NCBI GenBank assembly: GCA_039679645.1
Contig: JBDKUO010000056.1
Location: forward strand, 1-61,904
Length of the DNA stretch: 61,904 nt
Reading direction: 5' to 3'
DNA from: Armatimonadota bacterium
GTDB taxonomy: Bacteria > Armatimonadota > UBA5829
Each line of letters begins with the position of its first letter. Position 1 is the stretch's first letter. The notes below the pieces were generated by a model. It saw nothing but the letters and a program-made list of their open reading frames with translations. It was not told the origin of the DNA and did no database searches. Positions 1-61,904 of this stretch are shown here, piece by piece. The translations under genes and the position numbers were made by a program.

Positions 1-91
1 CGTCCATTTATTGCTCCTTTCAGAAACTTTGAGCGGTTCCTGAAACTGAGCATGATGGACGACTCCAGCATATGTCAAACTATGGGAGTCT

Positions 92-113
92 CCCCGGCAA
101 AGCCGGGGGTTTA
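92..113 (+). terminator. GC-rich hairpin with short T tail
   Basis: A perfect 7-bp stem (CCCCGGC, loop AAA, GCCGGGG) is followed by GTTTACC. It resembles an intrinsic terminator for whatever lies upstream of the window, but the T run is short. It sits about 30 bases before the first gene, so it could also be a leader hairpin of that gene. Confidence 0.45.
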
Positions 114-139
114 CCCTTATCAATTATGGGTGCCAAAAT

Positions 140-976
140 ATGGATAGGCTGTTTGTCAAGCAGACAGATGTGGCCAGCACACTTACCAACCTTAGACCAC
201 AAAAGTATTTGATGGACACTGACTATGCGTGGTTTTTCAATGAGAAAGATGATCTGCTGGTCGGTTGGGCCGACACCGGATCTGCGCTCGGATGGCGGGA
301 TCACCACAGACAATTGATATCTGCCGACTTTCTGGACAAACTGAAATCGAAGCTAAACAGCTCGGGTCTGGAACTGGATGATGTAGTCCCATTAATGAGT
401 CTGCGGGAGAACTCATATAACGAATGGATACGGTACTCGAACGACCTGACGGCTATAGGTTCTGGCATAAACATCGGGTCGCCTGATTGGATATCGTCTT
501 TTGCGTGGAACCTGTACGGCTCCCTCGACGCGGACGGCAAAGCGCTTGCTAGGTCCGACGGCGGCCTTCATCTGGCCAAATTTGACCCGCAATATGTTTT
601 GAGTATTTTCAAGGCTCAAAAAATGCAGGCACATCCCGACAGCGAGATGCCGCTTTCTCTGATCGGAGAGTCTGCAGCCGATTCTATCGAAAAGAGCAAG
701 CAGAAAGCGCAAGAATTTACCGGGCGGGCAGTATCCGATCCGCAGATCTTATCAACCATGACAATGCGTGTTGTGAAATCTCCTGCAACCAACCGACTGT
801 ACAATGATAAAGGCTTCGTGCCGGTTCCATCCGGTCTAAAACTGTCAGAATACAAGATTGTGTTTGCTTATAAAATTGACGGAGAAGACCATAGTTACAC
901 CGTCTCCGGCCCGGCGCTGGCATTTCCTGTGTGGTCGGATGCGCGCGAAGCCGAGGTTATCAAAGCGTCTCAATAG
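140..976 (+). CDS. Unknown protein, 278 residues
   Basis: I do not recognise a family. The product is soluble-looking, with no signal peptide or membrane segment. It has aromatic-rich stretches (DYAWFF near residues 28-33, WISSFAWNLYG near 117-127) and a C-terminal part that may be beta-rich. The start is uncertain: no clear Shine-Dalgarno site precedes this ATG, and the frame stays open upstream to a stop at 53-55, so an alternative start inside the hairpin region is possible. Its end overlaps by 7 bases the end of the convergent DJ-1-family gene. Codon use looks like that of the neighbours, which supports a real gene, but the function is open. Confidence 0.6.
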   Translation: MDRLFVKQTDVASTLTNLRPQKYLMDTDYAWFFNEKDDLLVGWADTGSALGWRDHHRQLISADFLDKLKSKLNSSGLELDDVVPLMSLRENSYNEWIRYSNDLTAIGSGINIGSPDWISSFAWNLYGSLDADGKALARSDGGLHLAKFDPQYVLSIFKAQKMQAHPDSEMPLSLIGESAADSIEKSKQKAQEFTGRAVSDPQILSTMTMRVVKSPATNRLYNDKGFVPVPSGLKLSEYKIVFAYKIDGEDHSYTVSGPALAFPVWSDAREAEVIKASQ

Positions 977-1563
977 TCCGGCAAGTCATACTCGGCTGCC
1001 AGGTGCGCGTGTGCATGCTCAAGCTGTGCCAGTTTATTGACCAGATGCTTATTAAACTCAGGCAAATCACCCGGGCTGCGGCTTGAGAGGAAATTGTCGT
1101 CCTCCACTGCAGGCTCGTCGACCCATATCGCCCCTGCGTTAACCAGGTCGTCTTTGATGGTGTGATACGATGTCATCTTTCGCCCTCGAACAAGCCCAGC
1201 CGATATGAGCAGCCATGGCCCATGACAGATAACTGCTATGGGCTTGTTCTGCTCATTCATATAGCGAAGAAAATCCTGCGCTGATTTGTTTTCTCGAAGC
1301 TTGTCAGCGTTAACTGCCCCTCCTGGTATAAGTGCGGCATCGTAGTCCTCTGTGTTTGCCTGATCTATAGGCACATCCACTTCGAATTTATCACCCATAT
1401 GTGTATGATGCATGCCCTGAACAAGCCGCTCGGCCGGTGAAAGAATATGCACCACGGCGCCCTCGGCCTGCAGAGCATCTCGCGGGCTTGTGAACTCAAT
1501 TTGTTCGAAGCCGTCAGTCATAATTGCGGCTACGCGTATGTTTTCGAGCTTGTTTCCCGACAT
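970..1563 (-). CDS. DJ-1/PfpI family protein (type 1 glutamine amidotransferase-like)
   Basis: The 197-residue product has the DJ-1/PfpI fold signature: a conserved acidic residue near the start (GFEQIE, residues 18-23) and a nucleophile elbow AVICHGPW with Cys113 followed by His. This matches the YhbO/PfpI branch, whose members are reported as intracellular peptidases, deglycases or glyoxalase-like stress proteins. The start is MSGNKL because GGAGGG lies 5 bases upstream; an in-frame extension of 8 residues has no such site. It is a single gene, convergent with the unknown protein before it. The family is clear; the exact substrate cannot be read from sequence. Confidence 0.9.
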   Translation of the reverse strand: MSGNKLENIRVAAIMTDGFEQIEFTSPRDALQAEGAVVHILSPAERLVQGMHHTHMGDKFEVDVPIDQANTEDYDAALIPGGAVNADKLRENKSAQDFLRYMNEQNKPIAVICHGPWLLISAGLVRGRKMTSYHTIKDDLVNAGAIWVDEPAVEDDNFLSSRSPGDLPEFNKHLVNKLAQLEHAHAHLAAEYDLPDY

Positions 1564-1967
1564 TTCGACCCTCCATCGGCTGTACAATTGTTAGATTTTT
1601 TGTTCTTCCCTATTGGCACATCTTCATAAGAGCTACCCGCTGGTGTGTGTGAATAAACAAGAGCCTAAGAAGCAATCAAACGAAATCCAATGTTTAGTCA
1701 GATGTTTCTCGGTGATTTCGATAGTTAATCGTTAATTTCGTGCAGGAGTTTGTATTGATTGTGGGGAAGTACTGCTCAGTTGTAGCTGGCAGGCAGCACG
1801 GTATGTGAAATACCTGGATGATAGATGTTTGCATTGGCATCTTAATCTAAACTGCTGTGCAATGCTGGCCAAGGCCTGCCTGGTAAGCCATCCGGCCCCT
1901 GGTGCCGCGTGGATTGCGCGCATCATGGAACGGAGTTCTTAGAACTGGATAACTGGAGCAGAGCACA
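1564..1967. other. Gene-free intergenic region between divergent genes
   Basis: About 400 bases separate the divergent DJ-1-family and heparinase-like genes. Both promoters must lie here, but I see no convincing -35/-10 pair. A small inverted repeat (GGTAT...ATACC, about 1800-1814) is the only structure noted. No ORF here looks coding. Confidence 0.5.
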
Positions 1968-4346
1968 ATGGTAGAATGGAAGCTAAGCGCTGCGGGCAAA
2001 GCCAAGCCCTCTGCGCGCGTTTCGGAAGGCAGTATTAACATCGGGCAACTGTCGCGAGTAATTAATATGTCTCCGAGACCGTTCGTGCTGATAAACGAAC
2101 GTGAACTGAGCGTGCTGCGGCGCGGATTGACCAAGGATGGTTGGAAAAGGATCCTCTATCTGCAGCCCGCGGACCTTCGCCATGGCATTTATGTAGGCGC
2201 GGGCCTGCTGTCGACAGCAAATCAATGGCTGGAGAAAGAAGTTCAGATCCCAGAGCCCGAAACAGAAATGGGCAAGTCCGTATGCGATAGCGGGACTGGT
2301 GAAGTCTCTAATGACCCGACTCGACATACGCAACACGCCCGCCTGGCAGGAGCCGCACTCTCGCTGGCTATTGTCTACAGCATCGAGAAGGACAAAACCT
2401 ACTCCGACAAAGCCGCCCAAATACTGCTTATGTACAGCGAGTATTATCGGAGGCTCGGCAATTGCCGCGAAAATGTACGGGATTCCAGCGCAGAAGCCGC
2501 TTGGGCTATAGCGATGACCCAAGCATATGATCTGATTTACTACTCAAGAAGCCTCAATGAGAACGAAAGAGCAGCAATCGAAACACAGCTTTTCAGGCCG
2601 CTTGCAAACCGATTTCGAGACCTCGAAGATGCGGGTGTGCCGGGAGCTTGGCACTTATCCGCAGTCGGCGTGATCGGGCTTTGCACTAAAGATGCTCAAT
2701 TGGTGGCTGCCTCTATTGACTCCTATAGAAAATGGATATCTACACAAATAGGTGACGGCGGGCTTTTACCGGAACATCTAAATGCTCATTTTAGCGCGAC
2801 ATCCGCACTGTTATATTTTGCCGAGGCTTGTTACCATGGGGGAATCGACATTTTTTCCATGGGTTCGCAGACTCGATCACTCAAAGCAATGTTCCTGGCT
2901 CCGCTGAACCTTATGTATCCTTCTTTCCGCTTCCCGGCAATAGGCAATGAACAATTCGACTCATTTCTTCCGCTTGACCTCTATGAAGTGGCTTACAGGC
3001 GATGGGGAGACCCGGAACTCTCGTGGGTTCTGAAAAAAGGCTATAAATTTGGTCAGGATCCGGCAAACAACTACCATCTCCAGCATCCCGAGCGCTTCAG
3101 CAGGTCGGGTTTTTATGCGTTTTTGTTCGGACGTGACTTGCCGGGCCGTTCGGCAGCTCCGCTGTTCAAAAGCGAAGACTATCCATCGCTGGGAATATGT
3201 ACATTAAGAAGCGGCGATGACTTGATGGCAACCGTAGATTATTACGCTCACAACAACCATCATCTCAGCAGACTCGGTTTCACACTTTCTGCCGGTGATG
3301 ATGTAGTGATTGCGGATTACGGCACATCTCCGCTCTGCAGCAGCGCGATTTCCGAGTGGTCGCAAAGCACAGCCGCGCATAATACGGTGATGGTTGATGA
3401 GAAATCACAATCTCTTGCAGGTAAAAGCGGACTAACCGCTCAGTGTTACGGCACATTTATTCAAGGGGTCGAGTGTATCGCGAGCAATTGCTACCCAGGC
3501 GTAAGTCATAAGCGGAAGATAATAATTCTGGACCGCATTTGCATCATCCAAGACAACCTGACGGGTGATGATGAGCACAACTACGATTGGCTGATGCGCT
3601 GTCAGGGTATTGCACGCCTGCATGGCTGCGCGGAATCTATCGAGGTCCCAAAATCAAATACTCCGATGATAGAATGGAAGAAAGCATACAAGACATCCGG
3701 CGAATGCAGGGTCGATTGGCAGCTTTCAAATGGCGTTCTTGCCGCCGGAATATGGCACTTCGGAAGTAAAGGTGAGATTGCTCTCGGTAACTGCGCCACC
3801 GACACCGCACAAAACAGTGTGCCGATACTGCGCTGCCGCCAGCAGGGAAAAGAAGCGTCTTTTTTGGCAGTGCTGGCGCCGATGTCTGAAGCAGATGAAA
3901 TATTTATGAAAAGAGACCGGAACCTGATCACGCTGACAAAGAAAGAAAGCGTTGAGTATCTGTATATAAGGGGATGTGACGACGTCGAAAAAAATGCCAC
4001 TCAAAATGGATTAGAACTGGAAACTGATGCAAGTTTTGCAGCCGTCAGGACATGTGATGGTGAGATCAGGTCTATGGTGATCTCCGAAGGCTCGTGGCTG
4101 AAATGGAACGGTAAATCCATACTGGAGTGTTCTTCACAGGTTGGCTGCCTCGAACTGGTATTTGAAGAGAGAGGTCCACAGATGAAATATCACGGCGAGG
4201 CCTCCGGCATGGTAAAGATCAGGACCAACGCGCGGGCGATGAGAGTGAACGGTGTGCGAGCACAAGCCTATAATACTGACGGCTACGCCACTCTACGAAT
4301 AGCCGGGCACATGATTGCCGGTGAAATGCATCCACACAAGAATTAA
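1968..4346 (+). CDS. Heparinase II/III-like polysaccharide lyase family protein
   Basis: The 792-residue product has the layout of heparinase II/III-like lyases: an N-terminal alpha-helical toroid (about residues 100-400, with repeated helices such as ARLAGAALSLAIVYSI) and a C-terminal beta-sandwich. The junction region carries the family-typical stretch with YYAHNNHHLSRLGFTL and then STAAHNTVMVDE (about residues 425-490), where His and Tyr residues usually act in beta-elimination. It would cleave uronic-acid-containing polysaccharide, in line with the GH78 gene further on. No signal peptide is visible at the chosen ATG, which is odd for a polysaccharide lyase; the protein may be cytoplasmic or the start may lie elsewhere. 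GGAG lies about 10 bases upstream. Confidence 0.8.
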   Translation: MVEWKLSAAGKAKPSARVSEGSINIGQLSRVINMSPRPFVLINERELSVLRRGLTKDGWKRILYLQPADLRHGIYVGAGLLSTANQWLEKEVQIPEPETEMGKSVCDSGTGEVSNDPTRHTQHARLAGAALSLAIVYSIEKDKTYSDKAAQILLMYSEYYRRLGNCRENVRDSSAEAAWAIAMTQAYDLIYYSRSLNENERAAIETQLFRPLANRFRDLEDAGVPGAWHLSAVGVIGLCTKDAQLVAASIDSYRKWISTQIGDGGLLPEHLNAHFSATSALLYFAEACYHGGIDIFSMGSQTRSLKAMFLAPLNLMYPSFRFPAIGNEQFDSFLPLDLYEVAYRRWGDPELSWVLKKGYKFGQDPANNYHLQHPERFSRSGFYAFLFGRDLPGRSAAPLFKSEDYPSLGICTLRSGDDLMATVDYYAHNNHHLSRLGFTLSAGDDVVIADYGTSPLCSSAISEWSQSTAAHNTVMVDEKSQSLAGKSGLTAQCYGTFIQGVECIASNCYPGVSHKRKIIILDRICIIQDNLTGDDEHNYDWLMRCQGIARLHGCAESIEVPKSNTPMIEWKKAYKTSGECRVDWQLSNGVLAAGIWHFGSKGEIALGNCATDTAQNSVPILRCRQQGKEASFLAVLAPMSEADEIFMKRDRNLITLTKKESVEYLYIRGCDDVEKNATQNGLELETDASFAAVRTCDGEIRSMVISEGSWLKWNGKSILECSSQVGCLELVFEERGPQMKYHGEASGMVKIRTNARAMRVNGVRAQAYNTDGYATLRIAGHMIAGEMHPHKN

Positions 4347-4352
4347 TTAGGT

Positions 4353-4393
4353 GCTCCTGTCTTGTATATTCGTTCTCTCTGCTAGACAGGAGC
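4353..4393. terminator. Inverted repeat after the heparinase-like gene
   Basis: A perfect 9-bp inverted repeat (GCTCCTGTC / GACAGGAGC) with a 23-base loop follows the stop codon. There is no T run, so termination is only suggested by position. Confidence 0.4.
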
Positions 4394-4560
4394 CATGCGC
4401 GGTATAGTTCTACCCCCTAAACACAACCGAGAAGTTCAAGAAAGCAAGACCGCAATCCTGGACCGGTTCAATCTGACTGATACACTGCCAGGCTCGCTTG
4501 ACCATTACCGCTTGAACCTTTAGAATTACAATGTCAGTAAAAAACAGGAGAACCGGTCAA

Positions 4561-5892
4561 TTGGCAAACGTAGAAATGGAGACCATCGTAAACCTGTGCA
4601 AGGCGCGCGGGTTTATTTTTCAATCATCTGAGATATACGGCGGGCTGGGCAGCACATGGGACTACGGCCCGCTTGGTGTTGAGCTTAAGCGCAATGTCAA
4701 GGAAGCCTGGTGGCGGTATATGATCTCTACCCGCGACAATGTGGTCGGCCTTGACTCCGCTATTCTTATGCACCCAAAAGTCTGGGAGACATCCGGCCAT
4801 GTGCAAAACTTCACCGATCCGCTGGTCGACTGCAAGCAGTGCAAGCAGCGCTTCCGCGCAGATGACCTCGAAGATGTCAAGAAATGTCCGGCATGCGGCG
4901 GCGAGCTTACCGAAGCGCGGCAGTTCAACTGCATGTTTAAGACTCACATGGGACCGCTGGAAGACAGCGCCGCAGTAGTCTATATGCGTCCTGAGACCGC
5001 CCAAGGAATATTCGTTAACTTCACCAACGTTCAGCAGGCGACACGCAAGAAGCTGCCGTTCGGAATAGGCCAGGTGGGCAAATCATTCAGAAACGAGATA
5101 ACCCCGGGCAACTTCACCTTCCGCACACGCGAGTTCGAGCAGATGGAGCTGGAGTTTTTCTGTATGCCCGGCACCGATGACGAGTGGTTCGAATATTGGA
5201 TCAACGAGCGCAAAAACTGGTATACAAGGCTGGGCATGAAAGAAGAAAACATGCGGCTGCGAGCGCATGATCCGGCTGAGCTTGCGTTCTACTCTAAGGG
5301 CACGACCGATATCGAGTATAAATTCCCGTTCGGCTGGGGTGAACTCGAAGGAATCGCCAACCGCACAAATTACGACCTTTCGAAGCACTCTGAAGGATCT
5401 GGCAAAGACCTGACTTTCTTCGACGAAGCCAGCGGCGAGCATGTAACTCCGTTCGTTATCGAGCCGTCAGCCGGGGCAGACAGAGCAACCCTGGCGTTCT
5501 TGCTGGACGCTTATGATGTGGAAATAATTCCAAAGGGCGAAAAGAAGGACAAGCGCACTGTTTTACGATTAAGCAAAGACCTTGCGCCGATAAAGGCCGC
5601 GGTTATGCCGCTTCTGCGTAACAGGCCCGAGATAGTCGAGACGGCAAAGAAACTTGCGCATGACCTGCAGCGCGCCTTCCCGACAATGTATGACGACACA
5701 GCCTCCATAGGCAGACTATATCGCCGGCAGGACGAGATCGGCACACTCTGGTGCATAACCGTGGACGTGCAGACAGTCGAGGAAGACCACCAGGTCACCA
5801 TCCGCGACCGAGACAGTATGCAGCAGATCAGAATGCCCATAGAAGGCGTAAAGCAGTATCTGAGGGATAAATTAGAGAATGTGGACTGCTAA
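4561..5892 (+). CDS. glyS: Glycyl-tRNA synthetase, class II homodimeric type
   Basis: The product charges tRNA-Gly with glycine. It begins in the typical way (VEMETIVNLCKARGF then SEIYGGLGSTWDYGPLG), has a Cys4 zinc module (CKQCKQRF ... KKCPACGG) inserted early in the catalytic core, class II motif 2 around FRNEITP and motif 3 EPSAGADR, and a C-terminal anticodon-binding domain. Its length of about 443-453 residues fits the alpha2 type. The start is debatable: ATG at 4531 has no good ribosome site, whereas TTG at 4561 has AGGAG ten bases upstream and gives an N-terminus that matches homologues better. It stands alone; I see no T-box leader upstream. Confidence 0.95.
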   Translation: MANVEMETIVNLCKARGFIFQSSEIYGGLGSTWDYGPLGVELKRNVKEAWWRYMISTRDNVVGLDSAILMHPKVWETSGHVQNFTDPLVDCKQCKQRFRADDLEDVKKCPACGGELTEARQFNCMFKTHMGPLEDSAAVVYMRPETAQGIFVNFTNVQQATRKKLPFGIGQVGKSFRNEITPGNFTFRTREFEQMELEFFCMPGTDDEWFEYWINERKNWYTRLGMKEENMRLRAHDPAELAFYSKGTTDIEYKFPFGWGELEGIANRTNYDLSKHSEGSGKDLTFFDEASGEHVTPFVIEPSAGADRATLAFLLDAYDVEIIPKGEKKDKRTVLRLSKDLAPIKAAVMPLLRNRPEIVETAKKLAHDLQRAFPTMYDDTASIGRLYRRQDEIGTLWCITVDVQTVEEDHQVTIRDRDSMQQIRMPIEGVKQYLRDKLENVDC

Positions 5893-5925
5893 GACTAGGT
5901 TTCAATCTTCCAGGAGAAATATCCA

Positions 5926-7620
5926 ATGAGTAATCCCGAACTCATTGCACTCGTTGATCGGCTGTGCAACGAGACAAACGAAACCGAATGGCTGGAGTTC
6001 AAGAGAAACCGATATGAACCGCAAGAACTCGGAGAGTACATCTCAGCCTTAGCTAACGGTGCATGTCTGGCGGGAAAACCTCGTGGATATATATTGTTTG
6101 GAGTTGATGATGAGTCTCATAATGTAGTAGATACCAAATTTGACCCACACACTGCCAAAGGAAAAGGTAACCAGAGTCTGCTGATTTGGTTAAGAAGTGG
6201 ATTGCAGCCCAATACCGGTTTTGAAGTTCATATTGTCAATCATCCTAATGGACGCATAGTATTATTTGAAATACACCCAGCTTGGGATCGCCCGGTTAAA
6301 TTCTATGGGAAGGCATTCATCCGAATTGGCTCAAGTAAAACAAATTTGGAAAAACACCCAGACAAGGAACGAGCTATTTGGAATCGCCATACAGATTGGT
6401 CTGCACAGGTCTGCGAAAGGGCAACAATAGCTGATCTTGATTCTGTTGCAATACAGATGGCTCGAGAGCAGTTCAAAATCAAAAACCCTAGACAAATCGC
6501 TGATGTTGATAGTTGGGATGATATAACTTTTCTCAACAAGGCTAAGCTTACAATTCAAGGGGCTATCAGTCATGCAGCAATAGTGCTACTTGGGAAACCT
6601 GAATCTGCCGCGCTATTATCACCAGCGGTGGCAAAAATATCTTGGATACTGAAAGACGCACACAATCAGGAGTTGGACTATGAACACTTTGGACCACCAT
6701 TTGTTCTAGCAGTGGACAAGGTGCTTAGCCGTATTCGCAACCTGACTATTCGTACTCTACCTAGTGGTACATTATTTCCGCAAGAAATTACTCAATATGA
6801 CCCATGGGTAATACGTGAGGCTCTTCATAATTGTATTGCTCATCAGGACTATAGTCTTCACGGTCGAATAAATATCGTGGAGACGTCAGATTCAATTTTG
6901 TTAACCAATATGGGCAGTTTCTTGCCTGGAGACATAGAAACAGTTATATGTCAAGATGCGCCGTTAGAAATCTATCGCAACCCGGTCCTAGCTGAGGCGA
7001 TGGTTGGGTTGAATATGATTGATACACAAGGCGGCGGCATCAAGCGTATGTTCCGAACGCAGATGCAGAGGTTCTTCCCTTTGCCAGATTTTGATTTCAC
7101 TGAGCCGGATCGAGTGGCTGTCAAAATTCAAGGGAGGATTATCGATGAGCAATATACGCGTTTGTTGATGGCTAATGGAAATCTTGATCTGTGGCAAGTA
7201 ATCCAGTTGGATCGTGTTCAAAAACAACTTCCAATATCGCGTGATGCACATCGTCGACTGAAAGCTGCAAACCTAGTGGAAGGGCGCTATCCAAACATAA
7301 TTGTTGCTGCTCTTATTGCAAAAGCCACTGGGCAGAAAGCGCGCTATATTCGCGATAGAGGGTTTGACAAGAAGTATTATCTCGATGCGATTTTGGCTTT
7401 GGTAAATAAGCACGGGCCTGTTGACCGTAAAGATATTAATGCTCTGCTTCTGGAGAAGCTGCCTGAAGTACTCACAGAATCTCAGAAGAAATCTAAGATT
7501 CATAATTTGCTTGCCGAATTAGCACGTGAGGGAAAAATATACAATACAGGTACTCGACCAAAACCGCGCTGGCAGATAGTTAAAAGCGATGACGATTTAT
7601 CAAACCATAATGAGAAGTAA
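5926..7620 (+). CDS. ATP-binding protein with AlbA_2/Schlafen and HATPase domains (COG2865-like regulator)
   Basis: The N-terminal 150 residues form a Schlafen AlbA_2 domain (ETEWLEFKRN near residue 17, then GYILFGVDD). A central GHKL-type ATPase segment follows (REALHNCIAHQDYS, then TNMGSFLPGD, about residues 290-330), and the C-terminal part looks like winged-helix DNA binding. Proteins of this layout are annotated as predicted transcriptional regulators or ATP-dependent helicase-like proteins and often sit in accessory or defence-rich regions. The gene is clearly more AT-rich than glyS upstream, which hints at horizontal transfer. AGGAG lies 9 bases before the ATG. No partner gene is visible, so its target is unknown. 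Confidence 0.85.
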   Translation: MSNPELIALVDRLCNETNETEWLEFKRNRYEPQELGEYISALANGACLAGKPRGYILFGVDDESHNVVDTKFDPHTAKGKGNQSLLIWLRSGLQPNTGFEVHIVNHPNGRIVLFEIHPAWDRPVKFYGKAFIRIGSSKTNLEKHPDKERAIWNRHTDWSAQVCERATIADLDSVAIQMAREQFKIKNPRQIADVDSWDDITFLNKAKLTIQGAISHAAIVLLGKPESAALLSPAVAKISWILKDAHNQELDYEHFGPPFVLAVDKVLSRIRNLTIRTLPSGTLFPQEITQYDPWVIREALHNCIAHQDYSLHGRINIVETSDSILLTNMGSFLPGDIETVICQDAPLEIYRNPVLAEAMVGLNMIDTQGGGIKRMFRTQMQRFFPLPDFDFTEPDRVAVKIQGRIIDEQYTRLLMANGNLDLWQVIQLDRVQKQLPISRDAHRRLKAANLVEGRYPNIIVAALIAKATGQKARYIRDRGFDKKYYLDAILALVNKHGPVDRKDINALLLEKLPEVLTESQKKSKIHNLLAELAREGKIYNTGTRPKPRWQIVKSDDDLSNHNEK

Positions 7621-7644
7621 AACAATGAACTGTTAAACATTGTT
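7621..7644 (+). terminator. Weak hairpin after the AlbA_2 gene
   Basis: AACAATG and CATTGTT form a 7-bp stem immediately after the stop codon, followed by TGTTGCTG. It may terminate the preceding gene, but the stem is AT-rich. Confidence 0.35.
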
Positions 7645-7807
7645 TGTTGCTGATACTGCGATTACCTGGATATTGTTTGCTAAAGCAGGCCATTTTGGCT
7701 CGATTAACAAAGCTTTTAACAAAGATTCTAGCAAAGCATACCTTGTTAGCTGCCTGATAATACGTCAGATTTTAGCCCGGTGCGAACATGTGGTTAACAC
7801 ACTGTAA

Positions 7808-9622
7808 ATGCAAAACAACCAACAAAACAGCTCAATCTGCAGGTGGAGTGATGCCAAATATTGGCTTACTCCTTTGGCGCTGACTTTCATCATATACATT
7901 CCCTCCCTTTTTTCTTACTTCCAGCAGGACGACTGGGGCCATCTGACCACAGTCACCCAACCCGGATTTAACCCATGGTTGTTCGGACAGTGGTTCTACA
8001 GGCCGCTCTTTCTTGCTGCCTTCGGCGGGCTGTATAAAGCATTCGGGCTGAATGCAGGTGCATGGCATATAGTCGAACTAATGCTGCATCTGATTAACGT
8101 TGCCCTGGTATATCACCTTATCAGAAGATTGAAATTCGGCCAGTCGGCGGCAACAGTCGGTGCGCTGGCGTTCGGAGTCTTTCCACTCAGCACTAATGCA
8201 GCGGCATGGTTATCGGATATATCCGGTATTGCCGCCACCACGCTTTGCCTGGCTGCTGCTCTCATCGCCTTGTCCGACCGCATTTCAGTGCTTATCAGAG
8301 GAGTGTTATGCGCTGTTGTGTGGGCGAGTGCGCTTTTTTTTAAGGAAGAGTCAGCGAGCATGATCGCTGTGCTGCCATTGCTTCCATTGTTTAATAATAC
8401 AAATAGAAGCAGGCGCGAGTGGATTGTCTGGTTTGCGTCATGCCTGATGATGGTCGGTGCATTTGCATTCTTCATGCATATGGAAGGTCAATGCCAGCAT
8501 ACTTTAGGCAATGCGAATGCCCGCGTGAGTCTTGAGTTGCTGCGCAGAGCGGCGACCTTCGTGCTGTGGCCGACAAGTATGGGCCTGCCGATTTTCGCAG
8601 CAAGCGAAATATGGATGCCTGCAATTCTCGTTGTTGTGCCGATAGCACTCTGGCTACTGTATCCGAGTCTTAGGCCCGGAATTTTCTGGCTTATCACTAC
8701 AGGCTTATCTATTGGAATAGCCTTGAAGTATCTGGCGCCGGCGGGCCGCTATTTTTATATACCAGCTATAGGAATATGCCTGTGCATTGCGGCTCTTGTG
8801 CAGCGGCTTTCAGCGGTCGAACGCCCCGTTCCCTTCATTACACGGTTTATTGCTGCTCTGCTCGTGGTATGGATTGTTTCAATAGGCGCTGCGCTGCCTG
8901 CAGTTTCAATTGCTGCCGGATTGATCGTAATGTTGTGGAAAAGCGGATCAGACGAAAAAGACAAACTCGACCACGCCAAATGCACTGCAGCACTTGCTGC
9001 GGCTTGCATCTTTACATTGCTCGAATATTTATCCGTGACTCTATCAAGTGTCGGGTATTTCCCAATCTGGCTGACCCTGGTTGTGCCGCTGGCCATAGCC
9101 GCTGTGTTCATTATAAACGACCCTGCCTGCCGCGTACGGCCGTCGCGGCGGTATGAGTATGTGTTATTGTCCTGTCTTGCATTTTGGACACAGCAGCCGA
9201 CAGCATTGATATTCCTGTTGGCGCTCATATGTATTCGTTTGACAGAGAACAAAAAACAAAATACTTCCGTAAAACCTATTGGAGCTTGGGCTGGAATACT
9301 GGCGGGAGCGATTATTATATTGCCATGGACCGCTATGTCGATTTCGCGAAACCTAACATGGCTTCATTCCGGACAAATAGTCAGGTCGGCAGTAAGCCGG
9401 ACAGCGCATATTATGAGCCGACTGCCTAAAGGTTCGGATGTTGTTGTTGTAGACAAAGCCGGAATGACATCTCCTGAGCCTCGCATACTGCAAGCTGCGT
9501 CTCGCCTGATCGCACGACGGTCCGATTTGAGGATTAAACTAGCTCAAGAAAAAGACCCGAAGGCTTATAATATAGTATGTGACAGCCAATGGCGCATCAA
9601 GCTCTATCGGCCGGATAATTAA
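7808..9622 (+). CDS. Polytopic membrane protein, GT-C glycosyltransferase-like
   Basis: The 604-residue product has roughly a dozen hydrophobic segments. An acidic pair follows the first membrane segment (YFQQDDWGHL, about residues 37-46), the position where GT-C lipid-phosphate-sugar glycosyltransferases keep their catalytic aspartates. The C-terminal 90 residues look extracytoplasmic and soluble. It may transfer a sugar from a polyprenyl donor in the membrane; that is inference, since only the topology and the DD motif support it. The gene ends one base before the dgt-like start, so the two may be cotranscribed without an obvious functional link. Confidence 0.7.
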   Translation: MQNNQQNSSICRWSDAKYWLTPLALTFIIYIPSLFSYFQQDDWGHLTTVTQPGFNPWLFGQWFYRPLFLAAFGGLYKAFGLNAGAWHIVELMLHLINVALVYHLIRRLKFGQSAATVGALAFGVFPLSTNAAAWLSDISGIAATTLCLAAALIALSDRISVLIRGVLCAVVWASALFFKEESASMIAVLPLLPLFNNTNRSRREWIVWFASCLMMVGAFAFFMHMEGQCQHTLGNANARVSLELLRRAATFVLWPTSMGLPIFAASEIWMPAILVVVPIALWLLYPSLRPGIFWLITTGLSIGIALKYLAPAGRYFYIPAIGICLCIAALVQRLSAVERPVPFITRFIAALLVVWIVSIGAALPAVSIAAGLIVMLWKSGSDEKDKLDHAKCTAALAAACIFTLLEYLSVTLSSVGYFPIWLTLVVPLAIAAVFIINDPACRVRPSRRYEYVLLSCLAFWTQQPTALIFLLALICIRLTENKKQNTSVKPIGAWAGILAGAIIILPWTAMSISRNLTWLHSGQIVRSAVSRTAHIMSRLPKGSDVVVVDKAGMTSPEPRILQAASRLIARRSDLRIKLAQEKDPKAYNIVCDSQWRIKLYRPDN

Positions 9623-9623
9623 C

Positions 9624-10664
9624 ATGAATATACGCGAAACATACGAACAACTCGAAAAAGAAATACTCTCAGCCGATGCAATACTCGCCTGCAAGTCGAA
9701 GGGCAGGCTACGCCCGGAACCGCAGGACAGTGTGCGAACCTGCTTTCAGCGCGACCGTGACAGAATAATACACTGCAAATCATTTCGCAGGCTCAAACAC
9801 AAGACGCAGGTATTTATTGACCCGGAAGAGGACCACTATCGCACGCGGCTCACTCATACTCTGGAGGTCGCGCAGATTGCCCGCACCATCTCACGCGCGC
9901 TCCGCCTCAATGAAGACCTCACTGAAGCAATCGCTCTGGGTCATGACCTCGGTCATACTCCGTTCGGCCATGCCGGTGAAGCTGCGCTTGATGAGGTAAT
10001 TCGGGAATATGTGCCGGACGCCTCTTTCAGACACTCTGAGCAGAGCCTGAGAGTGGTCGATGTGCTTGAAAACAAGGGCAAGGGGCTTAATCTGACTTAC
10101 GAGGTCAGAGACGGCATTCTGCACCACTCCAAGGGCAATGCAGACCTTGTGATTGATTCCCGCGGACCCTCCACTTTTGAAGGCAGGGTTGTAAAGATCA
10201 GCGACCGTGTAGCGTATGTAAACCATGATATAGACGATGCAATCCGCGCCGGCATTATCACCGAGGATGATCTGCCGACGGATTGTGTCGAAATCCTTGG
10301 CAGAAGCCACTCGCACAGGATTGGAGCAATGGTCGAGGATATCATATATTACTCCGCCGAGCACAAAGCCATAGGAATGAGCGAACCATTCCGAAAAGCC
10401 ACTAACCGCCTCAAGGACTACCTCTTCAAGCATGTTTACGGCCGCGATGTAGTCGGAATCGCTGAGTTAAAAAATGCAGGTGAAGTGCTTAAAGAGCTTT
10501 TTCGGTTCTACATGGCCGACCCGGATCAACTGCATTCGGCGCATGGTGAGTCTTTCGAATTGAACAAAGACACTAATGAACTGGCTCGCTGTGTCTGCGA
10601 CTTCATCTCAGGCATGACCGACCGTTATGCTCAAAAAGATTACACGCTCAGATTTGTTAAGTAA
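9624..10664 (+). CDS. dgt: dGTPase-like deoxynucleoside triphosphate triphosphohydrolase
   Basis: This HD-domain phosphohydrolase splits dNTPs into nucleoside and triphosphate. Visible signatures are the N-terminal RDRDRIIHCKSFRRLKHKTQV segment split over residues 42-62, the metal-binding H...HD pattern (RLTHTLEVAQIARTI, then GHDLGHTPFGHAGE at about 107-120) and the C-terminal aspartate around VAYVNHDIDDAIR. Its length of 346 residues fits the short bacterial dGTPase-like family. The start at MNIRETYEQ was chosen over an in-frame start 45 bases upstream because the latter would overlap the preceding gene; the ribosome site is weak. Confidence 0.93.
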   Translation: MNIRETYEQLEKEILSADAILACKSKGRLRPEPQDSVRTCFQRDRDRIIHCKSFRRLKHKTQVFIDPEEDHYRTRLTHTLEVAQIARTISRALRLNEDLTEAIALGHDLGHTPFGHAGEAALDEVIREYVPDASFRHSEQSLRVVDVLENKGKGLNLTYEVRDGILHHSKGNADLVIDSRGPSTFEGRVVKISDRVAYVNHDIDDAIRAGIITEDDLPTDCVEILGRSHSHRIGAMVEDIIYYSAEHKAIGMSEPFRKATNRLKDYLFKHVYGRDVVGIAELKNAGEVLKELFRFYMADPDQLHSAHGESFELNKDTNELARCVCDFISGMTDRYAQKDYTLRFVK

Positions 10665-10684
10665 CAGGCCGACTCACAAATTGC

Positions 10685-10714
10685 TTGACTCAGTGGTGCC
10701 CACGCATGTAGAAT
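10685..10714 (+). promoter_or_regulatory. Sigma70-type promoter for pit
   Basis: TTGACT and TAGAAT are separated by 18 bases. Initiation about 7 bases downstream would place the 5' end right at the structured leader that follows. Confidence 0.6.
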
Positions 10715-10716
10715 GA

Positions 10717-10807
10717 ATGGGCGGAGGTAACCTCTTTGAAAGGCGGCACTCTCTCGAACTTTGATGAGTGGTCTCCAAATCGCCGTCATTTGCCCATATT
10801 ATTTTTT
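10717..10807 (+). promoter_or_regulatory. Structured leader RNA upstream of pit, unknown class
   Basis: An outer stem ATGGGC (10717-10722) / GCCCAT (10792-10797) encloses a GAGGTAACCTC hairpin and a CACTC...GAGTG hairpin flanked by GGCGG and CGCC. A T-rich run (ATTATTTTTT) follows the outer stem, as in terminator-based riboswitches. I recognise no known riboswitch consensus. It lies between the promoter and the phosphate transporter start. Confidence 0.5.
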
Positions 10808-10825
10808 GGCAGCAAGCAGGTCTGA

Positions 10826-11857
10826 ATGTCACTATACATAGTAATAACGATTATCGTAGTCGCCCTCATTTTTGATTTTCTGAACGGTTTCCATGACGCG
10901 GCAAACTCGATTGCAACTATTGTCGCAACAAAGGTTCTTTCACCGTTTCAGGCAGTAATATGGGCGGCTTTTTTTAACTTTCTGGCTCCTCTTGTATTTG
11001 GCGTGCATGTTGCCGATACGGTCGGCAAGACTGTCAACGCAGCGATCTTTTCATCTCATACAATGCTGATAATAGCTCTGTCGGGGCTATGCGGAGCAAT
11101 TTTCTGGAACATCATTACCTGGTATATTGGACTGCCGACCAGTTCTTCCCACGCTCTGATCGGAGGGCTTGCCGGTGCAGGTCTAACTGCCGCCCACATT
11201 TTGACCGGTTCCATGAAAAACGTATTGAACTGGGAGAAGATCGATACAATTGCCGCATTTATTGTGTTCGCCCCTCTGATCGGTATGGTATTCGGCTTCA
11301 CCATTATGGTGATCGTTATGTGGCTGCTCCGGAAGGTTTCGCCGAGCAGGGTCGACAACTGGTTCAGGCATCTGCAGCTTTTATCGGCTGCCGCTTACAG
11401 CATCGGTCATGGCACCAACGATGCCCAAAAAACAATGGGTGTTATTGCCGTGGTTTTGCTGACTGCGGGCCATCTGCAGCCAATGGCAAATGGAAGTATA
11501 CCGGTGCCGATCTGGGTGAAGCTGATCTGCGCTATGGCAATCGCTTGCGGCACCATGTCCGGCGGCTGGAGAATTGTAAAGACTATGGGACTCGGCATAA
11601 CAAAACTCAAGCCGGTCGGCGGGTTCTGTGCAGAGACAGCAGGCGCAATAACTATTATTGGATCAACAATGGCGGGTATTCCCGTCAGCACCACACACAC
11701 CATCACCGGTGCGATTGTCGGGGTAGGCGCAACACACAGGCTTTCCGCTGTAAAGTGGGGAGTGGCCGGAAGGATCGTTTGGGCATGGATTTTGACTATG
11801 CCGCTCTCCGCGCTTATGGCGTCGGGAGTCTATTCACTAATCCACTTTTGCCAATAG
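10826..11857 (+). CDS. pit: PiT family inorganic phosphate transporter
   Basis: This membrane permease takes up inorganic phosphate (as metal phosphate) with protons or sodium. It carries both PiT signature repeats: FDFLNGFHDAANSIAT (residues 12-27) and SIGHGTNDAQKTMGV (about 193-207), plus GLPTSSSHALIGG and PVSTTHTITGAIVG. Its 343 residues and about ten membrane segments match the short bacterial members. A DUF47/PhoU-like gene follows after 24 bases, the usual partner in low-affinity phosphate uptake. A promoter and a structured leader upstream suggest post-initiation control. Confidence 0.96.
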   Translation: MSLYIVITIIVVALIFDFLNGFHDAANSIATIVATKVLSPFQAVIWAAFFNFLAPLVFGVHVADTVGKTVNAAIFSSHTMLIIALSGLCGAIFWNIITWYIGLPTSSSHALIGGLAGAGLTAAHILTGSMKNVLNWEKIDTIAAFIVFAPLIGMVFGFTIMVIVMWLLRKVSPSRVDNWFRHLQLLSAAAYSIGHGTNDAQKTMGVIAVVLLTAGHLQPMANGSIPVPIWVKLICAMAIACGTMSGGWRIVKTMGLGITKLKPVGGFCAETAGAITIIGSTMAGIPVSTTHTITGAIVGVGATHRLSAVKWGVAGRIVWAWILTMPLSALMASGVYSLIHFCQ

Positions 11858-11881
11858 CCGTTAAAGAAATGGAGGCCGGAT

Positions 11882-12508
11882 ATGGGCCTGAGGATTATAC
11901 CAAGAGAAGAAGCTTTTTTTGATCTGTTCAAAGCACAGGCTACTAATGTAGTCGAAGGGGCTGTGTTACTTAAGGACCTGCTTGAGGACTACACAGACGT
12001 AGATCAAAAAAGAATGAAGATCGAAAAGACTGAGAGCTTTGGCGATGAGATTGCACATAAGATCATCGAAAAGCTCAACAAAACATTTATCACACCGATA
12101 GACCGCGAGGATATCCACGCATTAAGTTCAGCTTTGGACGACATTCTCGACTTCATCAACGCCACGTCTCAGCGACTGAACCTATATGGCGTAGAGTCAA
12201 TAAGCGCCGAGGCAAAAGAACTCGCGAACATTGTTTTACGGGCTGCCGAGGAGACACTCGCCCTTACGGAAAGTATGAAGAACCTCAAGGATGTCAAAAG
12301 CATGAAGTCGCGCTGGATTGAGGTCAACCGGCTTGAAAACGAGGGAGACAAGGTCAGCCGCAACGCCATTGCAGGTCTGTTCAAAAATGAAAAAGACCCC
12401 ATCGAAGTAATTAAGTGGAAAGAACTCTACGAGCACCTGGAAATGGCCATCGACAAGTGCGAAGATGCGGCCAACATTGTAGAGGCTGTCGCACTCAAGA
12501 ACGCATAG
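11882..12508 (+). CDS. DUF47/PhoU-like phosphate transport regulator
   Basis: The 208-residue, all-helical cytoplasmic protein belongs to the DUF47 (TIGR00153) family, distant relatives of PhoU. Typical features are the N-terminal REEAFFDLF, repeated acidic helices (ESFGDEIAHKI, then NRLENEGDKVSR) and the closing helix with DKCEDAANIVEAV. The family accompanies PiT transporters and is thought to modulate their activity through metal-binding acidic helices. The ATG has GGAGG about 7 bases upstream, and the gene is cotranscribed with pit. It ends 4 bases from the end of the convergent DUF4405-like gene. Confidence 0.95.
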   Translation: MGLRIIPREEAFFDLFKAQATNVVEGAVLLKDLLEDYTDVDQKRMKIEKTESFGDEIAHKIIEKLNKTFITPIDREDIHALSSALDDILDFINATSQRLNLYGVESISAEAKELANIVLRAAEETLALTESMKNLKDVKSMKSRWIEVNRLENEGDKVSRNAIAGLFKNEKDPIEVIKWKELYEHLEMAIDKCEDAANIVEAVALKNA

Positions 12509-12511
12509 AAA

Positions 12512-12838
12512 TCAGTCTCGGTCTATTGCGCGCGGGCCATGCTCAAACCCGGGTCCGCCATGACCTTCTCGTCCATGCGGGTTGGCCAGCACAAGGAACG
12601 AGGTAATCGCAATAGTTATTGCCAGCAATACCACGGCAAGCACTGGCTTGTGCTTGAGATAGCTCCCGATGCACTTGGCATTCAAGATAAGGTGAAAGAC
12701 GGCCGCAATGACCATCACGAGGGCCATCAGTTCATGCACCGGTGTCACTTGGCGAATATGGGCAAACATCATCAACAGGCCGGTAACTGCTGTCGCCGCG
12801 AACGACAGGATTAATATCAACGATACTGTACTTCTCAT
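12512..12838 (-). CDS. Small membrane protein, DUF4405-like
   Basis: The 108-residue protein has three predicted membrane helices (residues about 5-27, 35-55 and 64-85) and a charged, His-rich tail (HGREGHGGPGFEH). Helix 2 begins with VHELMALVMVIAAVFHL, with two histidines spaced as in cytochrome-b-like four-helix membrane domains, consistent with DUF4405. Such proteins are suspected to bind heme, but this is not proven here. GGAGG lies 5 bases before the ATG. It is a single gene on the minus strand upstream of no obvious partner. Confidence 0.75.
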   Translation of the reverse strand: MRSTVSLILILSFAATAVTGLLMMFAHIRQVTPVHELMALVMVIAAVFHLILNAKCIGSYLKHKPVLAVVLLAITIAITSFLVLANPHGREGHGGPGFEHGPRAIDRD

Positions 12839-12883
12839 TTGACCCTCCGAATGCGCAAGGTTTTGTGAGGATGAAGAAATAAT

Positions 12884-12906
12884 GCCCCGGCATCAATGCT
12901 CGGGGC
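12884..12906 (-). terminator. Terminator-like hairpin after the cold-shock gene
   Basis: On the minus strand GCCCCG...CGGGGC forms a short GC stem followed by ATTATTTCTTC. It lies 25 bases after the stop codon of the cold-shock gene. Confidence 0.55.
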
Positions 12907-12930
12907 ACACTCTCTTTGGTATTTTGGGTT

Positions 12931-13137
12931 CTACGCCGACACAGCGGAGACATTAGATGCCTGTGGGCCTTTGGGACCGTCGGCAATCTCGAACTCCACC
13001 TGCTGCCCTTCAAAAAGGGTCTTTCGGCCATCCATATTAATAGCCGAATAGTGCACAAAGATATCTTTGCCTTCGTCTGTAGCGATGAAGCCATAACCTT
13101 TAGCGTCGTTGAACCACTTTACGACACCAACTCGCAA
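12931..13137 (-). CDS. Cold-shock domain protein (CspA family)
   Basis: This 68-residue OB-fold protein binds single-stranded RNA or DNA and acts as an RNA chaperone. Both RNP motifs are present: KGYGFIA and [11 protein letters not shown] place the start at a TTG (13137) because AGGAGG lies 8 bases upstream and the length then equals that of normal Csp proteins. The longer ORF from 13167 would add ten residues that read through the ribosome-binding site. It is transcribed alone with its own terminator hairpin, next to the heat-shock cluster. Confidence 0.92.
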
Positions 13138-13252
13138 CCTCTCACCCTCCTTCAGATAATTCCACACGGATTTACGCCAGTGAACGGATTATAGCACCGA
13201 AAACTCACTTTGTAAACCCACTTTTTGCAGCATTTTAGGCTGCTTACTTATC

Positions 13253-13585
13253 TTACTTCTGCATACGCCTTATTCTCTCCTCCATGAGCTGATGCATTCG
13301 TTCCATTTCACTCTCCATTTGCTCTTGCATGTGCGTCATTTTGTCCAGAAGGTCAAGAATTACTTCTACGCCTGCCAGGTTAACGCCCATGTCTTGAGTC
13401 AGACGCTGAATCTGTCTGAGCCGGTCTATATCGGCTTCGGAGTACATGCGGTTTTTTCTGCCGAGTCTTGCCGGACGCACCAGCCCCAGGCGCTCGTACA
13501 TACGCAGAGTCTGAGGATGCAGCTCACAAAGTCTTGCGGCAACCCCAATCAAATATAACGGTTCATTTTTGTCAACGCGTGGCAT
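13253..13585 (-). CDS. hspR: MerR-family heat-shock repressor HspR
   Basis: The 110-residue protein is a MerR-type winged helix (YLIGVAARLCELHPQTLRMYERLGLVRPAR, residues 11-40) followed by a Met/Glu-rich coiled coil (MTHMQEQMESEMERMHQL). This is the HspR arrangement: a repressor that binds HAIR operators together with DnaK and releases them on heat stress. It is the last gene of the dnaK-hsp20-dnaJ-hspR group, as expected for an autoregulated system. A matching HAIR-like site is present at the dnaK promoter. Confidence 0.93.
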   Translation of the reverse strand: MPRVDKNEPLYLIGVAARLCELHPQTLRMYERLGLVRPARLGRKNRMYSEADIDRLRQIQRLTQDMGVNLAGVEVILDLLDKMTHMQEQMESEMERMHQLMEERIRRMQK

Positions 13586-13606
13586 AGTGAACCCTCGCTT
13601 TCACAT

Positions 13607-13639
13607 CAGGTGACAGGTGTTGGGCGTTAGGTGATGGGG
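13607..13639. repeat. GGTGTTR-type short repeat, single arm
   Basis: A run of degenerate 7-base words (CAGGTGA, CAGGTGT, TGGGCGT, TAGGTGA) lies between hspR and dnaJ. It belongs to the dispersed family described at 14605-14690. Confidence 0.7.
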
Positions 13640-13675
13640 CCTGTACCCAGCACATATCATCTACTATCAAATGTC

Positions 13676-14596
13676 TCAACGCAGCTTTCGGATTTCCTCT
13701 AGTAGTTCGCGTTCCCTGGCGGACATATGCTCTGGTATCTGAACTTTCACCTTAACATATTGATTCCCCCGCCCACCGTCTTTTATCCTGGGCATGCCCT
13801 GGCCGGGAAGCCTGAACGTTTTGCCGCTGGTGGTGCCGGGCGGGACCTTCATAGTCACTCGACCGGACAGTGTAGGGACAGTTATCTCACCGCCAAGAGC
13901 TGCGGTTATATAATCCACGGGTGCTTCCATTCGCAGGTCATCGTCAGAACGTTCAAAAACCTTATGCGGGCGCATCTTTATGCGAATATATAAGTCTCCA
14001 CGCCCGGCAATGCCTTCCTCGCCCTGGCCGGCCAGTCTTATCTTCTGGCCGTCGCGAACACCCTTGGGTATACTCACTTCTATCTTGCGACCATTAAACG
14101 AAAATGATTTCTTGGTACCGGTGAAGGCATCTTCAAGAGATATCTCCATCTCCGACTCGATATCTGAGCCCTTTGTCGGAGCCGCGCGCCGTCTGTGCGT
14201 TGCGCCTCCCGCACGCTTGCCTTCTCCAAAGAGCATCTCAAAGAGATCAAAGCCGCCTTCGCCGCCGAAATCTACTCTCTGCCCTCCCTGGCCGAAACCA
14301 CCGAAGTCAAACGTAAAGTCGCCGCCGGGATATCCCGTACCCGGTCCGGGACCGGCCTGCCCGGCTTGCTCCCAATACTGGCCGAACTGGTCGTATTTGG
14401 TGCGCTTATCTTTATCGGAGAGAACCTCGTAAGCCTCGCTTACTTCCTTGAACTTCTCTTCGGCGGCCTTGTTGCCGGGGTTTACATCGGGGTGATATTT
14501 GCGAGCCAGCTTGCGATAAGCCGACTTGATATCCTTCTCAGACGCACTCCGATCAACGCCCAGTATCTTATAATAATCTTTATAATTCGTGGCCAC
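13676..14596 (-). CDS. DnaJ/CbpA-type co-chaperone without zinc finger
   Basis: The product stimulates DnaK ATPase. It has a J domain with HPD at residues 35-37, a Gly/Phe-rich linker (about residues 70-130) and two C-terminal substrate-binding beta domains ([15 protein letters not shown] onward, then [23 protein letters not shown] split over about 240-265). The four CxxCxGxG zinc repeats of classical DnaJ are absent, so it is the CbpA/DnaJ2 type. It lies between hsp20 and hspR on one strand with dnaK upstream. No grpE gene is in the window. Confidence 0.94.
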
Positions 14597-14604
14597 CGGC
14601 TTCT

Positions 14605-14690
14605 CCAGGTGATGGGTGTTGGGTATTAGGTGTTAGGGAAAAGACGCGCATTCATAACCCGACACCTAACACCCGACACCTGGCACCCTA
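14605..14690. repeat. Inverted pair of GGTGTTR-type repeats
   Basis: The left arm (14605-14640) and the inverted right arm (14657-14690) are both built of 7-base words of the type RGGTGTT, separated by about 16 bases. Together they can fold into a long imperfect hairpin between hsp20 and dnaJ. The same words recur at 13607, 15138, 15391, 17486, 33726, 33759, 39133, 43257, 51992 and 52418. Confidence 0.8.
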
Positions 14691-15119
14691 TTCTGCGTTT
14701 ACTTTTATCTTTTTGGGTTTGGTCTCTTCAGCTTTCGGAATAGTAACTTCCAGCAGACCGTCATGGTAGCTTGCCTTGACCTTGTCCGGCTGCACCGGCA
14801 CTCCTATGCTAAACGATCTCTGAAACGGCCCATACGGCCGCTCAACCCGTATATATTCATCCTTGGCAGCTTCATCGAACTTGCGCTCGCCGCGAATAGT
14901 CAGGGATTCGCCGGTGACTTCTATGTCGATATCATCCCGGTTCATCCCCGGCAGCTCAGCGCGAACAACAAGGTCGCTTTGAGTCTCGATAATGTCTACG
15001 ACCGGCGACCAAGTCCTGCTCGACGTATTTTCCGCATGACCTGCCGATTCGTTGAAAACTCGATTGATTCTGTCCTGTAAAACACTAATGTCTCGAAATG
15101 GGTCCCATCTGCTGATCAT
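14688..15119 (-). CDS. Small heat-shock protein, Hsp20/alpha-crystallin family
   Basis: This 143-residue ATP-independent holdase keeps unfolding proteins soluble. It shows the family N-terminus (RWDPFRDISVLQDRINRVF), an alpha-crystallin domain from about residue 42 (WSPVVDIIETQSDLVVRAELPGM split over 41-63) with the GVPVQPDKVKASYHDGLLEVTIPK block, and a C-terminal KKIKVN tail in place of a clear IXI. The start MISRW is favoured by AAAGGAG 10 bases upstream. The longer ORF runs into the repeat arm and would add a repeat-encoded peptide. It lies between dnaK and dnaJ. Confidence 0.93.
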   Translation of the reverse strand: MISRWDPFRDISVLQDRINRVFNESAGHAENTSSRTWSPVVDIIETQSDLVVRAELPGMNRDDIDIEVTGESLTIRGERKFDEAAKDEYIRVERPYGPFQRSFSIGVPVQPDKVKASYHDGLLEVTIPKAEETKPKKIKVNAE

Positions 15120-15427
15120 TTGCTGTCCGCTCCTTTCGGGTGATGGGTGTTGGGTATTGGATGTTAGGGAAGGGAGAGCCTTCCCTCCATCCAATCAACA
15201 GGGTGCTTGTCACATCTGCGGAATAAGCCCCGTTGTATCGGGACACCCCTGTCCCGATACCTTGCTGCACTAGGGGCGTTTCGGGAGAAGGGCTCCCGAA
15301 ACAACTCTTTTCCGTGAATTTGACATACACCTCAATCAACACCTTATAGCTTATAGTCATTGGGCATTTGTGTTAGGGAAGATAACCTCACCCCATCACC
15401 AAACACCCAACACCTAATACCTATTCT
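15120..15427. other. Intergenic region dnaK-hsp20 with repeat arms and two strong hairpins
   Basis: No gene is present. Inverted GGTGTTR-type arms lie at 15138-15170 and 15391-15422. Between them are two perfect hairpins: GTATCGGGACA/TGTCCCGATAC (15235-15260) and GTTTCGGGAG/CTCCCGAAAC (15278-15302). The arrangement resembles a small palindromic element inserted between the two chaperone genes. Confidence 0.7.
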
Positions 15428-17278
<1,851 letters not shown>

Positions 17279-17357
17279 TCACCTCCGCGGATAGTGGATA
17301 CCCCTATTTTATGCGTGCCCAAACAAGGCCGCTGTGGTATCATTGCCTGCACCCATA

Positions 17358-17387
17358 ATTATATGACTTGAGTGCAATACTGTCAAG
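17358..17387 (-). promoter_or_regulatory. dnaK promoter overlapped by a HAIR-like HspR operator
   Basis: On the minus strand TTGACA (17381-17386) and TATAAT (17358-17363) are exactly 17 bases apart. The stretch 17367-17387 reads CTTGACA, seven bases, then ACTCAAG, against the HAIR consensus CTTGAGT-N7-ACTCAAG. One half-site is perfect; the other matches at 5 of 7 positions and coincides with the -35 box. HspR bound here would block RNA polymerase. Confidence 0.8.
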
Positions 17388-17485
17388 TGGTATATACCCA
17401 CATTTTAGGACTCTTCAACAATTCTCTTGAGTTTTTTGCATTTTTACGGCAGACTGCGGATAGGCAGCTTGCAAGCCGATTATAT

Positions 17486-17518
17486 AAGGTGTTGGGGGTT
17501 GGGTGTCAGGTGTTGGAG
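17486..17518. repeat. GGTGTTR-type short repeat, single arm
   Basis: A run of degenerate words (AAGGTGT, TGGGGGT, TGGGTGT, CAGGTGT) lies in the dnaK-rmlA intergenic region. No inverted partner arm is seen nearby. The remainder of 17273-17606 holds the two divergent promoters. Confidence 0.7.
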
Positions 17519-17545
17519 AAGGAACCACCACATCCGTCACGTAAA

Positions 17546-17574
17546 TTGACATGATCTTCTATCATTACTATAAT
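17546..17574 (+). promoter_or_regulatory. Consensus sigma70 promoter for the rml genes
   Basis: TTGACA and TATAAT match the consensus at every position with a 17-base spacer. It lies 33 bases before the rmlA start. Confidence 0.8.
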
Positions 17575-17606
17575 CCAGTCATCGCAGGAGGCGCATGGAG
17601 GCTGAT

Positions 17607-18671
17607 ATGAAAGCTCTTATATTGAGTGGAGGTAAGGGAACTAGGCTGCGGCCGATCACCTATACCGGCGCAAAGCAGCTCGTGCCCGTTGCCAATAAGC
17701 CGATTCTCTTCTACACTATCGAGGCCGTGAAGGCCGCTGGCATAAGTGATATAGGAATCGTGGTTGGCGACACGCATGAAGAGGTGGAGGCCGCCGTCGG
17801 CTATGGTAAGCGCTGGGGAGTGAAGATCACATATATCCACCAGGAAGCTCCCCTGGGCCTAGCTCATGCAGTAAAGATCTCACAGAATTTCATAAAAGAC
17901 GACGCCTTTGTAATGTATCTGGGCGATAACCTTATCAAGGACGGCATTACTTCATTTGTAGACGACTACTGCGCATCGGATGCAAACGCGCAGATACTCC
18001 TGGCGCATGTGCCCAACCCACAGTCTTTTGGTGTAGCCGAGCTTGAGGGAGGGCGCGTGGTCCGCTTGATCGAAAAGCCCAAGGAGCCGCCGACAGACCT
18101 CGCTTTGGTAGGCGTCTATATGTTTGACTCGACAATATTCGAGGCTGTGAACGCTATCAAGCCCTCCGCTCGCGGCGAGCTTGAGATCACTGATGCCATT
18201 CAGTACCTGGTGGATCACGACTATAAGGTCAATAGCCATATCATCACCGGCTGGTGGAAAGATACCGGCAAGCTCGAGGATATGCTCGAAGCCAACCGCA
18301 TCATACTCGACGGGATCGAGCTGGACGTGCTGGGTGAGGTAGACAAGGAATCCGAAATTGCCGGAAGAGTGAAGATAGGCAAGGGCAGCAGGATAATCAA
18401 CTCCTGCGTGCGCGGGCCAGCGATTATAGGCGAGGAATGCGTTATTGAAAATGCCTTTGTCGGACCATATACATCTATCAATGATCGCTGCAAGATCATA
18501 GCCAGCGAGGTCGAGCACAGCATTATACTTGAAGACTCTCAGGTGCTGGGTATAGGCAGCCGACTGGAAGACAGCCTAATAGGCAAAAACGTCAAGATCG
18601 CTAAGGACCACAAAATACCTAAAGCGTATCGCATGATGGTAGGAGACAACAGCGCTGTAAGCGTTATTTAG
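17607..18671 (+). CDS. rmlA: Glucose-1-phosphate thymidylyltransferase, long form
   Basis: This enzyme makes dTDP-glucose from glucose-1-phosphate and dTTP, the first step to dTDP-L-rhamnose and other dTDP sugars. The N-terminus MKALILSGGKGTRLRPIT has the nucleotidyltransferase signature, followed by KPILFYTIEAV and MYLGDN. The C-terminal 100 residues look like a left-handed beta-helix (repeated I/V-G hexapeptide turns such as GSRIINSCVRGPAIIGEE), which is the long RmlA type. The start MKALIL has GGAGG 5 bases upstream; an ATG 12 bases earlier is also possible. It opens the rml cluster behind a consensus promoter. Confidence 0.95.
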   Translation: MKALILSGGKGTRLRPITYTGAKQLVPVANKPILFYTIEAVKAAGISDIGIVVGDTHEEVEAAVGYGKRWGVKITYIHQEAPLGLAHAVKISQNFIKDDAFVMYLGDNLIKDGITSFVDDYCASDANAQILLAHVPNPQSFGVAELEGGRVVRLIEKPKEPPTDLALVGVYMFDSTIFEAVNAIKPSARGELEITDAIQYLVDHDYKVNSHIITGWWKDTGKLEDMLEANRIILDGIELDVLGEVDKESEIAGRVKIGKGSRIINSCVRGPAIIGEECVIENAFVGPYTSINDRCKIIASEVEHSIILEDSQVLGIGSRLEDSLIGKNVKIAKDHKIPKAYRMMVGDNSAVSVI

Positions 18672-18702
18672 TTGAGAGTTATGGGTTAAGAGTTGTGAGT
18701 TG
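18672..18702. repeat. Short degenerate repeat (GAGTTRTG-type words)
   Basis: Words such as GAGAGTT, ATGGGTT, AAGAGTT and GTGAGTT follow each other between rmlA and the rmlC-like gene. This is another word family of the same general style as the GGTGTTR repeats. Confidence 0.5.
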
Positions 18703-18716
18703 AGGAAAGGTGAAAA

Positions 18717-19172
18717 ATGATAGAAGGAATCATTGTTAAGCAGCTTAAGCGGCATGCCGACGAGCGCGGCTATCTTATGGAAATGCTCCGCGAGGACTGG
18801 CCGGAGTTCGGCAAGTTCGCCCAGACATACATCAGTATGAACTATCCCGGTGTGATCCGAGCGTGGCACTATCACAAGAAGCAGGACGACTACTGGGTGG
18901 TGGTCAAGGGAATGGTCAAGACAGTGGTCTACGATGCCCGCAAAGACTCGCCCACTTACGGTGAGGTCAACGAGTTCTTTATGGGCGACAATAACCCCAT
19001 TTTGGTGAAGATTCCGGTCGGCACGATGCACGGGTATAAGACTGTAGGGGTGGAGCCGTCGCTGCTAATTAACTTCCCGACAAACCTCTACAACCCGAAG
19101 GAACCCGACGAGTATCGAGAGGCGTATGATAGCACGAATATTCCTTACAATTGGGATATTAAGATTACGTAG
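18717..19172 (+). CDS. dTDP-4-dehydrorhamnose 3,5-epimerase-like cupin
   Basis: The 151-residue cupin is related to RmlC/FdtA-type sugar epimerases or isomerases. It shows the start IVKQLKRHADERGYLMEML and the barrel segment GVIRAWHYHKKQDDYWVVVKG (split over about 42-62) with the family His residue, then PVGTMHGY. It is shorter than classical RmlC (about 180 residues), so it may be an epimerase for a different dTDP-hexose. Its position between rmlA and rmlB supports a role in dTDP-sugar synthesis. A short repeat separates it from rmlA. Confidence 0.85.
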   Translation: MIEGIIVKQLKRHADERGYLMEMLREDWPEFGKFAQTYISMNYPGVIRAWHYHKKQDDYWVVVKGMVKTVVYDARKDSPTYGEVNEFFMGDNNPILVKIPVGTMHGYKTVGVEPSLLINFPTNLYNPKEPDEYREAYDSTNIPYNWDIKIT

Positions 19173-19185
19173 AAGCTGAGGGAGA

Positions 19186-20457
19186 TTGTTGGAACACATC
19201 GACGAACTCATACAGGAACTCGGCAATCCAGATAATGACATCCAGCTAAAAGCTGAATGTGCGCTTATACGCTCAGGCAAAGCATCTGTGGAGCGATTAA
19301 TAGAGGCGACCAAGCATGCTAACCCACAGGTGCGCTGGAGAGCTGCTTTCTCCCTTGGTGAAATAGGTGACCAACGCAGATACCCGGCTGTGCTTGCGCT
19401 GTTTGACGATGAAGATACGCAAGTGCGAGCTGATGCTGTTGATGCGGCTGGAAAACTCGGTGGGATAAAATCAATCGAGCCATTGTCAAAAGTTATATTG
19501 GATGCATTGAATGATCCCCATGCAGCAACGCATGCTGCATTTGCGCTTATGTGGATGGGCAATGTGGCTTTGCCTGCCTTGCTGGACATCTGGCAATGCG
19601 GGACGCATGAAGCACGCAAAGCTGTTGTTCAACCAATAGGGGAAATTGGAAACCCGGCAGCAATCGAACCATTGGCGGAATACCTCAATGATGAGTCTCT
19701 CCGTTTCGATGTCGCTTCATCACTCGGCAAGCTGGGTGATATCCGTGCACTTGATCTCTTAATTGATTACATGTGCAACCGATGGGGTGACTATTCAGAG
19801 GGAAGTGCTGAATGGGGGTTGATTGGACTGGGCACGTTAGCAGTGGAACGCCTAATTGAAGTGACGGTCAATGGTTCACCGGAAGCAAAAAAGGAAGCTA
19901 TACATGCCTTGGGTGAGATAGGTGACGCTTCGGCAATTGACAGACTGACCGAATTACTTGATGTGCCTGAACTTGATTACACTGCGTTGATTTCACTTGG
20001 CAAATGCGGTGATAAACGTGTGCTGCCCAGACTTCTTGAAATAGTGCAAGAAGCAGATGAAGACTGGGACACCGAAGTCGCTGGAGCGATAGGTATATTT
20101 GGAGATGAGGCCGTTGAAGAATTATCACGGATTGCAAATCTCGGCGTTAAGCACTCAAGAGAGATGGTTGCATGTGCTCTCAGCAACATCGCATCTGAAA
20201 AATCGATTGGCATTCTGGAGTGCATGCTGACTGACCCTGATAGTGACGTCCGCACCTGGGTTCTGGAATCGATTTGGGAAATTGGTTCAGGAAATCTGCC
20301 TGTTTTCGGTCAGCGGTGTCTGGACCTGATCGAAACGCTTCTTGATGATGCCGGCAATAAAGTTCGCAGCCGCGCTGCTTCCTGGAGTTGTGATCTGCGT
20401 CAGGACCTTGGCCAGCCATTCAATCCGGTGGCCTGGTCATTGGTGGGGAACTATTGA
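19186..20457 (+). CDS. HEAT-repeat protein (PBS-lyase-type repeats)
   Basis: The 423-residue protein consists almost wholly of HEAT-like helical repeats with the recurring pattern VRxRAAxxLGExGD (PQVRWRAAFSLGEIGD, TQVRADAVDAAGKLGG, EAKKEAIHALGEIGD, SDVRTWVLESIWEIGS). Such solenoids serve as protein-binding scaffolds; PBS-lyase-type repeats also occur in phycobilin lyases, but nothing here suggests pigment. The start is TTG at 19186 (or the next TTG) with GAGGGAGA just upstream. With the toxin-antitoxin pair that follows, it separates rmlC from rmlB and looks like an insertion into the sugar operon. Confidence 0.85.
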   Translation: MLEHIDELIQELGNPDNDIQLKAECALIRSGKASVERLIEATKHANPQVRWRAAFSLGEIGDQRRYPAVLALFDDEDTQVRADAVDAAGKLGGIKSIEPLSKVILDALNDPHAATHAAFALMWMGNVALPALLDIWQCGTHEARKAVVQPIGEIGNPAAIEPLAEYLNDESLRFDVASSLGKLGDIRALDLLIDYMCNRWGDYSEGSAEWGLIGLGTLAVERLIEVTVNGSPEAKKEAIHALGEIGDASAIDRLTELLDVPELDYTALISLGKCGDKRVLPRLLEIVQEADEDWDTEVAGAIGIFGDEAVEELSRIANLGVKHSREMVACALSNIASEKSIGILECMLTDPDSDVRTWVLESIWEIGSGNLPVFGQRCLDLIETLLDDAGNKVRSRAASWSCDLRQDLGQPFNPVAWSLVGNY

Positions 20458-20474
20458 TTTTATGCGCCATACTG

Positions 20475-20509
20475 TTGTCACATTGTCGGAAATGTGGTAT
20501 ATAGTATAC
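20475..20509 (+). promoter_or_regulatory. Toxin-antitoxin promoter with internal inverted repeat
   Basis: TTGTCA and TATATA are 17 bases apart. The spacer holds an inverted repeat CACATT/AATGTG (20479-20496), and a GTATATAGTATAC near-palindrome follows. This suits autorepression by the AbrB-like antitoxin; the operator role is inferred from position. Confidence 0.6.
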
Positions 20510-20523
20510 GTGAGGTGATTTGT

Positions 20524-20781
20524 ATGACAACTGCACATCTTTCCGACAAATGGCAGATTACCGTGCCGCTGAGTATTCGTAAGGCTCTCGGCCTTAAGCA
20601 GAGGGCAAAAGTAGAGATTGAATTGCGAGATAATGAAGCTGTCTTGCGCCCAGTGAGGTCTGTGAGAGAAGTTCGCGGCATATTTCACGAGGCAGCCAAG
20701 AATAAACCTGCTAACTGGGAAACGGTGCGAACAGAGACCGAAAAGATGATTGCGGAAGAGGCAGCCAATGAAGGCAGGTAG
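20524..20781 (+). CDS. AbrB/MazE-type antitoxin
   Basis: The 85-residue protein starts with a swapped-hairpin DNA-binding domain (LSDKWQITVPLSIRKALGL, residues 6-24, then VEIEL and AVLRPV). Its C-terminal half is helical and charged, as expected for a region that wraps and neutralises a toxin. The ATG at 20524 is preceded by GAGGTGAT; an upstream in-frame ATG at 20494 overlaps the promoter. It overlaps the PIN toxin gene by 14 bases. Together they form a type II VapBC-like toxin-antitoxin module. Confidence 0.9.
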   Translation: MTTAHLSDKWQITVPLSIRKALGLKQRAKVEIELRDNEAVLRPVRSVREVRGIFHEAAKNKPANWETVRTETEKMIAEEAANEGR

Positions 20782-21196
20782 CAAACCCTTTGCAATCGAC
20801 GCCAATGTTATTTTACGATACCTGCTCCAGGACAATGAAGAACTGACTCCAAAAGCGGACGCAATAATTGAAGGCGTTGAAGATGGGAAGTTGCAAGTGC
20901 TTTGTGAGCCGGTGACTTTGTCCGAGGTCGTATATGTTCTCTTTCGCTTTTATGAGCAGGAAAGAAGCGTAATATACAAAGGCTTGGAGCCTATAGTGAA
21001 AATGGACGGATTTCTTATGCCGGACAAATCCCGGTATATTCATGCACTGGAATTGTTTGCAAATGATATCCCCCATTTTGGCGATGCCTGTGCCTGCGCA
21101 GCCGCATTGGAGCAGTGCAAAGGGCGTTTGCTGTCATTTGACAGGAAGCTGTCAAGTGTCAATGGAGTGAGCAGGTTCGAGGAACCGGAGAAGTGA
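20768..21196 (+). CDS. PIN-domain ribonuclease toxin (VapC-like)
   Basis: The 142-residue toxin keeps the PIN acidic residues: FAIDANVILRYLL (Asp10), LSEVVYVL (Glu near 52), HFGDACACAAA (Asp near 102) and LLSFDRKL (Asp near 125). PIN toxins cut RNA, often tRNA or rRNA, with magnesium held by these residues. The start MKAGSKPF lies inside the antitoxin gene, so the two are translationally coupled. The gene after it overlaps by 4 bases. The target RNA cannot be predicted from sequence. Confidence 0.92.
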   Translation: MKAGSKPFAIDANVILRYLLQDNEELTPKADAIIEGVEDGKLQVLCEPVTLSEVVYVLFRFYEQERSVIYKGLEPIVKMDGFLMPDKSRYIHALELFANDIPHFGDACACAAALEQCKGRLLSFDRKLSSVNGVSRFEEPEK

Positions 21197-21396
21197 ACGA
21201 CAACGCACCTTGCGAACAGCGGAGTCCCAAGCAGAGAACCTTTGATTTCATCTATGCAATTGCAAAAGGAATTACTAATTTTCTGATGCTCGTTAGAGCA
21301 TTAGGCGTATGCTTTTTGATCTGGGGTCTTATAGTGCTGTTGCAAAGCGATTTGCATTTTTGGTTCTACCACAATAACTGCAAACTCATAAACTGA
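21193..21396 (+). CDS. Small predicted membrane protein, 67 residues
   Basis: The ORF starts with a GTG that overlaps the PIN-toxin stop (GTGA), which suggests translational coupling. The product has a polar N-terminus and one strongly hydrophobic segment (about residues 30-52, VRALGVCFLIWGLIVLL). I recognise no family. It could be an accessory of the toxin-antitoxin module or an unselected ORF; the coupling and composition make a real gene somewhat more likely than not. Confidence 0.45.
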   Translation: MNDNAPCEQRSPKQRTFDFIYAIAKGITNFLMLVRALGVCFLIWGLIVLLQSDLHFWFYHNNCKLIN

Positions 21397-21418
21397 CAAC
21401 CGAGGACTGATAACCAAC

Positions 21419-22426
21419 ATGAAAAACCTTCTCGTCACCGGCGGTGCCGGGTTTATTGGAAGCAATTTTGTAAGATATATTCTCGGCAGGCACGATGACC
21501 TGAGCATCACGGTCTTTGACGCTCTCACGTATGCCGGTCACCTGGAGAACATGGAGGATGTAAGGGACAACCCCAGGTTCATGTTCGTGAAGGGTGATAT
21601 CAGAAATGCCGATGATGTGGCAAAGCCGGTAGATGACGCGGATATAGTGCTCAACTTCGCAGCCGAAAGCCATGTGGATAGATCGATCAACGACGCAGAA
21701 AACACCATGACCACTAACGTGATGGGTGTCTTCACACTCTGCGAGGCTGCCAAAAAGTACGGCGTAGAGAAGTTCATACAGATATCTACGGACGAGGTCT
21801 ATGGCGATATTGAAGAGGGTTTCTCAAAAGAGACCGACCCCGTATCGCCCAACAGCCCCTACTCGGCAGGTAAAGCCGGGGGTGAGCTGCTTGCGAAGTC
21901 GTATTACCGCACTTACGGCCTGCCCGTGATGGTCACCCGAGGCTCGAACACGTATGGACCATATCAGCAGCCCGAGAAGCTGGTCCCGCTGTTTGTATCA
22001 AACGCGATGGAAGGCAAGCCCCTGCCCGTCTACGGTGACGGCATGCAGATACGCGACTGGCTGCACGTGCTCGATCACTGCTCAGGCATCGAGACAGTAA
22101 TGCTCAAGGGTGAGCCGGGCGAGATTTACAATATAGGCGGCAACAATCAGCGCCCGAATATCGAGATCATCAAGATCATCCTCGAGGTTACTGGTAAGGA
22201 CGAGAGCCTGATAAAGCATGTGCAGGATCGTCCAGGCCATGACCGCCGCTATGCTCTCGACTCCGCCAAACTCCTGGCGATGGGCTGGCCGCGCACGCAC
22301 GACTTCGAGACCGGCATGCGTGACACTATCCGCTGGTATATGGAAAACGAGTCCTGGTGGCGGCCAATCAAAGAGGGCAAGGACAACAAAGAGTTCGCGG
22401 AGAAGTGGTACGCAAATAGAAAGTAG
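21419..22426 (+). CDS. rmlB: dTDP-glucose 4,6-dehydratase
   Basis: This NAD-dependent extended short-chain dehydrogenase converts dTDP-glucose to dTDP-4-keto-6-deoxyglucose. It shows the Rossmann loop GGAGFIGSNFVRYIL (residues 8-22), ESHVDRSI, the catalytic TDEVYGD and YSAGK pair, and TRGSNTYGPYQQPEKLVP. Its 335 residues are typical. It completes the rmlA-rmlC-like-rmlB set although the HEAT and toxin-antitoxin genes intervene. No rmlD is present in the window, so the final sugar could be rhamnose or another 6-deoxyhexose. Confidence 0.97.
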   Translation: MKNLLVTGGAGFIGSNFVRYILGRHDDLSITVFDALTYAGHLENMEDVRDNPRFMFVKGDIRNADDVAKPVDDADIVLNFAAESHVDRSINDAENTMTTNVMGVFTLCEAAKKYGVEKFIQISTDEVYGDIEEGFSKETDPVSPNSPYSAGKAGGELLAKSYYRTYGLPVMVTRGSNTYGPYQQPEKLVPLFVSNAMEGKPLPVYGDGMQIRDWLHVLDHCSGIETVMLKGEPGEIYNIGGNNQRPNIEIIKIILEVTGKDESLIKHVQDRPGHDRRYALDSAKLLAMGWPRTHDFETGMRDTIRWYMENESWWRPIKEGKDNKEFAEKWYANRK

Positions 22427-22449
22427 CCTGACAACCCAAGGGATGCAAA

Positions 22450-23151
22450 ATGAGCTTGCAGCAAATATTAATCGATGAGTTAAAGGCTGCGGGGGCAGAC
22501 CTCGTCGCCTTTGCGGATATGACTGACATTCCTGAAGATATCAGGCACAATATGCCGCGCGCGATAAGTATTGCTGCTGCATTCGATCCATCGGTCATCG
22601 CCTCGGTCAAAGACGGCCCCACGGCGGAATACGATGCCGAATGCGTTCGCGTAAAGAACCTGATGAATGACCTGGGCGACAAATGCGTGAGCATTCTCAA
22701 AAGCGAGGGCTATAATGCTCTGCATAACTCGTTTTTTGGGTGCGGATTTTCTCCCGAGACTATGAGCACACCTCTTCCACATAAGACTGCTGCCACGCGG
22801 GCTGGTCTTGGCTGGATAGGCAAATGCTGCCTGCTGGTAACTGAGGAATATGGCCCTGCGGTCTCATTAATGACTGTGCACACAGATGCGCCCCTGACGG
22901 TCGCCTCACCTATAGACAATTCACGCTGCGGCGACTGCATGGCATGCGCAAAAGCCTGCCCGGTGAATGCTCCGTCAGGGAAGAATCGGGAAAAGGGGAT
23001 GGCGCGGGAGTCTTTCTTCGATGCGCTTACGTGCTATCAAAAGATAGAAGCCGGTAGGCGGGAGTTCGGCTTCGAGCTATATATATGTGGAATGTGCATA
23101 GCTGCCTGCCCTTATACTCAGGAATATATTAAGCGAAGTGGACAACCATGA
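22450..23151 (+). CDS. QueG-like 4Fe-4S double-cluster protein
   Basis: The 233-residue protein resembles the C-terminal part of epoxyqueuosine reductase (QueG): an N-terminal domain with HKTAATRAGLGWIGKCCLLV (about residues 111-130), then two ferredoxin motifs, CGDCMACAKACPVNAP and CGMCIAACPYTQEY. QueG is about 350 residues, so this is a short relative, and the cobalamin-binding segment is not convincingly present. Related stand-alone proteins are annotated as 4Fe-4S double-cluster proteins with unknown substrates. It overlaps the NlpC/P60 gene by 4 bases (ATGA), so the two are translated together. Confidence 0.8.
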   Translation: MSLQQILIDELKAAGADLVAFADMTDIPEDIRHNMPRAISIAAAFDPSVIASVKDGPTAEYDAECVRVKNLMNDLGDKCVSILKSEGYNALHNSFFGCGFSPETMSTPLPHKTAATRAGLGWIGKCCLLVTEEYGPAVSLMTVHTDAPLTVASPIDNSRCGDCMACAKACPVNAPSGKNREKGMARESFFDALTCYQKIEAGRREFGFELYICGMCIAACPYTQEYIKRSGQP

Positions 23152-24017
23152 CCACCGGCTCGCAGTCTTCAGGCCGCATCGGTGTGGTAATTCAAAACAT
23201 AGCACCCCTCAGGGCAGAGCCTGATTCAAAATCCGAACAGGTCAGCCAGGCTCTGATCGGTCAGAACGTCAAGATAGAAGACGGTTCCCACGGCTGGCTC
23301 TACGTTCAGACATGGGACACATATCGAGCCTGGATTCCGGCGGCTGCCTTGCGAATACTGCCCTCAGGTTCAGAGCCTTATGCATCCGTGGGGGCTGTAG
23401 CCATAATGCGCGAGTTGTTCGTTGACGTGCGGCGCTCTGCCTCCGACAAGTCCGAGATCCTCACTAAAGCGACTATCAGCGCTGAGCTGGAAGTGGTCAA
23501 ATCGGCAAATGATTGGGTCGAACTGCTCATGCCGGACAATCAGCATGCCTATATACGCAAGAAAGAGGCCCGGCTGGTCGATAAAGACCTGGCTCAGACT
23601 ATACCTCTGCCCGACCCGCGCAAACTTGTCGAGACAGCCGAGCAGTTCATCGGGGTGCCCTACCTTTGGGGAGGCTCATCACCATTTGGGATAGACTGCT
23701 CAGGGTTTGTTCAGCTTGTCCACAGGGTTCACGGTGTCACTCTCCTGCGTGACGCATGTTTGCAGGCGGACGACACTCGGGCCGTCCCCGTCGAGCGAGA
23801 CAGCCTCCGGGCAGGCGACCTGGTCTTCTTTGCAAGTTCCGGTGGATGTGTAAGTCATGTGGGAATGATGGTAGATAAGAAGCGTTTTATTCATTCCAGA
23901 GGCGGCTTCGGAGTCGGCATTACTCCCATCAGCGATCCATATTACACTTCCATCTATTGGGGGGCGCGAAAGATGCGCCTGGCGACCCTTGACCCGGGAG
24001 GAGGCGTGACCGGATGA
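23148..24017 (+). CDS. SH3-domain NlpC/P60 cell-wall peptidase
   Basis: The 289-residue protein has two bacterial SH3-like domains (about residues 10-65 and 78-145) and a C-terminal NlpC/P60 domain from about residue 160. The catalytic triad is visible: Cys in GIDCSGFVQLV, His in CVSHVGMMVD and a further His in FIHSRGG. The layout matches YkfC-type gamma-D-glutamyl-L-diamino acid endopeptidases that trim peptidoglycan stem peptides. No signal peptide is visible, so it may act on recycled muropeptides in the cytoplasm. It is coupled to the QueG-like gene. Confidence 0.92.
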   Translation: MTTGSQSSGRIGVVIQNIAPLRAEPDSKSEQVSQALIGQNVKIEDGSHGWLYVQTWDTYRAWIPAAALRILPSGSEPYASVGAVAIMRELFVDVRRSASDKSEILTKATISAELEVVKSANDWVELLMPDNQHAYIRKKEARLVDKDLAQTIPLPDPRKLVETAEQFIGVPYLWGGSSPFGIDCSGFVQLVHRVHGVTLLRDACLQADDTRAVPVERDSLRAGDLVFFASSGGCVSHVGMMVDKKRFIHSRGGFGVGITPISDPYYTSIYWGARKMRLATLDPGGGVTG

Positions 24018-24086
24018 CGCTTACAGGTTTCGATTATATCCGGTTTGTCGAAACTGCATGAAAGTGCGGTAAATAGAGGTTCAACA

Positions 24087-25181
24087 ATGTCAAAGAACAA
24101 GGGAATCGGGATAATAGGCTACGGCGGGTTCGGTGAGTTTATTCATAAGGCATGGGATATGATGGACAACGCAACGGTGACTGCACTCTGCGATGTCGAT
24201 TCATCGCGCGCTCCAAAGACCGGACCGAAGTTCTACACCGACTACAAAGAAATTTTTGCCGACCCTAATGTCGATATCGTATCCATAGCTACCCCACCCT
24301 CCACTCACAAAGAACTCGCGATACAGGCTATGCGCTCAGGCAAGCATGTGCTTATCGAAAAGCCTCTTGCCCTGACAGAACAAGATGGTGAAATCATCAA
24401 GCAAGTTGCCGAAGAGGCAGGCCGTGTAGCGACAGTCAACTTTGTGCTTCGACATAATCCTATCGTTGAACTGCTGCATGAGATCACGGAAAGCGAAGTC
24501 TTCGGGAAGCTCAGGAGAGTCGATCTGAAAAACTATGCCATGCAGGACACCGTGCCGGAAGGGCACTGGTTTTGGAACCCCGATATCAGCGGCAGGATAC
24601 TGCTCGAACACGGAGTGCACTTTTTCGACCTCGCAAGCTGGATGATAGGCACGAAGGCCAAGGATGCTTTCTCTCTCGGAGTCGAACGAAAACCGGGGAT
24701 GGAGGACAAGGTCTTTGCCGCCGTCAAATATGAAAACGGAGTCGTGGGCACATACTGGCACTCGTTCTCCCGCCCAAGAGAACTGGAGACCACGACATTC
24801 CACTTCGCATACGACCTGGGCGAAATTGAGATGATCGGCTGGATTCCATTGCAGCTCGATATTTGGGGATGGACAGGCAACGACGGACTCGACAAACTAG
24901 AAGAGCTGCTGGGAGAAGACCAGGTTGTGGTCGATCCGATCGAGTCTCAGAAGGCGCACTCGTCCGAGTTTTTCTACGATGTGGACTATGAGGTCAACAC
25001 CGTTGTAGAGCTGGAAGAGGAGAAGCTGGAAGTCTATGCCCAAAACCTGCGTTCTATCATGGCCGATCTGATCCGAAAAATAGATGATCCCTCTCACAAA
25101 ATGCGCGTAACTATCGATGATGCCCTGGAGGCAGTGCGTATTGCCGAAAAGGCGACGCTGTTCGCGCACCCTCATGATTAA
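24087..25181 (+). CDS. Gfo/Idh/MocA family NAD(P)-dependent oxidoreductase
   Basis: The 364-residue protein has an N-terminal Rossmann fold (GIIGYGGFGEFIHKAW, residues 6-21) and the family signature HVLIEKPLALTE (about 84-95), followed by the alpha/beta substrate domain (GVHFFDLASWMIG). Members oxidise or reduce sugars, inositols and related hydroxyl compounds. GAGG lies 7 bases before MSKNKG, so that start is preferred over an upstream in-frame ATG at 24045. No neighbour reveals the substrate. A c-di-GMP riboswitch follows. Confidence 0.92.
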   Translation: MSKNKGIGIIGYGGFGEFIHKAWDMMDNATVTALCDVDSSRAPKTGPKFYTDYKEIFADPNVDIVSIATPPSTHKELAIQAMRSGKHVLIEKPLALTEQDGEIIKQVAEEAGRVATVNFVLRHNPIVELLHEITESEVFGKLRRVDLKNYAMQDTVPEGHWFWNPDISGRILLEHGVHFFDLASWMIGTKAKDAFSLGVERKPGMEDKVFAAVKYENGVVGTYWHSFSRPRELETTTFHFAYDLGEIEMIGWIPLQLDIWGWTGNDGLDKLEELLGEDQVVVDPIESQKAHSSEFFYDVDYEVNTVVELEEEKLEVYAQNLRSIMADLIRKIDDPSHKMRVTIDDALEAVRIAEKATLFAHPHD

Positions 25182-25246
25182 ATAATCTAAACTAGTATTC
25201 CTCACAGCGCAAAGCATCACTCCCATAAGGCATAACCTATACGTAA

Positions 25247-25345
25247 GCAACTACCGATAATAGCAAACCCATCGAAAGGTGGGGACGCAAAGCCAACGGG
25301 ACTAACCCGGAAAGCGGTGCAGGGTCGGATTAGCCGATCAGTTGC
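25247..25345 (+). ncRNA. Cyclic-di-GMP-I riboswitch aptamer (GEMM-I)
   Basis: The element shows the GEMM-I hallmarks in order: GCAAACCC, a CGAAAG tetraloop, GGGGACGCAAAGCC, a variable GGG...CCC arm and TTAGCCGAT, closed by a P1 stem GCAACT (25247-25252) / AGTTGC (25340-25345). By my alignment to the Vibrio Vc2 aptamer, the base before CAAACC, which reads guanine 20 of the ligand pocket, is G here. That favours c-di-GMP over the cGAMP-binding variant. It would control the small ORF at 25555. Confidence 0.88.
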
Positions 25346-25359
25346 CCGCTCGGTATGTC

Positions 25360-25527
25360 AGCCGAGCTGCCGAAGTAGGAGTTGCTGATGATCAGGCACT
25401 GCCGGCGGTAATAAGTCGTCCGGTAGACCCACGTGAAATTTGCGTGGATAGGGGTCTTGAAGTATGGGCCTCGGAGTGCGCGGCGGTTTTTGATCATCGG
25501 CAATTCTATACGGCAGCTCGGCTTTTT
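25360..25527 (+). promoter_or_regulatory. Large nested stem structure with terminator tail after the riboswitch
   Basis: An outer 13-bp perfect stem (25360-25372 with 25511-25523) is directly followed by TTTTT, as in an intrinsic terminator. Inside it a second 13-bp stem (25382-25394 with 25491-25503, one G-U pair) encloses further helices: GCACT/AGTGC (25396-25400 with 25475-25479) and a GACC..CACG...CGTG..GGTC hairpin (about 25426-25456). It is a compact RNA of about 165 bases, far larger than a normal expression platform. Confidence 0.7.
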
Positions 25528-25554
25528 CGTGCTGCTGGTCTTGGAGGCCAAAAA

Positions 25555-25749
25555 ATGATGATCCCTGAAGCGAAGCAATATCTCGGTAGAAATGTAAGCG
25601 TCACTTTCCGTGATCGTCACGGCGATCTACACACCAAGACACTGCACGTGCACGAGGTGTCGTTCGTCCCGATGTATGGCGGGTGCCTCGTTGGCGACAT
25701 CGAGGATATCTGGCTGGACAAAGTAACCAGCATAAGCGCTGTCGATTAA
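25555..25749 (+). CDS. Unknown 64-residue protein under riboswitch control
   Basis: The product is small, soluble and beta-rich in appearance (RNVSVTFRDRHGDLHTKTLHVHEVSF, residues 11-36 in two pieces, ending LDKVTSISAVD), with alternating charged and hydrophobic residues. I recognise no family; a small SH3-like or Sm-like barrel would suit the pattern. GGAGG lies 7 bases before the ATG. The frame is open upstream through the structured RNA, but no ribosome site supports a longer protein. Its position after a c-di-GMP-I aptamer suggests a role in a c-di-GMP-controlled process. Confidence 0.65.
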   Translation: MMIPEAKQYLGRNVSVTFRDRHGDLHTKTLHVHEVSFVPMYGGCLVGDIEDIWLDKVTSISAVD

Positions 25750-25773
25750 GTAATGCATGGTTAGTCGCAAGCA

Positions 25774-25839
25774 ACCATGCAATTTACTAAGCGTAAATTG
25801 CTTAAGACCATGCAATTTACTAAGCGTAAATTGCTTAAG
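25774..25839. repeat. Tandem 33-bp direct repeat, two identical copies
   Basis: Two exact copies (25774-25806 and 25807-25839) each contain a perfect hairpin CAATTTAC-TAAGC-GTAAATTG and end in CTTAAG. They lie just downstream of the riboswitch-controlled ORF. Confidence 0.9.
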
Positions 25840-26013
25840 GTGTGACTTTGAGCGGCCGCATCATTCGACCATCGGGGCTTGGTCGGTCAATGACCGGCAT
25901 GATCAGCGGTTTATGAGTGTTGAATTGAGAATGGGAGCTTTACCGGGGAGGTGAGCGCAAGTTCGGCTAAGGCTGAATACAATTGAATATCGAAAAATTG
26001 AATAGCGACCTCA

Positions 26014-26058
26014 AGCCCGGCCTCACACACGGGAGAACTACCAATCAGGCCGGGCTTA
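26014..26058. terminator. Long inverted repeat between convergent genes
   Basis: AAGCCCGGCCT and AGGCCGGGCTT form a perfect 11-bp stem around a 23-base loop, followed by AATTATG. It lies between the convergent genes at 25555 and 26103 and probably terminates both, although neither side has a long T run. Confidence 0.6.
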
Positions 26059-26102
26059 ATTATGTACAAATACAAAATATAAAATAATCAATACTAAATT
26101 TG

Positions 26103-26315
26103 TCAGGCTGCTTTGTGGCGTTTATTGTGCTTCAATAACTTCAACTGCTCGCACTCCAGGCTCTCGCAAATTTCCTGAGGCTGCCAGCCTTTTGTCATCA
26201 GCGCGCACTCAGGGCCGTTTGTGTACGGGCAGTAGAAGTCACTGTCATCAGTGTCCTGCGCGCCGAAGAGCATATCATCATCAGTATTGAACTCATTCAT
26301 CCAATACGAATCCAT
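26103..26315 (-). CDS. Small acidic Cys-containing protein, 70 residues
   Basis: The product is acidic in its first half (NTDDDMLFGAQDTDDSDFY) and has four cysteines (CPYTNGPEC and ICESLEC) that could bind a metal, then a basic tail (KLLKHNKRHKAA). I recognise no family. An unusually strong Shine-Dalgarno site (GAGGGGGGAT) lies 7 bases before the ATG, which makes a real gene likely. It is divergent from the rhamnosidase gene. Confidence 0.65.
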   Translation of the reverse strand: MDSYWMNEFNTDDDMLFGAQDTDDSDFYCPYTNGPECALMTKGWQPQEICESLECEQLKLLKHNKRHKAA

Positions 26316-26448
26316 TGCAAATCCCCCCTCGGGAAAGATACACCATATTTTCGGTCGGCAATTTGCAGAACTTAAGGGTCTATGCGGAAGCGTGTTATGA
26401 TGCTATACTGTGCAAAATGTTATTGATATCGAAAGGAGCTTTGCCGAG

Positions 26449-29226
26449 ATGGACTGGCAAGCTAAATGGATATGGGATAAAAACGAGCCGTCACCGCGCA
26501 ATTTCTATTGGTGCGCTCGCAAGACATTCGATGCGCCCGATAAGTTCGAGCATATCGATCTTCACATAAGCGCTGATTCGCGATACAGCCTCTGGTTAAA
26601 CGGCGAGTATTTGGGGTTCGGGCCGGTGCGGGCTTTTACACAAAACTGGCGATATGACAGCTATGACATCACCAATTACATCAAGCCGGGCAAGAATGCT
26701 GTGGCCGTGCTTGTGCAGCACTACGGCATCGGCACGTTTCAGTATCTGGACGCGCCGGGAGGGCTGGTAGCTCAAGTAAACCTCGATGGTCATGTAGTTG
26801 CGGCAACAGATTCGACCTGGAAAACGCTCTGTCATCCGGCATATGAGCGGCGGACTCCACGCACGGCATGTCAGCAGGCGTGGACCGAGGCTTTTGATGC
26901 ACGCAGTGAACCTACCGGCTGGAGGAAAGTCGACTTTGACGACAGCCGATGGGACCAGCCTGTCGTAGTCGGCGAGGTCGGCTGCGAGCCGTGGGGAAAA
27001 CTGCTGCCAAGGGATATTCCATTTCTTACAAATGCTCCCGTATATCCCGTTCGGACAATTAGGACCCGCACAGTGAAAGCTCCCGAGCAGGCCTGGGGAA
27101 TAAATATCAGAATGATCCAGCATCCGGAAGATAAGACAGCGAACCCGCTCGCCATGATCGGGCTGGTAGCGACTATGCTTTACTGCTCCAAAGACACGAA
27201 TGTTAAGATCAAACCGTTCTACTGCAACTGTAAAGCGCTCAGACTTGATGGAGCTGATCTGGATAAAGATACAGCCCAGGCCGGAGTTGATATATGCGCT
27301 GGTGGGCACCTGCTTGTCGCGGACATAACCATACCCTGGTATCACGACTCCAACTTCACCCTTATAATCGAAGGCGATGGTGTAAAGCTCCAATCGCCTC
27401 TCGGCAAAGATGCGCCTACGCCGTTTGCTGTCACAAGCTATTTGCCCTCGACTGATGACCCAAGTTTTGTAAGCGCATGGCATGCTGAAAAGGCTGAAGA
27501 ACTGCAGGGCATACCCGAAGTGCGCGCTGTAACACTGGAAGAACTCTACGAAGTAAACGTTGCAGCAATCACTGCAGATGCCGATGATGCAGGAGCTGAA
27601 GTGTGCATAACCGAGCCTGAGGCTATGCTGGTCGCCAACGATAATGCGACCACTATTGCTCCTGCTAAAGATGGAGACACCGAGATATTGTTGGATTTCG
27701 GCAGGATGACCACAGGCTTCCTCGAAATAGCTCTGGATGCGCCTGAGGGCTTGATTGTAGATTTCAACGGGTTCGAGTATATCTCGAACGGACGGCATCA
27801 ACCGACGTTTACATTAAACAATACTTTCAGATATATCGCGCGCAAAGGCCCGCAGACGTGGAGGTCAGTCATAAGACGCGCCGCCAGATACGCGACTTTG
27901 ACTCTGCGCTTTCCGGATGGCTGCATCACTCCGGCTAAATTTCAGACGATCAAATTCTATGAACACACATATCCGTATGTTGAGCGCGGCGAGTTTGCGT
28001 GCAGCGACTATAAGCTCAACAAGATATGGGACATCTCGCGCCTGACTGTGCGGCTTTGCAGTGAGGACACGTTTGTAGACTGCCCGACCTATGAGCAGAC
28101 CTTCTGGGTGGGTGACGCCCGCAATGAGAGCCTCTTTGCTTACACTGCATTCGGCGACTATAAGCTTGCTCGGCGATGTCTGAAGCTTGCAGGTGAGTCT
28201 ATGTGGCGCTCGCCTATAGTCGAGAGCCAAGTTCCAAGCGGTTGGGAAGATATTCTACCGGCCTGGAGCCTGCTGTGGGCTATGGGCTGTGCCGAACACT
28301 ACGACTTTACAGCAGATAAAGCGTTTCTCGAAGAGGTCTATCCGGACATACGCAAGCAGAACTTCAACATGCGCCGGCACTTCACGAACAAAGAAGGCCT
28401 CTACGAAATGGAAGACGCATGGAACCTGCTCGACTGGGCTCCTATGGACACCCCCAGGCAGGGAGCGATGGCTCATCTGAGTATGCTTCTTTGTGCTGTT
28501 TACAGACGCAGCGCAAAGGTTGCTGAAACACTCGGCAAAAGAGATGATGCCCAACTTTACATCCAATGGGCTGACGAACTAAAGTCTGCAATCAACAAGC
28601 GTCTATGGGATGAGAACAAGCAGGCGTATATTGACTGCATCCATGCAGACGGCACGCGAAGCAGCGTAATAAGCCAGCAGACGCAGACTATGGCCTATCT
28701 GTGCGATGTAGTCCCAGCAGATAAGGCTGAGCTCTTTATGTCATATTTGATCGATGTGCCGGAGGGTTGGGTCAAAATCGGCAGCCCGTTTATGATGGCA
28801 TTTACTCTGGAGGCATTGGACAAAGCAGGCGATGTAGCAGGAGTGGTGGAGCTGATTCGAAAGTGGTGGGGTATGATGGTCGACGATGGCGCCACCACCT
28901 GTTGGGAAACTTTCCCCGGTTGGTTCGGTGAATGGCCTGCCAGAAGCCACTGCCATGCCTGGAGCGCGGCTCCGGCTTTTTCGCTGCCGTCATATGTATT
29001 GGGTGTACGGCCTGCAGCACCCGGTTTCGAGCGGTTTGAGGTGCGCCCGTTCCTGGGTGACCTGGAATGGGCAAAGGGCAGCGTGCCCACACCACACGGT
29101 AATATAGACGTCAATCTAAAACGGGATGCAGCCAAGACCACACTTAAGCTCAGCGTTCCCGAGGGAACAACAGCGATAGTGAATGGAAAAGAGTGCTCAT
29201 TCGGCATTCACGAATTGAGCTTGTAA
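26449..29226 (+). CDS. Alpha-L-rhamnosidase, GH78 family
   Basis: The 925-residue enzyme would release terminal alpha-L-rhamnose from polysaccharides or glycosides. It has N-terminal beta domains (DSRYSLWLNGEYLGFGPVRA, about residues 43-62), then an (alpha/alpha)6 barrel with the family motif DCPTYEQTFWVGDARNE (about residues 544-560), whose Glu is the expected general acid, and the downstream TTCWETFPGWFGEW. A C-terminal beta-sandwich closes the protein. GGAG upstream favours the ATG at 26449 over a GTG at 26410. No signal peptide is seen, so it may act on imported oligosaccharides. Confidence 0.92.
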   Translation: MDWQAKWIWDKNEPSPRNFYWCARKTFDAPDKFEHIDLHISADSRYSLWLNGEYLGFGPVRAFTQNWRYDSYDITNYIKPGKNAVAVLVQHYGIGTFQYLDAPGGLVAQVNLDGHVVAATDSTWKTLCHPAYERRTPRTACQQAWTEAFDARSEPTGWRKVDFDDSRWDQPVVVGEVGCEPWGKLLPRDIPFLTNAPVYPVRTIRTRTVKAPEQAWGINIRMIQHPEDKTANPLAMIGLVATMLYCSKDTNVKIKPFYCNCKALRLDGADLDKDTAQAGVDICAGGHLLVADITIPWYHDSNFTLIIEGDGVKLQSPLGKDAPTPFAVTSYLPSTDDPSFVSAWHAEKAEELQGIPEVRAVTLEELYEVNVAAITADADDAGAEVCITEPEAMLVANDNATTIAPAKDGDTEILLDFGRMTTGFLEIALDAPEGLIVDFNGFEYISNGRHQPTFTLNNTFRYIARKGPQTWRSVIRRAARYATLTLRFPDGCITPAKFQTIKFYEHTYPYVERGEFACSDYKLNKIWDISRLTVRLCSEDTFVDCPTYEQTFWVGDARNESLFAYTAFGDYKLARRCLKLAGESMWRSPIVESQVPSGWEDILPAWSLLWAMGCAEHYDFTADKAFLEEVYPDIRKQNFNMRRHFTNKEGLYEMEDAWNLLDWAPMDTPRQGAMAHLSMLLCAVYRRSAKVAETLGKRDDAQLYIQWADELKSAINKRLWDENKQAYIDCIHADGTRSSVISQQTQTMAYLCDVVPADKAELFMSYLIDVPEGWVKIGSPFMMAFTLEALDKAGDVAGVVELIRKWWGMMVDDGATTCWETFPGWFGEWPARSHCHAWSAAPAFSLPSYVLGVRPAAPGFERFEVRPFLGDLEWAKGSVPTPHGNIDVNLKRDAAKTTLKLSVPEGTTAIVNGKECSFGIHELSL

Positions 29227-29255
29227 AAAATCCGAAACAAATAGCCCTATAGACA

Positions 29256-29284
29256 TTGACATTTTTGGGCTAATGGGGCATAAT
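29256..29284 (+). promoter_or_regulatory. Near-consensus promoter of the mvhD-metF-hdr cluster
   Basis: TTGACA and CATAAT are 17 bases apart. About 260 bases of structured leader follow before the first start codon. Confidence 0.75.
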
Positions 29285-29293
29285 TACGGTAAT

Positions 29294-29402
29294 GAGCTGG
29301 CCAGTGTCGGTCAGCATATATTTTAATGCGTGAATCGGTGTTGTTTCACGCGTAATGGACGACTTGAAGTCCACCCGGGCAGAGCGCTTTGGGTGGGCTT
29401 TT
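29294..29402 (+). promoter_or_regulatory. Structured leader, part 1, with alternative hairpins and terminator
   Basis: Hairpins GCTGGCC...GGTCAGC and GCGTGAA...TTCACGC are followed by TGGAC...GTCCA (29356-29373), which shares bases with a terminator stem CCACCC (29371-29376) / GGGTGG (29391-29396) and TTTT. The two last stems cannot form together, the usual logic of a riboswitch or attenuator. No known aptamer consensus was recognised. Confidence 0.6.
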
Positions 29403-29465
29403 GTTATCTGTGGCGCATCCGAAGTTGGATTGCGCGCGGGCTTTAGTGTTGAGCAAAATCGACGA

Positions 29466-29518
29466 GGGCGTCTTCGCCGGGGGACATGTGTGTGTCCTGT
29501 GGTGAAGACGCCCTTTTT
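29466..29518 (+). terminator. Strong terminator hairpin in the leader, part 2
   Basis: GGGCGTCTTC pairs perfectly with GAAGACGCCC, extended by a G-U and two G-C pairs, enclosing a GGACA...TGTCC hairpin; TTTTT follows. It ends 27 bases before the mvhD start, so transcription of the whole cluster must pass it. A GCGCA..TGCGC hairpin (about 29413-29436) lies upstream and may take part in control. Confidence 0.75.
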
Positions 29519-29545
29519 GCGTCTGTGGATCGGAGGCGAACGGAA

Positions 29546-29950
29546 ATGAAATGTATTCGCGTATATTACTGCTCAAACGTATTTGATGGAAATGTGGTCC
29601 CAGCCGAGCTTGCAGATTTGGGGATGCGTGATGAAGTAATTCTCGAACCGGTACCTTGTGGTGGTCGGATCGACCCGCGTTATCTTCTCAAGGCATTTGA
29701 AGAGGGAGATAACGGAGTGTGTGTGCTCACCTGCCCGCTCGGCGACTGCAGGCTGATGGAAGGCAACATCCGGGCGATGCACAGAGTCGAGTTGGCGCGC
29801 GAGTATCTGACTGAGGCAGGTATTGATCCAAAGGCTGTTGAGATAATCGTACCGAGCGAGCGAAGCGAAGAGGCGCTTAAGACGGCGATAGACAAGATCG
29901 CGTCATTTGTCGGCCAGGAAAGTCCTGCTCTTCAAGAGGTGATGGCATAG
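29546..29950 (+). CDS. MvhD-family iron-sulfur electron-transfer subunit, copy 1
   Basis: The 134-residue protein belongs to the MvhD (hydrogenase delta subunit) family, which carries a [2Fe-2S] cluster and passes electrons to HdrA. Recognisable blocks are PCGGRIDPRYLLKAFEEG and CPLGDCRLMEGNIRA. The N-terminal Cys pair of canonical members (CxxC) is reduced to one Cys (YYCSN), so its cluster may differ from that of the second copy at 42840. The start MKCIRV has GGAGG 9 bases upstream. It opens the MetF/Hdr/glutamate-synthase cluster, two bases before metF. Confidence 0.87.
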   Translation: MKCIRVYYCSNVFDGNVVPAELADLGMRDEVILEPVPCGGRIDPRYLLKAFEEGDNGVCVLTCPLGDCRLMEGNIRAMHRVELAREYLTEAGIDPKAVEIIVPSERSEEALKTAIDKIASFVGQESPALQEVMA

Positions 29951-29951
29951 A

Positions 29952-30824
29952 ATGAGTGAAGTTTTTGCAAAGGCCGTCAAAGACGGCCGGTTTATAGTGA
30001 CGGCTCAGTGTACTCCGCCGCAGGGCGCAGGCGCAAAGCAGTTGCAGGCATGCGCCGCTGCTCTCAAAGGTTCGGTAAGTGCGCTTTACGCGCCGGAATG
30101 TGAGGACGGCATAAGGCTATCGAGCCTTGCCGCATGCGCTCATCTGGCAAAGGCAGAGGTTGAGTCTATAGCTGCATTCACGACCAGGGACCACAACCGC
30201 ATTGCACTACAGTCGATGATCCTGGGCGCTGTGTCGATGGGGATAAGCAATATTTTCTGCACTGCAGGTCGGCATCAGACACTTACCTCAGCCGGGTCGG
30301 CCAAGGGCGTGTTCGATCTCGACCCGATCCAACTGCTGCAGATTGCGGATGCGATGCGTAAAAACGGCAGCCTCTCCGACGGACAGGTGATAGATTCTCC
30401 GATTGAACTGACTCTGGGCACGGACACCAATCCTTTCGCCGAGCCGGTCGAGCTGAATGTGATCGTGCTGCAAAAGGCGATAAGCGCCGGGGCGGATTTT
30501 GTGATCACGCACCCTGTCTTCGATATTGATAAGTTCAATGCCTGGATGAAAGCTGTCCGCGAGCGCGGCTTGCACGAGAAAACAGCTATCATAGCATCCG
30601 TTATGCCGCTGAGTTCAAGCGCGCAGGCGGCATCTGTTGCCGAGAAATACACTATGCCCGACGATATTGCAGCCAAGCTCCAGTCGGCAGACGCCGGCAG
30701 GCAGATGGCTGTCGATACTATCAAGAGCCTCAAGGGGATTGACGGTGTACGCGGTGTCCATCTGATGGGCGGCGATTTTGAACTCATTTCAAATATCATT
30801 AAATCAAGCGCGCTCGGGAGTTAG
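29952..30824 (+). CDS. metF: Methylenetetrahydrofolate reductase
   Basis: The 290-residue flavin TIM-barrel protein reduces 5,10-methylene-tetrahydrofolate to 5-methyl-tetrahydrofolate. It shows the N-terminal FIVTAQCTPPQGA, the FMN/FAD-contact block AAFTTRDHNR (about residues 74-83) and ADFVITHPVFDIDKF followed by VMPLSS. Linked to MetV, HdrABC and MvhD, it resembles the acetogen-type complex characterised in Moorella, in which MetF works with MetV instead of directly with NADPH. In such a complex electrons would arrive through the Hdr subunits. It follows mvhD at once. Confidence 0.93.
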   Translation: MSEVFAKAVKDGRFIVTAQCTPPQGAGAKQLQACAAALKGSVSALYAPECEDGIRLSSLAACAHLAKAEVESIAAFTTRDHNRIALQSMILGAVSMGISNIFCTAGRHQTLTSAGSAKGVFDLDPIQLLQIADAMRKNGSLSDGQVIDSPIELTLGTDTNPFAEPVELNVIVLQKAISAGADFVITHPVFDIDKFNAWMKAVRERGLHEKTAIIASVMPLSSSAQAASVAEKYTMPDDIAAKLQSADAGRQMAVDTIKSLKGIDGVRGVHLMGGDFELISNIIKSSALGS

Positions 30825-30829
30825 AGATT

Positions 30830-32194
30830 ATGCCGGCTAAATATCATATCAAAATACGTCCCGAGCCGCCCAGGCACAAGCCTATAGGCAAATACTGCAT
30901 TATAGACTGGCGCGAGGACTGCTCTTCATGCCACAACTGTGTGAAGCGTGAGTGTGCCTACAGCGTTTACAATGATGAGCGTGACCGCCTTCAGCACGTC
31001 GCAGAGGACTATGTAGAATATCTCTATGAGTGCAAGGGGTGCCTGTGCTGCGTGCAGAGCTGCACCAAGGGCCTGCTCACCCAGCGGGTCAACCCGGAGT
31101 ATCTGGCGATGGGCGACGATGTCTGGAACGCCGATATCATATCCGGCACCTGGTTTCAGGCTGAGACGGGCAAAATTCCGGTATCGGGCGCAGGTTACCC
31201 GGGACCGTTCAGGGGACCGGGGTTCGACTCGATCCTGACGGATATGTCAGAGATCGTTCGGCCTACACGTGACGGTATCCATGGCCGCGAATATATCAGC
31301 ACCCATATCGATGTCGGCCGAAAGCCTATGAAGCTGGAGTTCAACGCCGACGGCTCCCTCAAGACCGATTTTCCGACCCAGGTCGAGATTCCCCTGCCGG
31401 TTATCTTTAATATGATGCCGTGGCATTCGCCCAGCGCTAATGTCTCGCAGTCTATTCTCGACGCTGCTAATGAGCTCGGCACGTTTGCAATTACGGATGA
31501 TCCGATGCTGGCGGCAAACGATGCCGCCATGCCTCATATATCCAAAGACGCCAAGGGCGACCCTGCGATCTCCCGGTTGGCTCAGTGGGACGACTGCCCG
31601 GATGTAATGGAGAAGATCAAGGCTGCCAAGGCTGCCAACCCGAGCCTGGTCGCGATAGTAAGGCTGCCTCTGGAGTCGATCGACAGGGCTGTCGATCTTG
31701 TTAAAGCCGGGGTAGACGGTCTGCATGCCTACGCCGACTGGGAGGGTGTTGCAGGCAACGGGAAGCACATATCAATTGCGGTCCGCGACCTGCATCACGC
31801 GCTTATCGCCCAGGGGATACGTGATCAGGTAACACTTTTTGCCAGCGGCGGTATTTCACTGGCCGAGCATGTAATAAAGACGCTGCTTTGCGGAGCGGAC
31901 GCTGTCTGTGTGGATGTCCCGCTTTTGATTGCTCTCGAATGCAGAGTATGTAAGAACTGCAGACAGGGGATCAAGTGCCCGATAGGTTTGGAAAATGTGG
32001 ATCACGACTATGCAGTTCATAGAATAGTAAACCTGATGGGCGCGTGGCACTCTCAAATGCTGGAGATGATGGGCGCTATGGGTATCCGTGAGGCCAGGCG
32101 TCTGCGCGGCGAGGCCGGTAGAGCGATGTTCTTTGACGATCTGGAACGCGACTGCTTTGCGCCGGTCTTCGGCAAGAGAGTGGAGGTAAAATAA
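30830..32194 (+). CDS. Glutamate-synthase-like ferredoxin/FMN-barrel protein, divergent copy
   Basis: The 454-residue protein has N-terminal ferredoxin motifs (CSSCHNCVKREC and CKGCLCCVQSC, about residues 34-85) and a barrel related to the FMN domain of glutamate synthase (about 110-440). The C-terminal cysteine block CRVCKNCRQGIKC is kept. The loop that reads LDGSYGGTGAAP in its neighbour is YADWEGVAG here, so the active site is altered and catalysis is doubtful. It may be a structural or electron-relay partner. Its stop overlaps the next start by one base, and both share the order ferredoxin then barrel. Confidence 0.82.
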   Translation: MPAKYHIKIRPEPPRHKPIGKYCIIDWREDCSSCHNCVKRECAYSVYNDERDRLQHVAEDYVEYLYECKGCLCCVQSCTKGLLTQRVNPEYLAMGDDVWNADIISGTWFQAETGKIPVSGAGYPGPFRGPGFDSILTDMSEIVRPTRDGIHGREYISTHIDVGRKPMKLEFNADGSLKTDFPTQVEIPLPVIFNMMPWHSPSANVSQSILDAANELGTFAITDDPMLAANDAAMPHISKDAKGDPAISRLAQWDDCPDVMEKIKAAKAANPSLVAIVRLPLESIDRAVDLVKAGVDGLHAYADWEGVAGNGKHISIAVRDLHHALIAQGIRDQVTLFASGGISLAEHVIKTLLCGADAVCVDVPLLIALECRVCKNCRQGIKCPIGLENVDHDYAVHRIVNLMGAWHSQMLEMMGAMGIREARRLRGEAGRAMFFDDLERDCFAPVFGKRVEVK

Positions 32195-33726
32195 TGTCGA
32201 TTACAATAGACCCCCACAGAAAAGTCAAACCGATCCCCGATACGGGCCTGCCGGAGCCGGTCCGCGAAGTAAAGCCTGCGCCGGACCGCTGGCGCAACTC
32301 GCTCGGCAAGTACCGGGTCAAAAGATACGAGGAGCTGTGCATTAAGTGCGGCAAGTGCGCGGAAGTCTGCCCTAACGGTGTGCATGTGATGCCCGAGGGC
32401 TATGCCGGTTTCAAGAGGCCGCTCGAGAGCAAGTGCACCGCTGCTATCTGCAAAGAAAACGGGACATTCTGCGTCGATGTGTGCCCCCAGAAGGCGCTGC
32501 GCGTGGAGGTGCTTCCTTTATATGAGTCTCTGGGCGACTATCGCTGGAGCGCCGACCTGATCCTCTCGACCTGGTATATGGCTGAAACGGGTGAAGTGCC
32601 GGATGGTGAACTAAACTACAAGACAGGTAACTCAGGCGGCGGGTTCGATAAGATCGACTTCGTCTTCCCCGAAGGCGGCAAAAGGACCGATCCGAACGAG
32701 ATCAACACGTCCATCCCGCTCAACCGCAGGGAAGACGGCAGGCCCAAGATTACAATCGATCTGCCCATATACGGCGGCGGAATGTCATTCGGGTCAGTCA
32801 GCCCGGTGACTATCTTGAGCAAGGCTCGGGCCGCAACTGCCTGGAACCTTTTTACCTGCACGGGAGAGGGCGGTTATATCGAGCGCCTGGTTCCATATAA
32901 AGACCATGTAATTACACAGGTCGCGACGGGTCTCTTTGGTGTGCGTGAAGAGACAATAAGACGCGCGCCTATAGTCGAGTTCAAATATGCTCAGGGCGCA
33001 AAGCCTGGTCTGGGCGGCCACCTGTTGGGCGACAAGAACACACCCGCAGTAGCTGCAATGCGCGGAGCCATGCCCGGCACGTCGCTTTTCTCGCCTTTCC
33101 CGTTCCACAGCGTCTACTCGATTGAGGACCATAAAAAGCATATCGACTGGATCAGACACGTTAACCCTAACGCTCTGGTCTCGGCCAAGGTCTCTACTCC
33201 TGTCGATGTGGATATGGTCGCTGTCGGGTCATTTTTTGCTGGAGCCAATATAGTCCATCTGGACGGCAGCTACGGCGGGACCGGAGCTGCTCCTGAGATC
33301 GCTAAAAAGAACATCGCTATGCCGATTGAATACGCCATCCCGAAGGTCTCGCGGTTCCTGGTCGAAGAGGGGATTCGAGATCAGGTCACTCTCATCGTGA
33401 GTGGCGGCGTTAGGACTGCATACGACGTAGCTAAAGCTATTGCGCTAGGTGCGGACGGCGTAGTTATCGGCACGCCTGAGTTGGTAGCGCTTGGCTGCAT
33501 AAGGTGCGGCAGGTGCGAATCCGGCAGAGGCTGTGCACGTGGAATCGCAACTACCGACCCTGAAATGGTCAAAAAAATGGACATCGAGTGGGGCACGCAG
33601 AGACTGATCAACATGCTCCATGCTTGGCGCACTCAGATAGTCGATATTCTAAGCCGGTTCGGCATGAGCGATATAAGCGAACTGCGCGGCAGAACTGATT
33701 TACTTAAGCATCAAGATTACGAGTAG
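32194..33726 (+). CDS. Glutamate synthase FMN domain with N-terminal ferredoxin (archaeal-type GltB core)
   Basis: The 510-residue protein carries the glutamate-forming half of glutamate synthase: a ferredoxin (CIKCGKCAEVCPNG and CVDVCPQKA, about residues 50-105) and the FMN barrel with YGGGMSFGSVSPV, KPGLGGHLLG, SAKVSTPVDVDMVAVG, HLDGSYGGTGAAP and the [3Fe-4S] motif CIRCGRCESGRGC. It would amidate 2-oxoglutarate with ammonia supplied by a glutaminase subunit, using reduced ferredoxin or electrons from the GltD part of the HdrA fusion. GGAGG precedes the start. The glutaminase-GXGXG protein is encoded next. Confidence 0.92.
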   Translation: MSITIDPHRKVKPIPDTGLPEPVREVKPAPDRWRNSLGKYRVKRYEELCIKCGKCAEVCPNGVHVMPEGYAGFKRPLESKCTAAICKENGTFCVDVCPQKALRVEVLPLYESLGDYRWSADLILSTWYMAETGEVPDGELNYKTGNSGGGFDKIDFVFPEGGKRTDPNEINTSIPLNRREDGRPKITIDLPIYGGGMSFGSVSPVTILSKARAATAWNLFTCTGEGGYIERLVPYKDHVITQVATGLFGVREETIRRAPIVEFKYAQGAKPGLGGHLLGDKNTPAVAAMRGAMPGTSLFSPFPFHSVYSIEDHKKHIDWIRHVNPNALVSAKVSTPVDVDMVAVGSFFAGANIVHLDGSYGGTGAAPEIAKKNIAMPIEYAIPKVSRFLVEEGIRDQVTLIVSGGVRTAYDVAKAIALGADGVVIGTPELVALGCIRCGRCESGRGCARGIATTDPEMVKKMDIEWGTQRLINMLHAWRTQIVDILSRFGMSDISELRGRTDLLKHQDYE

Positions 33727-33788
33727 ATGACAGGTAATGGTGTAAGTGAGGTTCTTTCCAATACCTAACACCCAACACCTATCACCTG
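33726..33788. repeat. Inverted pair of GGTGTTR-type repeats
   Basis: A short degenerate left arm (33726-33745) and an inverted right arm (33759-33788) lie between the FMN-barrel gene and the glutaminase-GXGXG gene. The right arm ends 12 bases before the start codon. Confidence 0.75.
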
Positions 33789-33800
33789 CGTGAGGCATAT

Positions 33801-36410
33801 ATGAACGACTTTGCGGATAAGTTAATAAATAGCAGGGCATGGATGATGGAGGGCTGGAGCCCGTCCGAACCGCCGCACACTGAAGAAGAGGGCGGATGCG
33901 GGGTTACGGGGTTTGCCTGTTCCATTCCTGTCGGCGGCAGGCACATTTATGAGCCGTCCGTGCAGATGCATAACCGCGGCAACGGCAAGGGCGGCGGAAT
34001 CGCGGCTGTGGGTATGGTGCCGGAACAGCTCGGCGTCTCGCGGGATGTGCTTACCAACGATTACATACTTCAAATAGCGCTGCTGGACCCGGCTGCCAGG
34101 AATGCAGTCGAAGCGGACTACGTTAACCCCATGTTCGATATCCATCATGCCCAGCAGGTCGGCCATATCGACAACTGGCAGGATATCGAAGGGCTTCCGG
34201 TCTGCCCGCCTGAGATCTGCCGTTATTTTGTAAAACCCAAGAAAGATGTGCTCGCTGCTTTTGCGCAAAAGCGCGGTCTTGACGGGTTATCCCCGCGTGA
34301 CATAGAAGAGGAGTTCCTTTTCCAGAACGCATTTGAACTCAACAACAAATATTATGCTGCCATGGGCGACAAGCAGGCTTTTGTGATGAGCCAGGGCCGC
34401 AACATGATGATCCTGAAGATCGTCGGTTACGCCGAGCAGATCGTCACCTACTATCAGCTCGATGACTTCAAGGCGCATGTCTGGATCGCTCACCAGAGAT
34501 ATCCTACACGCGGACGTGTGTGGCACCCAGGCGGCGCGCACCCGTTCTGCGGCATGAACGAGGCCCTGGTGCACAACGGTGACTTCGCTAACTATTATTC
34601 TGTGTGCGAGTATCTGGCCCAGAGAAATATCAAGCCGCTGTTTCTGACCGATACCGAGGTATCTATACTGGTCTTTGATCTCTGGAGCAGGGTCTATAAA
34701 TATCCGCTGGAGTATATAATCGAGGGCCTGGCGCCCACCAGTGAGCGTGACTTCGATATGCTGCCCAAAAAGAAGCAGGAAGTGTATAAGCGGATACAGC
34801 AGGACCATATCCATGCTTCACCGGACGGGCCGTGGTTCTTTATTATCGCCAGGAATGATGTCGAAAACGACGCATTCCAGCTCCTGGGAATCACAGACAC
34901 GGCTATGCTCAGGCCACAGGTATTCGCGCTGCAGGACGGTGAGGTCCAGATCGGCCTGATCTGTTCCGAGAAACAGGCAATAGATGCAACTCTTGCCAGC
35001 CTTGCGCGTGAGGACAGCCGGTTCTGCACGGTAGCCGACAACTATTGGAACGCTCGCGGCGGCAGCTATACGGACGGCGGCACTTTTGTCTTCACCCTTA
35101 ACCATCAGGACGATGGGTCGTATAAGCTGAGCTGCGCGGACAAGTTTGGAAGAGAGCGCAAAGCAGACAGCGGAGAGCTGAAAGCAGGTGAACCTGTTGC
35201 TATAAATGAGGCCGTAGCAAATATTCCGGCGCTGCTTGCTGATGAGAGCGGAGTATCGCTCTTTAAGGCTCTAAAGAAAGCTGCATCTGGAATGAGTCTT
35301 GAGGACTTTAAGAGCCTGTGCAGCTCGATCATATCTACTGTTCAGACTGACGACCAGCGTCCGGCTGCAATAAACGGCCTGACACTTATGATCGACCGCC
35401 GCTATCACACGGGCGTAAACAGGCATGCAAGAATAGTTGAAGCTGTGGTCAATACGCTTACGGCTATATTTGAATCGGTGCCGTCCATAGTCGACGGCGG
35501 CAGTTCAAAATATGCCCGTGTGGACTGGGAGACCCGCGACGCCATGAGGGCTCCGATGGGCGATGAGGAAGTGTTGATCGTTAACGGTCACGACTTCCCG
35601 CCGGAGGGCGATGAGTGCGACGCTAGGCTGGTCTACGAAGCCTATGAAAAGGGCTGGAAGAAATTCATCTGTCACAGCTATATCGGGCAGAGGTTCCTCG
35701 GCTCGGGTCTGGGCCCGGAATCGGTCGACTGCCGGATAGACGCTTACGGCAGCACCGGCGACTACCTTGCTTCCGGTTTGGATGGCGCGGTGATAGTGGT
35801 TCACGGCAACGCTCAGGACCAGCTCGCTCAGATCATGAGGGGCGGCAAGTTGGTAATCCACGGCGATGTCGGCCAGACGTTTATGTATGGCGCCAAGGGC
35901 GGCGACGTATTTATCAGGGGCAATGCCGCTGGAAGACCGTTAATCAATGCGGTCGGCTGCCCGAAAGCGATTATAAACGGCACCTGCCTGGACTTTTTGG
36001 CTGAGTCGTTTATGGCCGGTGATCCGCTAAATGGCGGCGGGTTCGTAATATTGAACGGTGTGAAGTTCGACAGTGACGGCACTATCATCGACCTGGATAC
36101 GCCGTATTCGGGCTCGAACCTGTTCTCGCTGGCTTCGGGCGGCGCGATCTATGTCCGCGATCCGCACAACACTCTCGATGACGAACAGCTCAACGGCGGC
36201 GAGTATTATGAGCTTACCGACGCTGATTGGAAGCTGATTGAGCCTTATCTGGAAGAAAACGCACGGCTCTTTGATATATCCGTTGATCGTCTGCTTACAG
36301 TAGACGGCAAGACACTGGAACCCAGGCAGGTCTATCGCAAGGTAGCTCCGGCGCGCAAAGTTGTCGCTGCTGCTGTCGCGGATGATGCAACGGACTGTGA
36401 CGAAGACTAG
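33801..36410 (+). CDS. Class II glutamine amidotransferase fused to glutamate-synthase GXGXG domain
   Basis: The 869-residue protein joins a class II glutaminase domain (EEEGGCGVTGFAC, presumed nucleophile Cys33; HNRGNGKGGG; WIAHQRYPTRGRVWHPGGAHPF split over about 228-250; EALVHNGDFANYY) to a C-terminal GXGXG beta-helix (YIGQRFLGSGLG, ASGLDGAVIVVHGNAQDQL, GDVFIRGNAAGRPLINAVG, residues about 610-740). The central FMN domain of a normal glutamate synthase large subunit is absent and is encoded separately just upstream. Cys33 is not N-terminal, so a propeptide would have to be removed. GAGG lies 5 bases before the ATG. Confidence 0.9.
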   Translation: MNDFADKLINSRAWMMEGWSPSEPPHTEEEGGCGVTGFACSIPVGGRHIYEPSVQMHNRGNGKGGGIAAVGMVPEQLGVSRDVLTNDYILQIALLDPAARNAVEADYVNPMFDIHHAQQVGHIDNWQDIEGLPVCPPEICRYFVKPKKDVLAAFAQKRGLDGLSPRDIEEEFLFQNAFELNNKYYAAMGDKQAFVMSQGRNMMILKIVGYAEQIVTYYQLDDFKAHVWIAHQRYPTRGRVWHPGGAHPFCGMNEALVHNGDFANYYSVCEYLAQRNIKPLFLTDTEVSILVFDLWSRVYKYPLEYIIEGLAPTSERDFDMLPKKKQEVYKRIQQDHIHASPDGPWFFIIARNDVENDAFQLLGITDTAMLRPQVFALQDGEVQIGLICSEKQAIDATLASLAREDSRFCTVADNYWNARGGSYTDGGTFVFTLNHQDDGSYKLSCADKFGRERKADSGELKAGEPVAINEAVANIPALLADESGVSLFKALKKAASGMSLEDFKSLCSSIISTVQTDDQRPAAINGLTLMIDRRYHTGVNRHARIVEAVVNTLTAIFESVPSIVDGGSSKYARVDWETRDAMRAPMGDEEVLIVNGHDFPPEGDECDARLVYEAYEKGWKKFICHSYIGQRFLGSGLGPESVDCRIDAYGSTGDYLASGLDGAVIVVHGNAQDQLAQIMRGGKLVIHGDVGQTFMYGAKGGDVFIRGNAAGRPLINAVGCPKAIINGTCLDFLAESFMAGDPLNGGGFVILNGVKFDSDGTIIDLDTPYSGSNLFSLASGGAIYVRDPHNTLDDEQLNGGEYYELTDADWKLIEPYLEENARLFDISVDRLLTVDGKTLEPRQVYRKVAPARKVVAAAVADDATDCDED

Positions 36411-36668
36411 GGTCTGGGCGGATGAAATACAAGTTCGGGCGGATCTGTGATCCGGCCCGCAAATGACCAAATGGCATCTCCGATGCCACAACGTAATGCT
36501 TGAAAATTAAATGTATGGCTAACGGGATCATAGATCCCGGGGTTGTCCTATGGGGCTAGATTGCAAATCTGCCCCAACAATAGCACTTTCTTACTCCCTC
36601 TCCCATTGCCGGGAGAGGGTTGGGGTGAGGGGGACATAGCCCTCCCCTAACATGAATGAGGAACGTAT
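36411..36668. repeat. Cluster of palindromic hairpins and a REP-like element
   Basis: Five hairpins follow in 200 bases: CGGATC/GATCCG (36436-36459, extended), GGCAT/ATGCC (36473-36487), CGGGATC/GATCCCG (36523-36539), GGGGC..AGAT..ATCT..GCCCC (36552-36575), and CCCTCTCCC/GGGAGAGGG with GTTGGGGTGAGGG (36594-36632). The last resembles a repeat that is widespread in unrelated bacterial genomes. No gene is present. Confidence 0.75.
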
Positions 36669-37232
36669 ATGAGTAACTCGGCAACGATTACAAAAATAGA
36701 TCAGAGCCTGCTTGAAAAGCTGGACCCCAAGGGTGAGCTTAATCTGGCGTCTTGTCTGCAGTGCGGACGGTGCTCGGCTGGCTGCACGATGCGCCTTGAG
36801 ATGGGCATCCTTCCCCACCAGATGAACCGGATGGTCCTGCTGGGTATGGAAGACGAACTGCTTTCGAGCAAGGCCATATGGACCTGCGCGTCATGCCATA
36901 CTTGCGTATCGCGCTGCCCTATGAAGGTAAACACACCGGCGCTCATCGACAGGCTCCGCGAGATGGCAAAAAGCGCCCCGACTCAGGACCTGGAGAAGAT
37001 CAGGACCTTTAACGACGAAATGCTTAAGTCGATGAAGCTCTTCGGGCGAGTCTATGAGATGGGCATGATGGGCTTTTACAAGATGCGCACACGGGACCTC
37101 TTCAGCGATTTGGCCAAGTTCCCGACCATGCTCGCCAAGGGCAAGATGAAGATATTCCCGCCGCGCACTCGGGCGCGTAAGGCGGTCTCGACAATATTCG
37201 ACCGGGTGCATCGCGCACGGAGGGCAAAATGA
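36669..37232 (+). CDS. hdrC: Heterodisulfide reductase-like subunit C
   Basis: The 187-residue protein has the two [4Fe-4S] motifs of HdrC, CLQCGRCSAGC (residues 29-39) and CASCHTCVSRC (about 72-82), a helical core, and a basic C-terminus (RTRARKAVSTIFDRVHRARRAK). HdrC wires electrons from HdrA to the catalytic HdrB. GAGG lies 7 bases before the ATG. It stands directly before hdrB, as usual, with only a hairpin-rich spacer between. In this cluster the final acceptor is probably not a heterodisulfide but MetF/MetV or another partner. Confidence 0.95.
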   Translation: MSNSATITKIDQSLLEKLDPKGELNLASCLQCGRCSAGCTMRLEMGILPHQMNRMVLLGMEDELLSSKAIWTCASCHTCVSRCPMKVNTPALIDRLREMAKSAPTQDLEKIRTFNDEMLKSMKLFGRVYEMGMMGFYKMRTRDLFSDLAKFPTMLAKGKMKIFPPRTRARKAVSTIFDRVHRARRAK

Positions 37233-37248
37233 CACACAACCCAGTTGC

Positions 37249-37290
37249 TTCGGCAGCGAAGCTGCCGGAGCCGGGCACACAGTGCCCGAG
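37249..37290. repeat. Two palindromic hairpins between hdrC and hdrB
   Basis: CGGCAGC-GAA-GCTGCCG (37251-37267) and CGGGCAC-ACA-GTGCCCG (37272-37288) are perfect and have three-base loops. They lie inside the operon, so they are more likely RNA-processing or stability elements than terminators. Confidence 0.7.
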
Positions 37291-37311
37291 AAGCCTACGG
37301 AGGGTTAGGTG

Positions 37312-38169
37312 ATGAAATATTCATTCTTTCCGGGCTGCTCTATGGAGTCGACCGCTCACGACTTTGAGATGTCGACTCTGGCGGTCGCAAAAGCCTTAGG
37401 AATCCAGATGGAAGAACTGCCGGACTGGAGCTGCTGCGGCTCGACCCCGGCGCACGCCACCGACTCGCTATTAGCCGTATCGCTTCCGGCTCGGAACCTG
37501 GCTATAGCGCAGGGACTTGGCAGCGACCTGATCGTCTGCTGCGCATCCTGCTACGGCAGGCTGGCGACGGCTAACCGCGATCTAGCTCATGATGCCCAGC
37601 TTCGCGCCCAGGTCTCGGATATTATCGGACAGCAATACGATGGAAAAGTAAAGGTTCGACACTTTTTGCAGCTGCTCCGAGATGATTACGGCATCCCGGA
37701 GATCAAGGACAATATAGTCAAAAGTCTGAACGGTCTTAAGGTGGCTTGTTATTATGGGTGCCTGCTCACCAGACCAAAGGAACTCAGCATTCTGGATGAC
37801 CCTGAGGACCCGCAAGTGCTGGAAGATATTCTCTCGGCTGCCGGAGCTGATCCTGTCGAGTGGCCTTATAAGACAGAGTGCTGTGGCGCCAGTTTTTCGA
37901 TCACTCGCACCGATACTGTAAAGCACCTGGCAGGTGACATACTCCGTATGGCAAAAATGAGCGGTGCGGACTGCATAGCAGTGGCGTGTCCTCTGTGTCA
38001 GAGCAATCTGGATTTGCGCCAGTCCGATATTGAAAAAGAGACCGGCGAGAAGATAGGCCTGCCTGTGTTCTTCTTCACCCAGCTTTTAGGTAAGGCTCTC
38101 GGGCTTTCGGACTCTGAGCTTGGTATAAACAAATTGATGGTCAGTCCGGCTGGAATTGCCGGTCTTTAG
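37312..38169 (+). CDS. hdrB: Heterodisulfide reductase-like subunit B
   Basis: The 285-residue protein carries the CCG domains that hold the unusual non-cubane [4Fe-4S] clusters of HdrB. The first has SFFPGCSMES, SCCGSTPAH and CCASCYG; the second CYYGCLL, ECCGASF and CPLCQSN. These cysteine sets appear complete, so it should be catalytically competent in thiol/disulfide or related chemistry. GGAGGG about 8 bases upstream favours the ATG at 37312 over a GTG one codon earlier. It follows hdrC; a hairpin-rich spacer separates it from the HdrA fusion. Confidence 0.95.
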   Translation: MKYSFFPGCSMESTAHDFEMSTLAVAKALGIQMEELPDWSCCGSTPAHATDSLLAVSLPARNLAIAQGLGSDLIVCCASCYGRLATANRDLAHDAQLRAQVSDIIGQQYDGKVKVRHFLQLLRDDYGIPEIKDNIVKSLNGLKVACYYGCLLTRPKELSILDDPEDPQVLEDILSAAGADPVEWPYKTECCGASFSITRTDTVKHLAGDILRMAKMSGADCIAVACPLCQSNLDLRQSDIEKETGEKIGLPVFFFTQLLGKALGLSDSELGINKLMVSPAGIAGL

Positions 38170-38413
38170 ATTAGATGGTCCGGGATTTGAATCCCGGACT
38201 CCGGTATGGGGGATATTTATCCCCTGCATGTGTTTATGGTAATTGGTTCGGGGACTAAAGTCCCGAGAACTTGCATCCGGGAGTTAACTCCCGGATGATC
38301 AAGGAAATTCTATGCGGGTGCCATCAGATATAGCGCCCGATCAAAGAAGTTGTTCATTAGTTTCGCGTTTTCGCTCTTTCGCGCTTTCGCGATTGTGAGG
38401 CTGAGATATTATT
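38170..38413. repeat. Four palindromic hairpins and a TTTCGCG repeat before the HdrA fusion
   Basis: Perfect hairpins occur at 38179-38198 (TCCGGGATT/AATCCCGGA), 38209-38224 (GGGGATA/TATCCCC), 38249-38266 (CGGGGACT/AGTCCCGA, one base bulged) and 38275-38296 (a 22-base palindrome centred on GTTAAC). A degenerate TTTCGCG-type run (38360-38394) follows. No gene is present. Confidence 0.75.
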
Positions 38414-41400
38414 ATGGCAATCAAGAAATCGGAAAATGGCCCTGTAGGGGCGGTAATGGTCGCAGGGGGCGGCATAGCCGGAATCCAGGCGTCGCTGGAT
38501 CTCGCGAACTCTGGTTATAAGGTCTACCTGGTGGAGAAGTCGCCGTCTGTCGGCGGAAAGATGGCCCAGCTCGACAAGACCTTCCCGACGGGCGACTGCG
38601 CCACTTGTATCATATCGCCGAAACTGGTCGAATGCTCGCGAAACCTCAATATCGAAATAATACCTCAGTCGCAGGTCGAAGAGCTTACCGGCGAATCGGG
38701 CAGCTTCAAGGTCAAGCTTAAGCAGAGAGCGCGCTTTGTTGATATCAATAAGTGCAGCGCCTGCGGTGACTGCGAGAAAGTATGCCCTATAAATGTGCCC
38801 GACCCGTTCAACAGGGGTCTGGCTAAGCATACGGCGATCCATAAAGTGACCGCCCAGGCTGTGCCGAATGCGTATGTGATCGAAAAGCGCGACAGACCGC
38901 CGTGTGTCAGCGCCTGCCCTATGGGCCAGAACGTCCAGGCTTATGTCGCTCTTATCGCCAAAGGCAAGTTTGCAGAGGCAGCCGAGATTATCAAGCGTGA
39001 CAACCCGCTGCCGCTCATCTGCGGCTATGTCTGCCACAGGCCGTGCGAGAGCGAGTGCCAGCAGGGCAGATACGGCGAACCCATCTCTATAAGAAACCTC
39101 AAGCGCTTTGCAGTTGAGCACGCCGGTTCGCCGACACCCAACACCCAACACCCAACACCCGACACCTCCAAGGTGGCGATAATCGGTTCGGGACCGGCAG
39201 GCCTTGCTGCAGCCGATTATCTTGCTCGGAAGGGCTACGCAGTCACAATTTATGAGGCCATGAGTGTGCCGGGCGGTATGATGAGAGCCGGTATTCCAGA
39301 CTTCCGTCTTCCGCGCAAGGTCCTCGACAGCCAGATCAAAGATATTCTCGATTTGGGCGTGGAGCTAAAGTGCAACTCACCCATTGGCTCGGATACGACA
39401 ATCGACAGCATCTTGAAGAGCGGCTACAAGGCTGTGTTTGCCGCAGTCGGTGCCCAGAACAGCACTGATCTGGGCATCAAAGGTGAAGAGCTTAATGGTG
39501 TCCGGCCAGGAATCGAGTTCATCAAGCAGGTAAACCTTGGCGAGAAAGTCTCGCTTGGCAATAAAGTTGCCGTGATAGGCGCGGGCAACGCTGCTATGGA
39601 TATAGCGAGAACGGCTGTCCGCCTGGGCGTGAAGGATGTAACTATCATATATCGCCGCACCAAGTGCGAGATGCCCGCTGACCCGGCCGAGGTCGAGGAT
39701 GCCATCAAAGAAGGCGTCAAGTTTGTCTTCCTCACTAACCCCAAGCGGTTCGTGGGAGATGGCGGCAAGCTTACCGGTATCGAATGCCTGGATATGAAGC
39801 TTTCGGACGAGCGCGACGCTTCCGGCAGGCGCAGACCTGTCGCAGTCGAAGGCTCAGAGCACATCATTGAGTGCGACGACGCCATCCTGGCTACAGGCCA
39901 GAAAGTCGACCTGAGCTTTATGATGGGATGCGAGCTTGGAGTAAATAAGTGGGGCCTGCTCAATGTAGACCGCGTGACCCTCGCGACCGACAAGCCCGGC
40001 ATCTTTGCAGGCGGCGATGTGGTCGCAGGCGCAGGGACTTTGAGCGAGGCGGTAGCCGCAGGTAAGCGGGCTGCTGTTTCTATAGAGAGATATCTTAAGG
40101 GTGAGGACATGGTCGAGGGCCGCGATGCCGACAGCCGTATTTGGACTGATGAGAGGCACCGCGAACTCGAGCTTGCCCAGAGGCGTGAAAAGCGCCTGAA
40201 GAGTGCGCGTGTCCAGCCGGACAAGCCGGACGGGTCGTACTCAGAGGCCAAAGCTATTGAAGAGGCGAGCCGGTGTCTGGCATGCGGAGTCTGCTGCGAG
40301 TGCGGGGAGTGCGTAAAGGCATGTCTGGCTAAGGCCATTGATCACAATATGCAGGACTCGTATCGTGAGCTGGAGGTCGGCGCAGTTGTGCTGGCTCCGG
40401 GTTATGAAGAGTTCGACGCTACAATCCGCGGAGAGTTCGGCTTCGGCAGATACGCGAATGTGGTCACCAATGTCCAGTTTGAAAGGCTCCTTTCGGCAGG
40501 CGGGCCATATGCTGGCCACCTTCAGAGGATATCGGATGGCAGGGAACTCAAGAAAGTAGCCTTTATCCAGTGCGTTGGTTCGCGTGACGCGGCCAATAAC
40601 CGGCCTTACTGCTCATCTGTGTGCTGCATGGCGGCAATCAAAGAGTCTGTTGTTGCCAAAGACCACACACCGGGTCTTGAGACCACCATCTTCTACACCG
40701 ATATACGCGCGTTCGGCAAGGACTTCGACAGATATTATGAGCGCGCCAAGACAGGCGGGGTGCGCTTTGAGCGCAGCCAGATATCGCGTGTGGTCGAAAT
40801 GCCCGATACCAAGAGCTTGAGGCTTTCATATCTCAAGGACGGAAAGCCCGTTGATGAAGAGTTCGATATGGTAGTCCTCTCCACTGGTATGAGACCCAGC
40901 GAGGAGGCTCTGCGCACTGCAAAAGCGGTCGGTATTGAGTTAAACGAGTGCGGGTTCTGCAAGTCGAGTGAGTTTGCTGCTGTGGCTACCAGCCGTGATG
41001 GAATCTTCGTCGCCGGAGCTTTCCAGGAACCTAAAGACATTCCTGAGACGGTTACCCAGGCGAGCGCAGCGGCCGCTATGGCTATGGAGATGCTCTCACC
41101 TGCGCGCGGCACGCTGGTCACGCACAAGCAGTATCCCAAAGAGCGCGACGTCATCGACGAAGAGCCTAGAATCGGCGTCTTTATATGCCACTGCGGAATC
41201 AATATTGCAAGTGTGGTGGATGTGGAGAAGGTCGTAGAGGCTGCCAAGAGCATGCCTTATGTCGCCTTTGCCGACCACCAGATGTATGCCTGTGCGGACA
41301 ACACTCAGGACTATATGAAGCAGATCATAAATGAGTATAATCTGAACCGCCTGATAGTGGCGTCCTGCACGCCTCGTACACATGAGGCGCTCTTTAGAGA

Positions 41401-42802
41401 GACAGCCCGCGAGTGTGGGCTTAATCCATACCTGGTGGATATGGCGAATATCCGCGACCAATGTTCGTGGGTCCACTCAAAGGACCCTGACGCAGCGACC
41501 GCCAAGGCTATCGACCTGGTCAAAATGGCAGTCGGCAGATCGGCAAAGCTCACCGCTCTGGAGACTGAGGAACTGCCTGTCGTGCAGACTGCATTGGTGA
41601 TCGGCGGAGGGCCCAGCGGCATGAGTTCAGCTTTGAGCCTTGCAAAGCAGGGCTTCCTGGTCAATCTGGCAGAGAAATTGGATAAACTCGGCGGCAGGCT
41701 CGCTCCCGGCAAGATCCGGGATAAGCTAATTGCCGATGTCGAGAAGCACCCTATGATCAGGACATTCCTTTCGTCCAAGGTCGAAAAGCTCAGCGGATTT
41801 GTCGGCAACTTCACCAGTGAGATCAAGACACCGGAGGGAATGGTCGATATCGAGCACGGTGCGCTGATCATTGCAATAGGCGGACGTGAGTATAAACCGA
41901 CAGAATATCTCTACGGCCAGGACAAACGCGTTCTTACTCAGCGCGAGCTTGAGAACAAGTTCTCGATGGTGAGCGAGCTAGCAGCCAGGCCCACTGTCGC
42001 TATGATCCAGTGTGTGGGCTCACGAAACGAGCAGAGGCCGTTCTGCAGCCGGTCTTGCTGCACCGACGCAGTCAAGAACGCTATCCGCATAAAAGAGATG
42101 CGGCCGGACTCCAAAGTTATCGTGCTCTACAGAGACATGCGCACTTACGGCGCAAACGAGCTATTCTATCAGAAAGCGCGTGAGATGGGCGTTATCTTCC
42201 TGAGATACGACCCCGAGAACCCGCCCGAAGTGACCGGTGGCGATAAACTCAAGCTCAAGTTTATGGAGACTGAGCTCAAGATGCCGGTCAACCTGGATGT
42301 GGATATGCTGCTGCTTTCAGTCGGGACATCTCCTGCAGTGGAAAACCAGGAGATATCTGATCTGGCGAAGCTTCCGCTCAATGCGGACGGTTTCTTCCTG
42401 GAGGCGCATGTAAAGCTGCGTCCTGTGGACTTCGCGTCAGAAGGCATCTTCCTTTGCGGAAGCGCCCATTCGCCGAAGAACACTGTCGAGAATATCCAGC
42501 AGGGAAGAGCCGCAGCCGGTAGAGCCGCAACGGTCATCTCGAAGAAGACGATGAACGTCGGCGGTCAGGTGAGTGTAGTAGACACCAGAAAGTGCGTTTC
42601 GTGCCTGACATGTGTAAAGGTGTGCCCGTTCGGAGCGCCTGAGGTGAGCAAAACCAACGGCAAGAACCGTGTCGAGATTCAGGCGGCCAAGTGTATGGGC
42701 TGCGGAAGCTGCGCCTCGGCGTGCCCTGCCAAAGCTATCGAGCTGCATCACTTTATGGACAAGCAGGTCTCTGCCGCCATTGAAGCGCTGCTCAGAGCGT
42801 AA
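38414..42802 (+). CDS. HdrA-GltD-HdrA fusion flavoprotein, 1462 residues
   Basis: The protein is a tandem HdrA with an inserted GltD. Residues 1-155 start an HdrA (GGGIAGIQASLDLANSGY, then CSACGDCEKVCPINVP). About 158-560 is a complete GltD-like NAD(P)H:glutamate synthase small subunit (PPCVSACPMGQNVQ, GSGPAGLAAADYLARKG near 257, GAGNAAMDIARTAVRLG). The first HdrA resumes with CECGECVKACLAKAI (about 629) and IQCVGSRDAANNRPYCSSVCC (about 717, in two parts). A second HdrA begins at RIGVFICHCGINI (about 919), with GGGPSGMSSALSLA (1063) and IQCVGSRNEQRPFCSRSCC (1197). A C-terminal 2x[4Fe-4S] ferredoxin ends it (1394-1441). A linker at residues 240-252 is encoded by a dispersed repeat. It could take NAD(P)H electrons and bifurcate them between ferredoxin and HdrBC. 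Confidence 0.93.
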   Translation: MAIKKSENGPVGAVMVAGGGIAGIQASLDLANSGYKVYLVEKSPSVGGKMAQLDKTFPTGDCATCIISPKLVECSRNLNIEIIPQSQVEELTGESGSFKVKLKQRARFVDINKCSACGDCEKVCPINVPDPFNRGLAKHTAIHKVTAQAVPNAYVIEKRDRPPCVSACPMGQNVQAYVALIAKGKFAEAAEIIKRDNPLPLICGYVCHRPCESECQQGRYGEPISIRNLKRFAVEHAGSPTPNTQHPTPDTSKVAIIGSGPAGLAAADYLARKGYAVTIYEAMSVPGGMMRAGIPDFRLPRKVLDSQIKDILDLGVELKCNSPIGSDTTIDSILKSGYKAVFAAVGAQNSTDLGIKGEELNGVRPGIEFIKQVNLGEKVSLGNKVAVIGAGNAAMDIARTAVRLGVKDVTIIYRRTKCEMPADPAEVEDAIKEGVKFVFLTNPKRFVGDGGKLTGIECLDMKLSDERDASGRRRPVAVEGSEHIIECDDAILATGQKVDLSFMMGCELGVNKWGLLNVDRVTLATDKPGIFAGGDVVAGAGTLSEAVAAGKRAAVSIERYLKGEDMVEGRDADSRIWTDERHRELELAQRREKRLKSARVQPDKPDGSYSEAKAIEEASRCLACGVCCECGECVKACLAKAIDHNMQDSYRELEVGAVVLAPGYEEFDATIRGEFGFGRYANVVTNVQFERLLSAGGPYAGHLQRISDGRELKKVAFIQCVGSRDAANNRPYCSSVCCMAAIKESVVAKDHTPGLETTIFYTDIRAFGKDFDRYYERAKTGGVRFERSQISRVVEMPDTKSLRLSYLKDGKPVDEEFDMVVLSTGMRPSEEALRTAKAVGIELNECGFCKSSEFAAVATSRDGIFVAGAFQEPKDIPETVTQASAAAAMAMEMLSPARGTLVTHKQYPKERDVIDEEPRIGVFICHCGINIASVVDVEKVVEAAKSMPYVAFADHQMYACADNTQDYMKQIINEYNLNRLIVASCTPRTHEALFRETARECGLNPYLVDMANIRDQCSWVHSKDPDAATAKAIDLVKMAVGRSAKLTALETEELPVVQTALVIGGGPSGMSSALSLAKQGFLVNLAEKLDKLGGRLAPGKIRDKLIADVEKHPMIRTFLSSKVEKLSGFVGNFTSEIKTPEGMVDIEHGALIIAIGGREYKPTEYLYGQDKRVLTQRELENKFSMVSELAARPTVAMIQCVGSRNEQRPFCSRSCCTDAVKNAIRIKEMRPDSKVIVLYRDMRTYGANELFYQKAREMGVIFLRYDPENPPEVTGGDKLKLKFMETELKMPVNLDVDMLLLSVGTSPAVENQEISDLAKLPLNADGFFLEAHVKLRPVDFASEGIFLCGSAHSPKNTVENIQQGRAAAGRAATVISKKTMNVGGQVSVVDTRKCVSCLTCVKVCPFGAPEVSKTNGKNRVEIQAAKCMGCGSCASACPAKAIELHHFMDKQVSAAIEALLRA
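39133..39167. repeat. GGTGTTR-type repeat inside the HdrA fusion gene
   Basis: On the plus strand this reads as tandem ACACCCA words, the inverse of the intergenic repeat family. It is in frame and encodes the low-complexity peptide TPNTQHPTPDTS between the ferredoxin-like and flavin parts of the GltD domain. Confidence 0.9.
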
Positions 42803-42839
42803 TTTATAGTTGAGAATCAAGAATTGAGAGATCAATCGT

Positions 42840-43280
42840 ATGGATAACTTTGAACCGAAAATACTGGCGTTGTGCTGTCATTACTGCGCATACGCCGCTG
42901 CGGACCTGGCGGGTTCTATGCGGCTGCAATATCCGGCAAACGTGCGTGTGCTTAGGCTCCCGTGCACCGGCAAGGTGGACCCGGGCTATATAATGACCGC
43001 ATTTGAGAAGGGCATTGACGGCGTGCTTGTGGCCGGCTGCCTGGAGGGCGGATGCCACTTCCAGGAGGGCAACCTGCGGGCTAAAAGGCGTGTGGCACTC
43101 GTCCGTGAGATGCTGGAGGAAGCCGGAATAGAGAAAGACAGGCTGGAGATGTTTAACCTCTCCTCAGCCGAAGGACCCAGGTTCGCTGAGATAGTCGGTA
43201 TAATGGCCGACCGGATCAAAAAGCTCGGACCAAATCCATTGAGACGCGAAAGCGCTCAGGTGACAGGTGTTAGGGGTTAG
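42840..43280 (+). CDS. mvhD: MvhD-family iron-sulfur electron-transfer subunit, copy 2
   Basis: The 146-residue protein is a canonical MvhD: ALCCHYCAYAAADLAG (CxxC near residues 12-16), LPCTGKVDPGYIMTAF and GCLEGGCHFQEGN supply the [2Fe-2S] ligands. It would connect the HdrA fusion to an electron donor or acceptor. Its last residues (QVTGVRG) and stop codon are encoded by a GGTGTTR-type repeat arm, which suggests that the original C-terminus was replaced or extended by repeat insertion. It lies 37 bases after the HdrA fusion and 8 bases before metV. Confidence 0.93.
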   Translation: MDNFEPKILALCCHYCAYAAADLAGSMRLQYPANVRVLRLPCTGKVDPGYIMTAFEKGIDGVLVAGCLEGGCHFQEGNLRAKRRVALVREMLEEAGIEKDRLEMFNLSSAEGPRFAEIVGIMADRIKKLGPNPLRRESAQVTGVRG

Positions 43281-43287
43281 GTGTTGA
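43257..43287. repeat. GGTGTTR-type repeat across the mvhD-metV junction
   Basis: The repeat encodes the C-terminal residues and TAG stop of the second MvhD, and its GGTG words provide the only Shine-Dalgarno-like sequence before metV. Confidence 0.8.
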
Positions 43288-43288
43288 T

Positions 43289-43960
43289 ATGATCGTTGCA
43301 CAAAGAAAAAACATAAAAGAACTTAAGGATATCCTGGCGCAGCACAAGCGCATACTGGTGCTGGGCTGCGGCACATGCGTCACTGTCTGCCTTGCAGGCG
43401 GTGAGCGCGAGGTCGGCATGATCAGCTCCGCTCTGCGGATTGCGTATAAGCTCGACGATCAGGAGCATGAGATAAATGAGCTGACGATTGAGCGCCAGTG
43501 CGAGAACGAGTTCTTCGAAGATGCTATAGAGGCTGTCCAGAACGTGGATGCAGTGCTCTCTCTGGCCTGCGGCGCCGGCGTTCAGGCTACAGCCGAGAGG
43601 TTCCCGAACACTCCCGTATACGCAGGGCTGGACACCAAGTTCATCGGCGTTTTGCAGGAGCAGGGTATCTGGACCGAGAAGTGTGCAGCCTGCGGCAAGT
43701 GCGTGCTGGGCGAATACGGCGCTGTCTGCCCGGTCACCCGCTGCTCAAAGAGCCTACTCAACGGCCCATGCGGAAATGCCCGCAACGGCAAGTGCGAAGT
43801 CTCACCGGACCTCGACTGCGGCTGGCAGCTTATCTATGACCGCCTAAAAGCCATCGGCCAGCTCGACAGGCTCCGGGAGATCGTATCACCGCAGGACTGG
43901 TCAGTAAGCCATTCGGGCGGATGCAGGAAGATCGTGCGTGAAGATCAGAGAATCGGTTGA
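43289..43960 (+). CDS. metV: MetV, zinc/iron-sulfur partner of methylenetetrahydrofolate reductase
   Basis: The 223-residue protein belongs to the MTHFR C-terminal-like (MetV) family: an N-terminal segment GCGTCVTVCLAGGEREV (about residues 27-43) and the cysteine-rich C-terminal block CAACGKCVLGEYGAVCPVTRC with GPCGN and GKCEV (split over about 130-172). MetV stabilises MetF and in Moorella joins it to HdrABC-MvhD. Here metF lies at the opposite end of the cluster, 12 kb upstream on the same strand, which argues that the intervening glutamate-synthase and Hdr genes belong to the same assembly. Confidence 0.93.
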   Translation: MIVAQRKNIKELKDILAQHKRILVLGCGTCVTVCLAGGEREVGMISSALRIAYKLDDQEHEINELTIERQCENEFFEDAIEAVQNVDAVLSLACGAGVQATAERFPNTPVYAGLDTKFIGVLQEQGIWTEKCAACGKCVLGEYGAVCPVTRCSKSLLNGPCGNARNGKCEVSPDLDCGWQLIYDRLKAIGQLDRLREIVSPQDWSVSHSGGCRKIVREDQRIG

Positions 43961-43998
43961 CACCTGCCACCCCATTTGATAGACTGACATTATCAAAT

Positions 43999-44082
<84 letters not shown>

Positions 44083-44104
44083 GGTTTTTCGAACGTAAAG
44101 AAGA

Positions 44105-44137
44105 GCCTCCACGACAGAAAACGTGGAGGCTTTTTTT
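44105..44137 (+). terminator. Intrinsic terminator after tRNA-Leu
   Basis: GCCTCCACG and CGTGGAGGC form a perfect 9-bp stem followed by seven T residues. The T run touches the stop codon of the convergent gene at 44137. In the opposite direction the hairpin is followed by TCTTCTTT, so it may serve both strands. Confidence 0.92.
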
Positions 44138-44505
44138 CACATTCCAGGGACACGTTCATATGATATGCCGTCTGCAACGACGCTGCCGTCTGATGCCTGC
44201 GCACCTTCAATAAGCTTCTTTTGCGCACTGCTCCAGATAAAAGCCCTGACAAACCAGCCATAAACCAGCGGACAAGAAAAGACATAACTCCCAGATCCAT
44301 TACGTCTCCAACAGCCTGTCACATAAATAGGGCGATTATTGCTGCTGATTGGAGAAAGAACTACTGCCTTATAGCTGGCTTTAGTCAGATTGCCATTATA
44401 TAGACTAGCGGCTTCAAATGTAATAATGTCTCCAGGAGCCGCAAAGCAAGTGGTAGTCGGCAATACACTCATTGCCAAAAGTAATGTGAGAGTTTTGTAA
44501 ATCAT
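44137..44505 (-). CDS. Small secreted protein of unknown function
   Basis: The 122-residue product begins with a clear signal peptide (MIYKTLTLLLAMSVLPTTTC, cleavage probably after FA at residue 22). The mature part is beta-rich with two cysteines (TGCWRR and FSCPL) and aromatic residues that could form a small disulfide-bonded fold. I recognise no family. It lies alone on the minus strand with a terminator hairpin at its end. Gene reality is supported by the signal peptide and the tight fit to the terminator. Confidence 0.6.
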   Translation of the reverse strand: MIYKTLTLLLAMSVLPTTTCFAAPGDIITFEAASLYNGNLTKASYKAVVLSPISSNNRPIYVTGCWRRNGSGSYVFSCPLVYGWFVRAFIWSSAQKKLIEGAQASDGSVVADGISYERVPGM

Positions 44506-44998
44506 GAGGTTTGTCTTGCATTGGTATTTCTTGAGATTTGGAGTAGTTGTTATTGCTGAGCTAAAGACTATGAGGATAATACAAAAGGAGCGCTAATCGC
44601 CACTGACCTGATGCTTTTTTTTAGAGTAAGCATATGGAGATTACTGTGTGGAGTCTTACGCTGATGATATTACCTGTGTATTGCCTTTGTTTTACGAAGT
44701 TGCTGAAGACTGAAAACTATCGGCGCCACGAAATCTCGCCGCATTTACTACCCAGTTGTCTAGAAATTGCTTACCATCCATGTATAGCACTAAATATATG
44801 ACAGAAGAGTATTCTGCTGCATTTATTATTCTACAGACTGTAGATTACGTCAAGCCATCAACCACTAACCCCCGCTTGCTTCAATGCGCCAACATCATCA
44901 ACATATATTAAATATTTCATGACAACATATGCAGGCTATCTGGGCGATTTGTGCCGCAAGGAGTGGGTGGAAAGTGATTCTATGATTTGAATGTAAAA
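44506..44998. other. Gene-free AT-rich region
   Basis: About 490 bases without a plausible ORF, repeat arm or recognised RNA. It presumably includes the promoter of the secreted-protein gene. It could be the remnant of a decayed gene, but no clear homology was seen by eye. Confidence 0.4.
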
Positions 44999-45030
44999 AG
45001 AGCCTCCCGGAAGTTATCCGTAGAGGCTCT
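44999..45030 (-). terminator. Terminator of the small membrane protein gene
   Basis: On the minus strand AGAGCCTC...GAGGCTCT is followed by TTTTACATTC. It lies 40 bases downstream of the stop at 45070. Confidence 0.8.
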
Positions 45031-45069
45031 ATGGGTTACTGCAGCAATTAAAAATTTGACGGCTACTTT

Positions 45070-45273
45070 TCAGTTAGTGTTTTTCAGCAGGGATTTCAGG
45101 AGTACATAGGCTACATAGCCGACCGCTACTACAATGGCTACGCCTATTGCGAAGGAGATTATAGTGATGGCCAACCCGATGACAATTCTTATAACGGCCA
45201 GAGCCACCGCCAAGGCAACTATCCCTACTATAAAGTAGGCTATAATGCTCAGCCAATTTTTCTTTGCGTTCAT
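45070..45273 (-). CDS. Small membrane protein, 67 residues
   Basis: The protein has two long hydrophobic segments almost back to back (about residues 9-32 and 33-57, rich in Ile, Val and Ala) and short Lys-rich ends. I recognise no family. The start MNAKKN is chosen because GGAGG lies 8 bases upstream; an ATG two codons earlier is too close to that site. It has its own terminator and lies next to apt without obvious linkage. Confidence 0.65.
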   Translation of the reverse strand: MNAKKNWLSIIAYFIVGIVALAVALAVIRIVIGLAITIISFAIGVAIVVAVGYVAYVLLKSLLKNTN

Positions 45274-45326
45274 ATACATCGCCTCCAAGTCCTGACTTGT
45301 TATTCGACGGCTGGTGCCGAAATCCT

Positions 45327-45851
45327 TTAGTATCTTACCAGCGAACAGACCTCATAGTTATTCAGTGATTTCCGCCCTTTAAGAAAGAGGAGTTCTATGA
45401 TGAAGCTCAGGCCTGTAACCGTGCCCCCAAGCTCCTCGACCAGTTGAACTGCAGCCTTTGCCGTGCCTCCTGTAGCGAGCAGGTCATCCACGATTGCGAC
45501 CCTCATTCCCGGCTCAATGGCATCCTTATGAATCTCAACGGTATTTGTGCCGTATTCGAGATCATACTCAGCCTGCACAGTCTCCCATGGCAGCTTGCCC
45601 TTTTTGCGGACGGGGACAAACCCCAGTCCCAGTTCCAGAGCAACTGGTGCGCCAAGGATAAACCCGCGCGACTCTATCCCCACAATCACATCGGGCTTCA
45701 TGGGCTTTACGCATTCGACTATTGAGCCGACGACCTCATTAAATGCTCGAGGGTTTTGCAAGATAGGTGTGATATCACGAAATAAAATGCCGTCCGCGGG
45801 AAAGTCGGGCACATCGCGGATGATCTGTTTCATCGTTTCTTCGGTTATCAT
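45327..45851 (-). CDS. apt: Adenine phosphoribosyltransferase
   Basis: This enzyme salvages adenine with PRPP to AMP. It shows the typical N-terminus (IRDVPDFPADGILFRDITPIL), GIESRGFILGAPVA and the PRPP-binding loop VAIVDDLLATGGTAKAAVQL (about residues 117-136). The length of 174 residues is normal. GGAGG lies 7 bases before the ATG. It follows mtnP and mtnA on the same strand. MtnP releases adenine from methylthioadenosine, so Apt recovers the by-product of that pathway. Confidence 0.97.
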   Translation of the reverse strand: MITEETMKQIIRDVPDFPADGILFRDITPILQNPRAFNEVVGSIVECVKPMKPDVIVGIESRGFILGAPVALELGLGFVPVRKKGKLPWETVQAEYDLEYGTNTVEIHKDAIEPGMRVAIVDDLLATGGTAKAAVQLVEELGGTVTGLSFIIELLFLKGRKSLNNYEVCSLVRY

Positions 45852-45871
45852 AATGGGGCCTCCGGCATGCT

Positions 45872-46900
45872 TTATCTGAGATTCTTTTTGTACGGCGGTC
45901 TGATAATACCCTTCTGGGTTATGATCGCCGTCACATATTCTGCAGGGGTAACGTCAAAGCTGGGGTTAACGACTTGGACACCCATCGGCGCGATTCGGTG
46001 TCCGTCAATGTGAGTCACTTCATCGTGCGATCTCTCCTCAATAGGTATTTCATCACCTGAGACGAGAGAAAAATCGACTGTAGAGAAGGGAGCGGCTACA
46101 TAAAACGGGATCTTGTGATGGCGAGCCAGCACCGCAACTGAATATGTGCCGATCTTGTTGGCCACATCTCCGTTTGATGCAATGCGGTCCGCGCCGACCA
46201 CTACGCAGTCGATCTTACCCTGGCGCATAAGCCAGCCGGCCATGTTGTCCGAGATGACAGTGACCGGTATATTGTCGCTCATAAGCTCGAAGCAGGTCAG
46301 TTTCATCCCCTGCAGTCGAGGGCGAGTCTCATCGGCATAAACGTGAATCTGCTTACCAGACTCAACTGCCGCTCGGATTACACCTAAGGCCGTGCCATAT
46401 GCGACGCATGCGAGCGCACCGGCGTTGCAGTGGGTAAGGACACTGCCTTTATCCGGCAGAAGCCGGGCTCCGTGTTTGCCAATCATCCGGCAGACATCCT
46501 CGTCTTCAGCCAGCATCAGCTCACCGAGTGATTCGAGAGCATGGACTACATCATCGACACTTGATCCTGCCTGCACTGCCGCATGCGCGGCATCCAGCAT
46601 TCGATCAATTCCCCAGAACAGGTTCACTGCAGTCGGGCGAGTGTTTTTAAGCACATTTCCGGCGTGTTCGAGTTCCTCATATAAGACGTTAGGATCGGCT
46701 GCAATCGATCCTCTGGCGGCGACAACGATACCCAGCGCGCCTGTGACGCCTATAGCGGGAGCTCCTCGGACTTTCATTGTCTTGATAGCTTCGGCTACGC
46801 TCTCATAGTCAGAAAGCTCGATTGTGACCAGTTCGGCTGGAATACGCGTCTGGTCGATCAATATTACTCTGCCGTCTTTGTAGTCTACTGTGCGCTGCAT
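45872..46900 (-). CDS. mtnA: Methylthioribose-1-phosphate isomerase
   Basis: The 342-residue enzyme converts 5-methylthioribose-1-phosphate to methylthioribulose-1-phosphate in methionine salvage. Family blocks are KTMKVRGAPAIGVTGALG (about residues 41-58), THCNAGALACVAYGTALG, ADETRPRLQG, VVVGADRIASNGDVANKIGTY (about 229-249, in two parts) and ITQKGIIRPPY at the C-terminus. The start MQRTVDY lies one base after the mtnP stop; a longer ORF would overlap mtnP. The catalytic Cys (HCNAG) and Asp (GADRI) are present. Homologues are related to eIF2B subunits, but these motifs are MtnA-specific. Confidence 0.95.
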   Translation of the reverse strand: MQRTVDYKDGRVILIDQTRIPAELVTIELSDYESVAEAIKTMKVRGAPAIGVTGALGIVVAARGSIAADPNVLYEELEHAGNVLKNTRPTAVNLFWGIDRMLDAAHAAVQAGSSVDDVVHALESLGELMLAEDEDVCRMIGKHGARLLPDKGSVLTHCNAGALACVAYGTALGVIRAAVESGKQIHVYADETRPRLQGMKLTCFELMSDNIPVTVISDNMAGWLMRQGKIDCVVVGADRIASNGDVANKIGTYSVAVLARHHKIPFYVAAPFSTVDFSLVSGDEIPIEERSHDEVTHIDGHRIAPMGVQVVNPSFDVTPAEYVTAIITQKGIIRPPYKKNLR

Positions 46901-46901
46901 G

Positions 46902-47708
46902 CTAGCCCAGCCTCGCGTTCTCCAATGCATGAGCGCAGGGGCAGTCACGAGTCTCGGGCATTTTCTCAATCATCTCGAAGATCAGCCTCTTTACTCGCTC
47001 GTTGTTTGCAGTAAGGACTTTTACCACCTCACTCGCATTGACTGGTTCCGCTCCGCCCTCTGCTACAATCCCCACATCATAATCGGTTATCAGCGCGATA
47101 TTGACGTAGCAGATCTCCTGCTCAAGGGCAAGAATGCACTCGGGGTATTGGGTCATGTTGACCACATGCCAGCCCATTTTAGTAAACCACAGGCTCTCCG
47201 CCCGGCTCGAAAACCTCGGGCCCTGGATGCAGACTGTCGTTCCGCCGTCGTGCATCGTTACGCCGTGGTTTCTGCCTATCTCGACAGCAAGTTTGCGCAG
47301 CGCACGGCAATAAGTATCAGCGGAGGAGACATGGGTCACGATTGGGCCGTCGTAAAAAGTATCTTTTCGGCCGTATGTGCGGTCGACGAACTGGTCGCAG
47401 ACCACAAAGTCACCCGGCTTTATATCCGCCTGCAGGCTGCCGACAGCATTGGGGCCTATTATTCGGGTCACGCCAAGCTGTTTCATAGCCCAGATATTTG
47501 CGCGATAGGGAATCATGTGGGGTGGAAGATGATGGGTCTTGCCGTGTCTGGGGATAAATGCGACACGCCTGCCTGCGATTGCCCCCAATGCAACAACGTC
47601 GCTCGGAGCGCCGTAGGGAGTGTCGAGCTTGGTCTCCTCGACATCGTCCAATAGTGAATAAAACCCGGAGCCGCCTATGACCCCGATCTCAGCCCTAAGT
47701 TCTGACAT
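46902..47708 (-). CDS. mtnP: 5'-Methylthioadenosine phosphorylase
   Basis: The 268-residue enzyme splits methylthioadenosine with phosphate into adenine and methylthioribose-1-phosphate. It has the start IGVIGGSGFYSLLDD, PRHGKTHHLPPHMIPYRANI (split over about 53-73), GPNAVGSLQADIKPGD, and the substrate block MTQYPECILALEQEICY (about 193-209). The Met-Thr pair and the tyrosine-proline context match the MTA-type enzymes rather than inosine phosphorylases. GGAGG lies 4 bases before the ATG. It is the first gene of the mtnP-mtnA-apt salvage group. Confidence 0.95.
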   Translation of the reverse strand: MSELRAEIGVIGGSGFYSLLDDVEETKLDTPYGAPSDVVALGAIAGRRVAFIPRHGKTHHLPPHMIPYRANIWAMKQLGVTRIIGPNAVGSLQADIKPGDFVVCDQFVDRTYGRKDTFYDGPIVTHVSSADTYCRALRKLAVEIGRNHGVTMHDGGTTVCIQGPRFSSRAESLWFTKMGWHVVNMTQYPECILALEQEICYVNIALITDYDVGIVAEGGAEPVNASEVVKVLTANNERVKRLIFEMIEKMPETRDCPCAHALENARLG

Positions 47709-47720
47709 TATACCTCCCCA

Positions 47721-47802
47721 TAAGTCAAAAAGTTGGAAAGTCGAAAGGTCAAAAAGATTACAGGCAGCTCACCTAACTTTTTGACTTTCAGACTTTTTGA
47801 CT
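47721..47802. repeat. Inverted pair of AAAAAGT-type repeats
   Basis: The left arm (47721-47760) consists of words like AAGTCAAAAAGT and GAAAGTC; the right arm (47774-47802) is its inverse. It fills the mtnP-rnc spacer and can form a long imperfect hairpin. The same word family recurs at 57376-57412 and 57537-57562. Confidence 0.8.
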
Positions 47803-48492
47803 CTCTATTCTATCCAGCGCCTGAAGAGCGGCAGCCTGTTCGGCTTGTTTTTTGCTTTTGCCTGTGCCGCTGCCAAGCCGTTTCTTATCGAGATGCACTT
47901 CGACTGTAAATGTCTTGTCGTGGTCTGCGCCTTTTTCGTTTACTACAACATATAGCGGCGCCTTTTTATAGATTCCTTGAGTATACTCCTGCAGGAGGGT
48001 CTTGTAATCGCGGATGTGCTGCCTGTGCTCAACGTCTTTGAGAATAGAATCAAGCGCACGCAGTATGAACTGCCGGGCTGCTTCAAGACCCAGATCGAGA
48101 TAAATAACCGCGACCAGCGCCTCAAATGCATCAGCCATGATCGAGAGCCGCTTCCTGCCGCCGCTGGCCTCCTCACCTGAGCTCATCATGATCATATTTT
48201 GCAGCCCGAGCGACTTTGCGCTCTCAGCAAGCACGGGTTCACTGACTGCAACAGCCTTGGCCTTGGCAAGCTCGCCTTCGTTGCGTTCGGGAAAATGCGT
48301 ATAGAGGTACTCGGCGATTACGACTCCCAATACCGAATCGCCCAGGAACTCCAGCCGCTCGTTTGACGTAGCCTCGGCTGATTCTCCGAGATATGACCTG
48401 TGAGTCAATGACTGCCGCAGGAGTGTAAAGTCCTTGATCTCCAATTGCAGCTTCTGAACAATCTGTTGAAGAGTTTTTTGGTCGAGGGTCAT
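47788..48492 (-). CDS. rnc: Ribonuclease III
   Basis: The 234-residue endonuclease cuts double-stranded RNA in rRNA and mRNA maturation. The catalytic helix ERLEFLGDSVLGVVIAEYL (residues 44-62) carries the metal-binding Glu and Asp, followed by LGEEASGG-like MMSSGEEASGG and IMADAFEALVAVIYLD. A C-terminal double-stranded RNA-binding domain (YKTLLQEYTQG ... GSGTGKSKKQAEQAAALQAL) completes it. No clear Shine-Dalgarno site precedes the ATG. Its 3' end lies within the inverted arm of the AAAAAGT repeat. The many hairpin-forming repeats in this genome are plausible substrates. Confidence 0.97.
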   Translation of the reverse strand: MTLDQKTLQQIVQKLQLEIKDFTLLRQSLTHRSYLGESAEATSNERLEFLGDSVLGVVIAEYLYTHFPERNEGELAKAKAVAVSEPVLAESAKSLGLQNMIMMSSGEEASGGRKRLSIMADAFEALVAVIYLDLGLEAARQFILRALDSILKDVEHRQHIRDYKTLLQEYTQGIYKKAPLYVVVNEKGADHDKTFTVEVHLDKKRLGSGTGKSKKQAEQAAALQALDRIESQKV

Positions 48493-48496
48493 GTTT

Positions 48497-48590
48497 GATT
48501 TCAGCTCTCAGCTCTCGGCAATATAAACTGTCTTTATCCCTCCAGTATCTTACCTGGAGGGCGAGTAAAATTGCTGACGGCTGAAAGTTG
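48497..48590. repeat. Inverted pair of CAGCTCT-type short repeats
   Basis: TTTCAGCTCTCAGCTCTCGG (48497-48517 region) and the inverse near 48572-48590 (GCTGACGGCTGAAAG) flank a short spacer between rnc and the small ORF at 48591. Confidence 0.5.
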
Positions 48591-48830
48591 TTACCCTTTC
48601 TTGAAATTGACATGCCACTTCATGCGTTGCGGACCGAGAATTTCGATCTTTCCTGTTTCAATATAGCGTGCACGTCGAGCTTTGTCCAGTTGAAGAAGAA
48701 TCTTCTCTTTTTCAGGATCGCGGGGGCGTCGACCGGGAACACGACCTTCGAATTTATTTTCGATGTCGATCAGCTTCAGGAAAACTTCCCGCTTACGGCG
48801 TTTCCAGTCCTGATAGTCTACTTTTTTCAT
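48591..48830 (-). CDS. Small basic protein paired with a nucleotidyltransferase-like gene
   Basis: The 79-residue, strongly basic product (MKKVDYQDWKRRKREVFLKL, then VPGRRPRDPEKEKI) is predicted mostly helical and could bind nucleic acid or its acidic partner. Its ATG overlaps the stop of the upstream gene by 4 bases (ATGA), so translation is coupled. I recognise no family. The pairing with a nucleotidyltransferase-fold protein is reminiscent of toxin-antitoxin modules, but no established pair is matched. A longer ORF exists but would overlap the upstream gene extensively. Confidence 0.65.
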   Translation of the reverse strand: MKKVDYQDWKRRKREVFLKLIDIENKFEGRVPGRRPRDPEKEKILLQLDKARRARYIETGKIEILGPQRMKWHVNFKKG

Positions 48831-49393
48831 TCTCCGGCATCCTTTGCAAGGTCGCTCAGCGCATCCGAGACTCTCTCTTGCTCCGCTCGTCGCGTCAGAT
48901 ATTCCCAATCCATGCTTTCCCTGCCAAGCGCTATCAAGCGACTTGCCCATCGGCCGTCCTCGGTAGATTTCCAGTGCACAAAAGCATTCAGCCGATCAAT
49001 GATCAAATCCTCGATTCCGAGAACGCAGACCGTCATGTCATCGACCTGAACTTCAATTACACGAGCCGTGCCCTCCGCCAACGATGATGAAGGGGCTTCT
49101 ATTGCGATGTCGATGTCCTCCCGAATCCAGTATCGACCGCGTTTCAAGAAACCCAATTCGGCCATTGCGTCATCCACATGAGCGGAAGTAGGCATGACCA
49201 CATCAATATCCTTGGTTGTATATCCACCAAGAGTGTAGAATTGCACCGCTCCGCCACCCACCAGAACAGGCTTGACCCCCAACTCCGATAAGCGCTGAGT
49301 AATTACGGCAAGCGTAAACAATCGCCGGTCGAGTATATCATCGATCTCGGCGGCACTGTTCAGTAGCTCTTTAAGGTCGTTTTTGCTTGCCAT
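48827..49393 (-). CDS. Nucleotidyltransferase-fold protein (DUF6036/AbiEii-like)
   Basis: The 188-residue protein has the minimal nucleotidyltransferase signature: VLVGGGAVQFYTLGGYTTKDIDVVM (about residues 43-67, in two parts), with a Gly-Gly loop and DID acidic pair, then a third acidic strand (EDIDIAIEAP). Such stand-alone domains are common in antitoxin or toxin modules of the AbiEii and MNT type. The C-terminal helices carry DLIIDRLNAFVHWKSTEDGRWASRL-like features also seen in DUF6036 proteins. It is coupled to the small basic protein at 48591. A start two codons off cannot be excluded. Confidence 0.75.
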   Translation of the reverse strand: MASKNDLKELLNSAAEIDDILDRRLFTLAVITQRLSELGVKPVLVGGGAVQFYTLGGYTTKDIDVVMPTSAHVDDAMAELGFLKRGRYWIREDIDIAIEAPSSSLAEGTARVIEVQVDDMTVCVLGIEDLIIDRLNAFVHWKSTEDGRWASRLIALGRESMDWEYLTRRAEQERVSDALSDLAKDAGE

Positions 49394-49449
49394 TTTGGTT
49401 CCGAATCCTAAAGCAGATTCCTCACTAAGATCGAGATGACAACAGGCAT

Positions 49450-50646
49450 TTATTTCAGCTTACTTACAGCCTCGGCTATCCTGTCCAAGCCCTTTTCGAT
49501 GTTATCCATGGAAGTCGCGTAGGAAAGGCGGATATAGTCATTTGCCCCAAAACCGGCTCCAGCCACTACCGCCACTCTCGCATCATCCAGCAGCCAGCTC
49601 TCCACACAGCCCGAGCACTTCAGCACTTTTCCGCCTGCGCTCTTGCCGAAGAGAGCCGACACATTCGGGAAGACATAAAAAGCTCCGCCGGGCATTGCGC
49701 AGGTGATGCCGTCTATGGCGTTAAGCCTTTCGACTATATACTTTCTGCGCTTGTCGAACTCGGCGACCATCTCGGCCAATATTTCCTGCGGGCCGTTGAG
49801 CGCGGCAACCGCTGCCGGCTGAGCAAACGAGACCAAGTTGGACGCGCTGTGGCTCTGGATAGCCGTCATAGCCGAGATTATTTCTTTTTCGGCGGCGGCA
49901 TAGCCCAGACGCCAGCCGGTCATTGAGAACGCTTTGGAAAAACCGTTGATTGTGATCGTCAGCTTCTTGATCTCATCACCAAGCGAAGCGATGCTCACAT
50001 GCTCGCGCCCATCATAGATGATCTTCTCATAAATCTCATCAGAGAGCACATAGAAACCCTTTTCGACCGCAAGCCGGGCAATCTGCTCGATCTGCTCACG
50101 ATTATAGACCCCGCCTGTCGGGTTGGACGGGCTGTTCAGGATCAGCATCTTGGTCTTGTCCGTTACTGCGGCTCGAAGCTTCTCAATGGGAACGGTGAAC
50201 CCCGTGGACTCGTCCGCATCGACAAAGACGCACTTGCCGCCTGCCAGCCCAACAATCTCAGGATAGCTGACCCAATAGGGCGCAGGGATAATCACTTCAT
50301 CGCCCGGGTCGACTGTCGCCAAGACCGCATTATAGATCGAGTGCTTTGCGCCAAGAGAGACAATCACCTGGTTCGGAGCATAGTCCAATCCGTTATCGCG
50401 TTTGAGCTTGTCGCAGATCGCTTTTTTGAGATCGGCAGTGCCGCTGGTCGGGGTGTATTTCGTAAACCCAGCCTGCAGCGATTTTATCGCGGCATCTTTA
50501 ATGTGCTGCGGCGTATCGAAATCGGGCTCACCCGCGCCAAAGCCGATAACGTCGATCCCGTCCGCTTTCATCTGCTTTGCCTTCGCCGTGACTGCCAGTG
50601 TCGGCGAAGGAGTTACACTTTTTGCTCTCTGCGATATATCGGGCAT
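49450..50646 (-). CDS. Aspartate/aromatic aminotransferase, class I PLP enzyme
   Basis: The 398-residue fold-type I aminotransferase would transfer amino groups between aspartate (or aromatic or alanine-like amino acids) and 2-oxoglutarate. It shows SPTLAVTAKAKQMKADG near the start, GAGEPDFDTPQHI, the NPTGGVYN turn, YVLSDEIYEKIIYDG and the PLP lysine in INGFSKAFSMTGWRLGY (about residues 230-246). The start MPDISQ is chosen because GAGGAGTAAGG lies just upstream; the longer ORF reads through a GTGGAAAG repeat. It matches aspartate aminotransferases of the Ib subgroup best, though the specific substrate is inferred. Confidence 0.94.
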   Translation of the reverse strand: MPDISQRAKSVTPSPTLAVTAKAKQMKADGIDVIGFGAGEPDFDTPQHIKDAAIKSLQAGFTKYTPTSGTADLKKAICDKLKRDNGLDYAPNQVIVSLGAKHSIYNAVLATVDPGDEVIIPAPYWVSYPEIVGLAGGKCVFVDADESTGFTVPIEKLRAAVTDKTKMLILNSPSNPTGGVYNREQIEQIARLAVEKGFYVLSDEIYEKIIYDGREHVSIASLGDEIKKLTITINGFSKAFSMTGWRLGYAAAEKEIISAMTAIQSHSASNLVSFAQPAAVAALNGPQEILAEMVAEFDKRRKYIVERLNAIDGITCAMPGGAFYVFPNVSALFGKSAGGKVLKCSGCVESWLLDDARVAVVAGAGFGANDYIRLSYATSMDNIEKGLDRIAEAVSKLK

Positions 50647-50661
50647 TTCCTTACTCCTCAG

Positions 50662-50737
50662 AAGTGGAGAGTGGAAAGCTAAAAGTGGAAAGTCCGGATT
50701 GACGGCGCTTTCCACTTTCCACTATCTACTTTCCACT
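50662..50737. repeat. Inverted pair of GTGGAAAGT-type repeats
   Basis: The left arm (50662-50694; words GTGGAGA, GTGGAAAG, AAAAGTGG) and inverted right arm (50707-50737; CTTTCCACT words) fill the spacer between fabF and the aminotransferase gene. The right arm abuts the fabF stop. Confidence 0.8.
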
Positions 50738-51974
50738 AATCCGCAAATCTCTTGAAAATCAGCGTCGCATTCTGGCCGCCGAAGCCGAACGAGTTGTTCA
50801 TGGCATACTCGATCTTTGCCTCACGCGCTTCGTTTGGTACGAAATCCAGATCGCACGCCGGGTCGGGCTCCACGAGATTTCGTGTGGGCGCAATTACACC
50901 ATCGGTCAACGCCTTGATACATACAATGCTCTCGACCGCGCCTGCGGCTCCCAGCAGATGGCCGATCATCGACTTGGTCGAGCTGACCATCATCTTGTAG
51001 GCATGATCGCCGAAAGCTCTCTTGATAGCCTCGACCTCGCCCGGGTCGCCCACAGGGGTCGAAGTGGCGTGCGCGTTTACATAATCGATCTTCTCGGGCG
51101 CAAGCCCAGCGCGACCCAGCGCATTCTTCATACTGCGGGATGCGCCGTCGGGGCTGTTTGCGACCATATCGTAAGCATCAGCCGAGCACCCATATCCGAC
51201 CACTTCGGCATAAATCTTTGCTCCGCGAGCCTTGGCATGCTCCAATTCTTCGAGCACGACCACACCGGAGCCTTCTCCCATAATGAAGCCGTCTCTGTTT
51301 TTATCGAACGGGCGGGACGCATGCTCCGGGTCGTCGTTATTGGTGGACATCGCCTTCATAGTGCAGAAACCCGCGCATGAAAGGGGTCTGATCGCAGCTT
51401 CGGCTCCGCCCGCCATCATAACGTCGGCGTCACCGCGCTTGATCATGTGCCACGACTCACCCATCGAGTGGCTGGCAGTTGCGCAAGCCGTCACGACGGC
51501 CATGTTCGGGCCCTTCGCGCCGGTTATAATAGCAACGACGCCGCTGGCCATATTGGAGATCAGCATAGGCACAAAGAACGGGCTGACCCGCCTGGGGCCG
51601 CTCTCCCAGATAACTTTCTGCTGGGTCTCCCACGTCTCGACTCCGCCGATACCTGAACCGATAAGCACACCCACGCGCGGAGCGTTTTCCTCGGTGATGA
51701 CCAGACCGCTGTCGTCAAAAGCCATTTTAGCCGCCGCGACACCGAATTTGGTGAACTGGTCCATCCGCCGGGCGAGCTTGGCATCGACATATTTGGTGAC
51801 GTCAAAATCTTTTACCTGCGCCGCAATTTTGGTCGGGTGATCACAGGCGTCAAAATGAGTGATCGGGGCGATAGCATTCTTGCATGCCTTGACCCCCTCC
51901 CAAAACTCATCGACCGTGTTTCCCAACGGCGTAACGGCGCCAAGACCGGTTATGACTATTCTTCTATCCTGCAT
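50736..51974 (-). CDS. fabF: 3-Oxoacyl-ACP synthase II
   Basis: The 412-residue condensing enzyme elongates acyl-ACP with malonyl-ACP. The Cys-His-His triad is visible: VVTACATASHSMG (Cys near residue 163), NAHATSTPVGD (His near 305) and SMIGHLLGAAGAVE (His near 341). The start MQDRRIVITG is preferred to a longer one because AAGG lies 6 bases upstream. In many bacteria fabF directly follows acpP; here a four-helix-bundle gene flanked by inverted repeats lies between them. It is the last gene of the fatty-acid run. Confidence 0.97.
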   Translation of the reverse strand: MQDRRIVITGLGAVTPLGNTVDEFWEGVKACKNAIAPITHFDACDHPTKIAAQVKDFDVTKYVDAKLARRMDQFTKFGVAAAKMAFDDSGLVITEENAPRVGVLIGSGIGGVETWETQQKVIWESGPRRVSPFFVPMLISNMASGVVAIITGAKGPNMAVVTACATASHSMGESWHMIKRGDADVMMAGGAEAAIRPLSCAGFCTMKAMSTNNDDPEHASRPFDKNRDGFIMGEGSGVVVLEELEHAKARGAKIYAEVVGYGCSADAYDMVANSPDGASRSMKNALGRAGLAPEKIDYVNAHATSTPVGDPGEVEAIKRAFGDHAYKMMVSSTKSMIGHLLGAAGAVESIVCIKALTDGVIAPTRNLVEPDPACDLDFVPNEAREAKIEYAMNNSFGFGGQNATLIFKRFAD

Positions 51975-51991
51975 TAACATCCTTCTAGTAT

Positions 51992-52448
51992 GGGTGATGG
52001 GTGTTAGGTATTGGGTGTTAGGGAACCGACACCGGCACGCTTGACTTGCTTGCTAATGCATTACGCAAGCAATAGAGCTGTTTTGCCAACGCAGTAGCCA
52101 ATCCAGACAATTCCTGGAAATCGCTCTGCGCGATGTAGCCCAGCCTGTACGCAATCTCAAATTGTGTCTGCAGTTCAGCAAGCGAACCTTGAGCCATCGC
52201 GATGTGCTGAAGATACTCCTTCAAATGCTCGCGAACATGCCCTTCAGCTATGTTTGATGGAACTGAAACCGCCGCACGTCTCATTTGCCCCGTAAGCCCA
52301 TAGAGTTCACTCTTAGGAAGAGCTTGTGTGATTCGATACACGCTTTCCACAAGATTCATTCCTGTCTGCCAAACCCGCAGGTCACGGAAGCTATTGATAA
52401 CGGCGCCGGTTTCCTTCCCCATCACCTAATACCTAACACCCATCACCC
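51992..52448. mobile_element. Possible cassette: four-helix-bundle gene between 21-bp inverted repeats
   Basis: The first 21 bases from 51992 and the reverse complement of the last 21 bases before 52448 are identical (start GGGTGATGG, end GGTATT); beyond that the arms remain similar. They belong to the GGTGTTR repeat family. The 457-bp unit contains only the four-helix-bundle gene and sits between acpP and fabF. No target-site duplication is obvious and no transposase is present, so mobility is inferred. Confidence 0.5.
52018..52422 (-). CDS. Four-helix-bundle protein (S23/IVP family)
   Basis: The 134-residue protein belongs to the 23S rRNA intervening-sequence (S23) family: SFRDLRVWQTGMNLVESVYRI at the start, then LYGLTGQMRRAAVSVPSNIAEGH (residues about 41-63, in two parts) and a long third and fourth helix. 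Members are basic four-helix bundles that form pentamers; the related Avd protein helps diversity-generating reverse transcriptases. Its start codon and ribosome site (GGTATTAGGTG) lie in one repeat arm and its stop codon in the other. It interrupts the acpP-fabF junction, so it looks like a late insertion. Confidence 0.9.
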   Translation of the reverse strand: MGKETGAVINSFRDLRVWQTGMNLVESVYRITQALPKSELYGLTGQMRRAAVSVPSNIAEGHVREHLKEYLQHIAMAQGSLAELQTQFEIAYRLGYIAQSDFQELSGLATALAKQLYCLRNALASKSSVPVSVP

Positions 52449-52455
52449 GGCTTTT

Positions 52456-52692
52456 TTAAGCCGACTTGCTTGTGATATAATCGACAGCCTGATTCACGGT
52501 GGTGATCTTCTCGGCGTCTTCGTCCGGTATCTGAACTTCGAACTCGTCCTCAAAGCCGATTACGAGGTCGACCACGTCCAGTGAATCCGCGCCGAGATCG
52601 TCGACGAACGATGCCGTCTCAGTGACTTCGTCCTCGGATACTTTAAGTCTGTCAACTACTACTTTTTTTACTCTCTCTAGAGTTGTTGCCAT
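52456..52692 (-). CDS. acpP: Acyl carrier protein
   Basis: The 78-residue acidic helical protein carries growing acyl chains on a phosphopantetheine attached to the Ser of [13 protein letters not shown] (about residue 38). The length and charge are typical. GAGGAGG lies about 8 bases before the ATG. It is encoded between fabG and the four-helix-bundle gene. A short GGCTT...AAGCC palindrome overlaps its stop and could attenuate read-through to fabF. Confidence 0.97.
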
Positions 52693-52705
52693 AATAACTT
52701 CCTCC

Positions 52706-53470
52706 TCACATAACCATTCCGCCGTCAACGGCGATTACTTGCCCGGTGGTGTAGCTCGACATTGGTGAACACAAGAAGAGCACCACTTCAGCCACATCGT
52801 CCGGAGTACCGAGGCGCCTCAAGGGAATCTGCTGGGCAATTCCAGCCTTTGCATCCTCGGGCATCTCCTCGGTCATCACTGTCTGAATAAAGCCGGGCGC
52901 AACCGCGTTGACGTTGACACCACGCGAACCAAGCTCCTTGGCCGTGGTCTTTGTCAAAGCGATAACTCCGCCCTTGGAAGCGGAATAGTTAGCCTGTCCC
53001 GCATTCCCCATAATCCCCATTACGCTCGCCATATTGACGATCTTGCCGCTTCGCTGGCGCATCATCAACTTGGCTACCGCCTTGGAGCAAATGAACACTC
53101 CCTTTAGGTTTGTGTCCAAAACCATATCCCATTCCTGCTCGCTCATGCGAACCAACAGGTTATCACGAGTGATCCCCGCATTGTTGACTAGTATATCGAT
53201 CCTGCCGAACTTGTCAACTGCCGCCTGGACCATCTTATCGACATCGTCAGGGTTTGAGACGCTGCCGTAAACCGCAAGAGCCTCACCGCCCATATCTTCG
53301 ACTTCTTTCGCAACCGCCTGAGCGGCCTCCGGCACAAAGTCCGCAATCACGATCTTTGCGCCTTCCTTGGCAAGTCTCAAGGCTATTGACCTGCCGATGC
53401 CCTTACCTGCTCTGCCTGCGCCTGTTATCAGCGCTATTTGTCCTTCAAGTAACAACTTACATTCTCCCAT
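52706..53470 (-). CDS. fabG: 3-Oxoacyl-ACP reductase
   Basis: This short-chain dehydrogenase reduces 3-oxoacyl-ACP with NADPH. It has the catalytic S-Y-K set (MASVMGIMG with Ser region, [13 protein letters not shown]), [14 protein letters not shown] and the C-terminal [15 protein letters not shown]. The glycine-rich loop reads [15 protein letters not shown], three residues longer than the usual TGASRGIG form. The start is uncertain: ATG at 53470 lies only 7 bases after a TATAAT, and a TTG five codons in has GGGAG upstream. It follows a methyltransferase gene rather than fabD directly. Confidence 0.95.
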
Positions 53471-53500
53471 CGTCTATTATATTTCGCGTGAACCGCAATA

Positions 53501-54124
53501 TCATTTCGGAACCGCTTCGATAATAAACTGAAACGTAACCAGATTCGGAACGAACCTGCTCAGTATTCGGTGCCTTGCCCTTTTATAGACACGGTCAAAC
53601 TTTGTGATCCGGTAACCCGTATCTTCAAAAAGCCGCCTTGCGGTGGATGCCGTGAAGAACCTCAAGTGCGTGTCATCCAGAATACCTGCGTTGACATATT
53701 CGAACCTGCCGAACAGCAGGTTGAACCTGACTTCGTAATACGCCACATTCGGGATCGACGCCAGTACCTTGCCGCCGTTTTTGAGCAAGTCGCGCGAACG
53801 CCGCAATATATCCCACGGGTCCTTGAGGTGCTCCAGCACGTCACCGAATATCACCGCATCAAATCCGGGCTCTATCTCAGCCCACACATCCGGCGACTCG
53901 ATATCGCCTGTTATAGCCCTGTCCGCATACCGGCTCGCCTGCCGGATCAGTTCCGGATTGATTTCGACAACCGTGACCTTACATCCCAGCTCATCCATAG
54001 CCTGGGTCATAAAACCGGTGGCGCAGCCTGCTTCAAGCACTCTCGAACCCGGCGCGACGCAATTGAACATCATCTCATGCGAGTAACCGAGCCCCGTATG
54101 CGTGTATATCTTATTGTGCTTCAT
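53501..54124 (-). CDS. Class I SAM-dependent methyltransferase
   Basis: The 207-residue protein has a methyltransferase Rossmann core: motif I RVLEAGCATGFMTQAM (about residues 28-43), the acidic ribose-binding VEINPEL, motif IV AVIFGDVLEHLKDPW (about 89-103) and IPNVAYYEVRFNLLFG. This resembles methyltransferases linked to glycan or lipid modification (Methyltransf_23 group). It sits between fabD and fabG, 9 bases after the fabD stop, which is not a usual place and suggests a lipid-related substrate; that remains inference. No good Shine-Dalgarno site is seen. Confidence 0.85.
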   Translation of the reverse strand: MKHNKIYTHTGLGYSHEMMFNCVAPGSRVLEAGCATGFMTQAMDELGCKVTVVEINPELIRQASRYADRAITGDIESPDVWAEIEPGFDAVIFGDVLEHLKDPWDILRRSRDLLKNGGKVLASIPNVAYYEVRFNLLFGRFEYVNAGILDDTHLRFFTASTARRLFEDTGYRITKFDRVYKRARHRILSRFVPNLVTFQFIIEAVPK

Positions 54125-54132
54125 AAAAATGA

Positions 54133-55065
54133 TTAGATCAGCGCTTCAAGGGATGCTTTGTCGCCAACAGAGTAAACCTCGGCATCTCTGGCAATCCTCT
54201 TGATGAGCCCTGCAAGCACTGAGCCCGACCCTAATTCTATAAATACTTCGGCCCCTGCGTCAAGCATTGCGTTTATCGACTCGACCCAGCGCACGCTTCC
54301 GGTGATCTGTTTAGACAGATTCACTTTGACTTCTTCGGCCTCATTCTCGACCTGGGCTGTGTAGTTTGCCACCACCGGGGTCGAAAGATTATTTATCCGG
54401 CAGGCATGCAAAGCCTCAAGCAGAGCGTCAGAGGCGTCCTGCATGAGCGGCGAGTGAAACGCACCGCTTACACTCAGCGGAACCACCCGCCTCGCGCCCA
54501 TCTCAGAGGCTATCTCAGAAGCCCGCTTCACCGCATCCGTCTCGCCGGATATTACGGTCTGGATAGGGCTGTTAAAGTTTGCTGCCACGACAATTCCGGA
54601 ATCCGACGCCTTTGAAACCGCTTCAGATACCTGATCGGGAGAAAGGCCAAGAATGGCGGCCATGGTGCCCGGATTAGCCTGCGCGGCATCGTTCATAAGC
54701 TTTGCTCGTTCGCGGACGAGCTTGAGGCCGTCTACAAAATCATAAGCGCAGGCAGCAAAGAGGGCCGCGTATTCGCCTACACTGTGCCCTGCTGCAACAA
54801 TCGGCTTCAGACCTGATGCGGCAGCGACCATATAGGCAGCGCAGGATGTCAAATAAAGCGCAGGCTGGGTGTTGATCGTCAGCGTAAGCTGGTCCTCGGG
54901 TCCGTTGAAGCACAGGTCGGACAGCGAAAAGCCCAGCGCATCATCGGCCATGTCAAAGAGGACTCTGGCCTCATCGAAGGACTCATAGAGGCCTTTGCCC
55001 ATGCCCACTGCCTGCGAACCCTGGCCGGGAAAGACGAATGCAAGCTTCTTGCCTAGTAAGCCCAT
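54133..55065 (-). CDS. fabD: Malonyl-CoA:ACP transacylase
   Basis: The 310-residue enzyme loads malonyl groups onto ACP. It shows FVFPGQGSQAVGMG (residues 10-23), QPALYLTS, the nucleophile elbow AAGHSVGEYAAL (Ser near 93), the catalytic His in SGAFHSPLM (about 202) and FIELGSGSVLAGLIKRI near the end. Its start overlaps the end of fabH by 13 bases, so both are translated in a coupled manner. Confidence 0.97.
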   Translation of the reverse strand: MGLLGKKLAFVFPGQGSQAVGMGKGLYESFDEARVLFDMADDALGFSLSDLCFNGPEDQLTLTINTQPALYLTSCAAYMVAAASGLKPIVAAGHSVGEYAALFAACAYDFVDGLKLVRERAKLMNDAAQANPGTMAAILGLSPDQVSEAVSKASDSGIVVAANFNSPIQTVISGETDAVKRASEIASEMGARRVVPLSVSGAFHSPLMQDASDALLEALHACRINNLSTPVVANYTAQVENEAEEVKVNLSKQITGSVRWVESINAMLDAGAEVFIELGSGSVLAGLIKRIARDAEVYSVGDKASLEALI

Positions 55066-56048
55066 TTCATCACTCCCGCGGCCCAGGTAAGCCCCGCGCC
55101 GAAGCCGACCGTGACGACCGTGTCGCCTTTTTTGATCTTGCCCTCGCTCAGCGCTTCATCCAGCGCAATCGGGATAGAGGCAGCCGAGGTGTTGCCGTAT
55201 TTTTGGATGTTTACAAAAAACTTGTCTTTGGCAAGCCCGAGCCTTTGGACGGCGGAGTCGATAATCCTGATGTTTGCCTGATGAGGGATCACCATATCGA
55301 TATCTTCTACCTTCATGCCCAACTTTGCAAGCACGCGCTCGGTAGCTTCGCCCTGAATCTTGACTGCAAACTTAAAGACCTCACGGCCCTCCATGTGCGT
55401 CTTGTCTGCATGAGAATCAAGCAGTTCATGCGTTAACGGCTGTCTGCTTCCACCGCCGGGGATGCACAGAGCGTTAGCGCTGGCGCCGTCCGAGCCCAGT
55501 TCAAACCCGAGCATTCCCTCGCCTTCGCCTACAGGACCAACTAACGCTGCGCCCGCGCCATCTCCGAAGAGAATGCAGGTCGTGCGGTCCGTCCAGTTGG
55601 TTACCCGAGTGAGCAGATCAGCGCCAATCACCAGCACGTGATTGTACATGCCGCTGGTGATGAAAGAGTTGGCAGCGGCCAGTGAATATACCCAACCCGA
55701 ACAGCCGGCTCCCAGATCGAATGCCGCAGCGTTTTTACAGCCCAAAGCGTTTTGCACGATAGAGGCTGTGGCAGGATATTGCATATCTCCCGTCACCGTG
55801 GCGAGAATTATGAGATCGATATCATCCGGCGTCAAACCTGCGCGGTCAAGAGCTATCTTCGCGGCCTTTGTCGCATAGTCGCTCGTCGCTTCGCCTTCGG
55901 CAGATATACGCCGTTCGGAGATTCCGGTCATCGTGCGGATCCACTCGTCGTTAGTGTCGACCATCTTCTCCAGGTCCGCATTTGAGAGCACCTTATCCGG
56001 CACGGCTGAACCGGTGCCGATAATTCCCGCATTCCTCTGGTTACACAT
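55053..56048 (-). CDS. fabH: 3-Oxoacyl-ACP synthase III
   Basis: This enzyme starts fatty-acid synthesis by condensing acetyl-CoA (or a branched acyl-CoA) with malonyl-ACP. The triad is present: Cys in FDLGAGCSGWVYSL (about residue 110), His in VIPHQANIRI and Asn in KYGNTSAASIP. The start MCNQRN has AGG about 7 bases upstream; an in-frame start ten codons earlier lacks any ribosome site. The gene lies between plsX and fabD, the usual order. Primer specificity cannot be read with confidence. Confidence 0.97.
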   Translation of the reverse strand: MCNQRNAGIIGTGSAVPDKVLSNADLEKMVDTNDEWIRTMTGISERRISAEGEATSDYATKAAKIALDRAGLTPDDIDLIILATVTGDMQYPATASIVQNALGCKNAAAFDLGAGCSGWVYSLAAANSFITSGMYNHVLVIGADLLTRVTNWTDRTTCILFGDGAGAALVGPVGEGEGMLGFELGSDGASANALCIPGGGSRQPLTHELLDSHADKTHMEGREVFKFAVKIQGEATERVLAKLGMKVEDIDMVIPHQANIRIIDSAVQRLGLAKDKFFVNIQKYGNTSAASIPIALDEALSEGKIKKGDTVVTVGFGAGLTWAAGVMKWAY

Positions 56049-56105
56049 AGCACATCCTATCTCATCTGACATAAACATACTAAACAGGCCATAACCTGCT
56101 GACTG

Positions 56106-57128
56106 TTAACTGTTATTTCCCACCTGCATGGGTTCCTGCTTGTCCGCACCGATAATCGAATCCCTGATCGTGCTGACAACGTGGCCGTTTACCGCTTCCT
56201 TTGCGGCCCTGACTGCGCTTGCGACCGCGCGCGCATTAGACCTGCCATGGCCGATGATACACACACCGTCAAGCCCAAGCAGAGGCGCACCGCCGTGTTC
56301 GGCGTAGTCCAGTTTCTTCTGCAGACGCCTGAACATCGGCGCAAGCAGCAATAAGGGGATTTTGGCGAGCGGATGCACGCGAAGATCATCCTTGATGACC
56401 CCGGTCACATGCTCGATCAGCCCTTCGGCGACCTTCAGCGCAACGTTTCCGGCGAACCCATCGGCTATTATCACATCGGCTTCGTTTGAAAGCAGATGTC
56501 TGCCTTCGACATTGCCGATAAAGTTCAATTTACTCGCAGCCAAGACTTCATACGTAGCCCTGACAACCTCGTTGCCCTTGCTCTTCTCCTCGCCAATCGA
56601 AAGCAGAGCTACACGCGGATTTTGGATCGAGAAAACTTTCTCTGCATAGACGCTGCCCATCACGGCAAACTGCGTCAGGTTTTCAACGCTGCAGTCTGCA
56701 ACGGCGCCGGCGTCCAGCATAATGGTCGGGCCATGTCTTCCGGGCCAGACGCACGCAATGGCCGGGCGATCAATACCTTTGATCCTGCCTAGCCTGAGCG
56801 TTGCGACCGCCATAGCCGCTGCGGTATTGCCGACACTGACCATGGCGTCGGCCTCGCCTTTTTTGACCATAGACGCGGCAACAACCACGGACGCGTCACG
56901 CTTCGTGCGGACAGCGTCCACGTGGTCGTCCATCGTGATCACTTCCGAGGTATGTCTGATCGTTACTCTATTGGACGCGGCAAACTCAGCCGGCAGATAT
57001 CGCCTTATGGCCTTTTCATCCCCGACAAGAACAACGTCCACGTCATGCAGCTTGCTGCCCTGCGCCGCTCCCTTGACTATCTCCGCGGGAGCAAAATCGC
57101 CACCCATTGCATCGACGGCTATTTTCAT
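56106..57128 (-). CDS. plsX: Phosphate acyltransferase PlsX
   Basis: The 340-residue enzyme turns acyl-ACP into acyl-phosphate for phospholipid synthesis. Typical blocks are MKIAVDAMGGDFAP at the start, ADAMVSVGNTAAAMA, IMLDAGAVADC (where many homologues have DxGAN), LLSIGEEKSKGNE, FIGNVEGRHLL and CIIGHGRSNARAVASAV near the end. AAGGG lies 9 bases before the ATG. It follows rpmF by 34 bases and precedes fabH, as in Firmicutes and many other phyla. Confidence 0.97.
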   Translation of the reverse strand: MKIAVDAMGGDFAPAEIVKGAAQGSKLHDVDVVLVGDEKAIRRYLPAEFAASNRVTIRHTSEVITMDDHVDAVRTKRDASVVVAASMVKKGEADAMVSVGNTAAAMAVATLRLGRIKGIDRPAIACVWPGRHGPTIMLDAGAVADCSVENLTQFAVMGSVYAEKVFSIQNPRVALLSIGEEKSKGNEVVRATYEVLAASKLNFIGNVEGRHLLSNEADVIIADGFAGNVALKVAEGLIEHVTGVIKDDLRVHPLAKIPLLLLAPMFRRLQKKLDYAEHGGAPLLGLDGVCIIGHGRSNARAVASAVRAAKEAVNGHVVSTIRDSIIGADKQEPMQVGNNS

Positions 57129-57162
57129 GCGCGAATCCCTTCGACGCCGTCAGTCAGCAACT

Positions 57163-57357
57163 CTACTCGGCCTTCTGCTTTTCCTTGATTTCTATAACCA
57201 GCCGGCCGTTGTAATAGCCGCACGACGGGCAGGCATGGTGCGGTTGAGCCGGCGCATGGCAGCGCGGGCACTCCGAGACGGTCGGCACGTTGAGCTTGTA
57301 GTGCGTTCTGCGCAGACGCGTCCTCTGATTTGAATGTCGTCTTTTCGGTAAAGGCAT
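57163..57357 (-). CDS. rpmF: Ribosomal protein bL32
   Basis: The 64-residue protein of the large ribosomal subunit starts MPLPKRRHSNQRTRLRRTHY and has the four zinc cysteines (ECPRCH and HACPSCG) of the zinc-binding form. AAGGAG lies 6 bases before the ATG. It sits between yceD and plsX, a highly conserved gene order. The C-terminal tail (EIKEKQKAE) is slightly longer than usual. Confidence 0.97.
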   Translation of the reverse strand: MPLPKRRHSNQRTRLRRTHYKLNVPTVSECPRCHAPAQPHHACPSCGYYNGRLVIEIKEKQKAE

Positions 57358-57560
57358 TTAGATCTCCTTTTGTATAGTCAAAAAGTCTAAAAGTTTGAAA
57401 GTCAAAAAGTTGCCATCAATCAACAGCGACAATACTGATCGCACGCAATCTCCGAATCGCGTGCGAAACCGAATACTAGGATTTCAAATCCTCAGATTCT
57501 GTTTCGGGCGTCATCGGAAATAACGCCCGATCAAAGTTAACTTTTTGACATTTTGACTCT
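57358..57560. repeat. AAAAAGT-type inverted arms enclosing nested hairpins
   Basis: The left arm lies at 57376-57412 and its inverse at 57537-57562. Between them are GCACGC/GCGTGC (57441-57464), AGGATTT/AAATCCT (57478-57492) nested in CGAAAC/GTTTCG, and GGGCGT/ACGCCC (57506-57528). No gene is present; it separates yceD from rpmF. Confidence 0.75.
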
Positions 57561-58097
57561 CTAGCTTTCCGACTCATCTTCTTCAAGCAGCTCTGCGAGC
57601 GCGCCGAACGGAGACTCATCGCCCTCCGCCGGGCAGCCGCATGGCCCCTCATTAAGGTCCTTGCCGCAGCGCGAACAAAGACCCTTGCACTCATCCGAGC
57701 ACAAAGTCTTGATCGGAACAGCGACCGCGATGTTCTGGCGCAGCAGCTCGGTCAGGTCGAGAATATAGTCCACAAACAGCGGCTCTTTCTCGTCCTCGGG
57801 AAGCTCCTGTTCCTCAAGCACCTCAATCGTGTGTCCCGGTATCTGTAATTCTTCTTCTATCGGCAGCTTAAGATCGATCGTATAAGGTTTAAGACACCTG
57901 GTGCACTCAAGCTCGATTGTAGCCTCAAAGTGCCCCCTAGTGACTATATGCTTGCCGGTATTGTTAAACGTAATCTCGCCGCTTATCGGCTTGACGCATT
58001 TGACTCCGCTTTCGGGGTCATCAATAGGCGGCTCATCTATATTATACTGTATTCGCTTGCCAAGGTGCGATGCTATTTCACTTAGGTCGAGTTTCAT
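57561..58097 (-). CDS. yceD: YceD/DUF177 family protein
   Basis: The 178-residue protein belongs to the DUF177 family, which is linked to 23S rRNA accumulation or ribosome assembly and almost always sits next to rpmF. It has IELECTRCLKPYTID (a CxxC near residue 70) and LCSDECKGLCSRCGKDLNEGPC (about 138-160, in two parts), probable metal ligands, and an acidic tail (LAELLEEDESES). The start MKLDLSEI is preferred; a GTG three codons earlier is possible, neither having a strong ribosome site. It follows ackA by 26 bases. Confidence 0.93.
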   Translation of the reverse strand: MKLDLSEIASHLGKRIQYNIDEPPIDDPESGVKCVKPISGEITFNNTGKHIVTRGHFEATIELECTRCLKPYTIDLKLPIEEELQIPGHTIEVLEEQELPEDEKEPLFVDYILDLTELLRQNIAVAVPIKTLCSDECKGLCSRCGKDLNEGPCGCPAEGDESPFGALAELLEEDESES

Positions 58098-58123
58098 TGT
58101 CGGCACCTGTATTCTATAACTTG

Positions 58124-59338
58124 CTAAGCGCTTTCAACAACCTGCACGGTCTCACGCGCGATGACTCGCTCTTCATTGGTCGGGATCAGCAAGATTCTCA
58201 CTTTCGAGCCATCTTTGCTGATATCCGCCGGGCCCTTGAGCTTGTCGTTCTTATCGGAGTCCAGCTCGATCCCGAAGAAATCCATACCATCGCACACTCT
58301 GGCGCGGATGGTCGTGCTGTTCTCGCCGATCCCTCCGGTAAAGACCATTGCATCAAGCCCGCCCATCGCTGCGATATATGCGCCGATATACTTGCGAATT
58401 CGATAGCAGAAAATGGCAAGCGCAAGCTGAGCGCGCTTGTTGCCTTTGTCCGCCGCATTTTCGACGTCGCGCATATCACCCGATACACCGGACACACCCA
58501 GCAGGCCGCTCTTCTTGTTGATCAAATCGTCCAGGTCTTCGGCGGTGGCGCCGAGCTTCTTACCCAAATACGTCAGTATGGCAGGGTCGATATCACCGCA
58601 GCGTGTGCCCATCATAAGACCTTCTGCCGGAGTGACACCCATCGAAGTGTCCATTACTTTTCCGCCGACCACTGCGGCCATACTCGATCCATTACCCAGG
58701 TGACATGTTATTATACGCGATTTATCCGGGTCAACGTTCATCGACTTGAGCATCTTAAGCGCCTGGCCGGTTACATACCTGTGAGATGTGCCATGAAAGC
58801 CGTAGCGCCTGATCCCGTAATCCTGATAATACTTATAAGGTAAAGCGTATGTATATGCGTAATCCGGCATAGTCGCATGGAAAGCCGTATCGAAAACCGC
58901 TACCTGGGGCACACCCGGCATCAGTTTCATGCAAGCGCGAATCCCTTTGGCGTTTGCGGGATTGTGCAGCGGACCAAGATCACTGAGCTTCTCGATCTCC
59001 AGCACTACTTCTTCGTTCACGAGAGTCGGCTGAACAAACCTCTCACCGCCATGGAGCACTCTGTGGCCGACAGCCGAAATCTCGTCCATGCTCTTAACTG
59101 CACCGACCTTGGGGTCCTTGAGCAGTGCAAATACATGATCGATGGCCTCGGCATGGTCGGCCATATCGACGTTTACTTCGGCCTTGCCGTTAGCGACACA
59201 CTCGTGCTTGACCCTGCCTCCGCCGCCTGCCGTTCCGATACGTTCCGCAAGCCCCTTTGCCAGAACTTCTTCGCTCTCCGAATCGATCAACTGATATTTC
59301 AGTGAGCTGGACCCACTGTTTAATACTAAGATTTTCAT
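58124..59338 (-). CDS. ackA: Acetate kinase
   Basis: The 404-residue enzyme makes ATP and acetate from acetyl-phosphate. It has the ASKHA phosphate loop LVLNSGSSSLKYQ (residues 4-16), VFDTAFHATMP, RYGFHGTSHRYV, ITCHLGNGSSMAAV and VMDTSMGVTPAEGLMMGTRCGDIDP (about 213-237, in two parts). The start MKILVLN is used because the longer ORF runs into a GAATTCTGAATT-type repeat. With pta upstream it gives the phosphotransacetylase-acetate kinase route for acetate formation or uptake. Confidence 0.97.
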   Translation of the reverse strand: MKILVLNSGSSSLKYQLIDSESEEVLAKGLAERIGTAGGGGRVKHECVANGKAEVNVDMADHAEAIDHVFALLKDPKVGAVKSMDEISAVGHRVLHGGERFVQPTLVNEEVVLEIEKLSDLGPLHNPANAKGIRACMKLMPGVPQVAVFDTAFHATMPDYAYTYALPYKYYQDYGIRRYGFHGTSHRYVTGQALKMLKSMNVDPDKSRIITCHLGNGSSMAAVVGGKVMDTSMGVTPAEGLMMGTRCGDIDPAILTYLGKKLGATAEDLDDLINKKSGLLGVSGVSGDMRDVENAADKGNKRAQLALAIFCYRIRKYIGAYIAAMGGLDAMVFTGGIGENSTTIRARVCDGMDFFGIELDSDKNDKLKGPADISKDGSKVRILLIPTNEERVIARETVQVVESA

Positions 59339-59349
59339 TAATACACCAG

Positions 59350-59438
59350 TTCTAAAAATTCTGAATTCTAAATTTTGAATTCTGAGTTGAGCACGAGTTT
59401 CCTCATAACTCAAAATTCAGAATTCAAAATTCATAATT
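59350..59438. repeat. Inverted pair of GAATTCTGAATT-type repeats
   Basis: The left arm (59350-59389) and inverted right arm (59404-59438) are made of words such as GAATTCT and AAATTTT. They fill the pta-ackA spacer. The right arm touches the pta stop codon. Confidence 0.8.
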
Positions 59439-60435
59439 ATTGTATGGCTTGGACCGCTGTTATGGCGGCTACATTCACTATGTCGTCCGCGTTGCATCCG
59501 CGGGAAAGATCGTTTACAGGCTTTCTAAGCCCCTGCAGCACCGGCCCGTATGCCTCGGCCTTAGCCAGCCGCTCAATCATCTTATAGCAGATGTTGCCTG
59601 TGTTGAGGTCAGGGAAGATAAGCACGTTTGCCTTACCTGCAACCGGGCTGCCCGGAGCTTTTTTCTTGGCTATCCAGTCGACCAGAGCGGAGTCTGCCTG
59701 AAGCTCGCCGTCAAGCATAAGGTCGGGCATTCTCTCTTTTGCGATCCTGGTCGCTTCCACTACTTTGTCTACCAGCGGGTCTGATGCGCTTCCCTTAGTC
59801 GAGAACGAAAGCATGGCAACCCTGGGCTCGGCTCCCAAAAGGCTCTTCATTGTTTTTGCGCTCTGGATTGCGATCTCTGCAAGCTCATCGGCTGCCGGAT
59901 TGATGACCAGACCGCAGTCCGAAAATATGAATGTTCCATTCTCGCCATACTCGCAGTCCGGCACGATCATAACAAAGAAGCTCGATACCAGCTTGCAGCC
60001 CGGCGCGGTGCGCAGGATCTGCAGCGCAGGCCTTACAGTATCTGCGGTCGAGTGAGTGGCTCCGGAGACCTGACCGTCGGCCTCGTCGTTGGCGACCATC
60101 ATGCACCCGAAGTGCAGCGGGTCGGCTATCATAGTGCGGGCTTTCTCTTCGGTCATGCCCTTGTGCTTACGCATTTCATAAAACTGCTTTGCATATTCAT
60201 CGAACTTGGGCGACTTGACCGGATCGATTACTTTGCAGCCTGAGACATCCGCGCCTGACTTTTCTACTGCAGATGCGATCTTGTCTTCGGCATTTACAAG
60301 AAACACCTCGGCCAAGCCCTGCTCGACTATCTTCTGAGCGGCAGTGACTGTCCTGACATCTTCCGCTTCCGGCAGCACGATTCTTTTCTTGGCGGCCTTT
60401 GCCCTGGCATAGACCGTTTCCATTACGTTAGGCAT
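59437..60435 (-). CDS. pta: Phosphate acetyltransferase
   Basis: The 332-residue enzyme interconverts acetyl-CoA and acetyl-phosphate. Family blocks are RIVLPEAEDVRTVTAAQKI (about residues 18-36), DPLHFGCMMVANDEADGQVSG (about 104-124, in two parts), the phosphate-site TVRPALQILRTAPG, AMLSFSTKGSA and PVAGKANVLIFPDLNTGNI near the end. It is the short single-domain type without the regulatory N-terminus of enterobacterial Pta. GGAG lies 9 bases before MPNVME. It precedes ackA across a repeat-filled spacer. Confidence 0.97.
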   Translation of the reverse strand: MPNVMETVYARAKAAKKRIVLPEAEDVRTVTAAQKIVEQGLAEVFLVNAEDKIASAVEKSGADVSGCKVIDPVKSPKFDEYAKQFYEMRKHKGMTEEKARTMIADPLHFGCMMVANDEADGQVSGATHSTADTVRPALQILRTAPGCKLVSSFFVMIVPDCEYGENGTFIFSDCGLVINPAADELAEIAIQSAKTMKSLLGAEPRVAMLSFSTKGSASDPLVDKVVEATRIAKERMPDLMLDGELQADSALVDWIAKKKAPGSPVAGKANVLIFPDLNTGNICYKMIERLAKAEAYGPVLQGLRKPVNDLSRGCNADDIVNVAAITAVQAIQ

Positions 60436-60460
60436 TGTTATCAACTCCACTGTACAGCGC

Positions 60461-60549
60461 CAAACGTCATAAGGTCACAACGCCACCTCCACGGCGCAAA
60501 ATTCCGTGACTTGTGGCGCACTGACATTATGACGTTAAGACGTTAAAAC
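60461..60549. repeat. Inverted pair of AACGTCAT-type repeats
   Basis: AACGTCATAAGGTCA (60463 onward) and its inverse near 60512-60549 (ending GACGTTAAGACGTTAAAAC) flank a GC-rich centre. It fills the spacer between the coiled-coil gene and pta. A small GGGAAC/GTCCC hairpin follows near 60574-60590. Confidence 0.7.
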
Positions 60550-60599
60550 ATTCCGACAACCATTTAATATCGGGAACAAGTCCCCGAAACACCGGGTGA

Positions 60600-61190
60600 T
60601 TATCTTCTAATTCCACGTCCGATGGGAATAATCGGCTCTGAAGTCTGCACGGCGCTTATGCGCATGTCCAGCTTCTCGCGGCCTTTCTGGATTGTACCCA
60701 TAACTTTAGCCAAATGATTCTCAATGGCCGAAAGAACATCACGCGCATATTCGTCGGATCCGCGCTTGATCTCTCTGGCTGAGTTTTCAGCATTGGCCAT
60801 CATCTCTTGAGCCTGGACCTTTGCCATTCGGTTTATCTCACTGGTATCGACCAGTTTGGAAGCCATCTGGCGAGCCTCTTCCATGATCCTGTTGGACTCT
60901 TCTATGGCCTGTTCTTTGATCATCTCGGCTTCTTCTTTGGCTGCAAGAACAATCTTGTCGCTGTCGTTGGCGACCCGGCTGGCCCTGCGCACTTCATCGG
61001 GCAGAGACGCCCTGACCTTATTGATCAGCATATGAAACTCTTCCAGGTCCAAACCCCATGCCTTGCCGAAGAAAGACGTGCTGCTTTCAGCCAGGTCTTC
61101 CATGTCATCGAGCAACCTCAGTATATCTTCCTGATTGCCTCCCCCATTCAGAAAAGGTCTGCGCACCACCACTTGTTCTTGATCTATCAT
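60600..61190 (-). CDS. Coiled-coil protein of unknown function (DivIVA/ATPase-subunit-like)
   Basis: The 196-residue protein is a long charged coiled coil from about residue 70 to 170 (AAKEEAEMIKEQAIEESNRI, VQAQEMMANAENSAREIKRG), with a conserved-looking N-terminal part (NQEDILRLLDDMEDLAESS). Similar proteins are annotated as DivIVA-like or V-type ATPase subunit H-like and often sit next to coaD in Armatimonadota-type and clostridial genomes; no specific function is established. Its start follows the coaD stop by 3 bases with GAGG 8 bases upstream, so the two are cotranscribed. Confidence 0.85.
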   Translation of the reverse strand: MIDQEQVVVRRPFLNGGGNQEDILRLLDDMEDLAESSTSFFGKAWGLDLEEFHMLINKVRASLPDEVRRASRVANDSDKIVLAAKEEAEMIKEQAIEESNRIMEEARQMASKLVDTSEINRMAKVQAQEMMANAENSAREIKRGSDEYARDVLSAIENHLAKVMGTIQKGREKLDMRISAVQTSEPIIPIGRGIRR

Positions 61191-61193
61191 CTT

Positions 61194-61685
61194 CTAAGCC
61201 TCCTGCCCTCTCTGATGCAATCTTTCAAGTACTCTCGCTTCAATAACTTTCGGTACCAGCCCCTGTATCGGGGCGCCGAGCTCCACAACTTCCTTGACTA
61301 AACTGGAACTCAAAAACAGGTGCTCCGGGCTTGTCATCATAAAAAGCGTTTCCACCTGATCATTCAGGCTTTTATTCATAAGCGCCTGCTGGAACTCGGC
61401 CTCGAAGTCCGAGATGGCCCGAAGTCCCTTTATGACTGCCCTTGCGCCCTGGCTCTCTACATAGTCTACCGTAAGTCCATGGAAATAGTCTACAGTAACA
61501 TTGGCTAAGTGTCCACATGCTTCGCGTAAAAATTGCATTCTTTCCGGCACAGAAAACATCGGATCTTTTTTCGGGTTGACGGCAACAGCCACCACGAGAT
61601 CATCAAAGATTCTCGCCGAGCGCTCTATTATGTCCAGGTGACCGCTTGTCACCGGGTCGAAACTACCAGGGTAAACCGCTTTCAT
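61194..61685 (-). CDS. coaD: Phosphopantetheine adenylyltransferase
   Basis: The 163-residue enzyme adenylates 4'-phosphopantetheine in coenzyme A synthesis. It has the start AVYPGSFDPVTSGHLDII with the TxGH nucleotide motif (residues 13-16), NPKKDPMFSVPERMQFL, and FMMTSPEHLFLSSSLVKEV containing the SSS-x-x-K block. Its length is typical. The ribosome site is weak. It begins the coaD-pta-ackA-yceD-rpmF-plsX-fab run, linking CoA supply to acetyl-CoA and lipid metabolism. Confidence 0.97.
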   Translation of the reverse strand: MKAVYPGSFDPVTSGHLDIIERSARIFDDLVVAVAVNPKKDPMFSVPERMQFLREACGHLANVTVDYFHGLTVDYVESQGARAVIKGLRAISDFEAEFQQALMNKSLNDQVETLFMMTSPEHLFLSSSLVKEVVELGAPIQGLVPKVIEARVLERLHQRGQEA

Positions 61686-61904
61686 TTTATAATTATAACT
61701 GATTATTTTCTATTTGATGAGCGGCTTCGGCCCCTTTGGAACCGAAGCAACGGTAGTGCGTCGGGCCGTTTCGGGAGAAGGGGAAGCTGTCTCAGAATGC
61801 TTCGCTAAGATACGAAGAATTATTGAAACACATTCCAAGTTCCCCGATTCGGCGACAACACAAGTGTATAAATCTATCAATGCTGCTAAAACAGGCAACC
61901 AATG

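Follow-up and report, generated by a model that had tools for sequence, protein, structure and literature searches.

A predicted glutamate synthase linked to an MvhD/MetV/Hdr electron module in Armatimonadota and Thermodesulfobacteriota

The stretch of DNA analysed here (61,904 nucleotides, hereafter the window) is contig C56 of a 3.41-Mb, 99.7% complete genome that shares its genus with Armatimonadetes bacterium UBA5829. An earlier note on this DNA had described ten consecutive genes on the plus strand (29546-43960). All ten were found, in an order that is repeated in relatives, and profile matches upheld the family assignment of each. The first gene, mvhD1 (29546-29950; PF02662, 2e-21; orthologues in 8 relatives), encodes an MvhD/FlpD-type [2Fe-2S] electron-transfer protein on the glutamate synthase side of the cluster and is followed by a metF-like gene (29952-30824; PF02219, 6.8e-19), which encodes a protein with the methylenetetrahydrofolate reductase (MTHFR) fold that, judging from the alignment of its active-site residues, is a probable adaptor. 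Next come the three genes that we refer to as the core, namely, fmnC (30830-32194), with two N-terminal [4Fe-4S] motifs, a degenerate barrel of the GltB FMN-domain type and a C-terminal four-cysteine site; gltB2 (32194-33726; PF01645, 2.2e-93; GOGAT in the PDB, 4.5e-49), with a ferredoxin domain and the catalytic FMN/Fe-S domain of glutamate synthase; and a class-II glutaminase fused to a GXGXG domain (33801-36410; PF01493, 6.7e-15, and PF13522). The remaining genes are hdrC (36669-37232; TIGR03290, 2.3e-15), hdrB with two CCG domains (37309-38169; PF02754; TIGR03288, 2.5e-61), a Moorella-type hdrA with a GltD insert and a second HdrA unit, arranged as HdrA(N)-GltD-HdrA-HdrA (38414-42802), mvhD2, the MvhD partner of HdrA (42840-43280; PF02662, 1e-49), and the long form of the Fe-S protein gene metV (43289-43960; PF12225, 1.1e-36), the cysteines of which are conserved in the alignment of relatives. 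Thus, all six subunit genes of a Moorella-type MetVF-HdrCBA-MvhD complex are present in one cluster. The long gaps at 36411-36668 and 38170-38413 contain short palindromes in the host genome, and their counterparts in the closest relative, G242, are short junctions.

Upstream of the cluster, on the same strand, a consensus scan predicted a promoter-like site, TTGACA-17-CATAAT (29256..29284; 11 of 12 matches), followed by a structured leader that directly precedes mvhD1 (29290..29545, plus strand; RNA fold z -7.6) and includes predicted terminator-like hairpins at 29366-29401 and about 29463-29518. The leader is retained in G242, G241 and G244, and partly in G230. The comparison with Rfam yielded no family at the gathering threshold and no credible match, which speaks against a known riboswitch, and an exact or one-mismatch scan of the host genome detected no second copy of the leader motif.

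Every glutamate synthase residue checked in the core is intact. In the glutaminase, all seven checked positions (the nucleophile Cys, Arg, His and Asn-Gly among them) are conserved in 99 of the 99 sequences, and the predicted nucleophile, Cys33 of the fused protein, would follow a 32-residue propeptide. Compared with E. coli GltB, gltB2 retains the FMN motifs GEGG, AQGAKPG and GGTGA.P along with the Fe-S cysteines. The earlier note had recognized two FMN-barrel ferredoxin proteins here, and both indeed belong to the GltB FMN family and carry ferredoxin-type Fe-S motifs, but the first, fmnC, turned out to be a degenerate paralogue that lacks the GEGG and AKPG motifs in the alignment. The two N-terminal [4Fe-4S] motifs of fmnC are present in 94-95 of 96 aligned rows, and its AlphaFold2 model is most similar to the GOGAT FMN domain (Z 22.7, rmsd 3.2, 296 residues). 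The fmnC block TDMSEIVRPTRDGIHGREYI is nearly invariant and was modelled with low confidence in the monomer, as might be the case for an interface. The C-terminal site (Cys371/374/377/383) is found in 80 of the 81 loci with MvhD/MetV versus 1 of the 10 loci with the alternative GlcD-FeS flavoprotein, a correlation that is close to a single event because nine of these ten GlcD rows form one clade. In ten genomes, fmnC and gltB2 are fused; the AlphaFold model of one such natural fusion was poor (pLDDT 55) and fed no conclusion.

The GltD domain, which the earlier note had counted as the fourth part of a complete glutamate synthase, belongs to the Hdr module instead because, according to the domain profiles, the 1,462-residue HdrA of the window has the same layout as Moorella HdrA. 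In the latter (1,487 residues), a GltD domain of the [4Fe-4S]/FAD/NAD(P)H kind is inserted into an additional Fd and TrxR domain, and each of the two TrxR domains has the E/K residues of bifurcation (PMC9430772). Correspondingly, the window HdrA falls in the same size class (about 1,460-1,490 residues) and combines the GltD insert with two TrxR domains in which the E/K pairs are kept, E690/K743 at the first flavin site (of the E356/K409 type in the alignment to 5odc) and E1180/K1221 at the second (located by aligning the second domain with the first). Pairs at both sites are suggestive of flavin-based electron bifurcation, a signature rather than proof. In all regions examined, no standalone GltD open reading frame is located near any core, and GltD-like sequences occur only inside HdrA; hence, a dedicated GltD subunit of the glutamate synthase was rejected. 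The NAD(P)-binding motif of the window HdrA, GAGNAA, starting at residue 389, conforms to GXGXXA, which, by a rule quoted in PMC12054007, indicates NADP rather than NAD. This motif suggests that the GltD domain uses NADP, and we therefore write the electron donor as NAD(P)H.

Among the 291 Armatimonadota genomes searched, the fused glutaminase/GXGXG protein, full-length or nearly so, is encoded in nine genomes of the same class (that of the window included) and in one genome outside the class, G007. The gene set recurs in these genomes, down to 38-70% identity, and wherever the contigs allow reading, G007 included, the order is identical. Within the class, long, high-scoring MetV proteins are found in exactly the same nine genomes as the fused protein. 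In eight of these nine, searches with PF01645 detected no second glutamate synthase; the exception, G244, also encodes a separate, split glutamate synthase. Ten other genomes of the class encode a conventional glutamate synthase in place of the cluster. The host genome also encodes a glutamate dehydrogenase and thus has a route to glutamate besides the cluster. Of the nine cluster genomes, four gave a match to acetyl-CoA synthase (ACS) and five did not (one of these five, G241, is only 80% complete), which indicates that the cluster occurs independently of the Wood-Ljungdahl pathway.

The second phylum sampled was Thermodesulfobacteriota, with 395 genomes, of which 272 encode the cluster-type MetV and 100 the fused glutaminase/GXGXG protein; genomic regions were taken from nearly all of these 100. 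In 79 loci, the upstream side of the core was resolved, and in 70 of these, the three-gene core is found beside mvhD and/or metV (MvhD in 67 loci, MetV in 59). The most common combination is MvhD, MetV and MetF (39 loci), which is joined by HdrA in another 9; MvhD and MetV without MetF are found in 8 loci, MvhD only in 9, MvhD with HdrA in 2, and MetV with MetF, near a contig edge, in 3. The GlcD-FeS flavoprotein is present in 8 of the 79 loci, and a single locus has neither input module. Typically, metV-metF is located directly upstream of the core. The earlier note had proposed to look for its gene order in other genomes, and the full set is indeed present in the Armatimonadota relatives, but most of the Thermodesulfobacteriota cores have no HdrA beside them. 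In the Syntrophaceae and Smithella loci retrieved by the homologue search, the same core is preceded by the GlcD-FeS flavoprotein, in the absence of MetVF-Hdr, and genes for GSIII and an NtrC/NifA-like regulator are found near such loci. In a quickly built, unrooted tree of gltB2, the window groups with other Hdr-type clusters in a clade that has twelve members and spans both phyla, the MvhD+MetV loci lacking metF form one clade, and nine GlcD loci form another. The order conserved across the two phyla rules out chance adjacency, and together with the status of the cluster as the sole glutamate synthase in eight of the nine class genomes, it bears out the earlier contention that the parts belong together.

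Glutamine synthetase genes are located near several cores, including most of the clade lacking metF, and all four neighbouring type I synthetases that we checked exceed the GlnA equivalog cut-off. These neighbours are relevant for another reading of the core, namely, that it is a relative of glutamate synthase tied to C1 metabolism, such as N-methylglutamate synthase (MgsABC). Mgs consists of the same three domain types and, in methylotrophs, has a neighbour resembling glutamine synthetase, and C1 genes are found near the core as well. However, the neighbouring synthetase is GlnA at the equivalog level, eight of the nine class genomes have the core in place of any other glutamate synthase, and nearly all cores have electron-transfer genes beside them, for which the redox-neutral reaction of Mgs would have no use. 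We consider this reading very improbable.

The MetF-like protein of the window has Q28, R120 and H183 at the positions of the MTHFR residues Glu28, Asp120 and Gln183 (E. coli MetF numbering). Asp120, which we take to contact both folate and flavin in the E. coli enzyme, is lost in all ten Armatimonadota cluster MetF proteins (Arg in eight, Lys in one, Thr in one); Glu28 or Gln183 is still present in several of the relatives. Both other MetF proteins of the host genome retain all three residues. Among the relatives, the cluster MetF is less conserved than MetV (38-83% versus 73-94%). The loss of Asp120 speaks against the methylene-THF reduction that had been ascribed to the cluster MetF, and from its residues, the window protein is probably an adaptor rather than a methylene-THF reductase. 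A role of the cluster MetF as a Wood-Ljungdahl enzyme is disfavoured as well because the second MetV-MetF pair of the host genome, on C20, adjoins formate-THF-ligase-like and methyltransferase-like genes (neighbours read by eye) and because five of the nine genomes with the cluster gave no ACS match. Among the Thermodesulfobacteriota, 38 of the 41 MetF proteins encoded near a core keep Asp120. The three exceptions (L116, L119 and L161) all have Hdr genes close by, and the MetF of L118 keeps Asp120 despite nearby Hdr genes.

These observations bear on the model of the earlier note, a single assembly in which methylene/methyl-THF redox chemistry is joined to glutamate formation through confurcation or bifurcation of electrons from NAD(P)H. 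Such a model would accommodate the position of metV-metF upstream of most Thermodesulfobacteriota cores and the preservation of Asp120 in most of their MetF proteins, but in Armatimonadota, this residue is replaced by Arg, Lys or Thr, Glu28 has become Gln in the window MetF, and one whole clade does without metF. We consider this model improbable. Nevertheless, in most of the Thermodesulfobacteriota loci, with an intact MetF that retains Asp120 and no HdrA alongside, the methyl-THF/methylene-THF pair may be coupled to glutamate synthase.

Alternatively, one operon could encode two separate complexes, a ferredoxin-type glutamate synthase and a methylene-THF reductase of the Moorella MetVF-HdrCBA-MvhD type, co-regulated because both serve anabolism. 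The six genes of the latter are complete, gltB2 and fmnC bring their own ferredoxin domains, and the complexes of Moorella and Sporomusa need no glutamate synthase (PMC9430772). This arrangement is hard to reconcile with the loss of Asp120 in all Armatimonadota members, with metV-mvhD remaining beside the core where metF is missing, with the presence of mvhD or GlcD-FeS at nearly every core, and with the other MetVF pair of the host adjoining a formate-THF-ligase-like gene, and we regard it as unlikely. Separability, which the earlier note had named as evidence against a single assembly, is partly borne out: MetVF-Hdr exists without glutamate synthase in Moorella and Sporomusa, the core exists with GlcD-FeS and without MetVF-Hdr, and MetF is dispensable in the mvhD-metV-core clade; yet the overall linkage holds across two phyla.

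On balance, the cluster appears to encode a glutamate synthase that uses an MvhD/MetV/Hdr electron module in place of its small subunit, MetF being a degenerate adaptor instead of a methylene-THF reductase. Speaking for module replacement are the gene order shared by two phyla, the intact catalytic residues of the core, the absence of GltD, the swapping of input modules, the loss of Asp120 in the Armatimonadota MetF proteins, the E/K pairs of HdrA, the fmnC-gltB2 fusions and the nearby glnA genes. Speaking against it, co-transcription need not mean one complex, the host has its glutamate dehydrogenase, the four-cysteine correlation is close to one event, most Thermodesulfobacteriota cores lack an adjacent HdrA, the nucleotide-binding motif of the window HdrA points to NADP, and the Moorella-type MetVF-Hdr works without a glutamate synthase (PMC9430772). 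The simplest reading of the swapping is that MvhD+MetV (optionally with MetF and Hdr) and GlcD-FeS are interchangeable electron-input modules in the place of GltD. We infer that the products of the cluster form one physical complex with the following direction of electron flow. NAD(P)H would give up its electrons at the GltD domain within HdrA, and these would travel from the HdrA flavins through HdrBC to MvhD and MetV, and on to the catalytically degenerate, Fe-S-rich FMN-domain paralogue fmnC as the electron entry subunit, with the MetF-like protein acting as an adaptor or relay. The glutaminase would release ammonia from glutamine, and gltB2, with its FMN and Fe-S cluster, would reduce 2-iminoglutarate to glutamate.

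The formation of glutamate with NAD(P)H is strongly exergonic, which would leave room for the reduction of ferredoxin at bifurcating HdrA flavins. Under this speculative scenario, which is plausible but less likely than not, NAD(P)H electrons at HdrA would be split between glutamate (the high-potential branch, via MvhD/MetV/fmnC) and ferredoxin (the low-potential branch), such that ammonia assimilation, an anabolic step, would conserve energy.

Glutamate synthase is central in nitrogen assimilation and has been described as NADPH-, NADH- or ferredoxin-dependent. If the proposed module replacement is correct, an Hdr-fed glutamate synthase that is widespread in strict anaerobes adds a class to these, and the MvhD/MetV proteins of many Thermodesulfobacteriota genomes acquire a role. 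The association of this enzyme with electron-splitting proteins known from acetogens and methanogens thus suggests that anaerobes may drive nitrogen assimilation in a manner not described before. It would also carry a warning for annotation: MetF/MetV pairs are not always Wood-Ljungdahl enzymes, given that the cluster occurs in genomes without an ACS match. Our searches of open-access papers turned up no description of an MvhD/MetV/Hdr-linked glutamate synthase, in agreement with the earlier note, the author of which knew of no enzyme of this composition.

Among the closest known systems is the complex that MetVF forms with HdrCBA and MvhD in Moorella thermoacetica (Mock et al. 2014, as presented in PMC9430772). 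It shares with the window cluster the six gene families and an HdrA with the GltD insert, two TrxR domains and the E/K pairs; unlike it, the window cluster is interleaved with a glutamate synthase core, includes a second MvhD, carries MetF towards one end and MetV at the other, and lacks Asp120 in MetF. HdrL, or type III HdrA, likewise has a GltD-like NAD(P)H domain and often an adjacent mvhD, and the available portions of the respective reports (PMC2702500, PMC12054007) contain no mention of it together with catalytic subunits of glutamate synthase. The putative F420-dependent glutamate synthase clusters of ANME archaea (FrhB10, PMC9012536) resemble the window cluster in that the subunits are clustered with an electron donor other than GltD, but this donor is FrhB/F420H2 rather than MvhD/MetV/Hdr. 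Finally, the NADPH-dependent GltB/GltD glutamate synthase of Azospirillum and E. coli has the same glutaminase, FMN/Fe-S and GXGXG parts and catalytic motifs, whereas in the window, the large subunit is split, an extra, degenerate FMN-barrel subunit is present, and MvhD/MetV/Hdr take the place of the separate GltD.

The ten-gene operon is preceded by a structured leader (29290-29545, + strand; RNA fold z -7.6), within which RNA folding places tandem terminator-like hairpins and which contains the conserved element GACGAGGGCGTC. This leader also lies ahead of the cluster in the closest relative, G242, and in the related genomes G241 and G244, and a diverged form precedes the cluster in G230, G224 and G225. 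The leader matched no Rfam family and is a candidate attenuator or riboswitch. Farther upstream, a c-di-GMP-I riboswitch (25252-25374, + strand; 69.6 bits) precedes a short ORF (25342-25749), and a perfect 33-bp tandem duplication is located at 25774-25839.

Within the operon, the intergenic gaps at 36411-36668 and 38170-38413 are filled with short palindromic repeats, and the matching junctions in G242 are short. An in-frame array of the heptamer ACACCCA in hdrA (39134-39166) translates to PTPNTQHPTPDT, immediately N-terminal of the GltD domain.

The window also encodes acetate kinase and phosphotransacetylase (58124-60450, - strand), a gene content compatible with a fermentative or acetogenic anaerobe; these genes adjoin a fatty-acid synthesis cluster. 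Elsewhere in the same genome, outside the window, there are an acetyl-CoA synthase gene (contig C55, 17419-17883) and a MetV-MetF pair separate from that of the cluster (contig C20, 17349-18677).

In Syntrophaceae and Smithella, the homologous glutamate synthase core is immediately preceded by a GlcD-FeS flavoprotein (5002-6852 in locus L001 and 5034-6884 in locus L002), which could possibly serve as a further electron-input module of this core.
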